From assembly GCA_025449115.1 (NCBI GenBank), contig JAHLKC010000117.1, forward strand, positions 1-64,000: 64,000 nt of DNA, read 5' to 3'. The position numbers were made by a program, and so were the translations under genes. The notes beneath the pieces were generated by a model. It did not search any database. It had not been told where the DNA came from and saw nothing but the letters and a program-made list of their open reading frames with translations. This DNA comes from Chytridium lagenaria (taxonomy: Eukaryota > Chytridiomycota > Chytridiomycetes > Chytridiales > Chytridiaceae). Positions 1-64,000 of this stretch are shown piece by piece (positions within the stretch are counted from its first letter, which is position 1; each line of letters starts with the position of its first letter).

Positions 1-552
1 TATCGTTTTAGGAGATGGAACGATGACCCTCGTCTCCAACTTGCGTCGGTGATGTCGTGTTATGCCCACACTCCTATCTGGAACAGGAACGGTTTTAGCG
101 GTGTGAAAACCCCATCGTTCACACCACGTCCACTCGTTCGATTCCCTACAGGACTCCTCGTCACGCCTTACCATCCCATTCACGTATCAGGGTCATGGCT
201 GTTCCCCGTTGCGCGTCACGTGGGTGGAGGAAATATCGGATGAGACTGTGTACAGTGTTTTGTTGGAGGAGGAAGAGGGGGGTAGGCCTTGTGGTGTTGT
301 TGTTGGGGGGGTGGAGGTTGTGACGCTTGCGAGTGGAGTTGGGGTTGGTGGAGTGGGGAGGTATTTTGCGGGGGAGGAGGTGGTGAGGGATTTGGAGGGG
401 ATGGTGGGATGGGAGTGTGGGGTTGTGGAGTGTGGAGGGGTGATGAGGGATGTGGAGACGGGGTTGGTTTGTGGACTTGTTGGGAAAAGGTTGTGGAGGA
501 GAAGCGTGAACATGTGAGGATGGCGCATAAATGGGAGGATGCGAGGTTGTAA
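1..552 (+). pseudogene. Vint (Hint-type) domain exon, copy 1, frame-broken and partial
   Basis: This is the first visible copy and its 5' part lies outside the window. The reading frame can be followed as a Vint domain (LVRFPTGLLV then TPYHPI, then VYSVLLEEEE, then VGRYFAGEEVV, then RDVETGLVCGL). It is interrupted by a missing CG after cttgcgtcg near 48, by changes near 100 and 215, and by one missing G near 490 in gggaaaaggttg. Vint domains are the C-terminal Hint-fold part of fungal and protist VWA-Vint proteins. No VWA domain is visible here and would have to lie upstream. Whether this copy is a true pseudogene or a consensus error cannot be decided from sequence alone. Confidence 0.6.
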
Positions 553-750
553 TGAATATATGTATTTGTGTTACAAATATCAATAAAAAGACTTCTAACA
601 TGGGGATAAAAAGTGTGCCGACCGAATAGCTGACCGAGTGCTTTTACGTATGTGTGATAGAGAGCCCGTTGTTACACAAATATTGAACCAAAAAGCAAAA
701 AGGAAGGGAACCCATTCTTTGTTTTCCCCACCATTGACGAAAAAATACAG

Positions 751-1326
751 CTTTGCGGGATCTTGTCCTATCGTTTTAGGAGATGGAACGATGACCCTCG
801 TCTCCAACTTGCGTCGCGGTGATGTCGTGTTATGCCCACATTCTCCGTCTGGTACAGGAACGGTTTTAGCGGTTGTGAAAACCCCATCGTTCACACCACG
901 TCCACTCGTTCGATTCCCTACAGGACTCCTCGTCACGCCTTACCATCCCATTCACGTATCAGGGTCATGGCTGTTCCCCGTTGCCGCGTCACCGTGGGTG
1001 GAGGAGATATCGGATGAGACTGTGTATAGTGTTTTGTTGGAGGAGGAAGAGGGGGGTAGGCCTTGTGGTGTTGTTGTTGGGGGGGTGGAGGTTGTGACGC
1101 TTGCGAGTGGAGTTGGGGTTGGGGGAGTGGGGAGGTATTTTGCGGGGAGGAGGTGGTGAGGGATTTGGAGGGGATGGTGGGGTGGGAGTGTGGGGTTGTG
1201 GAGTGTGGAGGGGTGATGAGGGATGTGGAGACGGGGTTGGTTTGTGGACTTGTTGGGAAAAGGGTTGTGGAGGAGAAGCGTGAACATGTGAGGATGGCGC
1301 ATAAATGGGAGGATGCGAGGTTGTAA
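751..1326 (+). pseudogene. Vint (Hint-type) domain exon, copy 2
   Basis: The exon begins after an acceptor (aaaatacag) with FAGSC, whose Cys is the position-1 nucleophile expected of a Hint domain. GDGTMTLVSNLRRGDVV, GLLVTPYHPIHVSGSW (with the conserved His), VYSVLLEEEE and GWECGVVECGG follow in Vint order, ending RDVETGLVCGLVGKR and a stop at 1326. The frame is continuous from 638 to about 1140, then shifts in a G run (one G fewer than copy 1 at tattttgcgggg). This copy is therefore one base from an intact domain. Autoprocessing is known for Hint domains but is only inferred here. There is no local VWA partner and no donor exon between units. Confidence 0.62.
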
Positions 1327-1524
1327 TGAATATATGTATTTGTGTTATAAATATCAATAAAAAGACTTCTAACATGGGGATAAAAAGTGTGCCGACCGAA
1401 TAGCTGACCGAGTGCTTTTACGTATGTGTGATAGAGAGCCCGTTGTTACACAAATATTGAACCAAAAAGCAAAAAGGAAGGGAACCCATTCTTTGTTTTC
1501 CCCACCATTGACGAAAAAATACAG

Positions 1525-2097
1525 CTTTGCGGGATCTTGTCCTATCGTTTTAGGAGATGGATCGATGACCCTCGTCTCCAACTTGCGTCGTGGTGATATC
1601 GTGTTATGCCCACATTCTCCATCTGGAACAGGAACGGTTTTAGCGGTTGTGAAAACCCCATCGTTCACACCACGTCCACTCGTTCGATTCCCTACAGGAC
1701 TCCTCGTCACGCCTTACCATCCCATTCACGTATCAGGGTCATGGCTGTTCCCCGTTGCCGCGTCACCGTGGGTGGAGGAGATATCGGATGAGACTGTGTA
1801 TAGTGTTTTGTTGGAGGAGGAAGAGGGGGTAGGCCTTGTGGTGTTGTTGTTGGGGGGTGGAGGTTGTGACGCTTGCGAGTGGAGTTGGGGTTGGGGAGTG
1901 GGGAGGTATTTTGCGGGGAGGAGGTGGTGAGGGATTTGGAGGGGATGGTGGGGTGGGAGTGTGGGGTTGTGGAGTGTGGAGGGGTGATGAGGGATGTGGA
2001 GACGGGGTTGGTTTGTGGACTTGTTGGGAAAAGGGTTGTGGAGGAGAAGCGTGAACATGTGAGGATGGCGCATAAATGGGAGGATGCGAGGTTGTAA
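1525..2097 (+). pseudogene. Vint (Hint-type) domain exon, copy 3
   Basis: This has the same acceptor, Cys start and TPYHPI core as copy 2. It differs by gatgGAtcgatg (Thr to Ser) near 1560 and by loss of single G residues near 1826, 1855, 1895 and 1915, which move the second half of the domain through two other frames before the shared C-terminus and stop at 2097. All of these differences fall in G homopolymers. The upstream sequence (gtgccgaccgaatagctgacc) contains stops, so the exon would have to be spliced to something before the array. Confidence 0.6.
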
Positions 2098-2294
2098 TGA
2101 ATATATGTATTTGTGTTATAAATATCAATAAAAGACTTCTAACATGGGGATAAAAAGTGTGCCGACCGAATAGCTGACCGAGTGCTTTTACGTATGTGTG
2201 ATAGAGAGCCCGTTGTTACACAAATATTGAACCAAAAAGCAAAAAGGAAGGGAACCCATTCTTTGTTTTCCCCACCATTGACGAAAAAATACAG

Positions 2295-2865
2295 CTTTGC
2301 GGGATCTTGTCCTATCGTTTTAGGAGATGGAACGATGACCCTCGTCTCCAACTTGCGTCGCGGTGATGTCGGTTATGCCCACATTCTCCGTCTGGTACAG
2401 GAACGGTTTTAGCGGTTGTGAAAACCCCATCGTTCACACCACGTCCACTCGTTCGATTCCCTACAGGACTCCTCGTCACGCCTTACCATCCCATTCACGT
2501 ATCAGGGTCATGGCTGTTCCCCGTTGCCGCGTCCCGTGGGGGAGGAGATATCGGATGAGACTGTGTATAGTGTTTTGTTGGAGGAGGAAGAGGGGGGTAG
2601 GCCTTGTGGTGTTGTTGTTGGGGGGGTGGAGGTTGTGACGCTTGCGAGTGGAGTTGGGGTTGGTGGAGTGGGGAGGTATTTTGCGGGGAGGAGGTGGTGA
2701 GGGATTTGGAGGGATGGTGGGGTGGGAGTGTGGGGTTGTGGAGTGTGGAGGGGTGATGAGGGATGGAGACGGGGTTGGTTTGTGGACTTGTTGGGAAAAA
2801 GGGTTGTGGAGGAGAAGCGTGAACATGTGAGGATGGCGCATAAATGGGAGGATGCGAGGTTGTAA
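2295..2865 (+). pseudogene. Vint (Hint-type) domain exon, copy 4
   Basis: This is the last full unit. It contains the Cys start, GDGTMTLVSNLRRGDV and the shared C-terminus. One base is missing at gatgtcggttatgcc near 2370, more at gcgtcccgtggggg near 2530, one G near 2712, and two near 2765 (ggatggagacgg lacks the tg present in other copies). It is the most degraded of the four. Its polyadenylation region (aatatcaataaaaag) is intact near 2890. Confidence 0.6.
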
Positions 2866-3022
2866 TGAATATATGTATTTGTGTTATAAATATCAATAAA
2901 AAGACTTCTAACATGGGGATAAAAAGTGTGCCGACCGAATAGCTGACCGAGTGCTTTTACGTATGTGTGATAGAGAGCCCGTTGTTACACAAATATTGAA
3001 CCAAAAAGCAAAAAGGAAGGGA

Positions 3023-3481
3023 TAGACACGGTAGTCTCTAACAATCAGTGTGGCGCTCAAGCCCCGTGAACTCAAGTCGCTATTCCTCAGAGCCATCATG
3101 TGCTAAAGCCTTTTCCTTGCTCTGTTGCCAGCCTCAGGCGGTTCAGCTTATTTAATACCCGTCTCTCATCTCCTTCGAGACAAGAGGCTGGTGAAACACA
3201 CGATTCCCCAAGGGGCAACCCTCAACATTCTTTGGTTATTAACGTGATCATGAGCGTTTGACCCACACGGTGATTGAGATTCATCATGCCATTGTGCCTC
3301 ATTCAATTCTAAATGTTACAGGGCTCAACACCCCAGGCGACTTTAATGCTGAAAAATGGGTAAATTAAGAGGAAATGGGGAGTGAGTAGAGAGTTGTGGG
3401 TTGTGTGTTACTTTCTTAATGACAATTATGCTGTAAGAGATTGACAATCTCATATTCGTTTAATTCAAGGCATCTTTTTAA
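3023..3481. other. Sequence beyond the Vint array, no gene recognised
   Basis: The array ends sharply at 3022. What follows has no long open frame and no recognisable RNA gene. The segment around 3030-3090 (ctcaagccccgtgaactcaag) does not resemble anything else in the window. I see nothing I can name. Confidence 0.5.
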
Positions 3482-4804
3482 ATGGCTGCTCATTATCATC
3501 ATCATCAGCATCATCCTACTCATACTCATACTACTACTCCTACGACGATAACTACCTTACAGTTAGAACCATCAGCATGGAACCATAGGATATCAACTCT
3601 ATTCTGTTGTTGTTATACTGTTCCTGCTTCACGTGTAATGGAACCACGACAACCACCACCGGATCCACCACCACAACAAGAACAAGACAAAGACCCAACT
3701 TCCCCACCACCCTCCACCCCAATGGGCCATCCAACTAGGTCTCACCCAACCCTCCACGCCGAAAGACTCCAAATCATCAACACCTACATGAACACCCTCT
3801 TACAATCCCACACCAAAGATCATCTTCACGTGTGCAGCCATGATCTTGATCCTTGGACATGTGTTGTGTTTGTCTTGTCTGCGCAGAGGGAGAGAGAGAT
3901 GGATGGGATTGGGAGGAGGGGTGGAGAGTATAATACTGTTATGGGGGTGTTTGTGGTTGTTGTGGTCGTCACGATTATGGGGTTTATTTTACGACGGTCA
4001 AGACTTTTAATTATGTGAGTGTGTAGAAGGAGGTGTAGGGGTGGGGTGTAGCGAGGAGGAGTTGAGGGGTGGGTATTTTTGCGCGAGTGAAGTGAGAAAT
4101 GACTATGTGGAGGCGTGAGTGTGCGAGCAATTCTTGTTTGATGGGTGGGTGGGTGGTTGAGTTTGAGCGGAGCGAGTAGTCATATCTCTTTGAGCGTAGC
4201 GGGAATATTCCAACTATACTACATAGTCTTGCTTCGCTCATGCGAGTATTTTATATGCTCTTTGAGCTTGATCGAGAGAATTATTGATTAGATTCGATGT
4301 TATAGACTATAACGAGTTATGCGCACTTTATACAGTACCAATTCCCCGTGCAATATTATACTTTTACTAACACCAAAAAATATTACAGGTACGTCTCAAT
4401 CTCTTTAGATACCAAGCGAATGGAGCGCTCAAGGTCCCGTCTCCTACACCTTCAACAACCTTCAAACATTATGGCTCGTCTCCCGCGTAGGAGTGGTAAG
4501 AACAACCCTCTTCCTTTCTTACATGACTTACTTTTTTACATTAGAGTCTCTCTCTTACCCCAGTCCATCACATGATGATCATGGTCGATCCATCAGGTGT
4601 AGGTCCATACCTCGTTCAGCAGATGCCTGTCGTCGTCGCCTCCCCTCCTTATGGGCTCAACATGCCGCAGTGTTTATGACGGCTTCTAATACTCCGCAAC
4701 ATGTTCCCTGTGGATCTTATGGCATGCAGCTGGAGCAACAGCAATATCTCCCTCCATACTCGGGTCCCTCCACCACAACTCAGCAACCACCCAAATACGC
4801 GTGA
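3482..4804 (+). CDS. Hypothetical single-pass membrane protein with PPxY tail (spliced, frame-broken)
   Basis: Not recognised. A His/Thr/Pro-rich N-terminus leads to a transmembrane run near 3940-4000 (VMGVFVVVVVVTIMGFIL followed by RRSR). The exon then ends at a strong donor (atgtgagtg, 4016). A branch site (tactaacacc) and acceptor (attacag) near 4389 start a second short exon. A second intron (gtaagaac to taccccag, about 4496-4562) leads to a Pro/Gln-rich tail that reads PPYGLNMPQ. It then needs one frame change near 4672 to continue as MTASNTPQHVP, then QQQYLPPYSGP, and end at 4804. PPxY motifs commonly bind WW domains of ubiquitin ligases. The low-complexity composition makes the gene itself uncertain. 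Confidence 0.35.
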
Positions 4805-5137
4805 AACCTAATCACAGTTATACTGCCCTAAATTTCTCACATTGAACTTTCAACCATCTCTCTTGTTAATAAACCGATTAAACTCCACCATCTGTCTTGT
4901 TGTTGAAAAGACCCTGAAATAATAATAACATACAACATTAAACAATCTCATATCATTGTATGTACAAATATTCTGTATTTTTTACCTGCTTATAAAGCAA
5001 CACCAGCAAAAGACGATTATGTGCAAGAGATTTCTTTCGCAAAAACAGCGATGGAATATAATGTGCGAAAAAAAAGGGTTGAATACGCAATAAACAAAAA
5101 AAGCAACCTCCCCAACAACACCCGTTCCCCACCCTCA

Positions 5138-7071
5138 TCATCCACTCCCTTCCTCCCCATACCACCCCCTCGAACTCGTCACCACCTCCACCCACACCCT
5201 CCCCCTCCCCTCCTCATACTCCAAATGCCTCTCCACAACCCCCCCAACAACCGGATTCCCATACGTCTCCGCAAAAGTCGGCGCCGCATACATCAACGCC
5301 CCCGACGCCACGCAGCCAAGCACAGCAGCCACCTCAAGTTCCTCATCACTCAACCTCGTCCCCGTCGCAGGTCCCATCTCCGCTAAATCATTCGACGCAA
5401 CCTGCAGCATCGCCATGAACGCTGCATAGTTGGGTGTCGGGGTGTCACTCATTGGCGTTGGGGGGAGTTGTGAAGGCGGTGGAACGGCGATTGGCGCATA
5501 GTTGAATTGTGAGGATGGAAATGGGTTCATATGTGTTGGGGGTACTCAAATGGCGATACGTTTCGCTGACTTCCTCGTATTCCGTGTCGCTGCTTTTTCA
5601 CACGACCCTGTTGCGTCCTTGGAGGTATGTCACGTTAGATGAACTCGTTCGTGACCGTGTCCGTCGCGATGGTCCTGCTTCAGGATCCTCTGGTGACGGC
5701 GTTACATTCGCACAAGCCGTCGACACCATCCCGTCTAAAACAGGCCGTCGTGTCTCTCTGACACTAATCTCCAAAACTCCACAGGTTCCGTACACCAAGC
5801 CCCCCCAATCAACGGTTGCAATGCGTACCCGTTCCGCGACAAGGCTTGGATGGCTGTTGCGGCTGTGATTTTAGCGGACCGGTCAGAGGTTGGGGAGGTT
5901 GGGGTTGGTAAACTCCCGTAAAGCGATAGTGATTGAGTTGGTATCGACTCGAATGGTTTCATCAAATCCATTCCCATTTCCAAATGGTAACTCTTCCAAA
6001 CAACTCTCCAATCTATCCAACTCCAACGTCCCCGGTTCCTCATCATCCGTCTCCTCGTCATCCCGTTTCATCCATTTCTCCACGCTCTCATCGTAAAAGG
6101 TGTGGTGGTCGTAATCAGGGGGTCGTTGGGGGTCAAACTCTTGAAGTCCTGTGACGAGGCTTTGGGAGAGAAGGGTTGACCAGACGGTGGAGACGATCGT
6201 GGATGTGATTTCTTCGTGTCGACCTTGAACGTGGTCGAGGACGGATGCCCAGAGTTTGCGAATGTCGGAACGGTTACGGGCAAGACGTTTGAGGGAGCGA
6301 CAGAGACGTTCGCGGCAGGGGAGGTATTCGAAACCGTCGAGGTTCTAAGTTATTTTTAACAAAGTTATCAGGATGATCACTTTACTTTGAGGACGACGGC
6401 GCAGTCCAGGAATCGGTATACTTGAGCGAGCTCTCGAGATCTGTTTCCGTTGATTTAAACTACAGCTCCAAAATATATTTGATATTACCTTCCATACATC
6501 CTTGAAATAAGCTTCTAAACTGGGCGACTTTGATTTGTAGAGTTTGGCGGAAACGATGGCCTGTACTGCAAACACGGTTCTCCGAAACCTTTACATAAAA
6601 AAATTAAAATAAAAACTATGCAACATAGTGAGAAGAAACCCACCGTTTTTGTTTCCGATTCTGCTCGGTTGCGTCAATATGATTCTAATAGGATGTCATG
6701 TAAAATGAAAACTAAACCCGCACTCACCAGAATCTATGTATGTATTCAGAACAAATGACCATCATAGTGGATCCCGTTTAGCATCACCACTCCCTTCTTA
6801 CCAAAAAAAATAAAAAGCATCTCCATACCTTGAAATCAATCCTCGACTCTGCAGCATCCAGATCCGCAACCTCCTCCTCCGATCTCGGGCTCTGCTGGTC
6901 GATAGCCAGCATCATGGCTTGATGATGCTCTGACTCTTGTCGTCGGCCGTCGGTGCGATCAAGCTGAGCAAGTTTGATCCGATGGCAGTTGGGAAGGGTG
7001 ATGGAAGATGGGGTATAGGGCGGGTTTGTTGACCGACTTGCTGTCTGGGAGATGGATGCGCAAAAAACCAA
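5138..7071 (-). CDS. Hypothetical multi-exon protein with HTH-like segment
   Basis: Exons on the minus strand, in order: a first exon from about 7071 ending AESRIDFK at a GTATGG donor (about 6829); a short exon HIDATEQNRKQKR; an exon TVFAVQAIVSAKLYKSKSPS then LEAYFKDVWK; then VYRFLDCAVVLK; then a long exon from about 6344 beginning NLDGFEYLPCRERLCRSLKR. The acidic linker DDEETDDEEPG and a segment with IGGAWC follow, then a C-terminal Ala-rich domain stopping at 5138. The ISRA..YRFLDCAVVL...L.....P.RERLCR.L pattern resembles helix-turn-helix regions of ParB/DUF3102-like DNA-binding proteins; that is my inference. At least two frame breaks (near 5900 and 5745) interrupt the last exons. Function unknown. 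Confidence 0.45.
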
Positions 7072-8587
7072 AATTAAAAACGCGATCAGTGATTGTTGTT
7101 TTGGGTCAGTCTGGTAAACAAACTGAAATTTGGGATGTCCGAGTTTCCAGGGGATGGAAGCCGCAGGGGTGTAGGGTTAAGGACATGGAGGGCTATGGAA
7201 GGTGACAAAATGGACACCCGCAGAAGTGGATGGGAGAATCGAGTACGGGATGCAGAGGGATGGGATGGGGGTGAGGGATATGAGGCGGAGTTCAGGTGTA
7301 TGTCATTCCAGCATAACACCAGAACCATCACCCCCTGGATTCACCCATGGAGTCGAGTTCCCACCATCCCACACGGTCGGGGAAGGAACGCTCGAAGCGA
7401 AACCCAGGTAACGACGAGTTTAAAATAGTTTTGCGAGTGGACGGTCACAACAAGTCCCAATAGTAAACTGTATGCAGTACCCACAAACAACATCCATCAC
7501 TCCAGTAGCTTCCATTCAAACCCACTCTTTCATCCTCACAGCCCCCAGGAAACTGCCTCAAAAAAGAAGCAAATGCAGCCCCATGTCTCCACTCACGCCG
7601 CCATCATTGATTTCACCAGCACCACCCCTTAAATCTCCCGACCCGTCACCCGTATTCTCAACAGCCCATTGTCTCCACTCCTGCCGCCAACATCACTCAG
7701 GCACCCATTTGTGTCTTCTCCCCGTCACCCCTCACCGCCCTCCTTTCTCAAACACTTCTGCAAAAAAAATACGGCATCAACTTGTACCTTTCAAGAACAC
7801 GAACTGCGCTTCAATAAAACCTCCAGACTTCTTTTTCCCGCGCCGAAAAACACTTTGTAACGTTTCTATCAACACCACGAACGAAAAACAGCGACGGTTT
7901 GTGCAGGCAAAGGCTCAACTGTATCCCTCCTCAGTCTTCAAAATCGGGAGAAACTCTCAAGCTTTTCTCTCCCCGTCTCCACAAAAGAAAGAACAAAAAA
8001 CCTCGGTGGAGGATCCTCTTTCCTTTTTCCCTTGTGAAATCACTCTGCGTCGTGTTGACCGCGGGGAGACGTTTACCTTGGAATTTTGGGGGCCAACGAA
8101 GCTTTTAGGGCTTTTAACGAAAAGAAAGCTGTCTTTTTGGGAGGGAGGGACAGGTCCCTTTGAATTCACTTTATTCTTTGTTTTTGTGGTGATGGTTGGA
8201 AGGGGGTGAGAAGAGGTGATAAAGGGACGGCTTTGCGGCACGTGGGAAGCTTGTTTCTGATGTGCGGGTCGGGTAGGGATGTAGGGTACTGGGTATACTT
8301 TCTGGGTTGTATGAATGACGGTGCAATGTGATGGCAGACCGCCGCCTCCATGTACGGCTCCCTCTGTAGAGTCCAAACTCCGTTATCCTTTCCGAGCTGC
8401 AACGTGAATCGCGAGGACGTCAATAAGTTTGGCGTCAAAAAATAAGACGATCGAAGAATTTGGGGTGACAAAAAAATCCGGTTGCCATTCAGTTACCATC
8501 CGCTTGCATCGGCTCAGCATCCATCACAAATTCCATCGCATCAAAGAGTCTGGTCGAAAAAGGAGGACGGAAAAGAGAGGCGCACAG
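7072..8587. other. Long intergenic region before CUL3
   Basis: Open frames here, the longest 245 codons at 7472-8209 (+), are Pro/Ser/Lys-rich, lack recognisable domains or introns, and sit in pyrimidine-rich DNA. I do not call a gene. The region presumably holds the cullin-3 promoter and 5' UTR, since CUL3 starts at 8588. Confidence 0.4.
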
Positions 8588-11549
8588 ATGTCGTCGAATT
8601 TAAGGAAGCCAAAGGCGGTTCCTAAAGCTATACGACCCATCAAGAAGGTGGGTCTTTTGTGAGAGGTGGAGGCGCAGACCTATTGCCGTACATGCCGGAG
8701 TGTGCCGGAAATGGCATGCATGCCTTCTATGCGAAGTGGGAGTAAGATAGAAGTGATATGCTGATGGTTTTTCTCCTTTAATCAAACCGGGGGTTTACTA
8801 GAACACCGAGAACCAGTTTGCAGCGTCATGGGATATTCTTTCAACAGCCATCAAGGAAATCTACAAGAAAAATGCATCCAAGCTCAGTTTTGAAGAGCTC
8901 TACCGGTATAGCAATGTGATTTGCATGGACTAACGCTCTTTCAAGCAACGCGTACAACATGGTTCTCCACAAGGACGGGGATAAACTCTACACTGGTATT
9001 CAGAACGTTATTCAAGAACATCTGGAGACTGTCACATCAACGCACATCGTACCGACGTTTCCTTTACGGCCGAGTGGAACAGATGGGGAGGGTGTGGCGT
9101 CCGGAGGTAGTCGAGCCATGTTATCGATAAGCGGACAACGGTACTTGAAGGAAGTGAAATCAGTTTGGGAACATCATACGACCTGTATGTTGATGATAAG
9201 AGATGTGTTATTATATGTGGTGGGTGTTGGCTTCCCCACGTTTTTTATTTCTAACATTTAAGGATCGAGTTTATGTGAAACCTGCGAACAAGTTGCAGAC
9301 CTATGATCTTGGATTGAAGATATTCAAGGATCGAGTTTTTTATCACCTATTCATCCGATCAAGGAGCGAACGATTGAGACCATTTTGGATCAAGTGCAGT
9401 TGGAACGGAATGGGGAGATGATTGATCGACATGCTGTTAAGGGGGTTGTAGATATGATGTTGTCGTTAGAGAATACTTCAAGTAAGATTTAGAGGAGCGG
9501 GCCCGAGTTTAGGCTGATACCTATTGCTTTACAGCGGGAACAGGTGCTGGCTCTATGGTGAAAACACTGTATGACCTTTACTTTGAACCCTCTTTCCTCG
9601 AATCCACACGCACATTCTACACACACGAATCCCAAGACTTTCTCTCCAAATACGATGCCACCCAATACCTCATCCAAGTCGAACGTCGTCTTACTGAAGA
9701 AGACCAACGCGTCACAACATATCTCAGCGCAACCACTACAAAGAAACTCCGCACCATTGTTGAACAGGTCATGATATCGGATCACGTTAAAGCCGTATGC
9801 GAGATGGAGAATTCTGGGTTGGTCACTATGCTTATGAATGAGAAATGGACGATTTGGCGAGAATGTATCGGCTTTTTGGGAGAGTTGGGAATGGACATGA
9901 GGAGATGAGGGGGGTGATTTCGGGGTATATTAAGGAGGTTGGGAAGGGTATTAATGAGCAGGTTGGGGGTGTGAAACCTGTATCTTTGATACAGCAGGGT
10001 GGATCTGAGGTGTCGTTGAAGAGGTCAGCGGATTCGAGCACGGAGTTAGCGGTGGAGGGTGAGAAGGGTGGGGTGGCTAATGCGGCGAATCCAGTGAAAT
10101 GGGTGGAGGCTTTGTTGGAGGTTCGGGAAAGGTTTGATAAGATTATAGAGACGGCGTTTGGGAAGGATAAGGCGTTTATCAATGAAGTGAACAGTGCCTT
10201 TGAGCATGTTATCAATGTGAATCCGAAGGGGTCAGAATTTATTAGTCTGTTTATTGATGATAACCTCAAGAAGGGAATTAAGGGAGTGAGTGATATTTTT
10301 TTTCTCGTTGTATTTTTTGGGTATTTTACGGAGGACTAATTGTGTTCTTAGAAATCGGAGGTGGAGGTGGATAGTATTTTGGATAAGACTATCACCATGT
10401 TCAGACTCATTGGAGAGAAAGATGTGTTTGAGCGATACTACAAGCAACATCTTGCACGGCGGTTGCTCACTGGTCGCAGTGTAAGCGAGGATGCCGAAAG
10501 GAGCATGATCGGTAAACTCAAGGTAGAACCCTCCCCACTACAAAATGTAATATTAATACGGCTTTTTGTTGTGAAGATTGAATGCGGCCAGCAATTCACT
10601 ATGAAACTCGAAGGCATGTTCATCGACATGAAACTCTCATCGGACCTCATGAAAGAATTTAAATCTCGTCACGCCGACTCCACCGACACTCCCGAAATCA
10701 CCGTCAACGTCCTCACTGCCACTAACTGGCCGGTCTCCGCAAACTTTTCAACAGCGTCTGAAACCATCTATCACCCGCCTTATATCAAACGATCAGCAGA
10801 CCGCTTCGCGTCCTTTTATCTCTCGAAATTTTCTGGTAGAAAGCTTTCTTGGTTAAGCCATATGGGATCAGCGGATCTTCGTGCTGTGTTTGATAAAGGA
10901 CGGAAAGGATATCAACGTGTCGACTTATGCTATGGTTGTGCTTGTTGGGGTGTTTAATGATGTCGCGGCGAAGGAGGCGGTGACGTTTCAAAAAATTCAG
11001 GATATCACTCAAATCCCTGTAACCGATCTTAAGCGTACGTTACAAAGTTTGAGTGTCGCCAAATACCGTATCCTCGTGAAAAGCTCGAAAGGAAAAGACG
11101 TATCCGACGAAGATACTTTCACCTTCAACGCAGGTTTCACCTCCCCGCTCAACAAGATCAAATCCTTTCTATTGTCGCTGGAGTCAATGCGATGGAAAAT
11201 GAGAGTGAACGGAGTGAGACGATGGGGAAGGTGGATGAGGATCGGAGACATGAGGTTGAGGCGTCGATTGTGAGGATCATGAAGTCGAGAAAACGGCTTG
11301 ATCATAATGGGTGGTGAATGAGGTGATTAGTCAACTTACGACGAGATTTTCGCCGAATCCGGTCATGATTAAAAAACGGATCGAGGCGCTTATTGAGAGG
11401 GAGTATTTGAAGAGGGACGAGAAAGATCGGTGAGTTTATTTGTTTCTATTATGCATTTACAATATATATCTATTTTGGGGCTTGCTTTATTTAACGCATG
11501 TCCGATAACCCTTTTCTTTTCCAGGAAATACTACGATTATGTCGCTTAA
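8588..11549 (+). CDS. CUL3: Cullin-3, scaffold of BTB-CUL3-RBX1 ubiquitin ligases
   Basis: Eight exons are visible: 8588-8647, 8802-8905, 8946-9219, 9263-9481, 9535-10285, 10352-10522, 10577-11429 and 11525-11549. Landmarks follow cullin order: [16 protein letters not shown] near the N-terminus, [43 protein letters not shown] and [11 protein letters not shown]. The winged-helix neddylation site IVRIMKSRK and the end [19 protein letters not shown] follow. The family binds BTB adaptors at the N-terminus and RBX1 at the C-terminus. The conserved frame is broken five or so times (about 9335, 9845, 10907, 11160, 11310), each repaired conceptually by one base in a homopolymer, which argues for sequencing error rather than decay. 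The start was chosen because MSSNLRKPK lies directly upstream of a GTGGGT donor. Confidence 0.95.
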
Positions 11550-11773
11550 CACTTTGCTGCTACTCTTTTATCAAGCGTTTCCAAACCCTAAAAAATTCAT
11601 ATTCCCCACATCGTCCTTTTTGTCTGTTGTGTAAAAAGACCACGCGTCTATTTCAAATAAATGGTTTAATGTGTTTATTGCATACTTCCATAAACCCCCA
11701 TTTACCGCAAAAAAATAAAAAACAATGTACAAACGATACAGTATTAGTCGTCCACGCTCACAAAATAAGTCTT

Positions 11774-13532
11774 TCAATAATCCTCCCTCACGCTCTTAAT
11801 CTGCACCGAAATCCCCCCCGCAGGCGTCGACGCTAAATTATATCTCCCCATATATACCACATCATCCATCGTCATCCTCATCCCACTAACATAAACCTCC
11901 TTCAGCGCACACTTCCCTCCATTATCGATCCACTCAATTTGTAACTCCTTGACCGCGTCCACGACTGCCTTTGGGGTGAGTCTCGCGCAATCGGGTTGAC
12001 CAAGTGATACGCGGAGCGTTGTGACGCTGGGAAGATTTGTGACGACTCCGCGAAGGGAGGCGGTAAAGGTGGGGAGGTTGGGACATTGGAAGGTGAGGGA
12101 GAGGGTTTTGAGGTTTTGAACGGGGTGCGAGGAGACGGCGGTTGTGAGAGCGGACCAGAACGGGGGTGCGAGGTCTCCAAGGGTGGAGAAAGAAGTGAGG
12201 GAAGGAAGGGAGGTAAAGAGGGATGCAAGGGATTCGTTGGGCTGGTCACCATAGTAAAAGCCTGGTAAAATAATGTCAGATAGCTTGCTGATTGAAATAA
12301 CTCAAACCTCGGACGGATAGAGTTTTGAGGGCTTTTAACTTGTTGATGGTGGGAATGATTCCAGTGTAGCTTTAAAAAAAATTAAATCTTTACTTCCAAA
12401 AAAAAAAAAAAATGTAACGAGACAGAAACTCACTCTGAAAGCGGGAAAAACGTCCCAATTCTAAAATCTGTTATCCCATTCAATTCCCCAATCGCCTCTA
12501 AATCCTCCGGATCAAACATGCCCGGTAACTCTTCAACCTCATCTCCTTCTTCCTCAGTCTCCTTCCCATCAGTTACCACTGGTCCATCTAGAACAAGCCT
12601 GTAGAGTTTCTTTCCAAACCTCAACGTTTCCACGTTTTCGAGGGGCGAGAAATCAAGCGGTTCGTCATGAGGGTTACAGCTGACGTGGAGAACGTGAATG
12701 TTTTGGGGAAGAAGGTGGAATAGGATTTGGGGAGGACGGAAGATCTTTACAACGTGGGGGTCAAGAAACGCGAGGATTTTTGAAAGACGTTCAAGGTCTT
12801 TGGGTTTCGTCAATTGCGTGCCAGAGAGCTGAACCTCTGCGAATGGAAGTTAGTCAACAGTGCCTAATATATTAAGCAGAAAATCCTAGGGGAAAAAAAA
12901 AAGAAAGAAGGCTCACCCCAAGGTACAACCATCACATAAGACTTTGTGCTTTTCAACTCTCCTACCGCATCAGGTACCCAACTCCTCAACACTTCCGTAA
13001 TTTTCCCCAAAAACGCCCTCATCCCCTCTGCATCATCCGGGCACTCCAAAAGAACAAGTCACAACACTTCCCTCCCCAATCTTCCCAATTCCTTTGAACC
13101 TCTCATTCAATTCACTGTAATTCACAAACGGTACCGGCCGCTTCACCGTCACCCCTTTCGTCTTCTCATCGACCACAATTCGTAAATTGAGGAGAACAGG
13201 TCGAGGCCGCTCCCGAACGTAATTGCGCCACGATTTAGAGATGGTCGGAGCGACACGATGGTAGTCTATTGGATCCATGTGAGAGATGATACGTTGGTGA
13301 ATGCTTGCTGGGGCAGTAGTGAATCGAAGGGCCATTGGGTGATACGGGAGAGGAAGTGGTCTTTAAGACGTTGACGGTCTTCGACTGATGTTGGGACATG
13401 CAGATGATTATGGTCGGAAGCCGGGATGGATGCTGGATGGCTGGAGCTGTCTTCTTTGAACGATAGAGAGTTCGCGATGGCATCGCTGAGTTGTGTAATG
13501 GCGTCTTTGGGTTGAGCTGCGGTGTTGGCCAT
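11774..13532 (-). CDS. F-box protein with leucine-rich C-terminal region
   Basis: The N-terminus begins MANTAAQPKD at 13532. After a frame break at CACCCAATGG (about 13335), an F-box-like segment reads IHQRIISHMDPIDYHRVAPT then ISKSWRNYV, matching the helical pattern that binds SKP1. Further exons (about 13335-12910, 12837-12434, 12369-12308, 12260-11774) carry irregular Leu-rich repeats such as LFTSLPSLTSF.TLGDLAPP and VQNLKTLSLTFQCPNLP, ending SVREDY. F-box proteins recruit substrates to SCF ubiquitin ligases; the substrate here is unknown. A second frame break lies near 13045. The gene converges tail to tail on CUL3 (225 bp between stops), and both take part in cullin-RING ubiquitylation, though with different cullins. 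Confidence 0.7.
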
Positions 13533-14090
13533 GATGCCTACGTTTGGTTGGCAATTTGATCAATTTTTTGTTTCAAGAGAGACTCTGCAGTATTTTAAAG
13601 TAATGCATGACGCATTTCCAGCTTACAAATACAGTTTATCTGGTACTCCCAGCGAGGCATGAGAGGGCAGAATATATTGAATCAGATAGATGTCTATCTA
13701 AAAGCTTTGGTCGGTTTAATATATACATGTGCGAGTAAAATGGACTTGTTCGCGATGTTCGGTTTCGACAGCAGATGGGTCCATGGAAAGAATAAAAATC
13801 TTCAACTTATGCATCTATTCAATATACAGGCTTACGCCAAATTGTACGGCGGTGGAGACGGCGAATACGGCGATATCACATGATTAAACGTAGGTTCACG
13901 TCTCGTATCCGCGCGAAACAACGAGAGTATCTTGACGTATTTTAATAACGCTCAACACTCGAAAAAGCTTACAATCCCATACCGCACCACACTCAAGCTC
14001 CACAAATTCGTGAATCTATACACAACGCCACCTCTCGACCATTCGTCTTGTAGCTCTGCGAGAGTGGTTGTGACCTAATAATCTTTAGTT
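13533..14090. other. Intergenic, no gene supported
   Basis: A 74-codon frame at 13659-13883 (+) has no recognisable features or splice signals. The region probably serves as the promoter of the minus-strand F-box gene and the 3' flank of the next gene. Confidence 0.35.
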
Positions 14091-14606
14091 TTAGAAAGTG
14101 ACGATTGGAATGGCATATGTAACCTTTGAGTATACGAGGATGGTATGGATGGTATGGATGAGAAGGATAAGGAAGATGGAAGCCCCAAAGACGATTGTGA
14201 AGAATTCGGATATGGTTATGAAGAATGTTGTGTAGACGAGGGCAGCGATCAAAGAAAGAAGTGAGACGAGAGTGAGAGTGCGCGGGAGTCTGTTCAGTAT
14301 ATGCGTCAGTTGTAATAGCCTAAGTACAAAAATGGGATAGAACTTTTAGGTGGGGAATCAGAGAGATGCATACGGATGATACAGTTTCGCTATTTCCTCA
14401 TTCGCTTGATCCATCCTAGCAGCATGTACATGAGGATCAACATGTCCCACCGCCCACGCCGGAACCTGTCGATTTAATGATGGCCGCCGATGTGGGGTGC
14501 AACACCAAGTGAATCGGTAAACAGAGGGTGATGGCTATTTCCAATTGCCCATAAGTTCTAAGTGGACAGAGTTATCATATCTTACATCCAGAAACAAAGT
14601 GGTCAT
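14091..14606 (-). CDS. Small two-helix membrane protein, copy 1
   Basis: Three exons give about 101 residues. Exon 1, 14606-14586, encodes MTTLFLD and ends at a GTAAGA donor. Exon 2, 14465-14374, encodes VPAWAVGHVDPHVHAARMDQ then ANEEIAKLYHP. Exon 3, 14289-14091, encodes two hydrophobic helices (LVSLLSLIAALVYTTFFI and FTIVFGASIFLILLI) and ends PIVTF. Splice sites are canonical and the frame is intact. No family recognised. The next gene (14718-15395) has the same layout, an ANxE....YxP motif directly before an intron of the same phase, and the same helix pair, so the two look like tandem paralogues. The location is a membrane; the compartment is unknown. Confidence 0.6.
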
Positions 14607-14717
14607 GGTGAACCCTCAACCGGAGGGGAGCACAGAATATTGTATTAAACGGTTTACAGTCTGCATAAGAACATCCGTCGTTGTTTTGAGATTAACAAAT
14701 ATTGTTTGAAGGTGTGA

Positions 14718-15395
14718 TCAAAGATCCATTCCTTCAATCCGAACCTCGGCTGGAGGCTCATTAAACGGGCTGATACCTCCGCTGGCTTTGTTTAGGCTCG
14801 CAGTTCGTAACGGCATCCCGGTCGAAAGCTCTGTTGGATTCGGATTCAGGCTCAACATCAATGTCTGAAGATGGTTGTCAACATTCACAAAATAACAAAG
14901 CCAACTCACAATACCCTCCTTTGCCTTCTTCATGGTATCCAAATGCTGAAATGTGTACACGATCACACCTTTTGACCATTCCTTCTGCATCTTTAAAAAG
15001 AGTCTTACGAGCCCGCTGTAGCGTGTGGAATGGCCAGTAAAACAGAGTGAACAGGACGACGAGGATAAATGGGATGGTGACGAGTTGACCGAACAGGATG
15101 TTTTTGTTGATGATAAAGTAGAGGTCGAGGGATATAAACGGGAAGAGGAGGAGGAGAATCATGATGTAGCGGCCTCTAAACGATGTTACGATTAGATCTG
15201 ATGGTTAGATTCTTGGCTCTTTGGCTCGCGAAGAGCAATATGTGGACATACGGGTTGTAGAAGTTATCCATCTCGTCGTTGGCCATGATGATCCGCTTAA
15301 TATGTAGTGGCTCGTCGATCGAGAGATTGTATGCCCATTCAGGCAGTTTTGTCGAGAAATGGGGTATGGTGGTTTAAGCCAGTTCCGTTTTAGCC
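14718..15395 (-). CDS. Small two-helix membrane protein, copy 2
   Basis: The first visible exon reads PEWAYNLSIDEPLHIKR then IMANDEMDNFYNP and ends at a GTATGT donor (about 15253). The second exon starts GRYIMILLLLFPFIS, continues with a second helix (LVTIPFILVVLFTLFYWPF) and then LQRARK. A frame change in a T run near 14998 (ctctttttaaag) leads to KMQKEWSKGVIVYTFQH, then a C-terminal soluble part and a stop at 14718. A start at MAKTELA (15395) runs into an in-frame TAA, so the true 5' end is unclear and MANDEM is an alternative. Its 3' end has been copied to 29.75 kb. Confidence 0.5.
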
Positions 15396-16074
15396 ATTTT
15401 AATGGATGGGGCTATGATAGATTAGTTTGTTTACGTCAACAACGGCAAAAGAAATAGCAGTCTTGGAATTGCGGTTAAGCCTACATGCAGTTGTAGTAGA
15501 GTTGATGGAAGCCCTGCGTTCGTAATGCTTTCTTCAGTTTCTTTTGTCATGAAAGACGGGACCAAGCAAGAAACGGCGGTTAGATGGAGCGCAACTCTGG
15601 GCAAGTGGTATCTGGTGCAGACCATGGTGATCTTTGGGTTGATCCTTTTCAGATTCACGATAATGTCCTTTTGTGTCCTCTCTCAAAAAATCTTAAAAGG
15701 AGTACCCGGAATATAAAACATAAACATTCGAGACTTTAAACTGCTAAGCATACCTCATAAATAAGTCCATAGAATGGATACGATTTTAAGTAAAAATGGA
15801 TGGAACAACTTTACTTTTGCAAACACGCTGAATGGCGTATCCGCAGTAACTCTTCCTTAATAAAAACCGTAGTTATCTAGTATGAAGCAAGCGAATAATG
15901 TATTCGCTCAGTGGGTGCCTTTTATTATTACTCGCACTTGGGATAAATACGTCCGACATAAATGAAATTGTTAAGTGACAAAAAGGAATAAAAATGCACC
16001 AAACGCCAAACTAAGCGAGGATAAAAAACAGGACAAACTAATAAAGACAGACATAAAAAAAAAAAACTAACGAT
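15396..16074. other. Intergenic, no gene supported
   Basis: Only short frames without domains or splice logic are present. Both flanking genes are on the minus strand, so this should hold the MetH 3' flank and the promoter of the membrane protein gene. Poly-A runs (about 16056-16067) are the only simple repeats. Confidence 0.35.
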
Positions 16075-19000
16075 CTAAGAAACAGGCGGATGAACAAGAT
16101 ACAATTCGGGATGATTAATTGTCGTAGGCAAGGTTAGGCGCAGCCACCTCTCAACCTCCTCAAGGTCCATCTGCTTACGCTTAGCGTAATCCACAACTTG
16201 GTCCTTTCTCAATCTTCCCAACCGCAAAGTAAGTTGACTGCTTGTGGCTGAACACAACAGCAGAGACGGAGGCCGCAGGAGTCATGGCCTAGTAAAGAAA
16301 AGAAGCGTAAGAAAAAATGCTTAAAACAAAAACAGCATAAAGTAACAAAATACTTACAAGTGACTCGTGAGCGTAATCCCTGTCAACTTCTCCACATCCA
16401 TCAACTTCCACATCGTAATCTTCTCCGTATGATCAGGCTGCGACGGGTAACCAGGTGCAGGCCTAATACCCTGGTACTTAATCTGCAACATTCTCTTCAG
16501 GCGAAAGCTGCTCCGCCCCGGCATAACCCCAAAGTTCCTTCCTCATATCCTCATGCACAGCCTCTGCCAACGCCTCAGTAAGACGATCAGCAAGTGCTTT
16601 CATCATGATACTGCTAAAGTCATCATGGGTTTTCACATATTCCTCACAGGCTTCGTCAACACCAAATCCGACGGAAACGGCCAGACCACCGATGTAGTCT
16701 TCGACGCCGGTGGATTTCGGGGCGATGAAATCGGAGAGACAGTAGTACGGTTCGGATGATTCAACATCTTTTTCGGCTTGTTGTCTAAGACCAAAGAATT
16801 TGCCGGCAACCTCCTTCCTCGAGTCGTCAGTGTAGATCTCGATATCATCACCGACCGCGTTAGCTGGGCCGAACCAGACAACAGCAGTCCCCCTTAACTT
16901 CTTATTGTCAATGATGTCCTTAAGCATAGCCTGAGCATCATCGAAGAGTTTCTTAGCCTCAGCTCCGACAGTCTCGTCGTTGAAGATCTTTGGGTATCCA
17001 CGGTTAGGGTACTTGCCCCTTAACTGCCAGGTCTGGAAGAACGGGTTCCAGTCAATGTGTCCCAATAAACTTCCGAGGTCGTAGTTGTCAAACACCTTTG
17101 AACCAAGGAACTTAGGACGAACGGGCTTGTCACTGTTGACCCAATCAATCTTAGGGATAAGAGTACGAGCCTTCTCAATAGGAAGGTACTTGCGATCCTT
17201 CAAACCCTCATAATGCTCAGCGCGGAGGTCCTCGTATTCGTCCGAAACGTCCTGGACATAGTCCTCCTTTTGACTTTCGTCAAGAAGACTGGAAACAACA
17301 ACGACGGACCGAGACGCGTCGAGGACGTGGATGGCGGGGGCACTGTATCTGGGGGCGATCTTGACAGCCGTGTGCATCTTGGATGTTGTTGCACCACCGA
17401 TGAGAAGGGGGATCTGAAGATGCTTAGGTCAGCATACTTTATCTCTTACATAAACCACTAGAAACTGACCTTCATGCCCTTCCTCTCAAGCTCCTTAGCA
17501 ACATACACCATCTCATCCAAACTAGGGGTAATCAAACCACTCAACCCAATAATGTCCGCCTTATTATCAATCGCTGCTTGAATAATCTTATCGGCGGGCG
17601 TCATAACACCCATGTCAATAACCTTATAGTTATTGCATCCAAGCACAACCGCCACGATGTTCTTTCCAATATCGTGAACATCACCCTTCACAGTCGCAAG
17701 AACGACAACGCCGTTGTAGGCAGAGTCGGCATCATCATCAGCCAGACCGTTCAGGGCGAGATTGGCGAGACGTTCAGTCTCCATGAAAGGAATGAGATGG
17801 GCGACGGCGGATTTCATGACACGGGCAGACTTGATGACCTGAGGCAAGAACATCTTGCCAGATCCGAAAAGCTCACCAACAATAGACATACCACTCATAA
17901 GGGGACCCTCAATAACGTTCAATGGGCGGGGATACTAAAAATACGTTCAGACGAATAGAAAGTAAAAATACACTAAAAAAGCCTTATCAAAAAAACAGAA
18001 AACTAACCCTAGTAGTATTCTGCCTTGCCTCCTCCGTGTCAGCAACAACATACTTGTAATACCCTTAACAAGAGCATATTCAAGCCTCTTCTCCACATCA
18101 TTCTGCCTCCACGTCTCCTCTTCTTCAGCCTTAGCACCTGCAGCATTGCCGTGGGAAGCAGCATAAGCCAGCAACTTCTCCGTAACATCAGGATCCCTGT
18201 TCCAAATCGCATCCTCACAAATCTGCAACAAGTCTTTAGGAATGTCATCGTAGATGGTAAGGAAACCAGCGTTGACAATGCCCATATCCAGGCCAGCCTT
18301 AATGGCATGGTAGAGGAACACAGAGTGCATGGCCTGACGAAGAACCTCCTTTCCACGGAAAGAAGAAAGGTTGGAAACACCACCAGAAATCTTGGCGTGA
18401 GGAAGTTCCGCCTTGATCCTCCTGCAGACGTTGATAAACTCGACGGCGTAGTTGTTATGCTCCTCAAGACCGGTGGCGATGGTGAGAATGTTGGGGTCAA
18501 AAATGATGTCCGCAGGTCTAAAGCCAACCTTGTTAACAAGGATGTCGTAGGAACGCTTGCAAATATCAAACTTGCGGTCACATTCTACAGCTTGGCCCTC
18601 TTCGTCAAACTAGTGAAAGGCAAGTTAGTTTCACATAAGCAACTTCGTTAATCAAAAAATACTCACGGCCATGACAACAACAGCGGCTCCGAAACGCTTT
18701 ACAATCTTAGCCTTCTTGATAAAATCTGTTTCACCCTCCTTCAAGAGATAGAGTTGACAATGCACTTCCCCTGCGCGCACTTCAAACCCGCCAAGACAAC
18801 CTCAAAATTGGACGAATCAACCATAATGGGCACTCTCGCGATATCAGGCTCTGACGCAATGTAGTTTAAAAACCGCGCCATAGCAATCTTTCCGTCCAAC
18901 AAGCCCTCGTCCATGTTCACATCGATGACTTGCGCGCCGTTTTCCACCTGCGCCCTTGCGATAGCAAGAGCCTCCTCGTAAGCACCGTTCAAAATCTTTT

Positions 19001-20251
19001 TCGCAAAGACCCTAGATCCAGACACGTTGCAACGCTCTCCGATATTAACAAAGTTGGTGGCACTGTTGATCTTAAAGGTTTCAAGCCCAGACACCACCAT
19101 GGTAGCCGGATCGAGTTTAACAGGAACACGGGGCTTCATATCCTTAATGGCCTCGTAAATAGCGTTAATGTGCAGGAGTTGTACCGCAGCAACCTCCAAC
19201 AATGTTTAAGAGACCAAGCTCAGCGAACTGTTTAACGGCCGCTCCAGTCTCTGGCGGAAGTTGGTCGTACTCTCCAAAAGTGTTTGGAAGACCAGCGTTG
19301 GGTAACAGATAGTAAAAGTGTCGGTGTTTTTGGAAATGTTTTGCATAAAAGGAAGCATTGGTCGGCTCCAAGAGCGCAGTTGAGACCAATAGCGAGGGGA
19401 TTTGTGTGGTTGACGGAAGAAATGAAGCCCTCGCCAGTTTGTCCGGACAAGGTACGCCCAGACTGATCAACGATGGTACCGGAGACAAAGATGGGGCAGC
19501 GGTCGTAACCATGCTCATCAAAGCGAGGTCGATTGCGTAAAGGGCAGCCTTGGCGTTTAAGGTGTCAAAAACAGTCTCAACCATAAGAATATCGGAGCCT
19601 CCATCAAGAAGACCCGAACCTGCTCAAGGTAGGCTCGACGAGCTCATCGAAGGTAACGTTACGAAGGGATGGATTTTCAACGGAGGGAGAGATGGAGGCA
19701 GTACGGTTGGTGGGGCGATAGCGCCAATGACGAAACGAGGCTTTGAGGGATCTTGCGCGGTGACTTCCACACAGACCTTCTTTGCGATCTCAGCCGAAAC
19801 CTGATAAAATAGGGAATTCAGACCTTAAAGTAACAACGCACCAGTCCATGTCACTAGTGTGCGAAGGTCAAAAACACACCTTGTTCAACTCATATGCAAG
19901 ATCCTCCATGAGGTAATCAGCTTGCGCGATTGTGGTCCCAGAAAAAGTGTTTGTCTCCACCATGTCGGCACCCGCCATGAGGTACTGGCGGTGAATCTCC
20001 ATGATGGCATCAGGCTGGGTGAGAGAGAGCAAGTCATTGTTGCCCTTAAGGAAGTCCTTTGGATGATCTTTGAAACGGTCACCACGGAATTGCTCCTCGC
20101 TAAACCGATACTTTTGGATCATAGTACCCATGGCACCATCAATAAACATGATACGTTCACGAAGATTCTTTTCGAGGAACTCTTTGATGAGAGCACCTTT
20201 TCCAGGCACCTTGCCTACAGGGTATGTTGATGGAAGCGAGTCAAAGTTCAT
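16075..20251 (-). CDS. metH: Cobalamin-dependent methionine synthase
   Basis: Transfers a methyl group from methyltetrahydrofolate to homocysteine through cobalamin. Modules appear in the canonical order. The homocysteine-binding barrel starts at 20251 ([37 protein letters not shown]). The folate barrel follows ([24 protein letters not shown]). The B12 module has the cap ([20 protein letters not shown]) and [11 protein letters not shown], the D-x-H-x-x-G cobalamin ligand. The C-terminal AdoMet reactivation domain has [17 protein letters not shown] and [10 protein letters not shown]. It ends PPVS at 16075. At least five introns are present. Frame breaks near 19660, 19510, 19360, 18750, 18050, 16490 and 16210 are single-base changes, several in homopolymers. 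The domain set is complete, so I read it as a functional gene with assembly errors. B12-dependent MetH is usual in early-diverging fungi and rare in Dikarya. Confidence 0.95.
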
Positions 20252-20605
20252 GGCTGCCAGTTGTTGAATGAGGTAGATGAAGTGGAGGAAGTCTGAAAGG
20301 GAATGCAGCTGGAGATCTAAGGGGGACCAGCAAGCACAAGATAAAGGTATTTGCCTTCAGCCAAATGTGAGGACGAGCAATGCAGCAGGCCGTGGTCTCC
20401 TGCGAGTTAGGGGAATGAAAAGACGGGCTTCGTTACAAGGTTTCAGATGCAAAAAAAACTGGTTATGAATTTGGGGCAAAAGATCTGCTGTCCAATTGAT
20501 TTTGTGGATGGTCGGACTCAAAAGTCACCCCAAAGGATGGCGCGAGAAAAGAGATCTCAACAAACGTCATCCCTCCCTTCTTTAGAACGAACAGCTAGTT
20601 ATGCC
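20252..20605. other. Upstream region of methionine synthase
   Basis: No gene is supported. The region lies between the MetH start and the stop of the homocysteine methyltransferase fragment, so it should include the MetH promoter. No B12-riboswitch-like fold was recognised by eye. Confidence 0.3.
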
Positions 20606-20969
20606 TCAGAGGAGTCGTTGTGACAAGCTGCGTATGTGGTTGGGTTGAGTTCCGCAACATCCGCCAATAATATCGACCTTCACTGCCATCGGCGCTGCCA
20701 TGCAGGCCTCTCCAACTAGCACTTTTACTGCGTCTGCAAAACTCATCTCCCGATGACTTGTACTTTCCGTCGTGATCCGGCATACCGCAGCTTGGGCTGC
20801 ACATCACATAGATCTCGCCATCTCCAGAACGCGCCTTTATACCCTCAACGGCTTTTACAAGAGCCTTTAAAGGCGATGAAAGAGAAGACGGGCCAAACCC
20901 ACAGTTTAGCCCGAGAACCAACGGTATGCCTTCAGCGCCAACTAGGGCTATAATATGACGGCAGCGCAA
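20606..20969 (-). pseudogene. 3' fragment of a homocysteine S-methyltransferase
   Basis: Only the C-terminal half of the barrel is present. It reads IPLVLGLNCGFG, then YVMCSPSCGMPDHDGKY, and after a frame change in GAGTTTTGCAG (about 20717) continues EFADAVKVLVGEACM, then VDIIGGCCGTQPNHI and a stop at 20606. GLNCG and GGCCGT hold the three Cys that bind zinc in S-methylmethionine/AdoMet homocysteine methyltransferases (Mmum/Sam4/YagD type). The N-terminal third, including DG.......G, is missing. Sequence upstream of about 20970 is the 3' flank of a GNAT gene, so the gene was cut by rearrangement. It lies 355 bp from the start of MetH. Confidence 0.7.
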
Positions 20970-21016
20970 TCGCTGTAAAATAATACTTTAAAAGATGTGT
21001 TCGACAACTATTAACT

Positions 21017-21830
21017 CTAATTCAACATTTTCACTCCCATCCAATTTCTCATGGGACAAGGAGCCCTCACAAACCCAGCCCTCTTAAACAACGTAAAACT
21101 CGCTACATTATAATCCGCTATGAAACAATATGGTCTCAACGCGTCCTTCACGCCTTGCTGTTCTCCAGCAACCTTCTTTATCCATTCTCGCTGAGCCACT
21201 GCTATCGACTCGACACAGAGATTTGCAAGACCGCGTCCCCGATGGGTAGAGACAGTCGAGAGAAGGCCGAGGGAAAGATTAAGGTGAGATACAATCCAGG
21301 CTACCATAGTTCCTTTCTTGGATGATGCCGTGGGGGTTTTAATGCGGATTGCTCTGCTGAGGGAGACCATGGGTTGTTTGGTGAGGAGTTGCATGAGATA
21401 ATTAGGGTCGTAGTTGACAGTGGAATATTCGCGGATCTTGAGAATTTAAGTTTCACCTCAGTATAAAAAGCTACATACCTGATCATAATCTTCAGCGTTT
21501 ACAGCATCTAATTCAAACACCTCTCCAGTTTGTAAATCTGTCCACACATCTCCCAATTTCTTCGCACCAGTGAATAAAACATCCTCAGGTAGTTCGTAAA
21601 CGCCGTATGAGTCCTCTCCCCATAGTGGAGTGGATATTTCTTTAATAATCGGCACATATCTCATATCCACACAGAACAAGAATACTTGTCCAGGCTGAAT
21701 GTCTCCATGTTTATCTACAGTTGTTGATTTCACTTCATTGATCTCCTTAAAGCATTCAAGTAGAACACCTTTTACGAAAGATTTTTGTTCATCTCCGGCG
21801 TCTGCTCTTTATTCATCATAAAATATTGAT
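21017..21830 (-). CDS. GNAT-family N-acetyltransferase, copy 1
   Basis: The N-terminal exon (about 21830-21480) reads CVDMRYVPIIKEISTPLWG, then YGVYELPEDVLFTGAKKLG and DVWTDLQTGEVFELDAVNA, ending EDYDQ at the exon junction. The second exon reads MQLLTKQPMVSLSRAIRI, then TMVAWIVSHLNLSLGLLSTV, then RGRGLANLCVESIAVAQR, then NVASFTLFKRAGFVRAP, ending NWMGVKMLN. The R-x-x-G-L-A segment after a beta-strand is the acetyl-CoA-binding motif A of FR47/GNAT proteins. Substrate unknown. Paralogues lie at 39505-40320 and 41862-42380. Pieces of this 3' end are duplicated at 29925-30132 and 30448-30585. The start is uncertain because the frame changes near 21800. Confidence 0.65.
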
Positions 21831-21961
21831 ATCGAGTAATAAGGAAACATTAATAGAGTAAATGGGGTAGGGTAGAGTCGAGGCAGAGTAAAAAGACGGT
21901 TAGCTTCCCTTTTTCAACACCAGTTTCAAAAGCATCAGTCAAAGACTTACAAACATGCCGC

Positions 21962-22760
21962 TTATCGCAGGCGCACGACGGTTTTCTCCTCCGAAAAGGA
22001 CTTCGTCGTGTCAATTTGAAACTTGTAACGAATCGTGTTGGCGGAAAGAGTGGGCGTAGACAACCACATGTCGATACTCTCACAGTCTCTGTCCCCAGGA
22101 GACAATGCATCAGTTTGGGTGAACTGTGCACCATCAGAGCAACATTGACCAGAAAGGTCGATGACATGGTTCGCCAGTGGAAGGAGCCTCTGTTTAATGA
22201 AGATGGGGAAGGGGAGGTTGAGGGAGAAAAGAAGAGGAATTGGATGGGGGAGTTCATTAAAACCAAAACTAAGGGTATTTACCATGAAGATCCATAAAGG
22301 CTCAACACTCTCTCCTGTCCTTGGTCCTCCGCCATCTCGTTGACCGACGTTCGCTTTTAGCACCGCATAGTTTTGTGGTGTTGGATCGCCTCTTGCCATT
22401 AGCACCACCATGCCTCCTTTTGAGGGAATACGATAGGAGTAAGAGAAGGGTGGTTAATACAAAGATGTGATGGAGGGAGGGTGGATGGGCAGAGTTGATG
22501 GAAATTGTCGCGATGTTTGCAGAAAGGAGAGTGCATGGTTGTGGTAGGCAGGCAGGTAGAGAGAGGTGGAGAGAGGATGTGATTGTGTGGATATCAGCAC
22601 TGGGAGTCTCACCTTGCCTATCAGACAAAAGGGCACAAGTGTGCGTGTCAAGAGTAAAGTCTTCCGAGAAGGAAAGAGGGCCAGGGCAAGATTCGCTGAC
22701 GTGTTGGAAAAGAAAAGGGGATGTGAGAATTTGCATGATGGTATTTATAAAGAGAGTCTG
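21962..22760 (-). CDS. Hypothetical protein, possibly secreted
   Basis: Three spliced segments join in one frame: MQILTSPFLFQHVSESCPG then FTLDTHTCALLSDRQ (donor gtgaga, about 22612); a second exon MVVLMARGDPTPQNYAVLK then PLWIFM (donor gtaaat, about 22281); and a third beginning RLLPLANHVIDLSGQCCSDG that ends EKTVVRLR at 21962. Several Cys and a hydrophobic N-terminal stretch suggest an extracellular protein, but no clean signal peptide is seen and the first exon may lie further upstream (to about 23030). Family not recognised. Confidence 0.4.
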
Positions 22761-23030
22761 ACGATCAAACTCACCCAAGTAACATAATTGATGTCTCAAA
22801 ACCCGGTATCAACAGCAAGGTAATGGAATGAATGGGTCAGGACTGGGAGGTGGATGGGTTGACAAAGTCGCTTTTTTGCGGCGTTTCTTCCTGCGCTGGC
22901 ACAGCATGGTGTACAAGAGGATGATGGGAGGGAGAGTGAAGGTTTGGTCTAAAGAGTAGTTGGTTTGTAAGAAAGGTTGAGGAAGGAGTTTTGTGAGTGA
23001 AAGAAATTGAACAGCGAGGGGAGGGGGCAA

Positions 23031-23386
23031 GGGTGCCCCTTTTATACCTTTTAGCGAGTAATTATACGTCGGAGAATTACAAGGTATTTACGTATCGAAG
23101 ATTTCTTTTTTTTCTTTCCTTCTTTTCCTATATTATGTCATTTAATAAAGGGGTAGATTTGAATAATTAATGCTCACGTTTATGAATAATGGTGGCGTAT
23201 ATAAAATATGTACATACATAACTATTAAATAAATTAATGAAACCAGAAAAGAATCCCACGTCACCGGCATAAAGGAAAGAGTCTAGACTACTTTTCATCA
23301 ATGCATGGGAATTTTGCATAAAGAAAAGAGTCTAGACTGCTTTTCATCAAGGCATGGGAATTTTTATAACCTTCATTCACATTTTT
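23031..23386. repeat. AT-rich spacer with a ~50-bp tandem duplication (23278-23371)
   Basis: The spacer 23040-23270 is AT-rich and gene-free. At 23278 a block (gagtctagactacttttcat, continuing through atgcatgggaatttt) is repeated directly at about 23327 with few changes. It lies immediately upstream of the first OTU/Fanzor-locus exon. I did not find the block or its inverse at the other end of the locus, so I do not call it a terminal repeat. Confidence 0.6.
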
Positions 23387-25805
23387 CGTTCCATCGATGC
23401 CGTCTCCATTTGAGTCGGTTTCTTCAACGAGCGTTCGCGCCGTCAACGTCAGCGCGAACATCAACGCACGCGCAACAGGATGAGCGGTGAACTCATTGAC
23501 GTGGAGGGCAATCCCTCTTCCGTTCCTTTGCTGACTAGTCGTTTGGATCCACCTCCACCCACGCCTCAACAATCCGTTGAGTCAATTTCTGTTGCTCGCG
23601 AGTCTGATCAAGTTATCCTAGAGTCTCCTCATCAAACGACCCTCCCTGAACTTGCAGAAGGCTACTACAATAGGGGGGGTTACGGTTACTTTATTCGGTG
23701 ACACTTAAGGGGGTAAGATAACAGAATCAAAGAACGAAAACAGGCGGTCAAAGAGATCAAAGAAACGGCGATTCAGCAAAAAGTCGAACAAGGTGTAGTG
23801 AGAGTGCGGAGCAAGACGGAACCGCAAATCCCACACCTCCTCGTAGGAGTCCAGGGGTAAAACATTAAGAAGAGAATAAGGAAGGGAAGCGTAAAGGGAA
23901 CAATCACGAAAATGAGAACGGTTAAAATTGCGGTGACAACCAGGACAGACATGGACGGGACGCATCCAACAAGTGCCAGCCCGCCAACGAAGCACGCGCG
24001 AGAGAAAAGGAGGAGAAATATAGAGAGAAGAATCAACGAAAGACGAAACACGGCGGGAACAGGGTTCAACGTAGGAGATTAAAGCAGAAGGAGGAATTAA
24101 GGAGACAGCGTGAGAACGAAGAAAGGAAGAAAGACGAGGACGATAGAACCAGCTTTGTTTCTCTTGTCGACGTTCGCACCCGGACTAGCTCCCGTGAGTA
24201 TTTTTCTTTTCAAAGTGTTTAAGCGTCCCATTCGCCCCACTGTATGCAGTTTTTATCTAATATCCGTGACTTTTTTAAAACCATTGTTGTTGTAGTTGGA
24301 GTTGTGTCTAGGGTTAATGTGGCTGAGTACCACATTTCAAGCACCGTCGAAACTCCGCCCATACCAGATAACCTCAGATTCGAAAGTGCGATAGGAGATG
24401 GCAACTGCCTCGTGAACGCTACACTTCTTGCGCTCCTCGGTCATGAATGTGACAGTCAAACACGAGCCAATGTGAGGCGCTTTATTGGATCTCGGATTCA
24501 ACGGGGGATCGGGGTTGATGGTCAGGGTCGGCGCATTTGTGAGATTGGTGGAGAAGATGATTATTTCCTTGACGAGTGGGATCCATTTCCTCAATTTGGG
24601 GTCACTTCTATCGACTCCCCTGAATTCACCAGTTTGGTTCAGCCCTCGGCTTCGGTTGGGGATCAGCGGTTTCTGTACGCCATGGTGGTTGACCAGTAAG
24701 TTTTGTGTTTCCTTGTTTCTCTTTTAATCCGTCAAGCACCTACTCGCAAGCCCTGACAATAACCTTCTCTTCTAGTGGTCGTCCAGTAATTGTCTATAGT
24801 CAGATTGGAGCTGGACAAGGCTGGAATCAAACGTTTTTCATACCAGGACGTCACATTAACCGTGACGATGTATCCATGGGTATGGAGCTGGCTTTGGATG
24901 TGGAGCCCATCTATTTGATGATCCGTGGTGAAGGATGGAGATCACATTTTTTCGCCGCGGTCAGAATAAATTCTTTTGGCCACTTTGTAAGGAATGATCC
25001 TTCTTCTGGAATGCAAAGGCTTTTTAATTTTGCAAACAGAATGGTATTTGTTTGTTTTTGGTCCGATTTTTAACTTTGTAATTATATCTAATGCTATGTT
25101 AGGAATCCGCTAATAGCAGCCACCGTTATCAAGAATCCGTCGATTCCGACGCATCAGAGATCCCTCTGGTGCGAAATCGCCGACTTCGAGTTCCGCTTGC
25201 TGAGGAGGCTGTCAATGATCCGCCTCGTCAAAACTACGGCCTCAATCATCAAGAATCCGTCGATTCCGACGCATCAGAGATTCCTCTGGTGCGAAATCGC
25301 CGAATTCGTGTTCGGCTCGCTGAGGAGGCTGTCAATGATCTGCCTCGTCAAAACTACGGCCTCAATCATCAAGAATCCGTCGATTCTGACACATCAGAGG
25401 TCCCTCTGGTCGAAAAATGACAACAATGATGGCGACCTTCAACCTCCAAACTTGTCTTGTGATTCGGATTATCTATTTGCGTCAAGCGCTCAAGACGATA
25501 GTGACGAGGACTTTCAACAAACAAACAAGCCGATCAAGAAAAACCAATTCCCATGTTAAAGGACACCAAAAGTCAAAAAAGTCGACCGGAAAGAATAAGC
25601 TTGCTCGTGTTAGCAGCTCAGATGACGTGAAGATATCAAAGAAGAAATCACGTCCTAAAAGGAATGATACCATTGCTTCACGAGTAAAGTCAAATACACG
25701 TCGAGTTAGACGAAAACGTTTGGAGGAAGCTGAGAAAAAAGCTTGGGAGTATTACAGATGAAACAACCGGCACTACAAAGAAGATTAGCATTGGCGCACG
25801 TGGGT
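23387..25805 (+). CDS. OTU-type cysteine protease segment with charged N-terminus
   Basis: This may be the 5' half of a single OTU-Fanzor gene. The first exons encode a Ser/Pro-rich stretch (MPSPFESVSSTSVRAV) and a Lys/Glu/Arg-rich helix (KEEKYREKNQRKTK, ELRRQRENEERKKDEDD), ending at a gtgagt donor (about 24195). The OTU exon (about 24296-24697) has the catalytic-Cys motif IGDGNCLVNATLLALLG. After a short intron the second OTU exon (about 24777-25041) carries NQTFFIPGRHINRDDV and ends the fold with IYLMIRGEGWRSHFFAAVRI, where the His is the likely catalytic base. OTU proteases remove ubiquitin and also occur in mobile-element proteins. The next exon holds 40-residue repeats and a Lys-rich linker (KKKSRPKRN). 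Frame breaks occur near 23478, 25415, 25555 and 25735. Confidence 0.7.
25128..25414 (+). repeat. 120-bp in-frame coding repeat, 2.4 copies
   Basis: The motif aagaatccgtcgattc recurs at 25131, 25251 and 25371, an exact 120-bp period. It encodes 40-residue units starting HQESVDSDASEIPLV and continuing RNRRLRV..AEEAVND then PRQNYGLN. The copies differ by only a few bases. The repeat lies in the acidic/basic linker between the OTU part and the Fanzor part. Confidence 0.95.
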
Positions 25806-25892
25806 CTCATAAAACTCAGAAGAGTAGTGTATCTGTTTATTTCACGGTTTTTGTTTTAAAACATCCGTTCATTAAAATACATTTTCTAATAG

Positions 25893-28800
25893 GCTGCTCA
25901 ACGTGCAGATCCTTTGCTACTACTCGGAATCCCACATCAGATCGAACAGCTCCAAATGCCCGTTCAATCCAAAAAATCCGGTCTCTCTGTGGCCTCGTAG
26001 GCGTTCAGATGAAGAGATTGATGCTGATGGTCTTGTGCCGACACCGAACGAGGCTATTGATGAGATTAACGTAGAAGATTATTTTGAGGCAGCTCTTGGA
26101 GAGAGATATCGTAGCAGTGACGATTCTACAGAGGGGACTGACTATGCAGTGTTGGCCTCCACCCCTATTAACCAGCGTGCTGGATTAATTTACTCGTCGC
26201 CGTGGGAGCTTCCGCCACAAGACACTTATCATTTTCACCGACAAAAGGCTACAGACCCAGTGATGAAGGCTCACCTACTGGCCAGAGAAGCCCCTGGATG
26301 AAACAAGTTGATTCAGAATATGACAGCGATGGGTTTCAGGACGATGAGCCTGAACAGTTGCCATGTACCAAGCGCAAACGAGTTATTGATGGTAAGGGCT
26401 GGTTTGCGTCTTGGAGATGTTTATTGATTGTCTTCCTTTTCAAAACAGATTGTTGACATTTATCCCGAGGGCATCCGACAACTACCCTTTTTCGTCAAAG
26501 ATTGCAATGGAGAAGAGGTTTAAGGTGGACCGAGCTAGTGATGCCTTGTCCCAAACGTACGTCTCCGTTTTTTTTTTGGTCATTTTTTATTTTTTTACCT
26601 TTGAAAAACATCACACATAAAACAAATGAATGCTAACGTACAAACTTTTGTATTTTGTATATGTAAGGGCTTAGGCTGCGGTACCAGTCAATCAAGACAA
26701 CTATTGGCGTAAAGTGGAGACGTAACTCTCGTGCAGCCGGTGCATTTTTCGAGCACATGTCTGCAGCGGTTTCCCGTTTCTCTGAAATTGTGTACTGGTC
26801 TTCTGTCCTTGCGAACTTGTATGTTCTGTCTACCTTTTCAGGTGACTTGGATTCTTTGCGTGTCGGGGAGCTAAATGGATTGTCTGGGAATGAAGACATA
26901 ACTGTCAAACTCGAACGCAGACTTTTCGGCTACGCACCATGTTGATAGAACTATCGTTTTTCGAGTCTTGCTTCCGCGCAGTTTCTGTCGAACGAAGTCG
27001 TAACGGGAAGTTAAGGACGCAACCCGACACTCTTACGGATCCCGGGCTTGAGCATTGTGCGAAAATTGTTCAGAGGATGATGAGCAGCAGGGCAGATGGT
27101 TTTCACGTTTCCCAGTAGGGAAGATCTGGGACCGGCTCTCAAGTCGAACGCTGCAAAATCTATGGCACAAGCAATCAATCATGTGATATTGCATCTGTCT
27201 CAGAGATTGCAGTGTTTCCTTCAAATGGAGATTGCTTCTAGGTTGCCTAATATGGACACAGATCCTACGCTGGAGGATGGCTCTAACAACCCCAAAGGCA
27301 TCAAAGTTGGAAGACTGGCTGCCATCTTGATTCAGATCATTAGAGAAGAGGGGTGCGAGAAAGTTATTTATTTCAGGAAGACCTGACCTTCTCCGATGCC
27401 GAGACGTCCTTAGAAAAGCTGGAGGGAGACAAGATGTCTGGGAGTGGAAGAGATTACCATCCATCCATGGCAGTTGTCACACAAGTTACCGATCTTGTAA
27501 AGGAAATCATGTCGGTTGTTCCGGTTGAGGCAGCTAATGTCTTGGATAACATGGAGGGGATGAAGAGTAGATGGGTCTCGTTCATGCCGCTCATGCACCA
27601 CATGCTTATGAAATTTGAGGCAAGATCGAGTGTGTCCCATCAGACTGAGGTTCTGGACAAGGCGTCCCGATCACAATGCTTTCAGATAATCAAGCAACTC
27701 GAAGCTGGTCTCCTTCAAAGATTACCCCAGAGTTATTCAAAGATTGGTTTTCAAGAAGAGGAAGGCTGTAGTCGCGGCAATGCTTTCATCTATTCGAAGT
27801 GGAACACCACTCAGTGTTTCCAAATGTGTCAGCACCAAAACTTCTAGACGACCTTCAGAGAGCTGTGGATTCCATCCGACAATGTATTGCCGATGGAACT
27901 TACACCGAATCTCGATATCTTGATCCTCGCGGGTTTCGAGTATACACTCTGTTACCCATCCACCACCCCAGAACGTATCACCTCCCTGTATCTACAAACA
28001 CTTTGGCAAGGTTTTTGAGCAAGGTTGGGGGTATGCCCAATGGAATCGAATTTTCGCCTAACAAGGTTAGTTCCTCTGATAATTTCCTCGGATTACTGAC
28101 TAAAGTTTAAAGGAAAATTACACCCCTGAGGAACGATCTCGAATGTGGAGCGTCCCTTTTATCCTTGATCAAGAGCATTTTGAACCCTTACCTGAATTGG
28201 CCAACGATGTTATCCAGATGAAATGGTACTTTGACTGTTGGATGAGTACAGATGGAGTCAGCGGGTCTTGGAGGTTCGTGCAACGAAAAGACATCAACTT
28301 AAAGGACCTTGATAAGCCTCTTTCAGTGACAAACAGCGACAATGTACTGAAGAGGCAATTGGTGGAGAGGGACTGTGCGTCTGTGACGGTTCTGGATCCA
28401 GGTCGGACAGATGTCTTTAGTGGTTTCAATCTTGCTCCGGTCAATTTGGAGCCTGAAATTGGCGGCAGTGGTGCTGTGAAATTGGAGAGAAGGAGATGTC
28501 AAAGGAGGAGGAAAAGGTCTGAACAAAGGGTGGATCGTGATGGAGATGAATCCAAAATTTTGGAAGGGAATGACGATACGGCTAGGGTTTAAATTGATAA
28601 GACGATCGCGAGGACGAACATTACTAAGTGGGAAGATTAAGAAGATGCCGTTGAATCTGCAGAAACCCAACGCTCGTGATGATGGACCTGGAGACTATGA
28701 GGGATTCACTGGAACTCCATGGGAAGTTATTCCGAGACATTACCTAGACCAACGTAAATACCATTATACTCGCGTCAGGATCAGCGGAGAAGAGTGGCAT

Positions 28801-29667
28801 GAGAGAGCTGGGCATAATCGCCGTGAGAGGGTTTGCTGAAGAAGTGGCTTAAATCCTTCTTTTTTTTTTGACTTATGTTTGTTTAGTACAAGGCAGTTTT
28901 GTGCAATAAAGGATGCCACTCCGTCGTCGCGGACATCCAAAGTACACGAATTCCGCGATTACGGTGAATATCAAGGAAATTCATACCACGTGGGTGATCT
29001 CCACTCATGATTTTTCTTTGAATTTGATTCTTTTGAATTCAGAGCCTCTAATTTCCATAATCTTTCCTCACCATTCAAAGTATCTACTGAAATACGACCA
29101 ATCTCTGCGGGCTTCTCGATTCACGCGACACGTAAGAGAACAGAAAGCAAAGCATTTTTTTATCAAAAGGCTTTGTGGAGGTAATTACCATGTAATTTTT
29201 TATATTGTTGTTTAACGAGCACCTTAAAGAACATCGACATACCACCATGGTGATCGGAAGTGGTGCCTCTTTCATTTCCAACCCGGCATTTTCTAAATAC
29301 TTGCGGGGATCGAGACCAGGCCCTATCAAGATGTTTATGAGGGCAATGATGCGCGAACCCGTCTGGGTGTCAGAAGTGATTATTCAGGATGAGTACAGAA
29401 CTTCTTCCGTGTGCCCTTGTTATCCTGAACTGTAAGTACATCTTCTCATTACCCCTTCTTACATTATGCAGTGAGAATTTAAAAAATGTTTGCGATCAGC
29501 AAGGAAATAAGTTACATGCGGTACTGAGGTGTCTACGATGCGGGGTTGTCTGGAATCGCGATCTAATGGGGGCCATTAACATCTTTCTTGCCCTCTGTGG
29601 TGAAGCTTATTTGGATAGTCATCCTTACCGTGGCGAGCTACCAAAGAGTGGACGTAACAAGTCCTGA
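25893..29667 (+). CDS. Fanzor1 RNA-guided nuclease homologue (eukaryotic TnpB relative)
   Basis: Fanzor1 proteins are eukaryotic TnpB homologues that cut DNA guided by an RNA from the gene's 3' end. An acidic linker carries a candidate nuclear localisation signal (CTKRKRVID, about 26370). The body then runs through exons near 26451-26560, 26669-26840, 26990-28070, 28112-28590, 28640-28835, 29060-29180, 29228-29432 and 29468-29667. Motifs in order: FRVYTLLPIHHPRTYHLPVS; RuvC-I VLDPGRTDVFSGF (catalytic Asp); a long helix RASRFTRHVREQKAKHF; VIGSGASF with an RGSRPGP loop; QDEYRTSSVC, with the displaced RuvC-II Glu typical of Fanzor; a zinc finger ending CLRCG; and RuvC-III WNRDLMGAINIF. All three catalytic acids are present. 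The first zinc knuckle reads CPC rather than CxxC. Frame breaks occur in several exons (about 26300, 26520, 26900-27110, 27400, 28610). It may be fused to the OTU segment upstream. Confidence 0.85.
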
Positions 29668-30645
29668 TAGAGGCTGTTCCAGTGTTGTGTTGTGTTGGGG
29701 ACGATAGATGCTGGATCCGTCTTGTTGTTTTGAGATTAACAAATAAAGTCTGCATAAGAACATCTGTCGTTGTTTTGAGATTAACAAATATTGTTGAAGG
29801 TATGACCAAAATCAATCCGAACCTCGAGTGGAGGCTCATTTAAACCGACAAGTCTGAATATCGCAATGTCATATATATTGGTTAATACATCTCGCCGATA
29901 TTGCTTTATCATTTAAAAATTATTAACTCTAATTCAACATTTTCACTCCCATCCAATTTCTCATGGGACAAGGAGCCCTCACAAACCCAGCCCTCTTAAA
30001 CAACGTAAAACTCGCTACATTATAATCCGCTATAAAACAATATGGTCTCAGCGCGTCCGTCACCCCTTGCTGTTCTCTTGCAACCTTCTTTATCCATTCT
30101 CGCTGAGCCACTGCTATCGACTCGACACAGACGTCGAACCTGGAGCCACGATCTACCGCAAAGAATTCCTATCTCTTGCAGCCACTGGTTGGCCTTTCCA
30201 TAATCCTCCTCAGGTAAGTTCAAACTTTTTGTAAAAAAGCCCTCACTTTATTTACAGCTCCCCTCCTGCCGAGCGGGAGCTGCCTGCATATAGCAGCATA
30301 GGAGGCGCGCAGACGTGAAGGGGTACTTGCAAAGCAACGGACGACCGAGGGGTGGCCACCCCTATGATCGTCCTGGTACCCCCCTGGCCCCACCATTGCG
30401 CAAGCGACTCCAGTCCTCAAGGGGGGTGGAAGGAAAAGATTCTGAGGGGGTTCTACATTATAATCCGCTATGAAACAATATGGTCTCGGCGCGTCTGTCA
30501 CGCCTTGCTGTTCTCCAGCAACCTTCTTTATCCATTCTCGCTGAGCCACTGCTATCGACTCGACACAGAGATTTGCAAGACCGCGTTGATCTAGGGTGAC
30601 AGTGTATTTGTGATGAGGGTGGGTGGTGACAATGTGTGGTGGTGT
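29668..30645. repeat. Mosaic of fragments duplicated from elsewhere in the window
   Basis: Four blocks abut one another. 29749-29855 copies 14657-14775 (3' end of the second small membrane protein). 29925-30132 copies 21008-21213 (GNAT 3' end). 30127-30195 copies the ABC transporter exon near 45447-45505, reading WLQEIGILCGRSWLQVRR on the minus strand. 30448-30585 copies 21101-21234 (GNAT again). Between the last two lies a ~310-bp repeat also found at 31868-32140. Blocks are a few per cent diverged from their sources. No transposase frame is present in the mosaic itself. It starts right after the Fanzor stop codon. Confidence 0.85.
30127..30447. repeat. ~310-bp dispersed repeat, copy 1, with ABC-exon lead
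   Basis: Nearly identical to 31835-32135, sharing cgtcgaacctggagcc at the left and ggaaaagattctgaggggg at the right. In both copies the left end is a fragment of an ABCG transporter exon, and the rest (gctcccctcctgccgagcgg onward) matches no gene in the window. Copy 1 is cut at the right by a GNAT fragment. Confidence 0.85.
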
Positions 30646-31795
30646 TTAATCTTCACGGACCTTGCAGCAGTTGAACGGGTTCACAGACTTGACAGAGGCA
30701 GGCTTCTTGGAGGGTTTCTCATCCAAAACCAACTCTTCCTCATCCTTACCGGCTTCTAAAAGAAAACATGAAAAAAGGAGAATGTCAATAAAAGAGATAA
30801 AATAGAAGGGATATGTCAATAAAAAGGAAAAAAAGATGTTTGATAAAGTAAAAAACACTCACACAAACAAGTGGTCTCGGTAATGATAGCCGTAACCTGG
30901 TACGGGTCCATATTAGAAGCCGGTCTCCTATCCTCAAGGTACCCGAAACCAGCGGCAGCAACAGGACGGGGGATACGAATGGAAGCACCACGGTTGGCGA
31001 CACCGTGAAGGAATGTGTCAATGTTGGCGGTTTCGTGGTGACCCGTAAGATGTTGGTAATTGTCGGCACCGTAGACGGCAATGTGTTCCTTGTGCTTGAG
31101 AGAGAGTTTGGAGATGGCTTCTTCAATGGCTTTCATGCCTCCGGGTTGACGCATGGCGAGGGTGGAGCTGGGAAAAGATAAAGGCAGAAAGGGTAAGGAT
31201 ATGAAAAGAGAATAGGAAATAAAAAGAGAAAAGGAAATAAAAGTAATAACAAAATAGTATGATGTCAACAGAATAAAACTTACTAGTTGGTGTGTGCACC
31301 ACTTCCATTCCAATCACCCTTAATAGGCTTTGGCGCAAACGACACCACAACACCAAAGTCCTCCGCAACTCTCTCAAGCAAGAACCTCGAGATCCACATA
31401 TGATCACCCGCCTCAATACCCTCACAAGGTCCAACCTGGTACTCCCATTGACCAGGCATGACCTCAGCGTTGGTACCAGCAATCTTGACACCAGCGTAGA
31501 GACAAGCCTTGTAGTGAGCGTCGATAATGTCACGACCAAAAGTCCGGGCGGCTCCGACGGCGCAGTAGTAGGGGCCTTGGGGACCTGGGTATCCACCCTT
31601 GGGCCAGCCGAGGATTAGACCGTCAACGTCCAAGAGGGCTGAAAAGTGAAAAGGAGAATGATTAGAGTGATGAACTTACATTAAAAAACCATAGCGGCTC
31701 TCGTCAAGAGGAAAAAATAATACTCACTGTATTCTTGCTCAATACCAAACCAGGGAACCTGGTCCTTGGCCTTTTCAAAGATAGCGGCGGGCCTC
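30646..31795 (-). pseudogene. Glutamine synthetase, 5'-truncated
   Basis: ATP-dependent ligation of ammonia to glutamate, cytosolic eukaryotic (GSII) type. Exons at 31795-31728, 31639-31285 and 31169-30862 plus a short C-terminal exon contain PWFGIEQEY (ATP/metal Glu), [95 protein letters not shown] and [12 protein letters not shown], ending VRED at 30646. Everything N-terminal to RPAAIFEKAKDQ, including the beta-grasp domain (about 120 residues), is absent. At 31795 the sequence passes straight into an ABCG transporter fragment and the 310-bp repeat. Half of each intersubunit active site is therefore missing, and no promoter or start codon is in reach. Either it is a rearranged pseudogene or the assembly is chimeric here. 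Confidence 0.9.
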
Positions 31796-32160
31796 GTTCT
31801 TGCAAGGCTGGCCATAATCACATCTCTACCACGTCGAACCTGGAGCCGCGATCTACCGCAAAGAATTCCTATCTCTCCTTTCCATAATCCTCCTCAGGTA
31901 GTTCAAACTTTTTGTAAAAAAGCCCTCACTTTATTTACAGCTCCCCTCCTGCCGAGCGGGAGCTGCCTGCATATAGCAGCATAGGAGGCGCGCAGACGTG
32001 AAGGGGTACTTGCAAAGCAACGGACGACCGAGGGGTGGCCACCCTATGATCGTCCTCGTACCCCCCTGGCCCCACCATTGCGCAAGCGACTCCAGTCCTC
32101 AAGGGGGGTGGAAGGAAAAGATTCTGAGGGGGTTTGAACCCCTCCAGAACCAAGAATACG
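31796..32160. repeat. ~310-bp dispersed repeat, copy 2, ending in a strong hairpin
   Basis: Starts with an ABCG exon fragment (cgttcttgcaaggctggcc, matching 45411 onward), then the same repeat as at 30127-30447. At its right end (32127-32154) an inverted repeat, ttctgagggg to cccctccagaa, forms a 10-bp stem around a seven-base loop. Read on the minus strand this is AGGGG-TTCAAAC-CCCCT, the exact geometry of a tRNA T-arm/RNA polymerase III B box. No A box or complete tRNA was found, so a SINE origin is only a possibility. Confidence 0.7.
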
Positions 32161-32466
32161 CAGTGATATCAATCAGTGAGATGGATGGTGGGTGGGTGGT
32201 CAGTGAGCATGGGTAGGTGTATGAGCATGGGGTTGAAAGTATGTTCGAATTCAAAAATCTGTCGAGGCAAAAAACTTTCAGAACCCCCTTTATATACTAA
32301 ATTAATTATTAAGCACATATAGATTAATTACTGTGTTCTGCATTGATGGAAGGTTTGTCGAATTGTTTTTGTTTTGAAAATGTCTCTTTTTTTTCTGTTT
32401 CAAAGGCTTGAGCTGAATATAGAAGAAAAGGCTTCTTTGTGGCATCAGAAAGACGAAAAAAATAGT
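32161..32466. other. Intergenic, no gene supported
   Basis: AT-rich sequence between the repeat and the DBR1 3' end, with TATA-like and poly-T stretches (about 32389) but no open frame of note. Confidence 0.3.
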
Positions 32467-34917
32467 TTATTTATTCCGGTCGATGCTCTTCCGCAACCTC
32501 ATCGATTTGCTCCGTCTTTGACTCCTCTTGGACTTCCTCCGTCTTCCCTTCCTGCATCTCAACATCGTTGGAAGGTTCCGGAGACTCCGGGATGACATCT
32601 CAGAGCTATCCTCTTGCATCGGTTCTTTTGTACCAGCATCCGACGATGCAACCGTCGCTCCCGCATCCGTGTCAGTGACAGCGATTTCAGGAATAGGTTC
32701 TGTGTATTGCTTCACCTCGAAATCGGGGTTGATATTGCTCTACAAAAAATCTGTTAGAGACGCGCACCGAATTCCCCGCAAAAAATATACCTTTAACCCG
32801 ATCAATTCACACAATGCCACCGTTTGCGGATTTTGCCATAGGAAGAGCTGAAGGCTTAGTATATTTATGTACCAACACCCGCATACCTAAATCATGTCTC
32901 TTCCCACTAGACCAATGCGACTCCAAATGCGGTGGGGTGGAGTCGTCATACAAAACGTCTCAGGAATCTTCAACTTTTCCTTCCCCACATTCTCTCGAAT
33001 CCATTCAAGTTCCTCATCAATACGTCTGTTTCGAAACATTTAGTAGAGAGAAAAAAAAGTTATTTCTTAATTTTGAATAACCTCATCAGATGGAAGTGCG
33101 ATTTGGTTTTTTCCCGATTGTGAAGTACTCATGTGTGGCGCGCATGATTGCAAGCCATTCTTCGTCGTAGGTTAACGAAAAAGATGTTTCGGTTTTCAGT
33201 CGGTACGTCCAACACCTTTGTTATCGTTAGCGAAATAGAAAGGATGATATGTTGTTACCTGTAAGAAATCACGATTCGGAAGACATTTGTCAAGGGACAG
33301 GAAGCGGGTATATTTAGCCTGCGTTTTCCTTTGCTTTGGAAGACCTTTGGAGGGTTCTTCAGGAGCAATGATGGAAGGAGCTGGGTCCGCCTCTTTTGCT
33401 AGCTTATCAACGGTCGTTTCCGTGTGTTCCCCATTTGCGGCTGTTGCATCCGTTTTTTTACCATCCAAAACCGTCATCATTTTCCCCCTCATCAGCGCCC
33501 GTCTGAGCAGTATCTGTCGTTTACTCCTCCGCTCCGGTGGATTTTGACACATTGACGGCCTCCAACTTTTCGTCGCCCACCGGCTTTTCAGAGTCGACGC
33601 CTTCTACTAAATCTCCTTCGTTTTTTTCTGATAAAGCCTCTGACGTATCCTTCTTCTCCACCGCCGCCTCTACGCCCTGCTCCGCTTCAAGCGCGTCTCC
33701 ATTTCCATTTGCTTTTTCCGTATTTTCCTCTGACGCTATAACAAACTTATTGTCATCCCCTCATCCTCATCATCCATGTTTATATTGATCTCATCCGGAT
33801 TCGTCAAAGGACCCGACAGTTCAGCGGCAACGGCAGCAGCCTCCTTGCGTTTCTCGTCATCATGGACGTAAATGGCGGAAAACTTTACGTGAAGGTGAGC
33901 AGCAAACCAGTATCGGGTTTTAGCTTTTTGAGCAGGAACTCTCCGGGATAGCTGCCGAGAGTGTTGCTGTTGATCTATTTGCACGTTACATGGGATGTAT
34001 AAAGAGAGTTTATACCTCGCCCGCAAGAAATTGCTTTGACCAGAGTAGCCGTTTAAGGTTTCCATGGTGTGCAATACCTCGAGGCCAGTCATGGGATAAA
34101 AATATGTCAATAGGGCTTCGAAGCTAGACGCAAGGTTTATGAGACATGATTCAAATATGACAGAATTATCATTGTAAACATACCTGTGCCAAACGATATA
34201 CATTATATTTCCTCACATGATAAATACTCCTACAATCCTGTGCATTATACGGCTGCCTCTCAAAGAATCCTGTTCGCAAAAAAGAAAAAAAGTAACATCC
34301 AATTAAACCACCTTATCCATCTAATCTTCGCACCCAGTTCATAATGATGATCCTTGTAGATTCCCGACATCCCTGATATCCTTAGTCCTCCATAATTCAC
34401 TACACCCGCAAATCCCAAAAAGTATATGTTTGGACACACCCAGCCTCCATGATACCTAGCTCAATTCATCAGGCACCAATCTCATTTGTTTTTGTCACTC
34501 CGAGAAAACAGGAAAGGAAGAAATGAGGAGAAAGGGGAGGTCCCTACAGTTCCCATAAATAGTTGGATGCTTCATGATTTCCTCCGACAAAGATTGTTAA
34601 CACGGGCGCCTTCTTCTTTCCAGTGTAGTATTCGTAAAAGTTACCGATAGAGCGATATTTATCTGGGCATGCTAAGCAATCCAAGTCCCCGACATTGCGG
34701 ATGCTCTGAAAAAAAGAGTCAGCAACGACGATTCGGACTGCGATTCCAGACCTGAAAGTCCCCACAGATCAGCAACAAGTCAATGGAGACGTCATGCTTC
34801 TTCTCAAACAGTTTGAAGCGCAGCATATATCTTGTCCAGCTCCCCGTGTGCGCAACCTGGCAAACCCATCAGCTTGGATGCCGCCAAACTATCTTCAACT
34901 TCCACTGCAATGATCAT
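32467..34917 (-). CDS. DBR1: Lariat RNA debranching enzyme
   Basis: Hydrolyses the 2'-5' bond of intron lariats in the nucleus. The metallophosphoesterase motifs come in order on the minus strand: [14 protein letters not shown] near 34850, LLICGDFQ, then [20 protein letters not shown] leading to [15 protein letters not shown], then [17 protein letters not shown] and [14 protein letters not shown] sequence. These continue with [39 protein letters not shown] and [14 protein letters not shown]. The C-terminal domain has [27 protein letters not shown] and [13 protein letters not shown]. An acidic linker (about 33870-33540) and a charged tail are added. Introns are frequent and several single-base frame breaks occur (about 34810, 34125, 33530, 32970). 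The start at MIIAVE (34917) is followed by about 17 extra codons before GCAHGELD, perhaps an unspliced intron. Confidence 0.92.
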
Positions 34918-34947
34918 CTTGAACAAAAATTGTGAATTGTCCTTAGG
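34918..34947. promoter_or_regulatory. Shared 30-bp gap between divergent start codons
   Basis: The DBR1 start (34917, minus) and the lipase start (34948, plus) are separated by 30 bp, so transcripts of the two genes must overlap or be almost leaderless, or one start lies further inside its gene. No promoter motif is identifiable in so short a gap. Confidence 0.4.
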
Positions 34948-37387
34948 ATGGAGGCAGATTCTGATGGGGTCAAGACTTGGTGGGATGTCGCAAAGGATGT
35001 GGTGTCGTATTGGGGGAATAAGGTGTCGACGACAGTGCTTAGGCAGCATGATCCTCGTGCAAACTACAAGCATCTGATGAAGGTATGCGAGAGTCAGCAT
35101 GATGGAGTAACCTTTCCCTTTTTACTGATGACGTTCATGCTGTTGCAGGTCGCAACAAACTATGAGCAGTGGGCTGCAGCTGGGTTAGCTTTAGACCGCC
35201 TTGAAGGTATGATGTTCAATACTCTGCATATGTGTTTGATACTATATAGGGAAGGAGACGTGGAAGAACGACCCACGCTCACCAGACTTTGACTACAGTC
35301 TCCTACAAGACCGTCTTTTGCAACTCAAGAGGGCCCGCGAATCCGAAGACCTTGCATCCATGATCTTCCTCCTGCGAACATCCATCAGTCGAAAGTTAGG
35401 AGAAATGGGAAACCCAAAGGTACTTTTACGACAAAGCCACTTTCAACTCATGCTGAAAAGCTCTACGAATATTGTCATGTGGGCACAAAGAAGCTCATCG
35501 AGGATTACATTGAGGAGGTGACGACCATACTCCACCACATATGCGATACGGACTCGCCCGACCTACCGCCGAAATATGAGTTCTTTACAAACACACAACG
35601 CGCGTTTGGGAGGACGGCTTTGCTGCTTTCTGGTGGTGCAACTTTTGGTTGATATTCCGCATCAAAAGTATGTACTGACGTATTTCAGGCCTTTCACATA
35701 TTGGAGTTATACGGACACTTTATGAAGCGAAATTGCTGTCGAGAATCATAAACGGTAGTTCTGTTGGTTCGATTGTTGCGGCGTATGTTTGTACGAGGAC
35801 TGATGAAGAACTGCCCGCGATTTTTGACTTGAAGGACATCAATATGGTTCGCATTGGCATTCCGCTTTCACAAAGCTAAAGTTGGCGTAGAATTTTTTTG
35901 AGCGGAAACATGAGCAAAGCAATTTTTTCTTTAAGCTAGACCGTTTAGTCAAACACGGTAGCTATATTCCTTTTTTTCTTTCTTTTTACTTAATAAGTTC
36001 TAAGGTGTGTTATTTGATGTCGAGGTTTTCATTGAGGCCATGAAGGATCACATTGGAAATGTCACATTTCAGGTTTGTATAGTGCAGACGGTTATACCCC
36101 AGCGGCTAATATTAAAATCAGGAAGCTTTTAACAGAACACGTCGTATTCTTAACATCGGAGTGAGTTCGTCAACTAACTTTGAAATGCCTCGCCTGCTTA
36201 ATTATTTAACAGCACCAAACGTGGTATGTACCATCCACTGGCTTCTCTCCTCTGAGAAAGTGCCTTTTCAAATTAGTTACAGATAAAGTAAACTAATACT
36301 CAAACAGGTCATTTGGTCCGCAGTGTGGGTCCACCATTTCCTTGCAGTGTTCTTATACGTATGGTTAGGGCAGCTTCGTGCGCGATTCCGTTTGTGTATC
36401 GATCAGCTCCTCTGCTTATGAAAGATAGATCTGGAAGAGTCACAAGCTGGAATCCATCAGGTAGGATATACAATAGATTATAACTAAGGATCAAAGGTCA
36501 TCGATGGATCGACGGTTCAGTTGAAAAGTTAGTATTTTTTTCGTGATAATTTAAAACTATTATTCATTCTGTGTTGTATCTCACAACGTAATTTGTTTGT
36601 AGTGATCTTCCTATGGCGCGGATATCCGAACTTTTCAACGTCAACCACTTTATCGTCGCCCAAGGTTTGTAGCACATATGTTGAACAACTCATAACGGAT
36701 TTCTGCTTTTTTAGTCAACCCTCACATACTACCTTTTATGAAATCCACGCGCTCAGAAACTCTTATTAGCAAAACAATTGCCTCCGCATCCTATTTAATC
36801 CGCTCAGAACTTCTCCATCGATTACATCAGGTTTTGTCATATGCAAACTTCTCCTAACTTACCCGGCTTCTTTTAAGCTTGCTGAACTTGGAATTTCAAA
36901 TAGTCTTCTGTATAGAGTACGAGCGATTCTTGTGCAGAAATACTATGGTGATATTACGATCGTGCCGAGTTTCAGTGTAATTGATTATACAAAAATTATC
37001 TCGAATCCGGATTTGGAATTGGCGCCAGCGTTTTCTATCACGGGACAGCGGGTCACTTGGCCAAGTAAGTTCTTTTTTCCGCTCGTTGTCCATAATTGTC
37101 CGTTTCCGAGCTGTGATATATGACTCACTTCGTTCATTGGTTTCCATCGCATTCATTTTTAACTTCCATTTCTTCAATTAGTGGTCTCTATCATGAAAAA
37201 CCACTGTCAAATAGAACTTTGCATCGACGAGATTCTCTACCGACTTCGAGTCCGTAAACTGGAGGGCCACACCGCTTCCACCAGAAACAATACCAAAGCC
37301 TCAAAACGACGTGGCCTTCAGCCAATGACTCAGGTAAACGGCGCGCCGGATGCAATCCATATTGCGCATAGGACGCCGTCAATGTAA
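34948..37387 (+). CDS. Patatin-like triacylglycerol lipase (SDP1/Tgl3-5 type)
   Basis: Hydrolyses stored triacylglycerol on lipid droplets in characterised relatives. The N-terminal DUF3336 part has NYEQWAAAGLALDRLEG, FDYSLLQDRLLQLKRARES, FLLRTSISRKLGEMGNP and GTKKLIEDYIEEV. The patatin domain has FGRTALLLSGGATFG then SHIGVIRTL (oxyanion Gly-rich loop), NGSSVGSIVAAYVCTRTDEE with the GxSxG nucleophile elbow, and HRWIDGSVEND with the D-G of the Ser-Asp dyad. LFNVNHFIVAQVNPH, a C-terminal helical region and a Lys/Arg-rich tail (SKRRGLQP) end at 37387. About ten short introns are visible, the first at 35083-35148. Both catalytic residues are present. One or two local frame problems (about 35430 and 36330) look like homopolymer error. 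Confidence 0.92.
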
Positions 37388-37778
37388 TTAGTTTATGTAT
37401 ATTTATGTGATCATTATTTGACACAAGCCCCGAAAAAGAAATCAGAAATAAATAACAAAATTTGGGAATTTTCTCATCACCAGATTAACTTAAGAGTCAG
37501 TTAAAAATTTCGTGAAATACATTACACACAAATGGAAATCTATTCGATGGAAGCTAACGTAGGGATTTAATAAATAATGAATTTTGCTTAATAAAGCTGA
37601 TGTCTTGAACGGGGTCTTCGTCATTGCATTTCCAAAAATCTTGTCCTCCATCAATATTGGAGACCCGTTGTGGCGATAAAGTTGACTCGAATTAAATAAA
37701 CTACCAACTAAACTATAAGAAACCAACATTATTGTAATTATTGATCAAGAAATATATGATGATCCGTCACAGAAAAGC
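37388..37778. other. Convergent intergenic region
   Basis: AT-rich 3' flanks of the lipase (+) and the dioxygenase (-), with aataaa-like signals near 37448 and 37566 to 37586. No gene seen. Confidence 0.4.
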
Positions 37779-39126
37779 TCAGACATCAAAAAGTTTTGCT
37801 CTCGCAAAGATGTGACGTCGGGAAATGTCCTTCTCCAACCCCTTTAACATCCATCCGTACATCTCCCCGCAAGTCATAAAAACCAAAGAATCACGAGTCC
37901 CAGCAAAAGGATCATTGTAATGAGTAATTAGAGCAGATCTAAACCCAAACAGAGACCCAGCCTGTCCGTTGACCCTGTATCCAATCTCTCCCAGATTCAA
38001 CGCCCCTCCCTTGAAACACTTGAACGGCAACACAAAGCAAATCCACCAGCTAAATCAGTAAAATCCTTATGGACATGCACTTGAATGTGGGAGTTAACAA
38101 CCAGTCCACCAAACATCCCACCAGGAACAGGAAAGTGCTTGCCGAGTCGACGAAAAAGCTCTTCGTTCAATATACTTTGAAGTTCTCCATATGATGGGAA
38201 AAGTGACGTACAATGTCGGATACCATCTCAAACAGTAGTGAGTTGGCGGCTAAGAATTCCCGTCCGGCAAGAAATTGAGTGAGGTCTGAAGATTCAAACG
38301 GTATATCCTGGTTTAAGAAAATAACATTAAACAATTTTAAAGAAAGGAATGAACAAAAAAAAATGACATTAAACAATTTTAAAGAAAGGAATGAACAAAT
38401 AAAAATCATGAATAATAAAAAAAGGTTAGATAACTCACAGACTTCCTTTTCCAGATACACAAATGCAAGCTTTTAAAGTTTCCTCGCTTTGCTCCAGTGC
38501 ACCGGTTAGTCCCCGACTTCCGAAGAATTTCATCCTTGTGACGATTCAACCCCCGAAGGACCTCTGGGGTAATCAAGTTGTTCAACACAATGGCTTGAAT
38601 TGTGTTGATGGGAGGTAGATGTGTGGTAGTACCGAGCCGTAAATTCGGACAGATAGTTCTGTCGACAACAACAGTGATGCTGTCAAAGATCGGAGTTATC
38701 CCCGTCACTGTGTCGCCATACATTAACAGAATGAATACGTTTAAAAGAAATTAAAGAAAAGGAAACTGTGAGGATGGGCGGGAGATTCAAGACCAAAGCA
38801 AGCAACTGACCTTCACGGGTATATCTTATTCCATCTCGCCCCTTCTTGGCGAGCAGTTCTTTGTTTGTTACATTACTGGGAAGAACAACAAATTTGGTAG
38901 CAATGACTCCCATCTTCGCCCTCTTGATCCACCATTTTGGATCCTGTGTCCCTCCTTCTCCATCCCCTTCTCCAACACATGAAATGTTGTTGGACTGATC
39001 CAAAGTTGACGATAGAGACAGATTGGAGGCTTGTTCACTAACATTAACCAGCCCTTGAGCTGATGGAGTAGCAGAACGCTGTCTTTTTTTTGTGATCCCG
39101 CTTCCTCGCTTTCGCTTTCGAGCCAT
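37779..39126 (-). CDS. TET/JBP-like 2-oxoglutarate/Fe(II) dioxygenase
   Basis: The N-terminus is strongly basic (MARKRKRGSGITKKRQR, a likely nuclear localisation signal) and is followed by a Ser-rich linker. Further exons (about 38711-38442, 38311-38180, then to 37779) lead to the catalytic part: GGMFGGLVVNSHIQVHVHKD, then FTDLAGGFAL, VLPFKCFKGGALNLGEIGY, GSLFGFRSALITHYNDPF and AGTRDSLVFM. HKD supplies the H-x-D iron ligands, ALITH the distal His, and the Arg of GTR a 2-oxoglutarate ligand. This order and the GG.L.L..G strand match fungal TET/JBP-type oxygenases, which oxidise 5-methylcytosine in some species and often sit in KDZ transposons. No KDZ transposase was seen beside it. Frame breaks occur near 38190 and 38020. 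DNA substrate is inference. Confidence 0.65.
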
Positions 39127-39128
39127 TT

Positions 39129-39368
39129 CTAAAATTTGAATTTAATCGTTTTCGATGATGTTGCAGAAAGGCACTGGATGCGGATTGAACTCCACAATCG
39201 AATGTCATTCTTGAGGGATGATGGAAATATCCGGGAATACAACATTGCTTTGTCAATGAGAAGCTGTCCGACGAGTGAGACGGTTTGCGGAAAGCCATGA
39301 GAAAGAAAGGCGATGCATGCTGCTTGACGGCGTTCGTCATGGTGGAGGGAAGTTGGTGATGTTGCCAT
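39129..39368 (-). CDS. Short hypothetical ORF upstream of the dioxygenase
   Basis: A 79-codon frame starting MATSPTSLHHDERRQAA, with a hydrophobic middle (SLVGQLLIDKAMLYSRI), ends 3 bp before the dioxygenase start. It could be a small gene, a 5' exon of the dioxygenase in another frame, or chance. Confidence 0.25.
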   Translation of the reverse strand: MATSPTSLHHDERRQAACIAFLSHGFPQTVSLVGQLLIDKAMLYSRIFPSSLKNDIRLWSSIRIQCLSATSSKTIKFKF

Positions 39369-39504
39369 CTTAAAAATATTTTTCACTTTTCATGTCGGAG
39401 TTTGAAAAAAAGGATCCATTTTGGTTGTTTGAGTTTTCTAATATGTTTTCCATTTTCAGTCTAGGTACCCATAAATATTCCCTCTGACTACGCCGCTGGA
39501 GGCC

Positions 39505-40320
39505 TCACCTGGCCCTCACTCCCATCCAATTTCGTCTTGGACACGGCGCCAGTACAAATCCAATTTTCTTAATAACGTCTGACTTCCAACATTCCCATCC
39601 GCTACAAAGCAATACGGCCGGAAGTTTTGCACTATTTTATGTTGTTCCCGAGCTGTCTTGATGACAAATTCCCTTTGACCCACAGCGAGTGACTGGATGC
39701 ATATGTTTGCAAGACCGGCGTCTTCGGTGAGATTTTTCCGTCGAAAGAAGACCCATAGATATGTCAGGATGGCTAAGGATCCACGCTACCATGGCACCCT
39801 TTTTTGAGGTTAACGTTGTCGACGGAGACTTTAAACGGATAACACGGCTGAGCGAAACAAAGGGTTCTTCGGACAAAAGCTGCATGAGGTGAGATGCAGG
39901 GTAATCGATCGTAGAGTGTTCTCTGACCTAAGGTTCCTTAAGACACGAAAGCATCACTTATGTAAGGTACTGACCTGGTCGTAGTCATCTGCGTTGATGA
40001 AATCCATCTCGAAATCCTCTCCGGTAGTGGGGTCTGTCCATATGTCTCCAACCTTTTTTGCATTTTCAAACATAATATTTGAAGGTAGCTCCAAAACACC
40101 GTATCCGTCCTCGTTCCACACAGTGGTCGATATCTGACGTATAACTTCCTCGTATCTCACATCCATGCAATGTAAGTCGACAACCGACGCTTGCGATTCC
40201 ATGATGTCAGAACCGGTAATTTGGACAACAGAGAGGGCTTCTGTAAGAGCCTCCTTGACGAGATATTGTTGCTCAAGCCCAACATCGCTTGTCTCGTCAC
40301 CCGGCCCATCTCGGAACTAG
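39505..40320 (-). CDS. GNAT-family N-acetyltransferase, copy 2
   Basis: Paralogue of the gene at 21017-21830. The N-terminal exon reads LVKEALTEALSVV, then CMDVRYEEVIRQISTTVW, YGVLELPSNIMFENAKKVG, DIWTDPTTGEDFEMDFINA and DDYDQ at the exon junction (about 39974). The second exon reads MQLLSEEPFVSLSRVIRL, then AMVAWILSHPDISMGLLST, the acetyl-CoA motif (RR..LANICIQSLAVGQRE), RPYCFVADGNVGSQ and, after frame changes near 39720 and 39600, GFVLAPCPRRNWMGVRAR with a stop at 39505. Gene structure and intron position match copy 1. Substrate unknown. Confidence 0.6.
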
Positions 40321-40368
40321 AAAACAAACTCCTTTAAGCTTACTATAACGAACCCAGATACACCGTTA

Positions 40369-40656
40369 TCAGATCCAAGATTCTTTGAGTTTAAGCCTAT
40401 CCATTTTTTCATCTTTGGCGTCTGCGATGATCATGAAAATGGATGGTAGAAGGTCCATATAGTCAGCTCCAACCAATTGCCGTTGAGCAATGCGGTGAAG
40501 AACAGCAAGCATTTCGCCAACAAAAGCATACTGGCGCCCTTGTGAACCTTGAGCCCGACAGAGATGATGGAGAACACTACGGATGGTCGATGACGGGTCA
40601 CTTTGGAGCAAGTCTCTCAGCGACCGTAGGTTCTTGAGCTGCATGGTTTTGCTCAT
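40369..40656 (-). CDS. Hypothetical helical protein or 5' exon of GNAT copy 2
   Basis: A 95-codon frame, all-helical in appearance (MQLKNLRSLRDLLQSDPS, AFVGEMLAVLHRIAQRQLVG, MDLLPSIFMIIADAKDEKM), ends about 50 bp before the GNAT coding exon and in the same orientation. The composition looks like real protein. It may be spliced to the GNAT exon (an acceptor ttttctag lies at about 40319). No family recognised. Confidence 0.4.
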   Translation of the reverse strand: MSKTMQLKNLRSLRDLLQSDPSSTIRSVLHHLCRAQGSQGRQYAFVGEMLAVLHRIAQRQLVGADYMDLLPSIFMIIADAKDEKMDRLKLKESWI

Positions 40657-41099
40657 TAAAATTTGTTACATCTGTTGATGATCCTGTTTTCGTTGAAGCA
40701 ACTGATAAAATGTTAAACTCAAGAACGCATTGTTAAAATGTAATAAAACCATTGGTATTTTCATCGCTTCAACAACACCACGGCCTTCTCGCAGCCAAAT
40801 ATTTAAAAGTGCACACAATACGAAGTAAAGCCAAAGTGGATTTATAAAATATAAACAAACAAAAAAATAAAAACCAGGAAAGCAAGAGAATAAAAAGGAA
40901 TTGCGGGCAAGAAAAATAAAAGAAAGGGAAAAGGGTTTGGTCAATGATCTGGGTTTTAAACCCGTCGCAACAAGTCATCCCGGCTTAAGAACATACGACC
41001 ATTGCCCTTTAGTTTCTCGATCGCACCGTCCAAAGGAGGGGCCAAGAATAGGGGTATAAAAGAAAAAAGAAGGAAAGCTTGAAGTCGACTGTGCGTTCT
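40657..41099. other. Intergenic, no gene supported
   Basis: AT-rich DNA with hydrophobic antisense frames that are products of A/T-rich composition. Probably the promoter of the minus-strand gene at 40656 and the 3' flank of the next. Confidence 0.35.
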
Positions 41100-41420
41100 T
41101 TACTGAGCACAAGCCCTGTCGAGGGTCCCCTTGAGCTCAATCAACCTGCCTTGCAACACTGAAATCTCAGAACTAGGGCAAGCAGAGATGACGGGTGTAA
41201 GCACTCTTGCGAGGTTGTCGACATTGCAGGCCTGGCATGCGTTTGATGGAGTGAAACCGGAATTCCAGCCTCTGAGGACGCAGGGGAAGCTGGCAAGGTA
41301 GGCGTTGGCGGCGGCTGAGACGCGGTTGTCGGAACATACGGGAGGAGGGCCTGAGGGGGCAGCGCTTGTAATAACAGCGATGAAGGCGAGGAGGAGAGCG
41401 AGGATGAAGGTGGACTGCAT
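41100..41420 (-). CDS. Small secreted cysteine-containing protein
   Basis: A single-exon gene of 106 residues. It starts with a clear signal peptide (MQSTFILALLLAFIAVITSA, cleavage likely after TSA or SAA). The mature part carries six Cys (PPVCSD, SFPCVL, NACQACN, SACPSS, RACAQ) and ends at a TAA at 41100. Fungal secreted proteins of this size include effectors, hydrophobin-like and other cell-surface proteins, but this Cys spacing fits no family I know. I chose this start over an upstream frame start at 41714 because the signal peptide begins here. The frame is intact. Confidence 0.75.
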   Translation of the reverse strand: MQSTFILALLLAFIAVITSAAPSGPPPVCSDNRVSAAANAYLASFPCVLRGWNSGFTPSNACQACNVDNLARVLTPVISACPSSEISVLQGRLIELKGTLDRACAQ

Positions 41421-41861
41421 GTTCGATTGTTGTGGGGTAGTTGAGTTCAATGAAGGCGTCGGATAGAGTGCGAAAATTCTGAAGAAATATTGAGGGGACA
41501 TGGGGCCTTTATAAGCTAGCCGAGACTTTTTCTCTTTTCCTTGCTCCTCCGAAATCCAGGGGGGCGGCACATGCTCCCAAACATAACCAGAGTCTGACTG
41601 ACCTTCACGGCGTGCTTTTCGGCAAGGTCCAACTCCAACCTCCGCATTTTTATAAATAGCCCTGGTACTTGCCCCGTCAAACTTGACAACTAGTATTTTC
41701 AAGCAAGTTGACAAGCATCATCAGAACCTTGTTGTGATGACGGAGAAACTGTTAAAGGACGAGGTGGCTGGCCGGTGGCTTTAGGAATCCCGCTCTTTGC
41801 TCTTTAACGACTGACAACTAGACTCACATTAATCTTTATTGATGTTTTGCTACATCTTTAT
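41421..41861. promoter_or_regulatory. Promoter-side region of the secreted protein gene
   Basis: No gene is supported. ctttataagc near 41508, on the transcribed side of the secreted protein gene, could act as a TATA-like element about 90 bp upstream of its start codon. The rest is 3' flank of the GNAT copy 3 gene. Confidence 0.3.
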
Positions 41862-42380
41862 TTACGTCTTTAATATTTTCCTGTTTCCAACGATGACGCC
41901 CATCCAGCAACATTTCTGACTGCACCCCCTGTACCCAACTGCCCTAAACATGGAAAGGCTCGGCTCATTATCGTCTGAAACGAAACAGTTCGGATAAACC
42001 TTCCCACCGTCTTTGCAGCTCTTCATGCTTTCCTTTATCCATTGAACGTGTGCGGATGTAATGGCTCTAGCACAGATGGATCCAAGACCTCGACGACGAA
42101 AGTTTTGGTCTGTAGAGACACTTCCAATGCTCAAGTTGTTGTGAGTAAGGCACCGAGAGACAGGTCGGCCTTTAGTGGCGGGATTGGGCGCCGCCGGGTC
42201 TACAAGACGGATTACTCGGCCGAGGTTAACGAAAGGCTGTTCCGAGACCAGCATCTGGAGGTATTCTGGCGCATAGTCTGCTGTGATGTTTCAGCAATCT
42301 AGTAGTACATGTTAATATGGAAAGTGTGAGACTCCAGTGGACATACCCAGCCCCAAGTCTTGTTCGCAAACAGTATCCAT
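41862..42380 (-). CDS. GNAT-family N-acetyltransferase, copy 3, shortened N-terminus
   Basis: Two exons. 42380-42344 encodes MDTVCEQDLGL and ends at a gtatgt donor. The second, from about 42275, encodes YAPEYLQMLVSEQPFVNLGR then VIRLVDP, NNLSIGSVSTD, FRRRGLGSICARAITSAHVQ (acetyl-CoA motif), NCFVSDDNEPSLSMFRAVGY and the C-terminus ending ILKT. It aligns with copies 1 and 2 from the MQLL region onward. The long N-terminal exon of the other copies is replaced by eleven residues, so it may be a truncated or re-promotered duplicate. The frame is intact. Confidence 0.6.
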
Positions 42381-43272
42381 TATGATTTCGGATGATTTGA
42401 TGATGATGATAATGATGATGATGATGTGACGCCAGAAAACTCCGCCATAGCCCTAATATGCAGCTATAATCTTTCTGCCTTGACGGATTACCCAACATCC
42501 CGTTGTCAGGCCTATTTTGCGAAAGCGTGGATCCGCGCCTACCAATCTGCTACTGAGGCTAGTATGCGTGAGGCAACCATGTGGCATGTGACAAAAGTGG
42601 AAAGTGAATGGCCACGTACACGGACGACCCGTGTGAGGCTCCAAAAACGGTTGTGGGTGAAAGGCTTTGTAACGTAGGCTCGCGCAAGTCAAGGATTCCT
42701 TGCGTTAATATCTGTCGAAAGAATGGTTCACGTTGGATATCGCAAATGCAACATAACCACCATCTCGTGGAGATGTCTTTATACCACCGCGTATCAAAAC
42801 CAGAAAATGCAAACAGTCCGTCTTCCTTGTTCATCGGACTGTCCATCCATAATCTTCAACGTCCAACCTTTTTCGTTTAAAACTATTCACACATTTCAAA
42901 CGCTTCCCTAAAGGAGTCATTAAGTGGATGTTCTTGTGCGGGATCCGTCAACCGATCTGAAATGGAGTTGCGAGGCCTGCCACGGAACCAAAAGTTGGCC
43001 CGTCTTCCCAACTCTAAATAGCAAAACGCAACAGACTTATCCATAATGAGTCCAAGGGTTACAGTAGAGGCGTCCATGCGACAGCACCCAATCAGGATGT
43101 CTTATTGGGAGGTACGCTGCCTTTAAGGTGATGGTAACGATCGACAAGTAAACGGCCATGATGGGGTTTTTGAAACAGTATCCACTGGGGCTAGCGGACA
43201 TGGTTTGAATGAAGGCTTCAAGTACTGGTGAGGAAGTCAGAGAAGCTGATGCTCTTCATCAATTTTTTAGGT
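42381..43272. other. No confident gene; possible decayed frames on the minus strand
   Basis: A gat trinucleotide run lies at about 42393-42425. Minus-strand frames at 42559-42846 and 42883-43077 contain protein-like stretches (DGLFAFSGFDTRWYKD, MDKSVAFCYLELGRR) but do not join by convincing splice sites, so I leave them uncalled. Confidence 0.3.
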
Positions 43273-44373
43273 GAAAAAGATAAGGCATTGGACGACATGG
43301 CATACAACGCAAAACGACCATCGAGCCCGCAGTCATTGAATTATTGAGATGGCGGCGTGAAAGGAAGCTCGCGCGAAGACGGCTACGGCAGCATGAGTTG
43401 GAGCTAAGTATCGGTGAGAATATACCCTGAATTCCACAATTTTCCACCATTCGACTTATGTTTCCATCAAAGCAAAAACCCTCTCAACTCACATGTCAAT
43501 CCTAAACTCGACGATCTACTGAAGCGAAGAGACAGTCTCCGCTCTCAAAACCGGGAGCTCATTCGAAAGCAATGCTCGAGAATGCTAGAAAGGAAAGGAA
43601 AGGGAAGAGTTGATTTGGATGACCGGTACATTTGGTTATAAATGGGACAGGTCTAATAATTTCAGCGAGATGTTAAAGTGCCTACAAAGCAACGAGGAAG
43701 CTGTCGATGAGTTCCTGGCGGCGCATGATGAAGTGGAAGAAGTTACTCGGGAGGTTACCAAACTGAAGGAGAAGGTTGATGGTATGTTATTAATTCAGAA
43801 GCTTTGGCATTGTTTTTCGTTCCTTTTTTTTTCTATTATGAAGCCTTCATTTGAGTATGCTTTTAATTGACTGCTTTGCTGCATAAAAAGTTTCGCAAAA
43901 TGAACGTGATCGGTTAAAAAACGAGTTGGAGAACGCCAAACAAGCCGTTACAAAGATACTTGGAGCTTTATGTGACTCTGAAATGGGCAAGGTATTGAAG
44001 TAAGTGAAAGAGAAGTGCTGCCTCTTGTTTTTTTTCTATTAGTGGCTTTTTAGTTTTGTTTATATCTTTATGAAATATTTTACATCTTACTGCATTTTGT
44101 TTATGGTACTCTGTATAACTCTCTGACATCTTTGCCTCACGTCTGTTGTTTTTTTAAATGCTTGCACAGTGAGGCCATGGAGATCGAAGCCCTTAAAGAT
44201 CATTACCTTCTCGTGTCGCAAGTTGTTTCGGTAATTTACCATATTTTACGACTCCCTCATTTTTACCAAATCTATTAGCGTGTGAAGAACGTGACGAAAC
44301 TATCAAAGCATTGATGTTGCTTTTGATAGCGATCTTTCTCAGTATGATATCTTTCGCCAGTATTAGCATGTAG
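43273..44373 (+). CDS. Coiled-coil protein with C-terminal membrane anchor
   Basis: Exons joined by good splice signals. EPAVIELLRWRRERKLARRR then LRQHELELS ends at gtgaga (about 43412). NPKLDDLLKRRDSLRSQNRE, to DLDDR, ends at gtacat (about 43624). EMLKCLQSNEEAVDEFLAAH then REVTKLKEKVD ends at gtatgt. SQNERDRLKNELENAKQAVT then LCDSEMGKVL ends at gtaagt, and EAMEIEALKDHYLLVSQ follows. The last exon reads ERDETIKALMLLLIAIFLSM then ISFASISM and stop. Heptad-like Leu/Glu/Lys spacing predicts coiled coil, and the terminal hydrophobic run a tail anchor. The 5' end and the final junction are uncertain. Similar architecture is common in vesicle-tethering and organelle-contact proteins, but no family is recognised. 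Confidence 0.5.
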
Positions 44374-44549
44374 CTGCACACGAATACCAAAAGTCGGATC
44401 TCCGTCTTTATTTACAACCTCACCCATATACCCCTAAAAGCGTGCTTATGTGCTTTTAATATTATGTCGAGACATTTATTATGCAATATCAACAAAAAAA
44501 AAAAATTGATAGGGGAAAAATATTGACGACAGAAAAGAAACGAAATTGT

Positions 44550-46725
44550 TCAAACAATCTTAGTTTTGGTTTCGCTAGTGTTCGAAGGAACACGTAGCCA
44601 ATAGTAAAGTATCCGAAAAAGAGGATTCCTGTTATCCCAATATTTGCCCAGATAGACAACTTGGTAAGCGCATATTGCTCGAGCACCTGCTGTCCTTGAC
44701 TGAAACAAGGAAGATTAGGATTCTCAGAGCATTCGAGTTTAAGGCCTTCGAATTCGTTTATCATGATAGCACGGTATGCATCTATGTTTCAATGGTAAGA
44801 AAAACGCTTATAAAAAAAAAAAAGGCCCTCTAGGATACTTACAATTTGCGGGTGATATGTATTGGAATCCTTTGAAAACGACAGGAAGGTCGTCGCTGTT
44901 TACCAAGCTCCCAGCGTACAGCAAAAACACGACTCCGACAAGTGGTCCAATAATCTGCGCCAACTGAAACGGCACAGCAGCACCAATGAGGAAACCAACA
45001 GCAACGCAGACCAGAACCTCGACCCATAGTGCAAGGAGGAATCGGAATATGAAGACAGGGCTGTCGATTCGAAGCCCAACGATGAGGTAGATGGATACAT
45101 GTCCGAGAGCGCTAAAGAAAGTAGATGTTGCAGCTTCGGTGATGAATTTGGCGATATAGAAAGAGGAAACGCGGTAGGATCTTGCGGCACGTTCGCGGAG
45201 AAGAATAACTCGCTCCATAGGAAAGACAAGGAGGATCATGGTAATAATGTTAAAGATCGTCTGCAGGCTGTTATGAAAATGTCAGTCGTGCTTCCACTTT
45301 GCAGTATAATACGTACAACAAAGAACAATACTCCGAGACGATTTTGAATACTACGTTGGTCGTTCTTAAGACGGTAGAAGGTGAAGCCAATGAGCAAAGC
45401 CTGGATAATCGTTCTTGCAAGGTTGGCTAAAATCACATCTCTGCCACGTCGAACCTGAAGCCATGATCTGCCGCAAAGAATTCCTATCTCTTGCAGCCAC
45501 GGGTTAGCCCACTCCATTCTTACGACGGCATCATGGTTCTGCCCGCCAAGGCGATTCGCCGCCTCCTTTGCTTCTTTTTCCATCATCTCTTCTGTAGTAG
45601 CGATAGCATCAAGGGAGACAACAGGAAGAACGCCTTTTCCTTTTGCACCGCCTGCCAATCCAATGCTTTTGCCGTTGTGTTCAACAAACGCCTTTGAAGA
45701 GCCTCAACTCGGAGAATGTCTTTCTTCATTTCGTCATCAGGCTTGGAAGAGTCAATGGTTAAGAGATCCATGAAGAAATCAGCTGGGTTTTGGTTTGGTC
45801 TTGGAAGGTGATGGCCAAGGGTGAGAAGTAGTCGAGGGCTTTCAGGGGAGATCCCATATATACAACGGAACCGCCAGAGAGGAGGACGATGTTGTCGAAA
45901 AGGCTAGAAGATCAAAGGATGGTTGGTGAACAGTGGCAATGACGATGCGGCCAGTGGCCAGAGCGTCATTTTTACGTTTTCGATACGGATAAGGCGCTGT
46001 TGGAGTCAAGACCTGTAGTGATATCTCAGTAACTGAAGGAATTAAAGAAAAAAAAAATCTGATCAACGCACCAGAGGTTGGTTCATCCAAGACAAGAATC
46101 TCCGGATCTCCCACAAGCTCCTGCCCGATAGCCACCCGCTTCTTCTCTCCTCCAGATACGCCTCTCACAACATCATCACCAATCCTTGTGTCAGCCGCCT
46201 TTGTAAGCCTCAAACTCTTCAACACTTCCTCCGAACGTCGGTTCTTCTCTTCGTTGGTGTACTCTGAAGAAGGGAGGCGAAGCCTCGCAGCATATCTCAA
46301 GGTTTCCCGGACAGTGAGTTGAGAGTAGAGGACGTCTTGCTGTTCAACAAAAGCCATGGTCTTGCGCCATACTCTGGGATTTCGAAGTTTACCATTGTAT
46401 AGAATGCTTCCACCGAGAGTTCCAGTAGCGAGACGGCCTGAGAGACAGTTTAGGAGAGTCGTCTTTCCGGCTGTTCATAGATATTGGTTAGAACACATGA
46501 ATAGATGCAAACAAATTAAAGCAATGGTATCTCACCTCCAGATGATCCCAGGATGGCGAGCATCTGACCCGATTTGATGCTTCCGTTGACGTTTTTTAGA
46601 AGTTGACGAGTACCCTTCCTTCCTATCGGGATCTCATAACTGATGTTGTTCCATGAAAGCTCATTGTTCCAACGCATTTGCAAAGATTGAGGCTTCGACT
46701 CAAGCTCAACTTGGTGGGTAGTCAT
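44550..46725 (-). CDS. ABCG half-transporter, copy A
   Basis: White/WBC-type ABC exporter with the ATPase domain before the membrane domain. Exon 1 (46725-46537) reads NELSWNNISYEI and stops inside the Walker A (LGSSG). The next exon resumes with GKTTLLNCLSGR, then TMAFVEQQDVLYSQLTVRET, the signature VSGGEKKR and Walker B ILVLDEPTSG. The membrane domain has WLQEIGILCGRSWLQVRRGR, FPMERVILLRERAARSYR and PLVGVVFLLYAGSLVNSDDL, and ends near KPK, with the family C-terminus restored by one A at 44571. Frame breaks occur near 45985, 45890, 45810, 45680 and 44570. It is the most divergent of the four copies, and an exon piece of it (45411-45505) is duplicated at 30.1 and 31.8 kb. Half-transporters need a partner; substrate unknown. 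Confidence 0.85.
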
Positions 46726-47545
46726 GGCTCGTCAAGTACGATAATGAAAATGTCAGTGGATGCGAAGGTGTCGATGATGAATCGAGGTCAAAACTCATGG
46801 TTGGCCAGGTTTTAACAGAGCTGAAAAAACGTGGGTTGTCGGAAAGGCGGCGGAAATCTTCAAGTGTTGTGGACAAACTTAAATTTCAAATAAATATCCA
46901 GTCAAAGCCGTGGGCTCAGCTGGGCGCTGGCATGCCGCAAAAACTTGTTATGCACATGTTACGCATCGCGGTCCGCGGAAAATCCACAATGAAGAAGTGA
47001 ATTCTCGTTAAAAGGAATATAGCCATCGTGGCATTAACTTTCCGCACATTGATCATAGCATAAGTTTACCTTAACTTCTCCGTAAAAAATGGTTTTCATT
47101 CGACTTTTAGCCAAGGTATATGTTTTTTTTTACAAAAGAGATGTATAAGTGTCCGGCCAAAATACGCAGTTTGGATATATTCGGATACAGGTATTGACAC
47201 TTTGACGGCATCGGAACGTACTGGACAAGACAAGGCTTGCTCCTCATTTTTCAATTTTGGGTACGACAATGAATTTGCGGACAAAGATATCCATTTTTGC
47301 CCATGACTTCAAAGCGTGGGTTGAACGCGGGGTTGAATGCCACAAAGTATTTATTTATATGTGTGGGTGATCACTACATAAAATTACAGTGATGCGGCGA
47401 TAATGTAATCACGTAAAAAGATATGAGGTTATCACAGTACAATGATACTTTGTTGACAAACTTCCGATAGGGGAAAAGAAAAAGGAAACATCATCAGAAA
47501 GAAAATAATAAACAGAAAAAGAAACAACGGAACGGACACCCAATT
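46726..47545. other. Intergenic between ABCG copies A and B
   Basis: No supported gene. It should contain the promoter of copy A and the 3' UTR of copy B. Confidence 0.4.
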
Positions 47546-49757
47546 TCAAACAAGCTTGGGTCTTGGGTCTGCCCAAGACTCTAAGGACTGTGTACGCAAC
47601 AAAAAGATATCCAACAAACAAAATTCCCATAATGCCAACACATCCCCAGAGAGTATAGCTCGTCAAAGAATACTGCTTAAGAACTTGCTCCCCAGTTTTA
47701 AAGCATGGTAGCGTAGGGTCCGGGGAGCATACGAGCTTAAATCCCTGTAGCTCGTTGAACATATTGGCGCGGTACGCATCTGCGGAAAAAAGAGGTGTGA
47801 GTTGATGCTCATAAGAAAACAAACAAAGAGATGAACTTACAATTCACCGGCGAGACATACTGCAATCCCCTGAAGAAAATAGGAAGGTCATCGTTATTGA
47901 GCAAGCTTCCACCGTAGAGGAGGAAAACCACACCGACCAACGGTCCTATGATCTGGGCAAGCTGTACAACCGGAACAGAAGCACCAATAAGGAACCCAAC
48001 GGCGATGCAGACCAAGACTTCAACCCATTGTATAACCAAAAACCTTACAAAGGACAACCCTTGGTCGTCAGTGCGAAGTCCCATCATGAAGTAAAGAGGA
48101 ATGCAGCCCAAGAGCGTGAAGAACGTGTTGGGGATTATCTCGGTGATGACTTTTGAAAGGAAGAACGAGGAGACGCGGTATGAACGTGTGGAGCGCTCGC
48201 GAATCATGATGACGCGCTCTAGAGGGAAGACTCCTAGTATAGGAAGAATGGTGTTGAAGACTTGGTTCACGGGCTATTTTTGAGAATTGATGTTAATGCA
48301 TATAGAACGCGATTTTAGTTATTCAAAGGCTATAAAGGGAAACAAAAAAGAGGCGCGCTTACCCAGAAAAACAAGATACCGAGCCGGTTCTGAATACTGT
48401 TTTGGTCGTTTTTTCATACGGTAGAAAGTGAATCCTATTAAGAGCACCAAGATCACCGTCCTAACAAAGTAGGCGATAATCACATCCCTCCCCCTAACAA
48501 ACTGGATCCATGATCTCTGAGTAAGAATGGCAAGCTCCTCAAGCCAGCTGTTGGACCAGTGAAGCCGCTTGACGGGACCTGTCGACCCAGCTTTGATCGT
48601 AAGCTCATGGTCGTCACGATCGAGGATATCTTCGACAGTCTCTGTTTTATCGAGATGCCTAACGGCACCGTAACTTCCGGCTTTGGGATCCACCGGTACC
48701 CTGCCACGATGCTCGATGAAAGCCTTTTGTAGATAGTCGATTCGTTCATTGTCTTTCCTAATTTCGTCGTCGGATTTGGAGGAGTCGATGGTGAGGAGAT
48801 CCATGAAGAAATCGGCGGGGTTCTGGTTAGGGCTACGAAGATGGTGGCCAATACCGGCAAAGTAGTCGACGGCGTCACGAGGAGATCCCATGTAGACCGT
48901 GGACCCTCCAGAGAGGAGGATCACGGTGTCAAACAGGCTCAAAAGCTCAAATGAAGGCTGGTGAATGGTAGAGATGACGATACGGCCAGAGTTTTTGGCA
49001 TCCTGTTTGACGTTATCAATGACGGCAAGCGCGCTGTTGGAGTCAAGACCCGATGTTGGCTCGTCGAGAAAGAGGATCTCGGGGTTACCGACTAGCTCTT
49101 GTCCAATGGCCGTCCTCTTCCTTTCACCACCAGAGACACCACGGGTTTCACCGTCACCGATCGGAGTATCCGCCGCCTTTGACAGACGTAGACTCTTCAA
49201 GATGTCGTCGGCACGGCGATATTTCTCCTCTTTGGTGAAGTCGGAGGAAGGGAGGCGAAGGCGAGCGGCATAGCGGAGAGTTTCACGCACGGTGATTTGT
49301 GAGTAGAGGACGTCATCTTGCTCGACGAAAGCCATGGTTTTCTTCCATGTTTTGGGATCACGAGGAGCGCCATTGTAGAGAATACTGCCGGTCAAGTTTC
49401 CAGTGGAGAGGCGACCCGACAAGCAATTCAGAAGAGTGGTCTTTCCGGCTAAAGAAAAATTGACGAAGAAGCTTTAGCGTGAAGTCTTTTTTTGTAAAGG
49501 TTGCAGTATGATATTAGTCTTTGCCACTTACCACCCGATGAGCCCATGATTGCAACCATCTCGCCAGATTTGATAGTCCCAGTGAGGTTCTTTAGAATCT
49601 GGCGAGTCGTTTTCTTTCCGGATTTGATTTCGTACGTGATGTTGTTCCATGATAGCTTATTTCTCCATGCGGAGGAAGCGTTTGGTGGGACCGGTGACGA
49701 AGTGAAAGAACTTCCACGCTCAAGATCCACGATGGTGGTTGTTGGTGTACTGGTCAT
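47546..49757 (-). CDS. ABCG half-transporter, copy B
   Basis: The best-preserved copy of the four. Exon 1 (49757-49532) has NKLSWNNITYEI and MVAIMGSSG. Exon 2 starts GKTTLLNCLSGRLSTGNL and runs openly through MAFVEQDDVLYSQITVRETL, VSGGERKRTAIGQELV, ILFLDEPTSGLDSNSALAV, STIHQPSFELLSLFDT (H-loop) and ADFFMDLLTIDSSKSDDE. The membrane domain has WLEELAILTQRSWIQFVRGR, VFPLERVIMIRERSTRSYR, IIGPLVGVVFLLYGGSLLN and DAYRANMFNELQGFKLVC, with FPLERV as the conserved cytoplasmic-loop motif. One base in a C run near 47567 separates the read frame from the KTKLV ending of the other copies. A T-run break lies near 48410. Substrate unknown. Confidence 0.9.
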
Positions 49758-50613
49758 TATACAAAATTAGAGAATGTGCAGTACTGATTGTGTGGTGGTA
49801 AGGGAAGTGATATATAGGCGGGATAGTGACGTAAAGGACGGTCTGTTGACTTTTTATACAGGACCGATTGAATTCGACGGAGCCTAGTCCTCAGTGAAGC
49901 CCCCGCTCACCTTGTTGCGGAGTTGTCCATTACTGTAATTTCATTGGTGGGCGGATATGCGGTCTATGCGGAAATGCCGCATTCGGCGACGTCGGCAATT
50001 TTCAGCTTCGTCTCACGCAATCGAGATCCTAACGATGGCATTACGAGTCTCCGCACGCAATTGAATTAATAATGATTTGACGTCAGGGGCACTACATCAA
50101 CTGGTCGGATTGCTAATCCGGCGAAGAAGTCAACTACGATCCTTATGTGATATATAATAAATAATTTGTTTATACATAAATTGTAATAACGTCCTGGGTA
50201 AAAGGCACAAGCGCGGCATGCATTTTTATAACATTTATTGTTTCCTGATCCCCTGTACAATAAGTTTTTTCTCATATTTAGTTTATAGTCACTTTTATCA
50301 TTTGGTGTTAAAGCTTGACCAGCCGAAAATGGTTGATGCGCTGATCTCATTAATTATTTCTGCTTTCTATCAATTACCTAATTAATTTACATAACAAGGA
50401 CTCCTTATTTAAACAAAAATCATAAAAAACGTACAGATAATATCACCATAAAACAATATATATTTTAATATATCCAAGCAGAAATGAAGTTACAGATGTA
50501 GAAGACAGTGAAAATGCATAAAACGACAGAAAATCGATTAAATACAGCAGGAAATGTATGAGCATAATTGCATCAATATGACAGAGTTACGACAAGGAAT
50601 ATTCATGAGACCT
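49758..50613. other. Intergenic between ABCG copies B and C
   Basis: Promoter side of copy B plus AT-rich DNA (50140-50560). A 14-nt stem (about 50104-50123, cggattgctaatccg) resembles a tRNA-Ser anticodon arm but lacks the other arms. No gene supported. Confidence 0.4.
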
Positions 50614-52759
50614 CTACACCAACTTGGTCTTGGGCTTTCCAAGTACCCTCAACAAAGTAAACCCAATCGCAAGGTATCCCAAAAACAAAATACCATTGAT
50701 ACCAATGCAGCCCCAGAGACTGTAGCTGGTGATGGAGTATTGCTTAAGAACTTGTCACCGTCGCGGAAGCAGGGTTGAGTCGGGTCTTCACATATGAGTT
50801 GGAAGCCTTGAAGTTCGTTAAACATATTGGCACGGTAGGCATCTAAAATATAGATAAGGTGAGTATTTGGAATATAAGAAGAATATAAATGGAAATATTA
50901 TGAGAAACAAATACTCACAGTTGACGGGGGAGATGTACTGGAACCCTCGGAAAAACGCAGGAAGGTCATCGTTGTTGAGGAGCGTGCCGCCGTACAAAAG
51001 AAAGATCACGCCGATAAGCGGACCAATGATTTGAGCCATCTGCACGTTGGGGACGGCGAACCAATGAGGAAGCCAACAGCGAGACACACCATGACCTCAA
51101 CCCACTGAATGAGAAGGAATATAGGGAAGGAAAACATTGTCGGTACGCAGCCCCATCATAAAGTACAGAGGATGCAGGCGAGGAGGTGAAAAAGGTTGCT
51201 GGGACGATTTCGGTGAGGACTTTGGCAAAGTAGAAGGAGGAGACGCGGTAAGCGCGTGTGGAACGTTCACGAAGCATGATGACGCGCTCCAGAGGAAAGA
51301 CACCGAGAATGGGCATAATGTGTTGAAAACTTGGTTGACGGGCTAGAAGATAAAAATATTAGATGGATTCAATCAGTGAAAACGTCACGGAGAAATGCTT
51401 ACCCAGAAGAAAAGAATGCCCATGCGATTTTGTATACTTTTTTGATCATTTTTCAGCCTGAAGAACGTAAACCCGATCAAAGAACCAAAATAATGGTACG
51501 CGCCGTAAATGCAATGATCATGCCACGTCCTCGAATCCACTGTGTCCATGACCGATGCAGCAAGATTGAAAACTCGGTGCTCCAGCCATTCGCCCATGAG
51601 ACTTCCACAATGCTTTTATGCACACCCGCCTCAATGTCTCCATCCGCCTTCACAGCTTGCAAAGCAGCTTTGTCGTCTTGATCGAGAATTTGGTCGACGG
51701 TGGGAACTTCGTCAAGAGATTTACCGTGCCCCGCTGTAACGATCTTAGAGTCTTTCGAAAATGCGCTCTGGAGGTGTTCAATACGCTTATCAAGCTTCAC
51801 TTCTTCATCGGACTTGGAGGAGTCGATGGTAAGGAGATCCATGAAAAAGTCGGCGGGTTTTGGTTGGGTCGGCTGAGAGGGTATCCAAGCTTGGTGAAGT
51901 AGTCAACAGCAGTGAGGGGTGACCCCATATAAACGGTGGATCCACCAGACAAAAGTATCACGGTGTCAAAAAGGCTCAGGAGTTCGAATGAAGGCTGGTG
52001 GATAGTGGAGATGACGATACGGCCAGTGTTCTTGGCATCCTGTTTGACGTTGTCAATGACGGCGAGCGCGCTGTTGGAGTCAAGACCCGATGTTGGTTCG
52101 TCGAGAAAGAGGATCTCGGGGTTTCCAACGAGCTCTTGTCCGATGGCCGTCCTCTTCCTTTCACCGCCAGAGACACCACGGGTTTCACCGTCACCAATGG
52201 GGGTATCTGCCGCTTTTGAAAGACGAAGGCTCTTTAAGGTTTCCTCGGCGCGACGATTTTTTTCTTCGGTTGAGAACTTGGAGGAAGGGAGGCGAAGGAG
52301 AGCGGCGTAGCGAAGCGTTTCGCGGACAGTGATTTGGGAGTAAAGGGCGTCATCTTGTTCGACAAATGCCATTGTGCGCGCCACGTTCGAGGATTACGGG
52401 GCTCGCCGTTATAAAGAATGCTGCCGCTGAGTGTTCCTGTGGAAGTCGGCCAGAGAAGCAATTTAAGAGGGTGGTCTTTCCGGCTATTGGATATGTTGTT
52501 AATATCGTGATTTTTCACTAAGCCACTCAGAAAATAAGAGTTATCGATATATAAGCTTACCTCCAGAGGAACCCATGATCGCAACCATTTCACCAGATCT
52601 GATAGTTCCACTCAGGTTTTTGAGAAGCTGCCGTGCTGGTTTTTTCTTGCCCTGGCTGATCTCATAGCCAATGTTGTTCCAAGTGAGTTCATTATTCCAG
52701 GTATGTGTTGAAGACTCTTTGCCGCTGTCAACTGAGTGAGAGACACGTTTGGATGCCAT
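50614..52759 (-). CDS. ABCG half-transporter, copy C
   Basis: Exon 1 (52759-52562) reads NELTWNNIGYEISQGKK and MVAIMGSSG, with the Walker A intron as in the other copies. The next exons have MAFVEQDDALYSQITVRETL, VSGGERKRTAIGQELVGNP, ILFLDEPTSGLDSNSALAV and STIHQPSFELL. After a frame break at ggcgggttttgg (about 51857) come FFMDLLTIDSSKSDEEVK and a linker with VDQILDQDDKAAL. The membrane domain (FSILLHRSWTQWIRGRGM, VFPLERVIMLRERSTRAYR, PLIGVIFLLYGGTLLNNDDL) ends GKPKTKLV at 50614. Other breaks lie near 52450, 51310, 51120, 51060 and 50755. Closest to copy D in the linker and C-terminus. Substrate unknown. Confidence 0.88.
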
Positions 52760-53365
52760 CGAAGGGAGTGTGATGTGTAGCGAAAATGTCAGGGTTTAGA
52801 TATATAAGGTAAGCGAGTTCGTATTCCGTGTCTTGGGGATTCGAAATTAGGATAATGTCGGAGGCTTCTAATGTTAACATTCGGTTTTTATAGGAGTTAG
52901 TGGATGTGCGGGGGTTTGGGAGGGTGGTGGGAGTATCTGCGGACTTGCGGAAGAAAATGAGATTTACCTCCTTACTTCAATCATGTGTGACAACGGAGTA
53001 AAAGTAAATCCGAACCTGCGCCGAAGTCGCCGTCGCGGAGACAGTGACCATATCGTGGAGGGGAAGAACAACGTATGACCACGCCATTAAAATTGAGATT
53101 TCATGGGTTTACTTTCGCCTGCGGACTGTTTAAAACGCGCTGTCGCACCCACCTACCGAAAACATATTGACATGAAAAATGACTTCTTCTAATCTCATCA
53201 CGGATTGCAGCAAGACGACTTTAAGATTCTAAGACATCAAAGCAGATTGGAACATTAAAGATAAGGGGAGTATAAGTTGTATATAGATATGAGTACACAA
53301 GTTACAGGAAAATGAGAGATACTGCAAATATGACAGCGTTAACACCATAGAATATCATGAGACCG
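52760..53365. other. Intergenic between ABCG copies C and D
   Basis: No supported gene. A TATA-like atatataaggt at about 52799 lies 40 bp upstream of the copy C start codon on the coding side. Confidence 0.4.
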
Positions 53366-55545
53366 CTACACCAACTTGGTCTTGGGCTTTCCGAGCACCC
53401 TCAAAAGAATAAAGCCAACACCAAGATACCCCAAAAACAAAAGGCCGTTGATGCCTATGCAACCCCAAAGAGTGTAGCTTGTAAGCGAAAATTGCTTGAG
53501 AACCTCTTCACCAGTTTTGTAGCAAGGAAGTGTGGGGTCTTCACATGTAAGTTTGAAGCCTTGGAACTCGTTGAACATGTTGGCCCGGTACGCGTCTAAA
53601 GAAAAGTAGAACGTGTTAAAGTTGGGAAACCTCAAAAAAAACAAGAACAAACAGACAAATACACTTACAGTCGACGGGTGAAATGTACTGGAAGCCCCTA
53701 AAAAACACCGGAAGATCATCGTTGTTGATAAGAGTTCCACCGTAAAGAAGGAATACCACGCCAACGAGTGGACCAATGACCTGTGCCATTTGCACGCTAG
53801 GGACGGCAGCACCGATCAGGAAGCCGACGGCGAGGCATGCCATGACTTGGACCCATTGAATGAAAATAAACAAAGGGAATGCAGAGGCGACGTCGGTGCG
53901 CAATCCCATCATATAGTACAAAGGAATGCATGAAAGAAGCGTGAAGAATGTTGCAGGGACGATCTCAGTGAGCACCTTGGCAAGGTAGAAGGATGAGACA
54001 CGGTATGACCGGGTGGTACGTTCACGGAGCATGATGACGCGTTCGAGAGGGAAAACACCGAGAATGGGCATGATGGTGTTGAAAACCTGGTTGACGGGCT
54101 ATGCATTAAAAGAGTTTTAGAAACGGCCAGGAGATATTATTAATCGAAGAATGGAAATTATGCACATACCCAGAAGAACAAGATGCCGTTGCGGTTTTGG
54201 ATTCCCTTCTGATCATTCTTCAGTCTAAAGAAGGTAAATCCGATCAGGATTACAACAAGAACTGTGCTCGCAGTTACGGCAATAATCATGTCACGTCCCC
54301 GGATGTACTGAGTCCAAGAGCGATGAAACAGAATGGAAAACTCAGCCATCCAGTTGTTCGCCCAGGAAACTTCAACACCACTCTTCGCCGGACCGAATTC
54401 GACATCTCTCGTCGTGCTCGTCAAAGCAATCACGGCTTTATCGTCTTGGTCCAGAATATCGTCAACGTTGGCAACAGTGTCAAGGGATATGGCCGGACTA
54501 GCCGAGAGTATCGGTCCATCTTTTGAGAAGCTTGTTTGGAGTAGCGCAATCCTCTTCGTATCCTGCTCAATCTCTTCCTCAGACTTGGATGAGTCAATGG
54601 TGAGGAGGTCCATGAAAAAGTCGGCAGGGTTTTGGCTTGGGCGGGTTATAGCGTACCCAAGCTGGGCAAAGTAATCCACGGCGGCATGCGGCGAGCCCAT
54701 ATAGACCGTAGAACCCCCCGAGAGAAGGATCACGGTGTCAAAAAGGCTCAGAAGGTCGAACGAAGGCTGGTGAATGGTGGCAATGACGATACGACCCGTG
54801 TTCTTGGCATCTTGCTTGACGTTGTCAATGACGGCGAGCGCGCTATTGGAGTCAAGCCCGGAGGTAGGCTCATCAAGGAAGAGGATTTCTGGGTTGCCGA
54901 CGAGCTCTTAATGTCCGATCGCCGTCCTTTTCCTCTCACCACCAGAGACGCCGCGAGTTGATCCATCACCGATGGGTGTGTCGGCAGCCTTGGAAAGACG
55001 AAGACTCTTCAGCGTATCGTCGGCGCGGGCGTATTTTTCGTCTTTGGTGAATTTGGAGGAGGGCAGTCGGAGAAGAGCGGCGTAACGAAGGGTCTCACGG
55101 ACAGTGATTTGCGAGTAAAGAGCGTCATCTTGCTCAACAAACGCCATAGTGCGTCGCCATGTTCGAGGATTGCGCGTCTCGCCATTGTAAGAGATTGTAC
55201 CGCTGAGCGTTCCGGTGGAAAGCCGACCCGAAAGGCAGTTCAGGAGCGTAGTCTTGCCAGCTTTGTAGTTTTAGCAAACAAGGAAGAAAAAACGAGTTAA
55301 AAATGAGAGGGGAACATCAATTATAAAAAAGTACATGTGAACTAGCTACCTCCAGATGAGCCCATAATTGCAACCATCTCGCCAGATTTGATGCTTCCGG
55401 TCAAGTTTTTAAGAAGCTGCCTTACGGGCTTCTTCCTCCCCTGGCTAATCTCGTAGCTGATGTTGTTCCAGGTAAGTTCATTCTTCCAAGTTTGAGATGA
55501 GGACCTTGATGGGGTGAGCTCGACGACGTTGCCGTTGCTTGTCAT
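53366..55545 (-). CDS. ABCG half-transporter, copy D, with in-frame stop
   Basis: Exon 1 (55545-55348) reads KNELTWNNISYEISQGRKK and MVAIMGSSG. Exon 2 reads MAFVEQDDALYSQITVRETL and VSGGERKRTAIG, then H-stop-ELV where all other copies have GQELV. The cause is three extra bases (tta) at 54908-54912, not a homopolymer change. Beyond it the frame is open: FLDEPTSGLDSNSALAV, GGSTVYMGSPHAAVDYF, FFMDLLTIDSSKSEEEI, a linker with VDDILDQDDKAVI, FSILFHRSWTQYIRGRDM, VFPLERVIMLRERTTRSYR, VVFLLYGGTLINNDDL, and GKPKTKLV at 53366. If the stop is real, the nucleotide-binding domain is cut before Walker B and this copy is a pseudogene. Confidence 0.85.
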
Positions 55546-56690
55546 GCCGATGATCTGCAGGTGGGAAGGTGTGTGGAAATGGAATGAACTTTAGAGGGGG
55601 TTTGATACTGAAGACTGCATTACCTTCCCCTTTTAAGCTAAGAAATTTAGCGCCTTTCCAAAGCGGAGAGCAAAGTCTCAGCCTTAATCATACTATTTTG
55701 GCGCTGGAGATGAATGTACCCACTCGCACTGCTCAGTGAGCAGAAAGAAGGGGCTTCCGCGTGCATTCCCTTACTATTTCCACCTTAAAATTTACGTAAG
55801 TCCCTCAAAAAAAAAAAAAAAAAAAAAGGGAACCTACAGGACTTGGTCTATGTGATTCTTTCCAACCCTCCATCAAAAAGCGACGAAGTACTTGGCCTGT
55901 GCTTGCAACGGCAGTGCGCCATTCAATAATAGTGAAGATCATGAAAATGCTCAAGATCAACGCCGACGTTCATCTCATTTAAAATTCTTCAGGGAAGCTG
56001 CGAGCGACAGGACTTGGTTGTTTAATCACAGGAACAACTATAAACATAAAGATGCTCAGTTTTATGTCTTCGTAAAACTGGTACAACGAAGAAGAAAATT
56101 AGAGAATCAGTGAAGGCGCAATGCAGGGACCAACAATTTAGGGTATCTTCGACCGATAGTCCGTTATGACCATATCTTGCGGTTCCCTTTCTTTCAATTA
56201 ATTAGATGAAAGAAGGAATGAAAGCCTCGCGGTTTCTCAGTCATGACCTGTATACGCTTCGTATTATGATTGAGGAGTCATCGGGTCAATGACTGGCGGC
56301 TTCGTCTACGAACTTGGCATTCCAAACTCTTGATAAAGCCATTAAGACAGCTGTACTTCCAGGTGATTTCCGGGTGTTAATAAATAACTACCCGGTTTCT
56401 GTACGCAAAAAGAAATTCAAAGCTCAAATCGTCCAGAAATCTATCTATAATTTATCCGCAAGGAGACTTTATGAGGTTACGACAAATATACCCGGCACTT
56501 TGTGCAGCATGAAGATCGAGTGATGCCCTCAAAGGATTAACGTCTGATCGGATCCCATAAGGCCGAAGGGTCTTCAACTACGTCGCTGAAGTCAAATCAA
56601 CTATATAATGCTCTCATCAATCAAGGTGATCTTTATAGGCTTCGTCAGCTGAAAAAGTGAACAAAACCGTTTTCCTTTGGAATCTCCCAA
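55546..56690. other. Intergenic between the ABCG and 7TM clusters
   Basis: Starts with the copy D promoter. A run of 20 A at 55809-55828 and short uncharacterised frames (55892-56113, 56314-56523) without domains follow. No gene called. Confidence 0.35.
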
Positions 56691-58247
56691 CCGCGAGGGG
56701 AACCATGCCTGTCTTTAGGACGAGGTGAACTGCAAGTCGTCCAGAGCGTTAGAATGTGGGGCAAGCAATCGCTGGTTTCGACATCTATGGTGAGCCGAAC
56801 CATTTGCCTCTTTATGTAACTAGTTGAACACTTGATGGGCTTTTTTAATATCGACCTTACATCTCTAGCCCAGATTTGACTATTCTAGCCTGGATATCCG
56901 TAATCCTCGGCCTAGTTTCTGTCATCACATCCGTGAGGCTGCGTCGCGAAAGGGCCCATTCTCAGAAACCTCCCCACGGTGCCAGGGTATCATCACCTGA
57001 ATACCTTCGAGCTCTTCCTCCTCTTTATACGCTCTCCTTGCGTCGCCGGAACGGTCGCCCTGACTCTATCGGCATTTTTAAATACCACCTCGCTCGTGTT
57101 TTACTGCCTCATGTCAATACGGAAACTTGCTCGTTTTTGTGGCGCTGTATCTTTTTACCGATATGATGTTATCGGTGAACAGCAACAATGACGGATATCT
57201 CAAAGCGATTCAGACCATCTACCTCAAACTTCCTCTTCATTCCCCAATATAATCTTATTTGGATCGTTCATATATCAGGGGTATCTCTCTGATATCGCTC
57301 ACAAGGATGGTGCGGCAACTAGAACAGATAAGATATACAGTCAAGTCGTTGCGGCAAACCAGATTTGCCTACTGGTAGTTTTTCTGTTTCTCAACATTCT
57401 CGTTATCATTGCGCGTATTCGGTTTTCAAAGTACCTCGCTGGAACCGTTGAGCTCGCGCTTTGAACGAGCGTATGGCAGTAAACAGGATGCACATGATGG
57501 CCCCTGATCAAAAACAAAACTACCGAAAGATCAACCACGACGGTGCTGGGAACGGCAAATATACAGGATGATTCTAGGGCATCTTTAGAAAATGTGGATA
57601 TTGCAGACCTTCCTCGTGTTAGAGCTGTAGGATCGCGCTCTTTACCCGGAAATGGCTCGAGGAGAGGTAGCATAGATACTGTACCTATCAACAGCAGCAG
57701 TCGGTCAAGCCACATTCCCAGCCAGAACGCTATCCCCTTTAATTCAAATCATGAATCACCGAGGCGACAAAGTGTTGCTCTTGACATCAGGACCGGGGGG
57801 TCGGCGCAAGGTACCACGTCACCTTCCACGGAGGGTTCTAGCAATAAAATCGGATCGGATCTGATAATTCGATCAAGAGAGCGTTCACCTTCCGTCATCT
57901 CCAAAAGACGCGGCTCAGCTGCATCCGTCCACCGGTCTCAAACCACGGATATGGCACGTCAACTTCGCTCATCCATCGTGACGATGAAATGGCTAATCAC
58001 AGCCTTGACACTATTCCTTGTATACTCTGCATTATTTGCTGCCTTCGTGCTGTATTTGGGTTACCCTAAACCAGTATACTTCTTGACGCTCGCGATCAAT
58101 TGGTGGATGCCTGTAAAGTTTGGGACCGTCATCTTTGCAATCGTGATCATACAGAAATACAAACAGTTTAGAGACTTATGGGTTGAGATGGAGGAGGGTG
58201 ACGAGTGGATACAAAATATAGTTTCGCCTGTAGGAAGTCATCAATAA
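56691..58247 (+). pseudogene. Seven-helix receptor-like protein, copy 1 (frame-broken)
   Basis: Follows the plan of copies 2 and 3 but with several frame changes. The N-terminal exon holds NCKSSRALECG and, after a shift, a DIYG-like exon end at gtgagc (about 56791). After the acceptor ctctag come helix 1 (TILAWISVILGLVSVIT), helix 2 in another frame (FELFLLFIRSPCVAGTV), then FIYQGYLSDIAHKDG (end of helix 4), QICLLVVFLFLNILVIIAR (helix 5), and a Ser-rich loop. The last exon is intact (57543-58247) with LRSSIVTMKWLITALTLFLV then VYSALFAAFVLYLGYPKPVY, and LAINWWMPVKFG. The breaks outnumber those in copies 2 and 3, and the helix 3-4 region is badly eroded, so this copy may be decaying. Confidence 0.6.
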
Positions 58248-59634
58248 ATACAAACGTTGACGTTTATGCACACATGTACCAACGGGTGTCCTTACTTTTA
58301 TTCTCGGAGACATAGATATTTCAAAAGTTTCATCTGAGAGTAAAAAGCATCCGCTTCAACAACAAACCCATTCAATTAAGAAAAAAAAAAGTGAGAACTT
58401 ACGAGATGATTGAACTGCATGCTTTGATAATATTTCGTCACATTTCGATTTTTGATACCATTAATAAAAGGTTCGCACTGGTCAGCAATATTCACGAACC
58501 CAATAACCTTAACTCGACTAGCAATCTCGCTATTACTCAAATAAACAAAGCCGTACGCTTCTACGTCATCATGTATTTACAGCAGCAGAAGATATATAAA
58601 AATGGAGCTCTGCCAAGGTTTCTGTTGCTTCCTAGCACATTTGTTTACCGGATTATGATCTATCCAGGTTATAACATTTACGCTCTATAGCTGAAGTTCA
58701 TCCTATCTGAAGCAAAGGGGATGCGCGACAGTTGTGGTTATGATGATGTTTCGCGCAGTTTAATCCTTCAAGTCTACAGGCTAATAGGTGGGGGTAGATC
58801 GGGGAGTGGAGCAGCGGTAACCACGACATCCACGAAGCCTATATAGTTGATGGTATCAGAGCTTTGGTGTCGAGAACCAAGAAATGTATGGGGTCACGAT
58901 GAGTGATGGACTGATGGTGCTTCTTGTGGCGGATGTCTGTGAGATAAATTTAGATTATAAGCAGATGATAACGGCAGAAGGCGACCCTGTGAATGTGATT
59001 CACTTTATTAAGCATTTCTGCAACCAAAACCATTATACCGGATTTTGGTTCCAATATCAGAACCAGTGGAACAATACAGAACTTTATTAATTAATTTTTT
59101 TATTTCAATTTTCACGTGGTAAAACAAGCCAACCCAAGCCAAAAGAATTATGTTTTTCTTGAACCACTGTCGTACAGTCGTACATGAGTAATGCATAAAA
59201 TTTGGTGAAATGGAGCAAGGTTGGAAGGTGGGCATGCTGTTGGCGCATACCTTCCAGACAGTAACCCTCGTCCTTGCCCCATCGCACATTGCACCCCCAA
59301 AAAAAGCCGAGATAAAAACAATTAAAAAGGGGCTGCAGCTTTACTAATTCTTACGTTACGCTATCAACCACACTGGTCACGAAGGTGTTTCTCCCGTCAT
59401 TACCCACCGAGATCTCTGATATCAGGCCACTTTCAAACGTTATATCGTCGCAATAGCAGCCCCGCCCCATTCAGCTCGCCCACTTCACTACCCAGAAACC
59501 CTACTGCCGTCTCTGGCATGCGACTCGTCGCTGTTGATAGAAGATAGAACGTTATTCATCAAAACTGCGAAAGCAATATTTATATTCAAAGAGCTGCCAA
59601 GCATCAACGCCGTCCATTATCGAAAAAATCCACC
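58248..59634. other. Intergenic between 7TM copies 1 and 2
   Basis: No gene called. Contains the primer-binding-site-like sequence at 58851. The 68-codon frame at 58884 has no recognisable gag or protease features. The last part should hold the copy 2 promoter. Confidence 0.35.
58851..58862 (+). other. Possible LTR-retrotransposon primer-binding site
   Basis: The 12-mer tggtatcagagc is the classic primer-binding site complementary to the 3' end of initiator tRNA-Met in many Ty1/copia elements. No flanking LTR pair, gag or pol remnant was recognised, so it could be a solo remnant or coincidence. Confidence 0.25.
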
Positions 59635-61332
59635 ATGAGCTCATCATCCAACACCGTCTTCAACTCGACGCAGTGCTATTATGCACAGATCCTCGACTGT
59701 GGACTCGATGTCATCAAAGGATTTCACATTTACGGTAATATATCTTATTGTATTGACACATCGCGCCTCCCACCCTCGACATGCATTCAATCTAGACTCA
59801 CAGTTTGTAATCAAATAGGCCAGGTACTCTCCATTGCAGCATGGCTATCGGTATTCCTCGGCTTCATCGCAACCTTCCTTTCCATCTACGTCCGCAGAGC
59901 AAAGACCGCATCCTCTGTTACAGGCTTGAGTTCTCGATCTCCTCTCCTCAACCAGTTTGAGGGATTTCTGATCTTGTACACATTGTCATGCATCCTTGGA
60001 AGTACCGCCATCACTCTTTCCTCCTTTCGCAACATCAGCTCCATGAATTTCTATTCTCTCATCGGACCTCGAAACGTCGTGGTCTATATCGCCATCACAC
60101 TCTACGTCGACATTGTCCTTTCAGCAAATACCCATCGTGACCCATTCATAGATCGACTCCGCAAAGTCTACCTTCGCTTGCTTATCTTCCCTATCTCTAT
60201 CGTCTTTGGTCTGTTCATCTACCAAGGCTACCTTTCCGATCTGGTTCACTACGGCCGGTTCGATGGAAAGGGTGGTTACTCGCAGCTCCCTTACGATTCT
60301 GATAACAACACGACATTTACTCGCATTCAATTTATCAACACCATTCTGTGGCTCCTCTCTTTCCTCGTTCTTTTGATCTTTGTTCTCATTGGAAGGAGAA
60401 GTTTCTCTCGATACCTTCGTGATGCCGTTGAGCCTGAACTTCAACGTGAACGGGAGAGGCGTACCGGTGGAACATCTTCATCAGGAGCCGCCACATCCTC
60501 ATCGAAATCAGCCGTCGCACCTCTTCCTGCACCCAAACAGTCATCGTCCTCATACCCGCCAAGCTCCTCCCGCCGCTCTGCGTCCAACACCCGAGGCACT
60601 CAAAGTGGGAAACGCTCCAACACAAAAGAGCTCGCCGAAACTCTCAAGTCAGCCATCTGGACGATGAAATGGATTGCACTAGTGCTTGCCGTTTTCCTGA
60701 TTTACTCCATCTTCTTTGCAATGGTCGTTCTGTTTCTCGGAGAACCCGTTCCCGTCTACTATGTGACACTCTTCATCAACTGGTGGTCCCCTACGGGTTT
60801 TGGGTCAGGCATCTTTGGGATCGTCATTTACCAGCGTTGGAAGCAATGGAGTGATCTATGGAAGGAGGACGAATGGGAGGCTGGACAAGCATCATCAGGC
60901 GCTGAAGAGCTAACGTCAAAAGTGTCTGTAGATGTGAGGGTACCAAGAGATTACACTGAAAATCAAGCATATTCGGCGCCGGTTTCAGTCACGCAACCAC
61001 CCTTTGCACCCATTACAACATCTCAATCGTATGGGCAACAACAGTATTCGCAACAACAGTATTCGCAACAATCTCGTCCTTACCCTCAATCTGGACCATA
61101 CTCCCCAACCGTGTCTGTACCTCCGAATGCCGTTTCGTATGGTGGCTCATATTTTGGTGCACCTCCGGCAACAGCGTACGGGAGTCCCACTTCACCAACA
61201 TCCACATATGCGACTTCGCCAACGCGTCAGGTTGATGTGACGCCAAGAAGAGGTGGACGGAATGATGGGTACCAACCTTCAGACGTCCACCCAGGTTGGA
61301 ATGGAGGCGAACAGAACCATCATCGATATTAA
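59635..61332 (+). CDS. Seven-helix receptor-like membrane protein, copy 2
   Basis: The complete open copy, 565 residues if unspliced. A short N-terminal ectodomain has Cys pairs and N-glycosylation sites (NSTQCYYAQILDCG). Seven hydrophobic helices follow: IAAWLSVFLGFIATFLSIYV; FEGFLILYTLSCILGSTAI; NVVVYIAITLYVDIVLSA, followed by NTHRDPF; LLIFPISIVFGLFIYQGY; LWLLSFLVLLIFVLIG. A long Ser/Pro/Arg loop comes before helix 6 (TMKWIALVLAVFLIYSIFF) and helix 7 with FINWWSPTGFGSGIFGIVIY. The cytoplasmic tail (about 145 residues) is Gln/Tyr/Pro/Ser-rich with QQQYSQ repeats. Seven helices with a long third inner loop resemble GPCR topology, but I recognise no receptor family. An 84-nt stretch (59735-59818) with splice signals may be an in-frame intron. 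Confidence 0.75.
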   Translation: MSSSSNTVFNSTQCYYAQILDCGLDVIKGFHIYGNISYCIDTSRLPPSTCIQSRLTVCNQIGQVLSIAAWLSVFLGFIATFLSIYVRRAKTASSVTGLSSRSPLLNQFEGFLILYTLSCILGSTAITLSSFRNISSMNFYSLIGPRNVVVYIAITLYVDIVLSANTHRDPFIDRLRKVYLRLLIFPISIVFGLFIYQGYLSDLVHYGRFDGKGGYSQLPYDSDNNTTFTRIQFINTILWLLSFLVLLIFVLIGRRSFSRYLRDAVEPELQRERERRTGGTSSSGAATSSSKSAVAPLPAPKQSSSSYPPSSSRRSASNTRGTQSGKRSNTKELAETLKSAIWTMKWIALVLAVFLIYSIFFAMVVLFLGEPVPVYYVTLFINWWSPTGFGSGIFGIVIYQRWKQWSDLWKEDEWEAGQASSGAEELTSKVSVDVRVPRDYTENQAYSAPVSVTQPPFAPITTSQSYGQQQYSQQQYSQQSRPYPQSGPYSPTVSVPPNAVSYGGSYFGAPPATAYGSPTSPTSTYATSPTRQVDVTPRRGGRNDGYQPSDVHPGWNGGEQNHHRY

Positions 61333-61853
61333 TTATTTAGCCTACAATCAATGTTTTTCCTATGATACACTTTGTAATTTTCCCCTTTAAAACGTATATG
61401 TGCATTAATGTAAAGTTATTCCTCCATCCCCTTTCATCATATTCCTTGTTTAAAATGAGCGACGTTTCCAATTTGTAAATGTAAGATGAGGTCCACCATC
61501 GGCGCTCTTCAGATAACGGACCATTGCCCCGAAAGCCAACAATTAACACAGACGGCATTTATCCGCAACATTTTGCAACAAAAACGAAAAACTGAAACAC
61601 GAAAAGCGCGATTGGCATAAAGGGCAAAGGCCCGTGGCAAATTCTCTATGCGGCCAGCCAATTAGCACACGAGCACGCGCCAAATAGTAACTCCAGGCGG
61701 TCCACATGGTTTCATGCGCTTTGTTGTGACCTGAAACCACTCCAACGGCTTCTGCGTCATTCCCTGAGAATTGTTTAAAAAACTGCAAGCTGTCTTCTCG
61801 CAAATTAGAGTCGGTGTGGCTGTTCATGAGTGGCTGTTGACTGACACCTGAGG
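61333..61853. other. Intergenic between 7TM copies 2 and 3
   Basis: No gene supported. It should carry the copy 3 promoter. Confidence 0.4.
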
Positions 61854-63048
61854 ATGATCCCAACGACGACAGAAGCAGTGAACGTAACGGAGTGTTACTA
61901 TGCTCAAATCCTGGATTGTGGGCGAAACATATATAAAGGGTTCGACGCATATGGTAAGGGAGGATACGATGACATCCCATTGTCATTTCTAAAAATATAA
62001 CCCTAGGCCAAGTTCTCGCCATATCCGCCTGGCTCACCGTCATCCTTGGTATCGTCGCTCTAATTCTCTCCATCCAACTCCGTCGTCTCAAAGCATCATC
62101 CTGTCTCCCCATCTTCACCCACTTTGAATGCTTCCTTGTCCTCTACACCCTTTCCTGCATCCTCGGAAGCCTCGCATTAACCCTCTCCGCCTTCCATAAC
62201 ATCTCATCTCTCACCTTCTATTCCATCCTGGGCCCCCGAAACGTCCTCGTGTACATTGCGATCATGGTATACGTTGATATCGTGTTCAGCGCCAACACAC
62301 ACCGGGACGAGTTCATTGATAGATTAAGGAAAATATACCTTCGGATACTTTACTTCCCTATCGCAATCGTGTTCGGGTTATTCATTTATCAAGGATACCT
62401 TTCTGATCTCTATCACTATGGTCGTGAGGATGGGAAAGGCGGATACACCATCCGTCCACGGGATGATGACACAACGTCTCTATTTACACGCATCCAATTT
62501 ATCAACACAGTCCTATGGCTACTCTGTTTTCTGGTTCTCCTTATCTTCGTGATCATTGGACGGTCGAGTTTTTCGCGATACATGCGGGATGTCGTCGAAC
62601 CCGAGCTTCAGAAAGAAAACGAAAGATGGGCGGTAACATCTGGAAACATTACGTTGTCAAGCTCGTCATCGCCGAACAAGTTTTCTTCTTCCACATCAGA
62701 ACACAAAAAACAACCTCGCTCACACATGCGTGAGCTCTCATCTACCCTTAAGTCTTCCATCTGGACCATGAAATGGATAGCATGGGCGTTGGGGCTCTTT
62801 CTCCTCTACTCCATTTTCTTTGCGATAGTCGTGTTGTTCTTGGAGGAATCAGTGGGGATTTACTATGCAACGCTTGCGGTGAATTGGTGGTCACCTACGG
62901 GGTTTGGGGGTGGATATTTGGGATCGTAGTTTATCAAAAGTGGAGACAGGTGAGAAGGGCAAAGAGGGATTTGTGGGATGAAATTTCAGAGGCGTCGGGG
63001 AATGGAGTGGGAATGGAAGCAAGAAATATTTCTTCATATACGGCGTAA
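61854..63048 (+). CDS. Seven-helix receptor-like membrane protein, copy 3
   Basis: Exon 1 (61854-61952) reads MIPTTTEAVNVTECYYAQIL and GRNIYKGFDAYG, ending at gtaagg. Exon 2 begins at about 62007 with QVLAISAWLTVILGIVALIL. All seven helices align with copy 2: FECFLVLYTLSCILGSLAL; VLVYIAIMVYVDIVFSANTH; FPIAIVFGLFIYQGYLSD; TVLWLLCFLVLLIFVIIG; TMKWIAWALGLFLLYSIFF; LAVNWWSPTGFG. A G-run frame change at about 62905 moves the end into IFGIVVYQKWRQVRRAKRDL, then SSYTA and stop at 63048. The cytoplasmic tail is much shorter than in copy 2 and lacks the Gln/Tyr repeats, so the copies may signal or traffic differently. Function unknown. Confidence 0.72.
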
Positions 63049-63418
63049 AGATTGTGAATGAGGGTAAATTTGTGATATCTCATCTCCTTCATGTTTATTT
63101 GTGAGGTTGAGGATTGCTTTATGTACGGGCCTTATCCCATGTGTAAATTATGTATGTTCTAAAATCCATCGGTGTATCAAGTTTTATTCACGTTCATTGC
63201 TCCTTCATAGATTTAAATCAATTGATGAAGCGACTCAAGCAAAAACAAATAGAAAGAGAAAAGGATGTGAAGGTATGATAGTAGTAGATATTGTCGATGT
63301 ACATAATATGACGGGGCAGGAGTAAATGAAAGCGTAGGTACCTTGCCGTGTAAAAGTGGCAGAGGGGTAAGGTCGAAAAATTGGCGAACCGAGATAATTT
63401 AAAACGCGAAAAATATTT
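63049..63418. other. Convergent intergenic region
   Basis: 3' flanks of 7TM copy 3 (+) and the STAS gene (-). No gene supported. Confidence 0.4.
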
Positions 63419-64000
63419 CTACGCATCTCTCCTCCACTCCACCAGCTCCAACTTAGCCTCCACATCTGCAACAGCCGCCGCCATATCCTCAAATACATTC
63501 CCCACAAGCACCGGCGCAAGCCCAGCGCGGTGAAACAAAATCCGATGAAAGGGCTGCAATCCGCAAAACACAACCCTAATACCCTGTCCTCTGAAATTCC
63601 GTACAATACGACGGAGAACAAAGGTGGCAGCAGAATCAAGATCAATGCAGTGCCTCATGTCAAGAACGATGGTATGTGGACCACCATACCCTGCTACGAC
63701 GTCGGCATCTTGGGGGGCATCGCTGGGGGTGCGGAAAAGGTGGGGTTGATGGAGTCGGGGTCGGGAATGGAGTGGAGAGGTTTGAGAGGGACATCGTCAA
63801 AGCCTGGAGTTTCGACGACGGGGCTGAGCTCTGATGTGGATGAGGATGATGAACCAGCGGGGAAAGATGTACTTAGAAGGAGGTGCGCAGTAGAAGATGT
63901 TGATGTTGGTCTTGCGGTACCTCCCGCTAAAGTACCTCCTGCCTTCTTCGGTCTAGCAGGGGATCCCGTCCCTACTAAAGAAGAAGCCGACGTTTTAGGT
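63419..64000 (-). CDS. STAS-domain protein, C-terminal part (SLC26/SulP-type possible)
   Basis: The gene enters from the right edge of the window. A Ser/Pro/Thr-rich disordered linker (about 64000-63740) leads, after a frame problem in a C run near 63740, to PHTIVLDMRHCIDLDSAATF, then VLRRIVRNFRGQGIRVVFCG, LFHRAGLAPVLVGNVFEDM, and the end VEWRRDA at 63419. IVLDM..C...DS and the following helix and G-I-R-V-V-F strand are the STAS fold found at the C-terminus of SLC26/SulP anion transporters, where it lies in the cytoplasm and regulates transport. Other STAS proteins are possible, since the membrane part is outside the window. Confidence 0.6.

Follow-up and report, generated by a model that had tools for sequence, protein, structure and literature searches.

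A decayed Fanzor1-type transposon gene in Chytridium lagenaria whose ancestor likely joined an OTU-like protease domain to the nuclease

Did an OTU-like cysteine-protease domain that lies 5' of a Fanzor1-type nuclease, a eukaryotic cousin of the CRISPR nucleases, in the chytrid Chytridium lagenaria once belong to the same protein? The two occupy positions 24297-25043 (OTU) and 25892-29658 (Fanzor) on the plus strand of the window, that is, the whole 64,000-nucleotide stretch of contig JAHLKC010000117.1 that was analyzed, and an earlier note on this DNA had proposed that a continuous chain of spliceable exons starting at 23387 encodes both as one protein. We resolved the locus, hereafter C117, into the following parts (window positions):

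23387-23661: backbone DNA, outside the gene, common to contig C193
23673-24143: 470-bp repeat, outside the gene, with copies elsewhere at 81-100%, which removes the 5' end of the gene
24297-24695, plus strand: OTU exon 1, with the GDGNC motif and the catalytic-type Cys (24406-24408); donor GTAAGT, phase 2
24776-25043, plus strand: OTU exon 2 (..GRPVIVYS.. ..RSHFFAAV..), with the catalytic-type His (24945-24947), invariant column H185 of the OTU alignment
25103-25411, plus strand: linker exon that continues the frame of OTU exon 2 and contains the greater part of the 120-bp repeats
25128-25415: 120-bp tandem repeat array of the linker
25413-25825, plus strand: basic, NLS-like linker with S-I-G-A-R-G near its end, in three frames with frame slips
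25892-26393, plus strand: zinc-knuckle-like segment (GCSTC..HIRSNSSKCPF) and acidic Fanzor N-terminal part, with two frame slips
26449-28065, plus strand: Fanzor N-terminal part and body, pieces in several frames
28113-28589, plus strand: Fanzor RuvC-I exon, with the DPGRTD Asp (28395-28397)
28579-29182, plus strand: Fanzor pieces between RuvC-I and RuvC-II (28579-28833 and 29078-29182)
29229-29432, plus strand: Fanzor RuvC-II region, with the QDEYRTSS Glu (29391-29393)
29473-29658, plus strand: zinc ribbon/TNB (Pfam PF07282) and, for RuvC-III, the WNRD Asp (29557-29559)

The individual parts named in the earlier note are present: a full OTU-like domain spans two exons, the 120-bp repeats lie in the linker, and the Asp, Glu and Asp of the RuvC domain were all found on the Fanzor pieces. 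The catalytic-type Cys and His are invariant in an alignment of the OTU copies of C117 and two paralogous loci, C168 and C25, and the Asp of GDGNC is kept in C117 and C168 and is Met in C25. On its own, the C117 copy falls below the cut-off of the Pfam OTU profile (E 0.12 and 0.081; 13.3 and 13.9 bits against 23.3), whereas the C168 copy exceeds it (26 bits), and all three rows of the alignment match the profile (best 3.8e-10). A PDB search with the same alignment returned, as the top 8 of 14 matches, proteins described as ubiquitin thioesterase, otubain-like or OTU domain-containing (best 7.3e-4). Judged by sequence similarity, the OTU assignment is weak from C117 alone and firm once the paralogues are added, and we consider the region a candidate deubiquitinase-like domain that probably acts in cutting ubiquitin.

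The nuclease scored 29.9 bits with the Cas12f1-like_TNB profile, above the cut-off of 26.3, with two of the three rows of the Fanzor alignment matching at the limit used and the third, C168, lacking that part. The Fanzor1 motif quoted from Bao and Jurka (2013, PMC3627910), D-X(125-275)-[TS][TS]-X-X-zinc finger-X(5-50)-RD, is present with gaps of 241 in the C117 read-through and 164 in the C25/C40 row. Its zinc-finger region reads TSSVCPC ... WNRD, the first cysteine pair being C-x-C in both. The NCBIfam model guided_TnpB matched two of three rows (best E 3e-7); the row shown scored 16.6 bits against a cut-off of 100, which is not defining for Fanzor1 because the model was built for bacterial and archaeal proteins. 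The best PDB match, weak at E 0.052, was the Guillardia theta Fanzor1 (GtFz1).

The window copy is a pseudogene that cannot make the protein, because its 5' part is cut by the 470-bp repeat and because reading it through takes 12 frame changes that introns cannot explain, located between 25.41 and 28.59 kb, a count that varies with the choice of pieces. The proposed continuous chain of spliceable exons was not confirmed here. These breaks reflect decay and not general assembly noise, since the window has other ORFs that stay open over long distances (594, 384 and 316 aa), the latter two matching an ABC transporter and methionine synthase. The proposed start at 23387 was also rejected: that exon is local backbone, because the DNA is common to a stretch of contig C193 (98.8% identity over window positions 21803-23661) where no OTU or Fanzor was found in 3.6 kb (tblastn E no better than 0.38; OTU profile scores all negative), and the 470-bp repeat stands between it and the OTU. 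This repeat was itself ruled out as coding sequence by its copies elsewhere, and a Pfam search with the minus-strand ORF at 23705-24184 gave no match.

The order OTU, linker, Fanzor on one strand recurs in the diverged paralogues C168 and C25 (22-36% amino-acid identity), so that the adjacency whose absence from related genomes would, according to the earlier note, have counted against a fusion exists twice more in the same genome. Only C168 is an independent instance of it, one of the three loci having been the starting point and another having come to light when the DNA 5' of a Fanzor was read. Nine Fanzor loci were found in the genome, three of which (C117, C168 and C25) have an OTU. At the remaining six (C40, C43, C7, C51, C66 and C3), no OTU was scored in the surrounding DNA examined, and the Fanzor match begins inside the body; one of them, C66, a short fragment, keeps about 64 residues of the body start with no OTU upstream, which we counted against fusion. 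Two more OTU copies were found: the fourth, C130, is cut short by the end of its contig, and the fifth, C10, had no Fanzor match.

In C25, exons of 330, 63, 210, 160 and 319 nt joined at GT-AG junctions yield 360 open codons from the OTU to the knuckle, the four introns preserving a single frame across OTU, linker and Fanzor N-terminus while stops abound in both other frames; one slip past this frame, a further 401 open codons lead into the Fanzor body. The C117 segment with the zinc knuckle and acidic part aligns with C25 (42% over 45 aa, E 0.001), and by eye its basic, NLS-like linker has a comparable exon in both C25 and C168. C25 has defects of its own (a slip at the OTU start, another before the body, and further stops, among them two TAA, in the RuvC part), and C168 is without the RuvC part; all three copies examined are broken.

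The OTU evolved under purifying selection: in the comparison of C25 with C130, 140 codons contained 17 synonymous changes and 11 nonsynonymous ones, one stop codon and 11 codons with gaps having been excluded (dN/dS 0.148, p 1.5e-6). For the Fanzor, the comparison of C25 with C40 gave a dN/dS of 0.31 (317 codons, p 0.005), and constraint was not significant against C43 (0.65, p 0.14), a comparison that includes a block past the 5' end of C43. The linker exons showed no significant constraint (0.37, p 0.14; 0.77 over 48 codons).

Because the order is shared by three loci, the C25 frame is held and the OTU was under purifying selection, we consider it likely that the C117 feature is the decayed remnant of a Fanzor1-type transposon gene and that its ancestor gave rise to a single polypeptide comprising OTU, basic linker, zinc-knuckle-like segment and Fanzor1. 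The single protein originally proposed would thus apply to the ancestor, with the C25 frame and OTU selection in its favor, but not to the copy in the window.

Two separate genes within one transposon, an OTU ORF and, 3' of it, a Fanzor ORF that has a promoter and start of its own, would account for the NCBI gene model, a 505-aa Fanzor fragment without the OTU whose first ATG lies near 26.3 kb, and would resemble the arrangement reported for Helentrons, in which OTU is present as extra ORFs (PMC4067079). The C25 linker also has Met codons in frame that could start a shorter protein. However, C25, compared by eye, lacks the Met chosen in the NCBI model (it reads AAWFDD in place of MKQVDS), and a C25 intron sits immediately 5' of the knuckle, within the set of four that holds the frame from OTU to Fanzor, so we regard this arrangement as unlikely. 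Still less credit goes to a fused protein in which the OTU would work as a self-processing protease, releasing the Fanzor by cleaving the polyprotein. The tymovirus OTU-fold protease processes a polyprotein, OTU-fold proteases can do both jobs, and an N-terminal OTU with a long linker before the Fanzor would suit such a cut.

We give a comparably small chance to the view that the OTU was picked up as a passenger, takes no part in the work of the nuclease and is linked to it by hitch-hiking. The loss of the usual Asp in the C25 OTU and the broken state of the examined copies speak for it; in contrast, the OTU dN/dS and the presence of the OTU at exactly the three of nine Fanzor loci that escaped truncation within the body speak against it. 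Chance neighbors or an assembly artefact, suggested by the many frames of C117 and the repeats that surround it, can be dismissed almost outright, given that about 0.001 OTU-Fanzor neighbors within 2 kb on one strand are expected from 5 OTU and 9 Fanzor loci against 3 observed, that the order is repeated in two other loci, and that the intron after OTU exon 1 has the identical place and phase in C117 and C168 (by eye).

The best reading of the carrier of the putative OTU-Fanzor1 fusion is a non-autonomous transposon. In the C25 family, the right end is sharp and structured, is conserved over 68 nt and occurs at 16 places or more against at least 2 left ends, and C40, C43 and C7 have differing start points and a common end; 5'-truncation with an excess of 3' ends is a Helitron2-type trait, here read from end counts that are both lower bounds. 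No Rep/helicase match was found among the 8 ORFs upstream of the C25 OTU; a non-autonomous element would carry none. A firm Helitron2 assignment was rejected: C25 showed no asymmetrical terminal inverted repeats (no inverted word of at least 9 common to its 300-bp ends) and no TTTT before the left end, the left flanks ending in GATGC (C25) and TTACC (C130). A search for target-site duplications at C40, C43 and C7 turned up nothing over 6 bases, and the right end of the window's own family was not found. The right-end fold gave z values of -3.9 and -3.7. In an alignment of 14 right ends (partial C7:227165 and partial C50 left out), compensatory support for it is thin, with a single pair in which both partners changed (a number reached by 230 of 500 shuffles) and a covariation score equalled by 32 of 500 shuffles; an Rfam search of the right end returned 0 matches.

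For function, we tentatively envisage that the hairpins of the right end would form an omegaRNA scaffold, with the flank as guide, and that the Fanzor half would cut sites matching the flank, which would favor retention or duplication of the element. The deubiquitinase-like half would probably act on the nuclease itself or on proteins at the break, making the complex longer-lived or steering repair. In a bolder version, which we regard as possible but somewhat doubtful, the omegaRNA would lead the OTU to chosen breaks, where it would take ubiquitin off the nuclease or off histones and repair proteins, with the result that repair copies the element. Protection of the nuclease from turnover, or action on chromatin, had been offered as speculation in the earlier note, and such a role has precedent because other mobile elements carry OTU or Ulp1 domains. 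If true, a fusion within one selected gene would tie ubiquitin to the stability of an RNA-guided nuclease or to break repair, open that link to experiment in a chytrid, and provide a natural blueprint for putting a deubiquitinase at a chosen DNA site.

No fused relative was found among 7999 and 5406 scored candidates from the protein database, an absence that is weak for part of the candidate sets, and the single hit among 8000 candidates scored with the Fanzor alignment was the C117 locus itself. Among viral contigs, 114 stretches fit the pattern with the Fanzor alignment and 0 were confirmed; plasmids gave no match. The literature matches listed contained no Fanzor-OTU fusion, most subscription papers and bioRxiv lying outside the scope of that search.

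Spizellomyces punctatus, too, is a chytrid. Its Spu-1 element, which encodes SpuFz1, has a 75-nt omegaRNA scaffold and 134 ghost loci (Saito et al. 2023, PMC10432273). SpuFz1 resembles the nuclease described here in being a fungal Fanzor1-type RuvC-TNB protein, and Spu-1 resembles the C25 family in its short structured right end adjoining the stop codon (75 nt there, 68 nt here) and in the abundance of right ends without a gene; unlike C25, it bears inverted repeats at both ends, and the main text of that paper has 0 occurrences of OTU. The Chlamydomonas elements CRe-1, -2 and -3 of the Helitron2 group likewise combine an intron-rich Fanzor1 gene with a non-autonomous element, 5'-truncated copies and 3' ends in excess, but differ from C25 in their asymmetrical inverted repeats and TTTT, and the paper names no OTU (PMC3627910).

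The OTU side has parallels in elements with other partners. Ginger1 transposases carry a C-terminal OTU or Ulp1, for which a role in transposition or repair has been proposed, and thus also fuse a deubiquitinase-type domain to the DNA enzyme of a transposon, but the enzyme is a DDE transposase and the OTU C-terminal (PMC2836005). Helentrons are rolling-circle elements that carry an OTU protease, as an extra ORF beside Rep/helicase and not fused to a Fanzor (PMC4067079), and in adintovirus PolB, as here, an OTU-like domain forms the N-terminal part of a DNA enzyme, although that enzyme is a DNA polymerase (PMC11071296). Deubiquitinase-type domains recur across unrelated mobile elements, such as Ginger1 and Helentrons.

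An OTU cysteine-protease-like domain is followed, on the same strand, by a Fanzor1-type nuclease in contig C117 (129,380 bases; genome size 41.9 Mb), at a locus from which NCBI names a protein, Chytridium lagenaria BC829DRAFT_421071. The parts of this copy, all on one strand, are as follows:

24297-24695, OTU-like domain exon 1, joined to exon 2 in phase 2
24776-25043, OTU-like domain exon 2
25128-25415, 120-bp tandem repeat carried by the linker exons 3' of the OTU domain
ending at 29658, zinc-knuckle-like segment and Fanzor pieces, after the linker

Taken alone, the C117 OTU segment scores 13.3-13.9 bits against a Pfam OTU cut-off of 23.3; in a three-locus alignment with its counterparts on contigs C168 and C25, all three rows match Pfam OTU (best 3.8e-10), and the top 8 of 14 PDB matches are named ubiquitin thioesterase, otubain-like or OTU domain-containing. 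The Fanzor read-through, a reconstructed protein that ignores frame slips, scores 29.9 bits with the Cas12f1-like_TNB profile (cut-off 26.3) and carries the Bao-Jurka pattern of RuvC and zinc-finger spacing. Two of the three Fanzor alignment rows match guided_TnpB (best 3e-7, the row shown being under the profile cut-off), and the best PDB match, a weak one, is Guillardia theta Fanzor1 (E 0.052).

The same order recurs in the genome. An OTU search recovered C168, where Fanzor pieces that stop short of RuvC-I lie about 1.6 kb downstream on the same strand and where the OTU intron, judged by eye, has the same place and phase as in C117; reading upstream of the C25 Fanzor revealed a third OTU. 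Identity to C117 is 31% (C168) and 22% (C25) for OTU, and 33% (C168) and 36% (a C25/C40 composite) for Fanzor. A fourth OTU, with linker, runs into the contig end at C130, and a fifth, above the Pfam cut-off, lies on C10, where the genome Fanzor searches gave no match. The Fanzor match begins within the body at six of the nine Fanzor loci (C40, C43, C7, C51, C66, C3), and a profile scan around these six found no OTU.

At C25, OTU and Fanzor probably form a single gene. Five exons (330, 63, 210, 160 and 319 nt) with GT-AG introns throughout join OTU to knuckle in one 360-codon frame, the remaining frames of this stretch being rich in stops. Beyond one slip, 401 open codons over three exons reach into the Fanzor body; the RuvC part carries further stops. 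The OTU domain has been under purifying selection, with dN/dS of 0.148 between C25 and C130 (140 codons, p 1.5e-6, setting aside one stop and 11 gapped codons). For Fanzor, dN/dS is 0.31 between C25 and C40 (317 codons, p 0.005) and a non-significant 0.65 between C25 and C43 (p 0.14); the linker exons give 0.37 (p 0.14) or, by another estimate over 48 codons, 0.77, neither of them significant.

The C117 copy is decayed, since frames of 594, 384 and 316 codons stay open elsewhere in the window. Mapping its read-through onto the DNA takes 12 non-intron frame changes between 25.41 and 28.59 kb, a count that varies with the choice of read-through pieces, and the OTU gene's 5' end is missing. The start at 23387 proposed in the earlier note falls outside the gene, because 21803-23661 is shared, at 98.8% identity, with a 3.6-kb stretch of C193 lacking any OTU or Fanzor match, and 23673-24143 is a 470-bp repeat. 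Copies of this repeat elsewhere are 81-100% identical, two of them above 99.5%, and it is therefore probably a young insertion.

Direct repeats of 214 bp (97%; 21006-21219 and 29918-30131) flank the OTU-Fanzor stretch, the first overlapping an FR47-type acetyltransferase ORF. A 72-bp repeat (92%; 14655-14726 and 29744-29813), whose second copy lies directly downstream of Fanzor, could mark either the right end of the element or its target; of the copy at 14.7 kb, about 30 bases are absent from C193. Elsewhere, a Metazoa_SRP RNA match (3024-3337, minus strand, 80.3 bits) adjoins and partly overlaps a series of ~770-bp direct repeats at 1-3094, and 45842-56000 (minus strand) holds three or four ABC-transporter-like genes repeated in tandem (Pfam on one).

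The C25 element spans 6,445 bases, and a common right end (3' terminus) closes the C25, C40, C43 and C7 copies, with eleven further places carrying it with small changes. A 68-base right-end query matched at least 16 places, and the left end at least two. This right end, which represents the C25 family rather than the window's own, is structured: it folds better than shuffles (z -3.9 and -3.7), and in 12 distinct rows 97.5% of pair cells are kept, a share that does not exceed 52.2% after sliding. Both sides change at one pair only, a count reached by 230 of 500 shuffles, and 32 of 500 shuffles reach the covariation score. Inverted repeats, TTTT and a Rep/helicase were sought in the C25 carrier and none was found; it is therefore not assigned to Helitron2.

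In the most probable model, the right end would supply the omegaRNA and its flank would supply the guide, Fanzor would cut sites matching that guide, and OTU would deubiquitinate the nuclease or proteins at the break. Precedents are Ginger1 transposases fused to OTU or Ulp1 (PMC2836005), Helentrons with OTU ORFs (PMC4067079) and adintovirus PolB with an N-terminal OTU-like domain (PMC11071296). Within the literature searched, passages of papers that mention both terms included, we found no OTU-Fanzor fusion, and "OTU" is absent from the main texts of PMC3627910, PMC10711439, PMC10432273 and PMC11423790; among chytrid genomes, the search covered that of Chytridium lagenaria.

C25-family right ends, viewed with 50-60 bases of upstream sequence, stand beside differing flanks on C142, C75, C1, C265, C10, C133, C7, C113 and C224, several of these flanks opening with TA-rich sequence. 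These right ends recall the ghost loci of Spizellomyces, and the C25-family right end is also reminiscent of SpuFz1, with its 75-nt scaffold and its ghost loci (PMC10432273). The right-end pattern likewise recalls CRe Fanzor1 elements and their 5'-truncation (PMC3627910).
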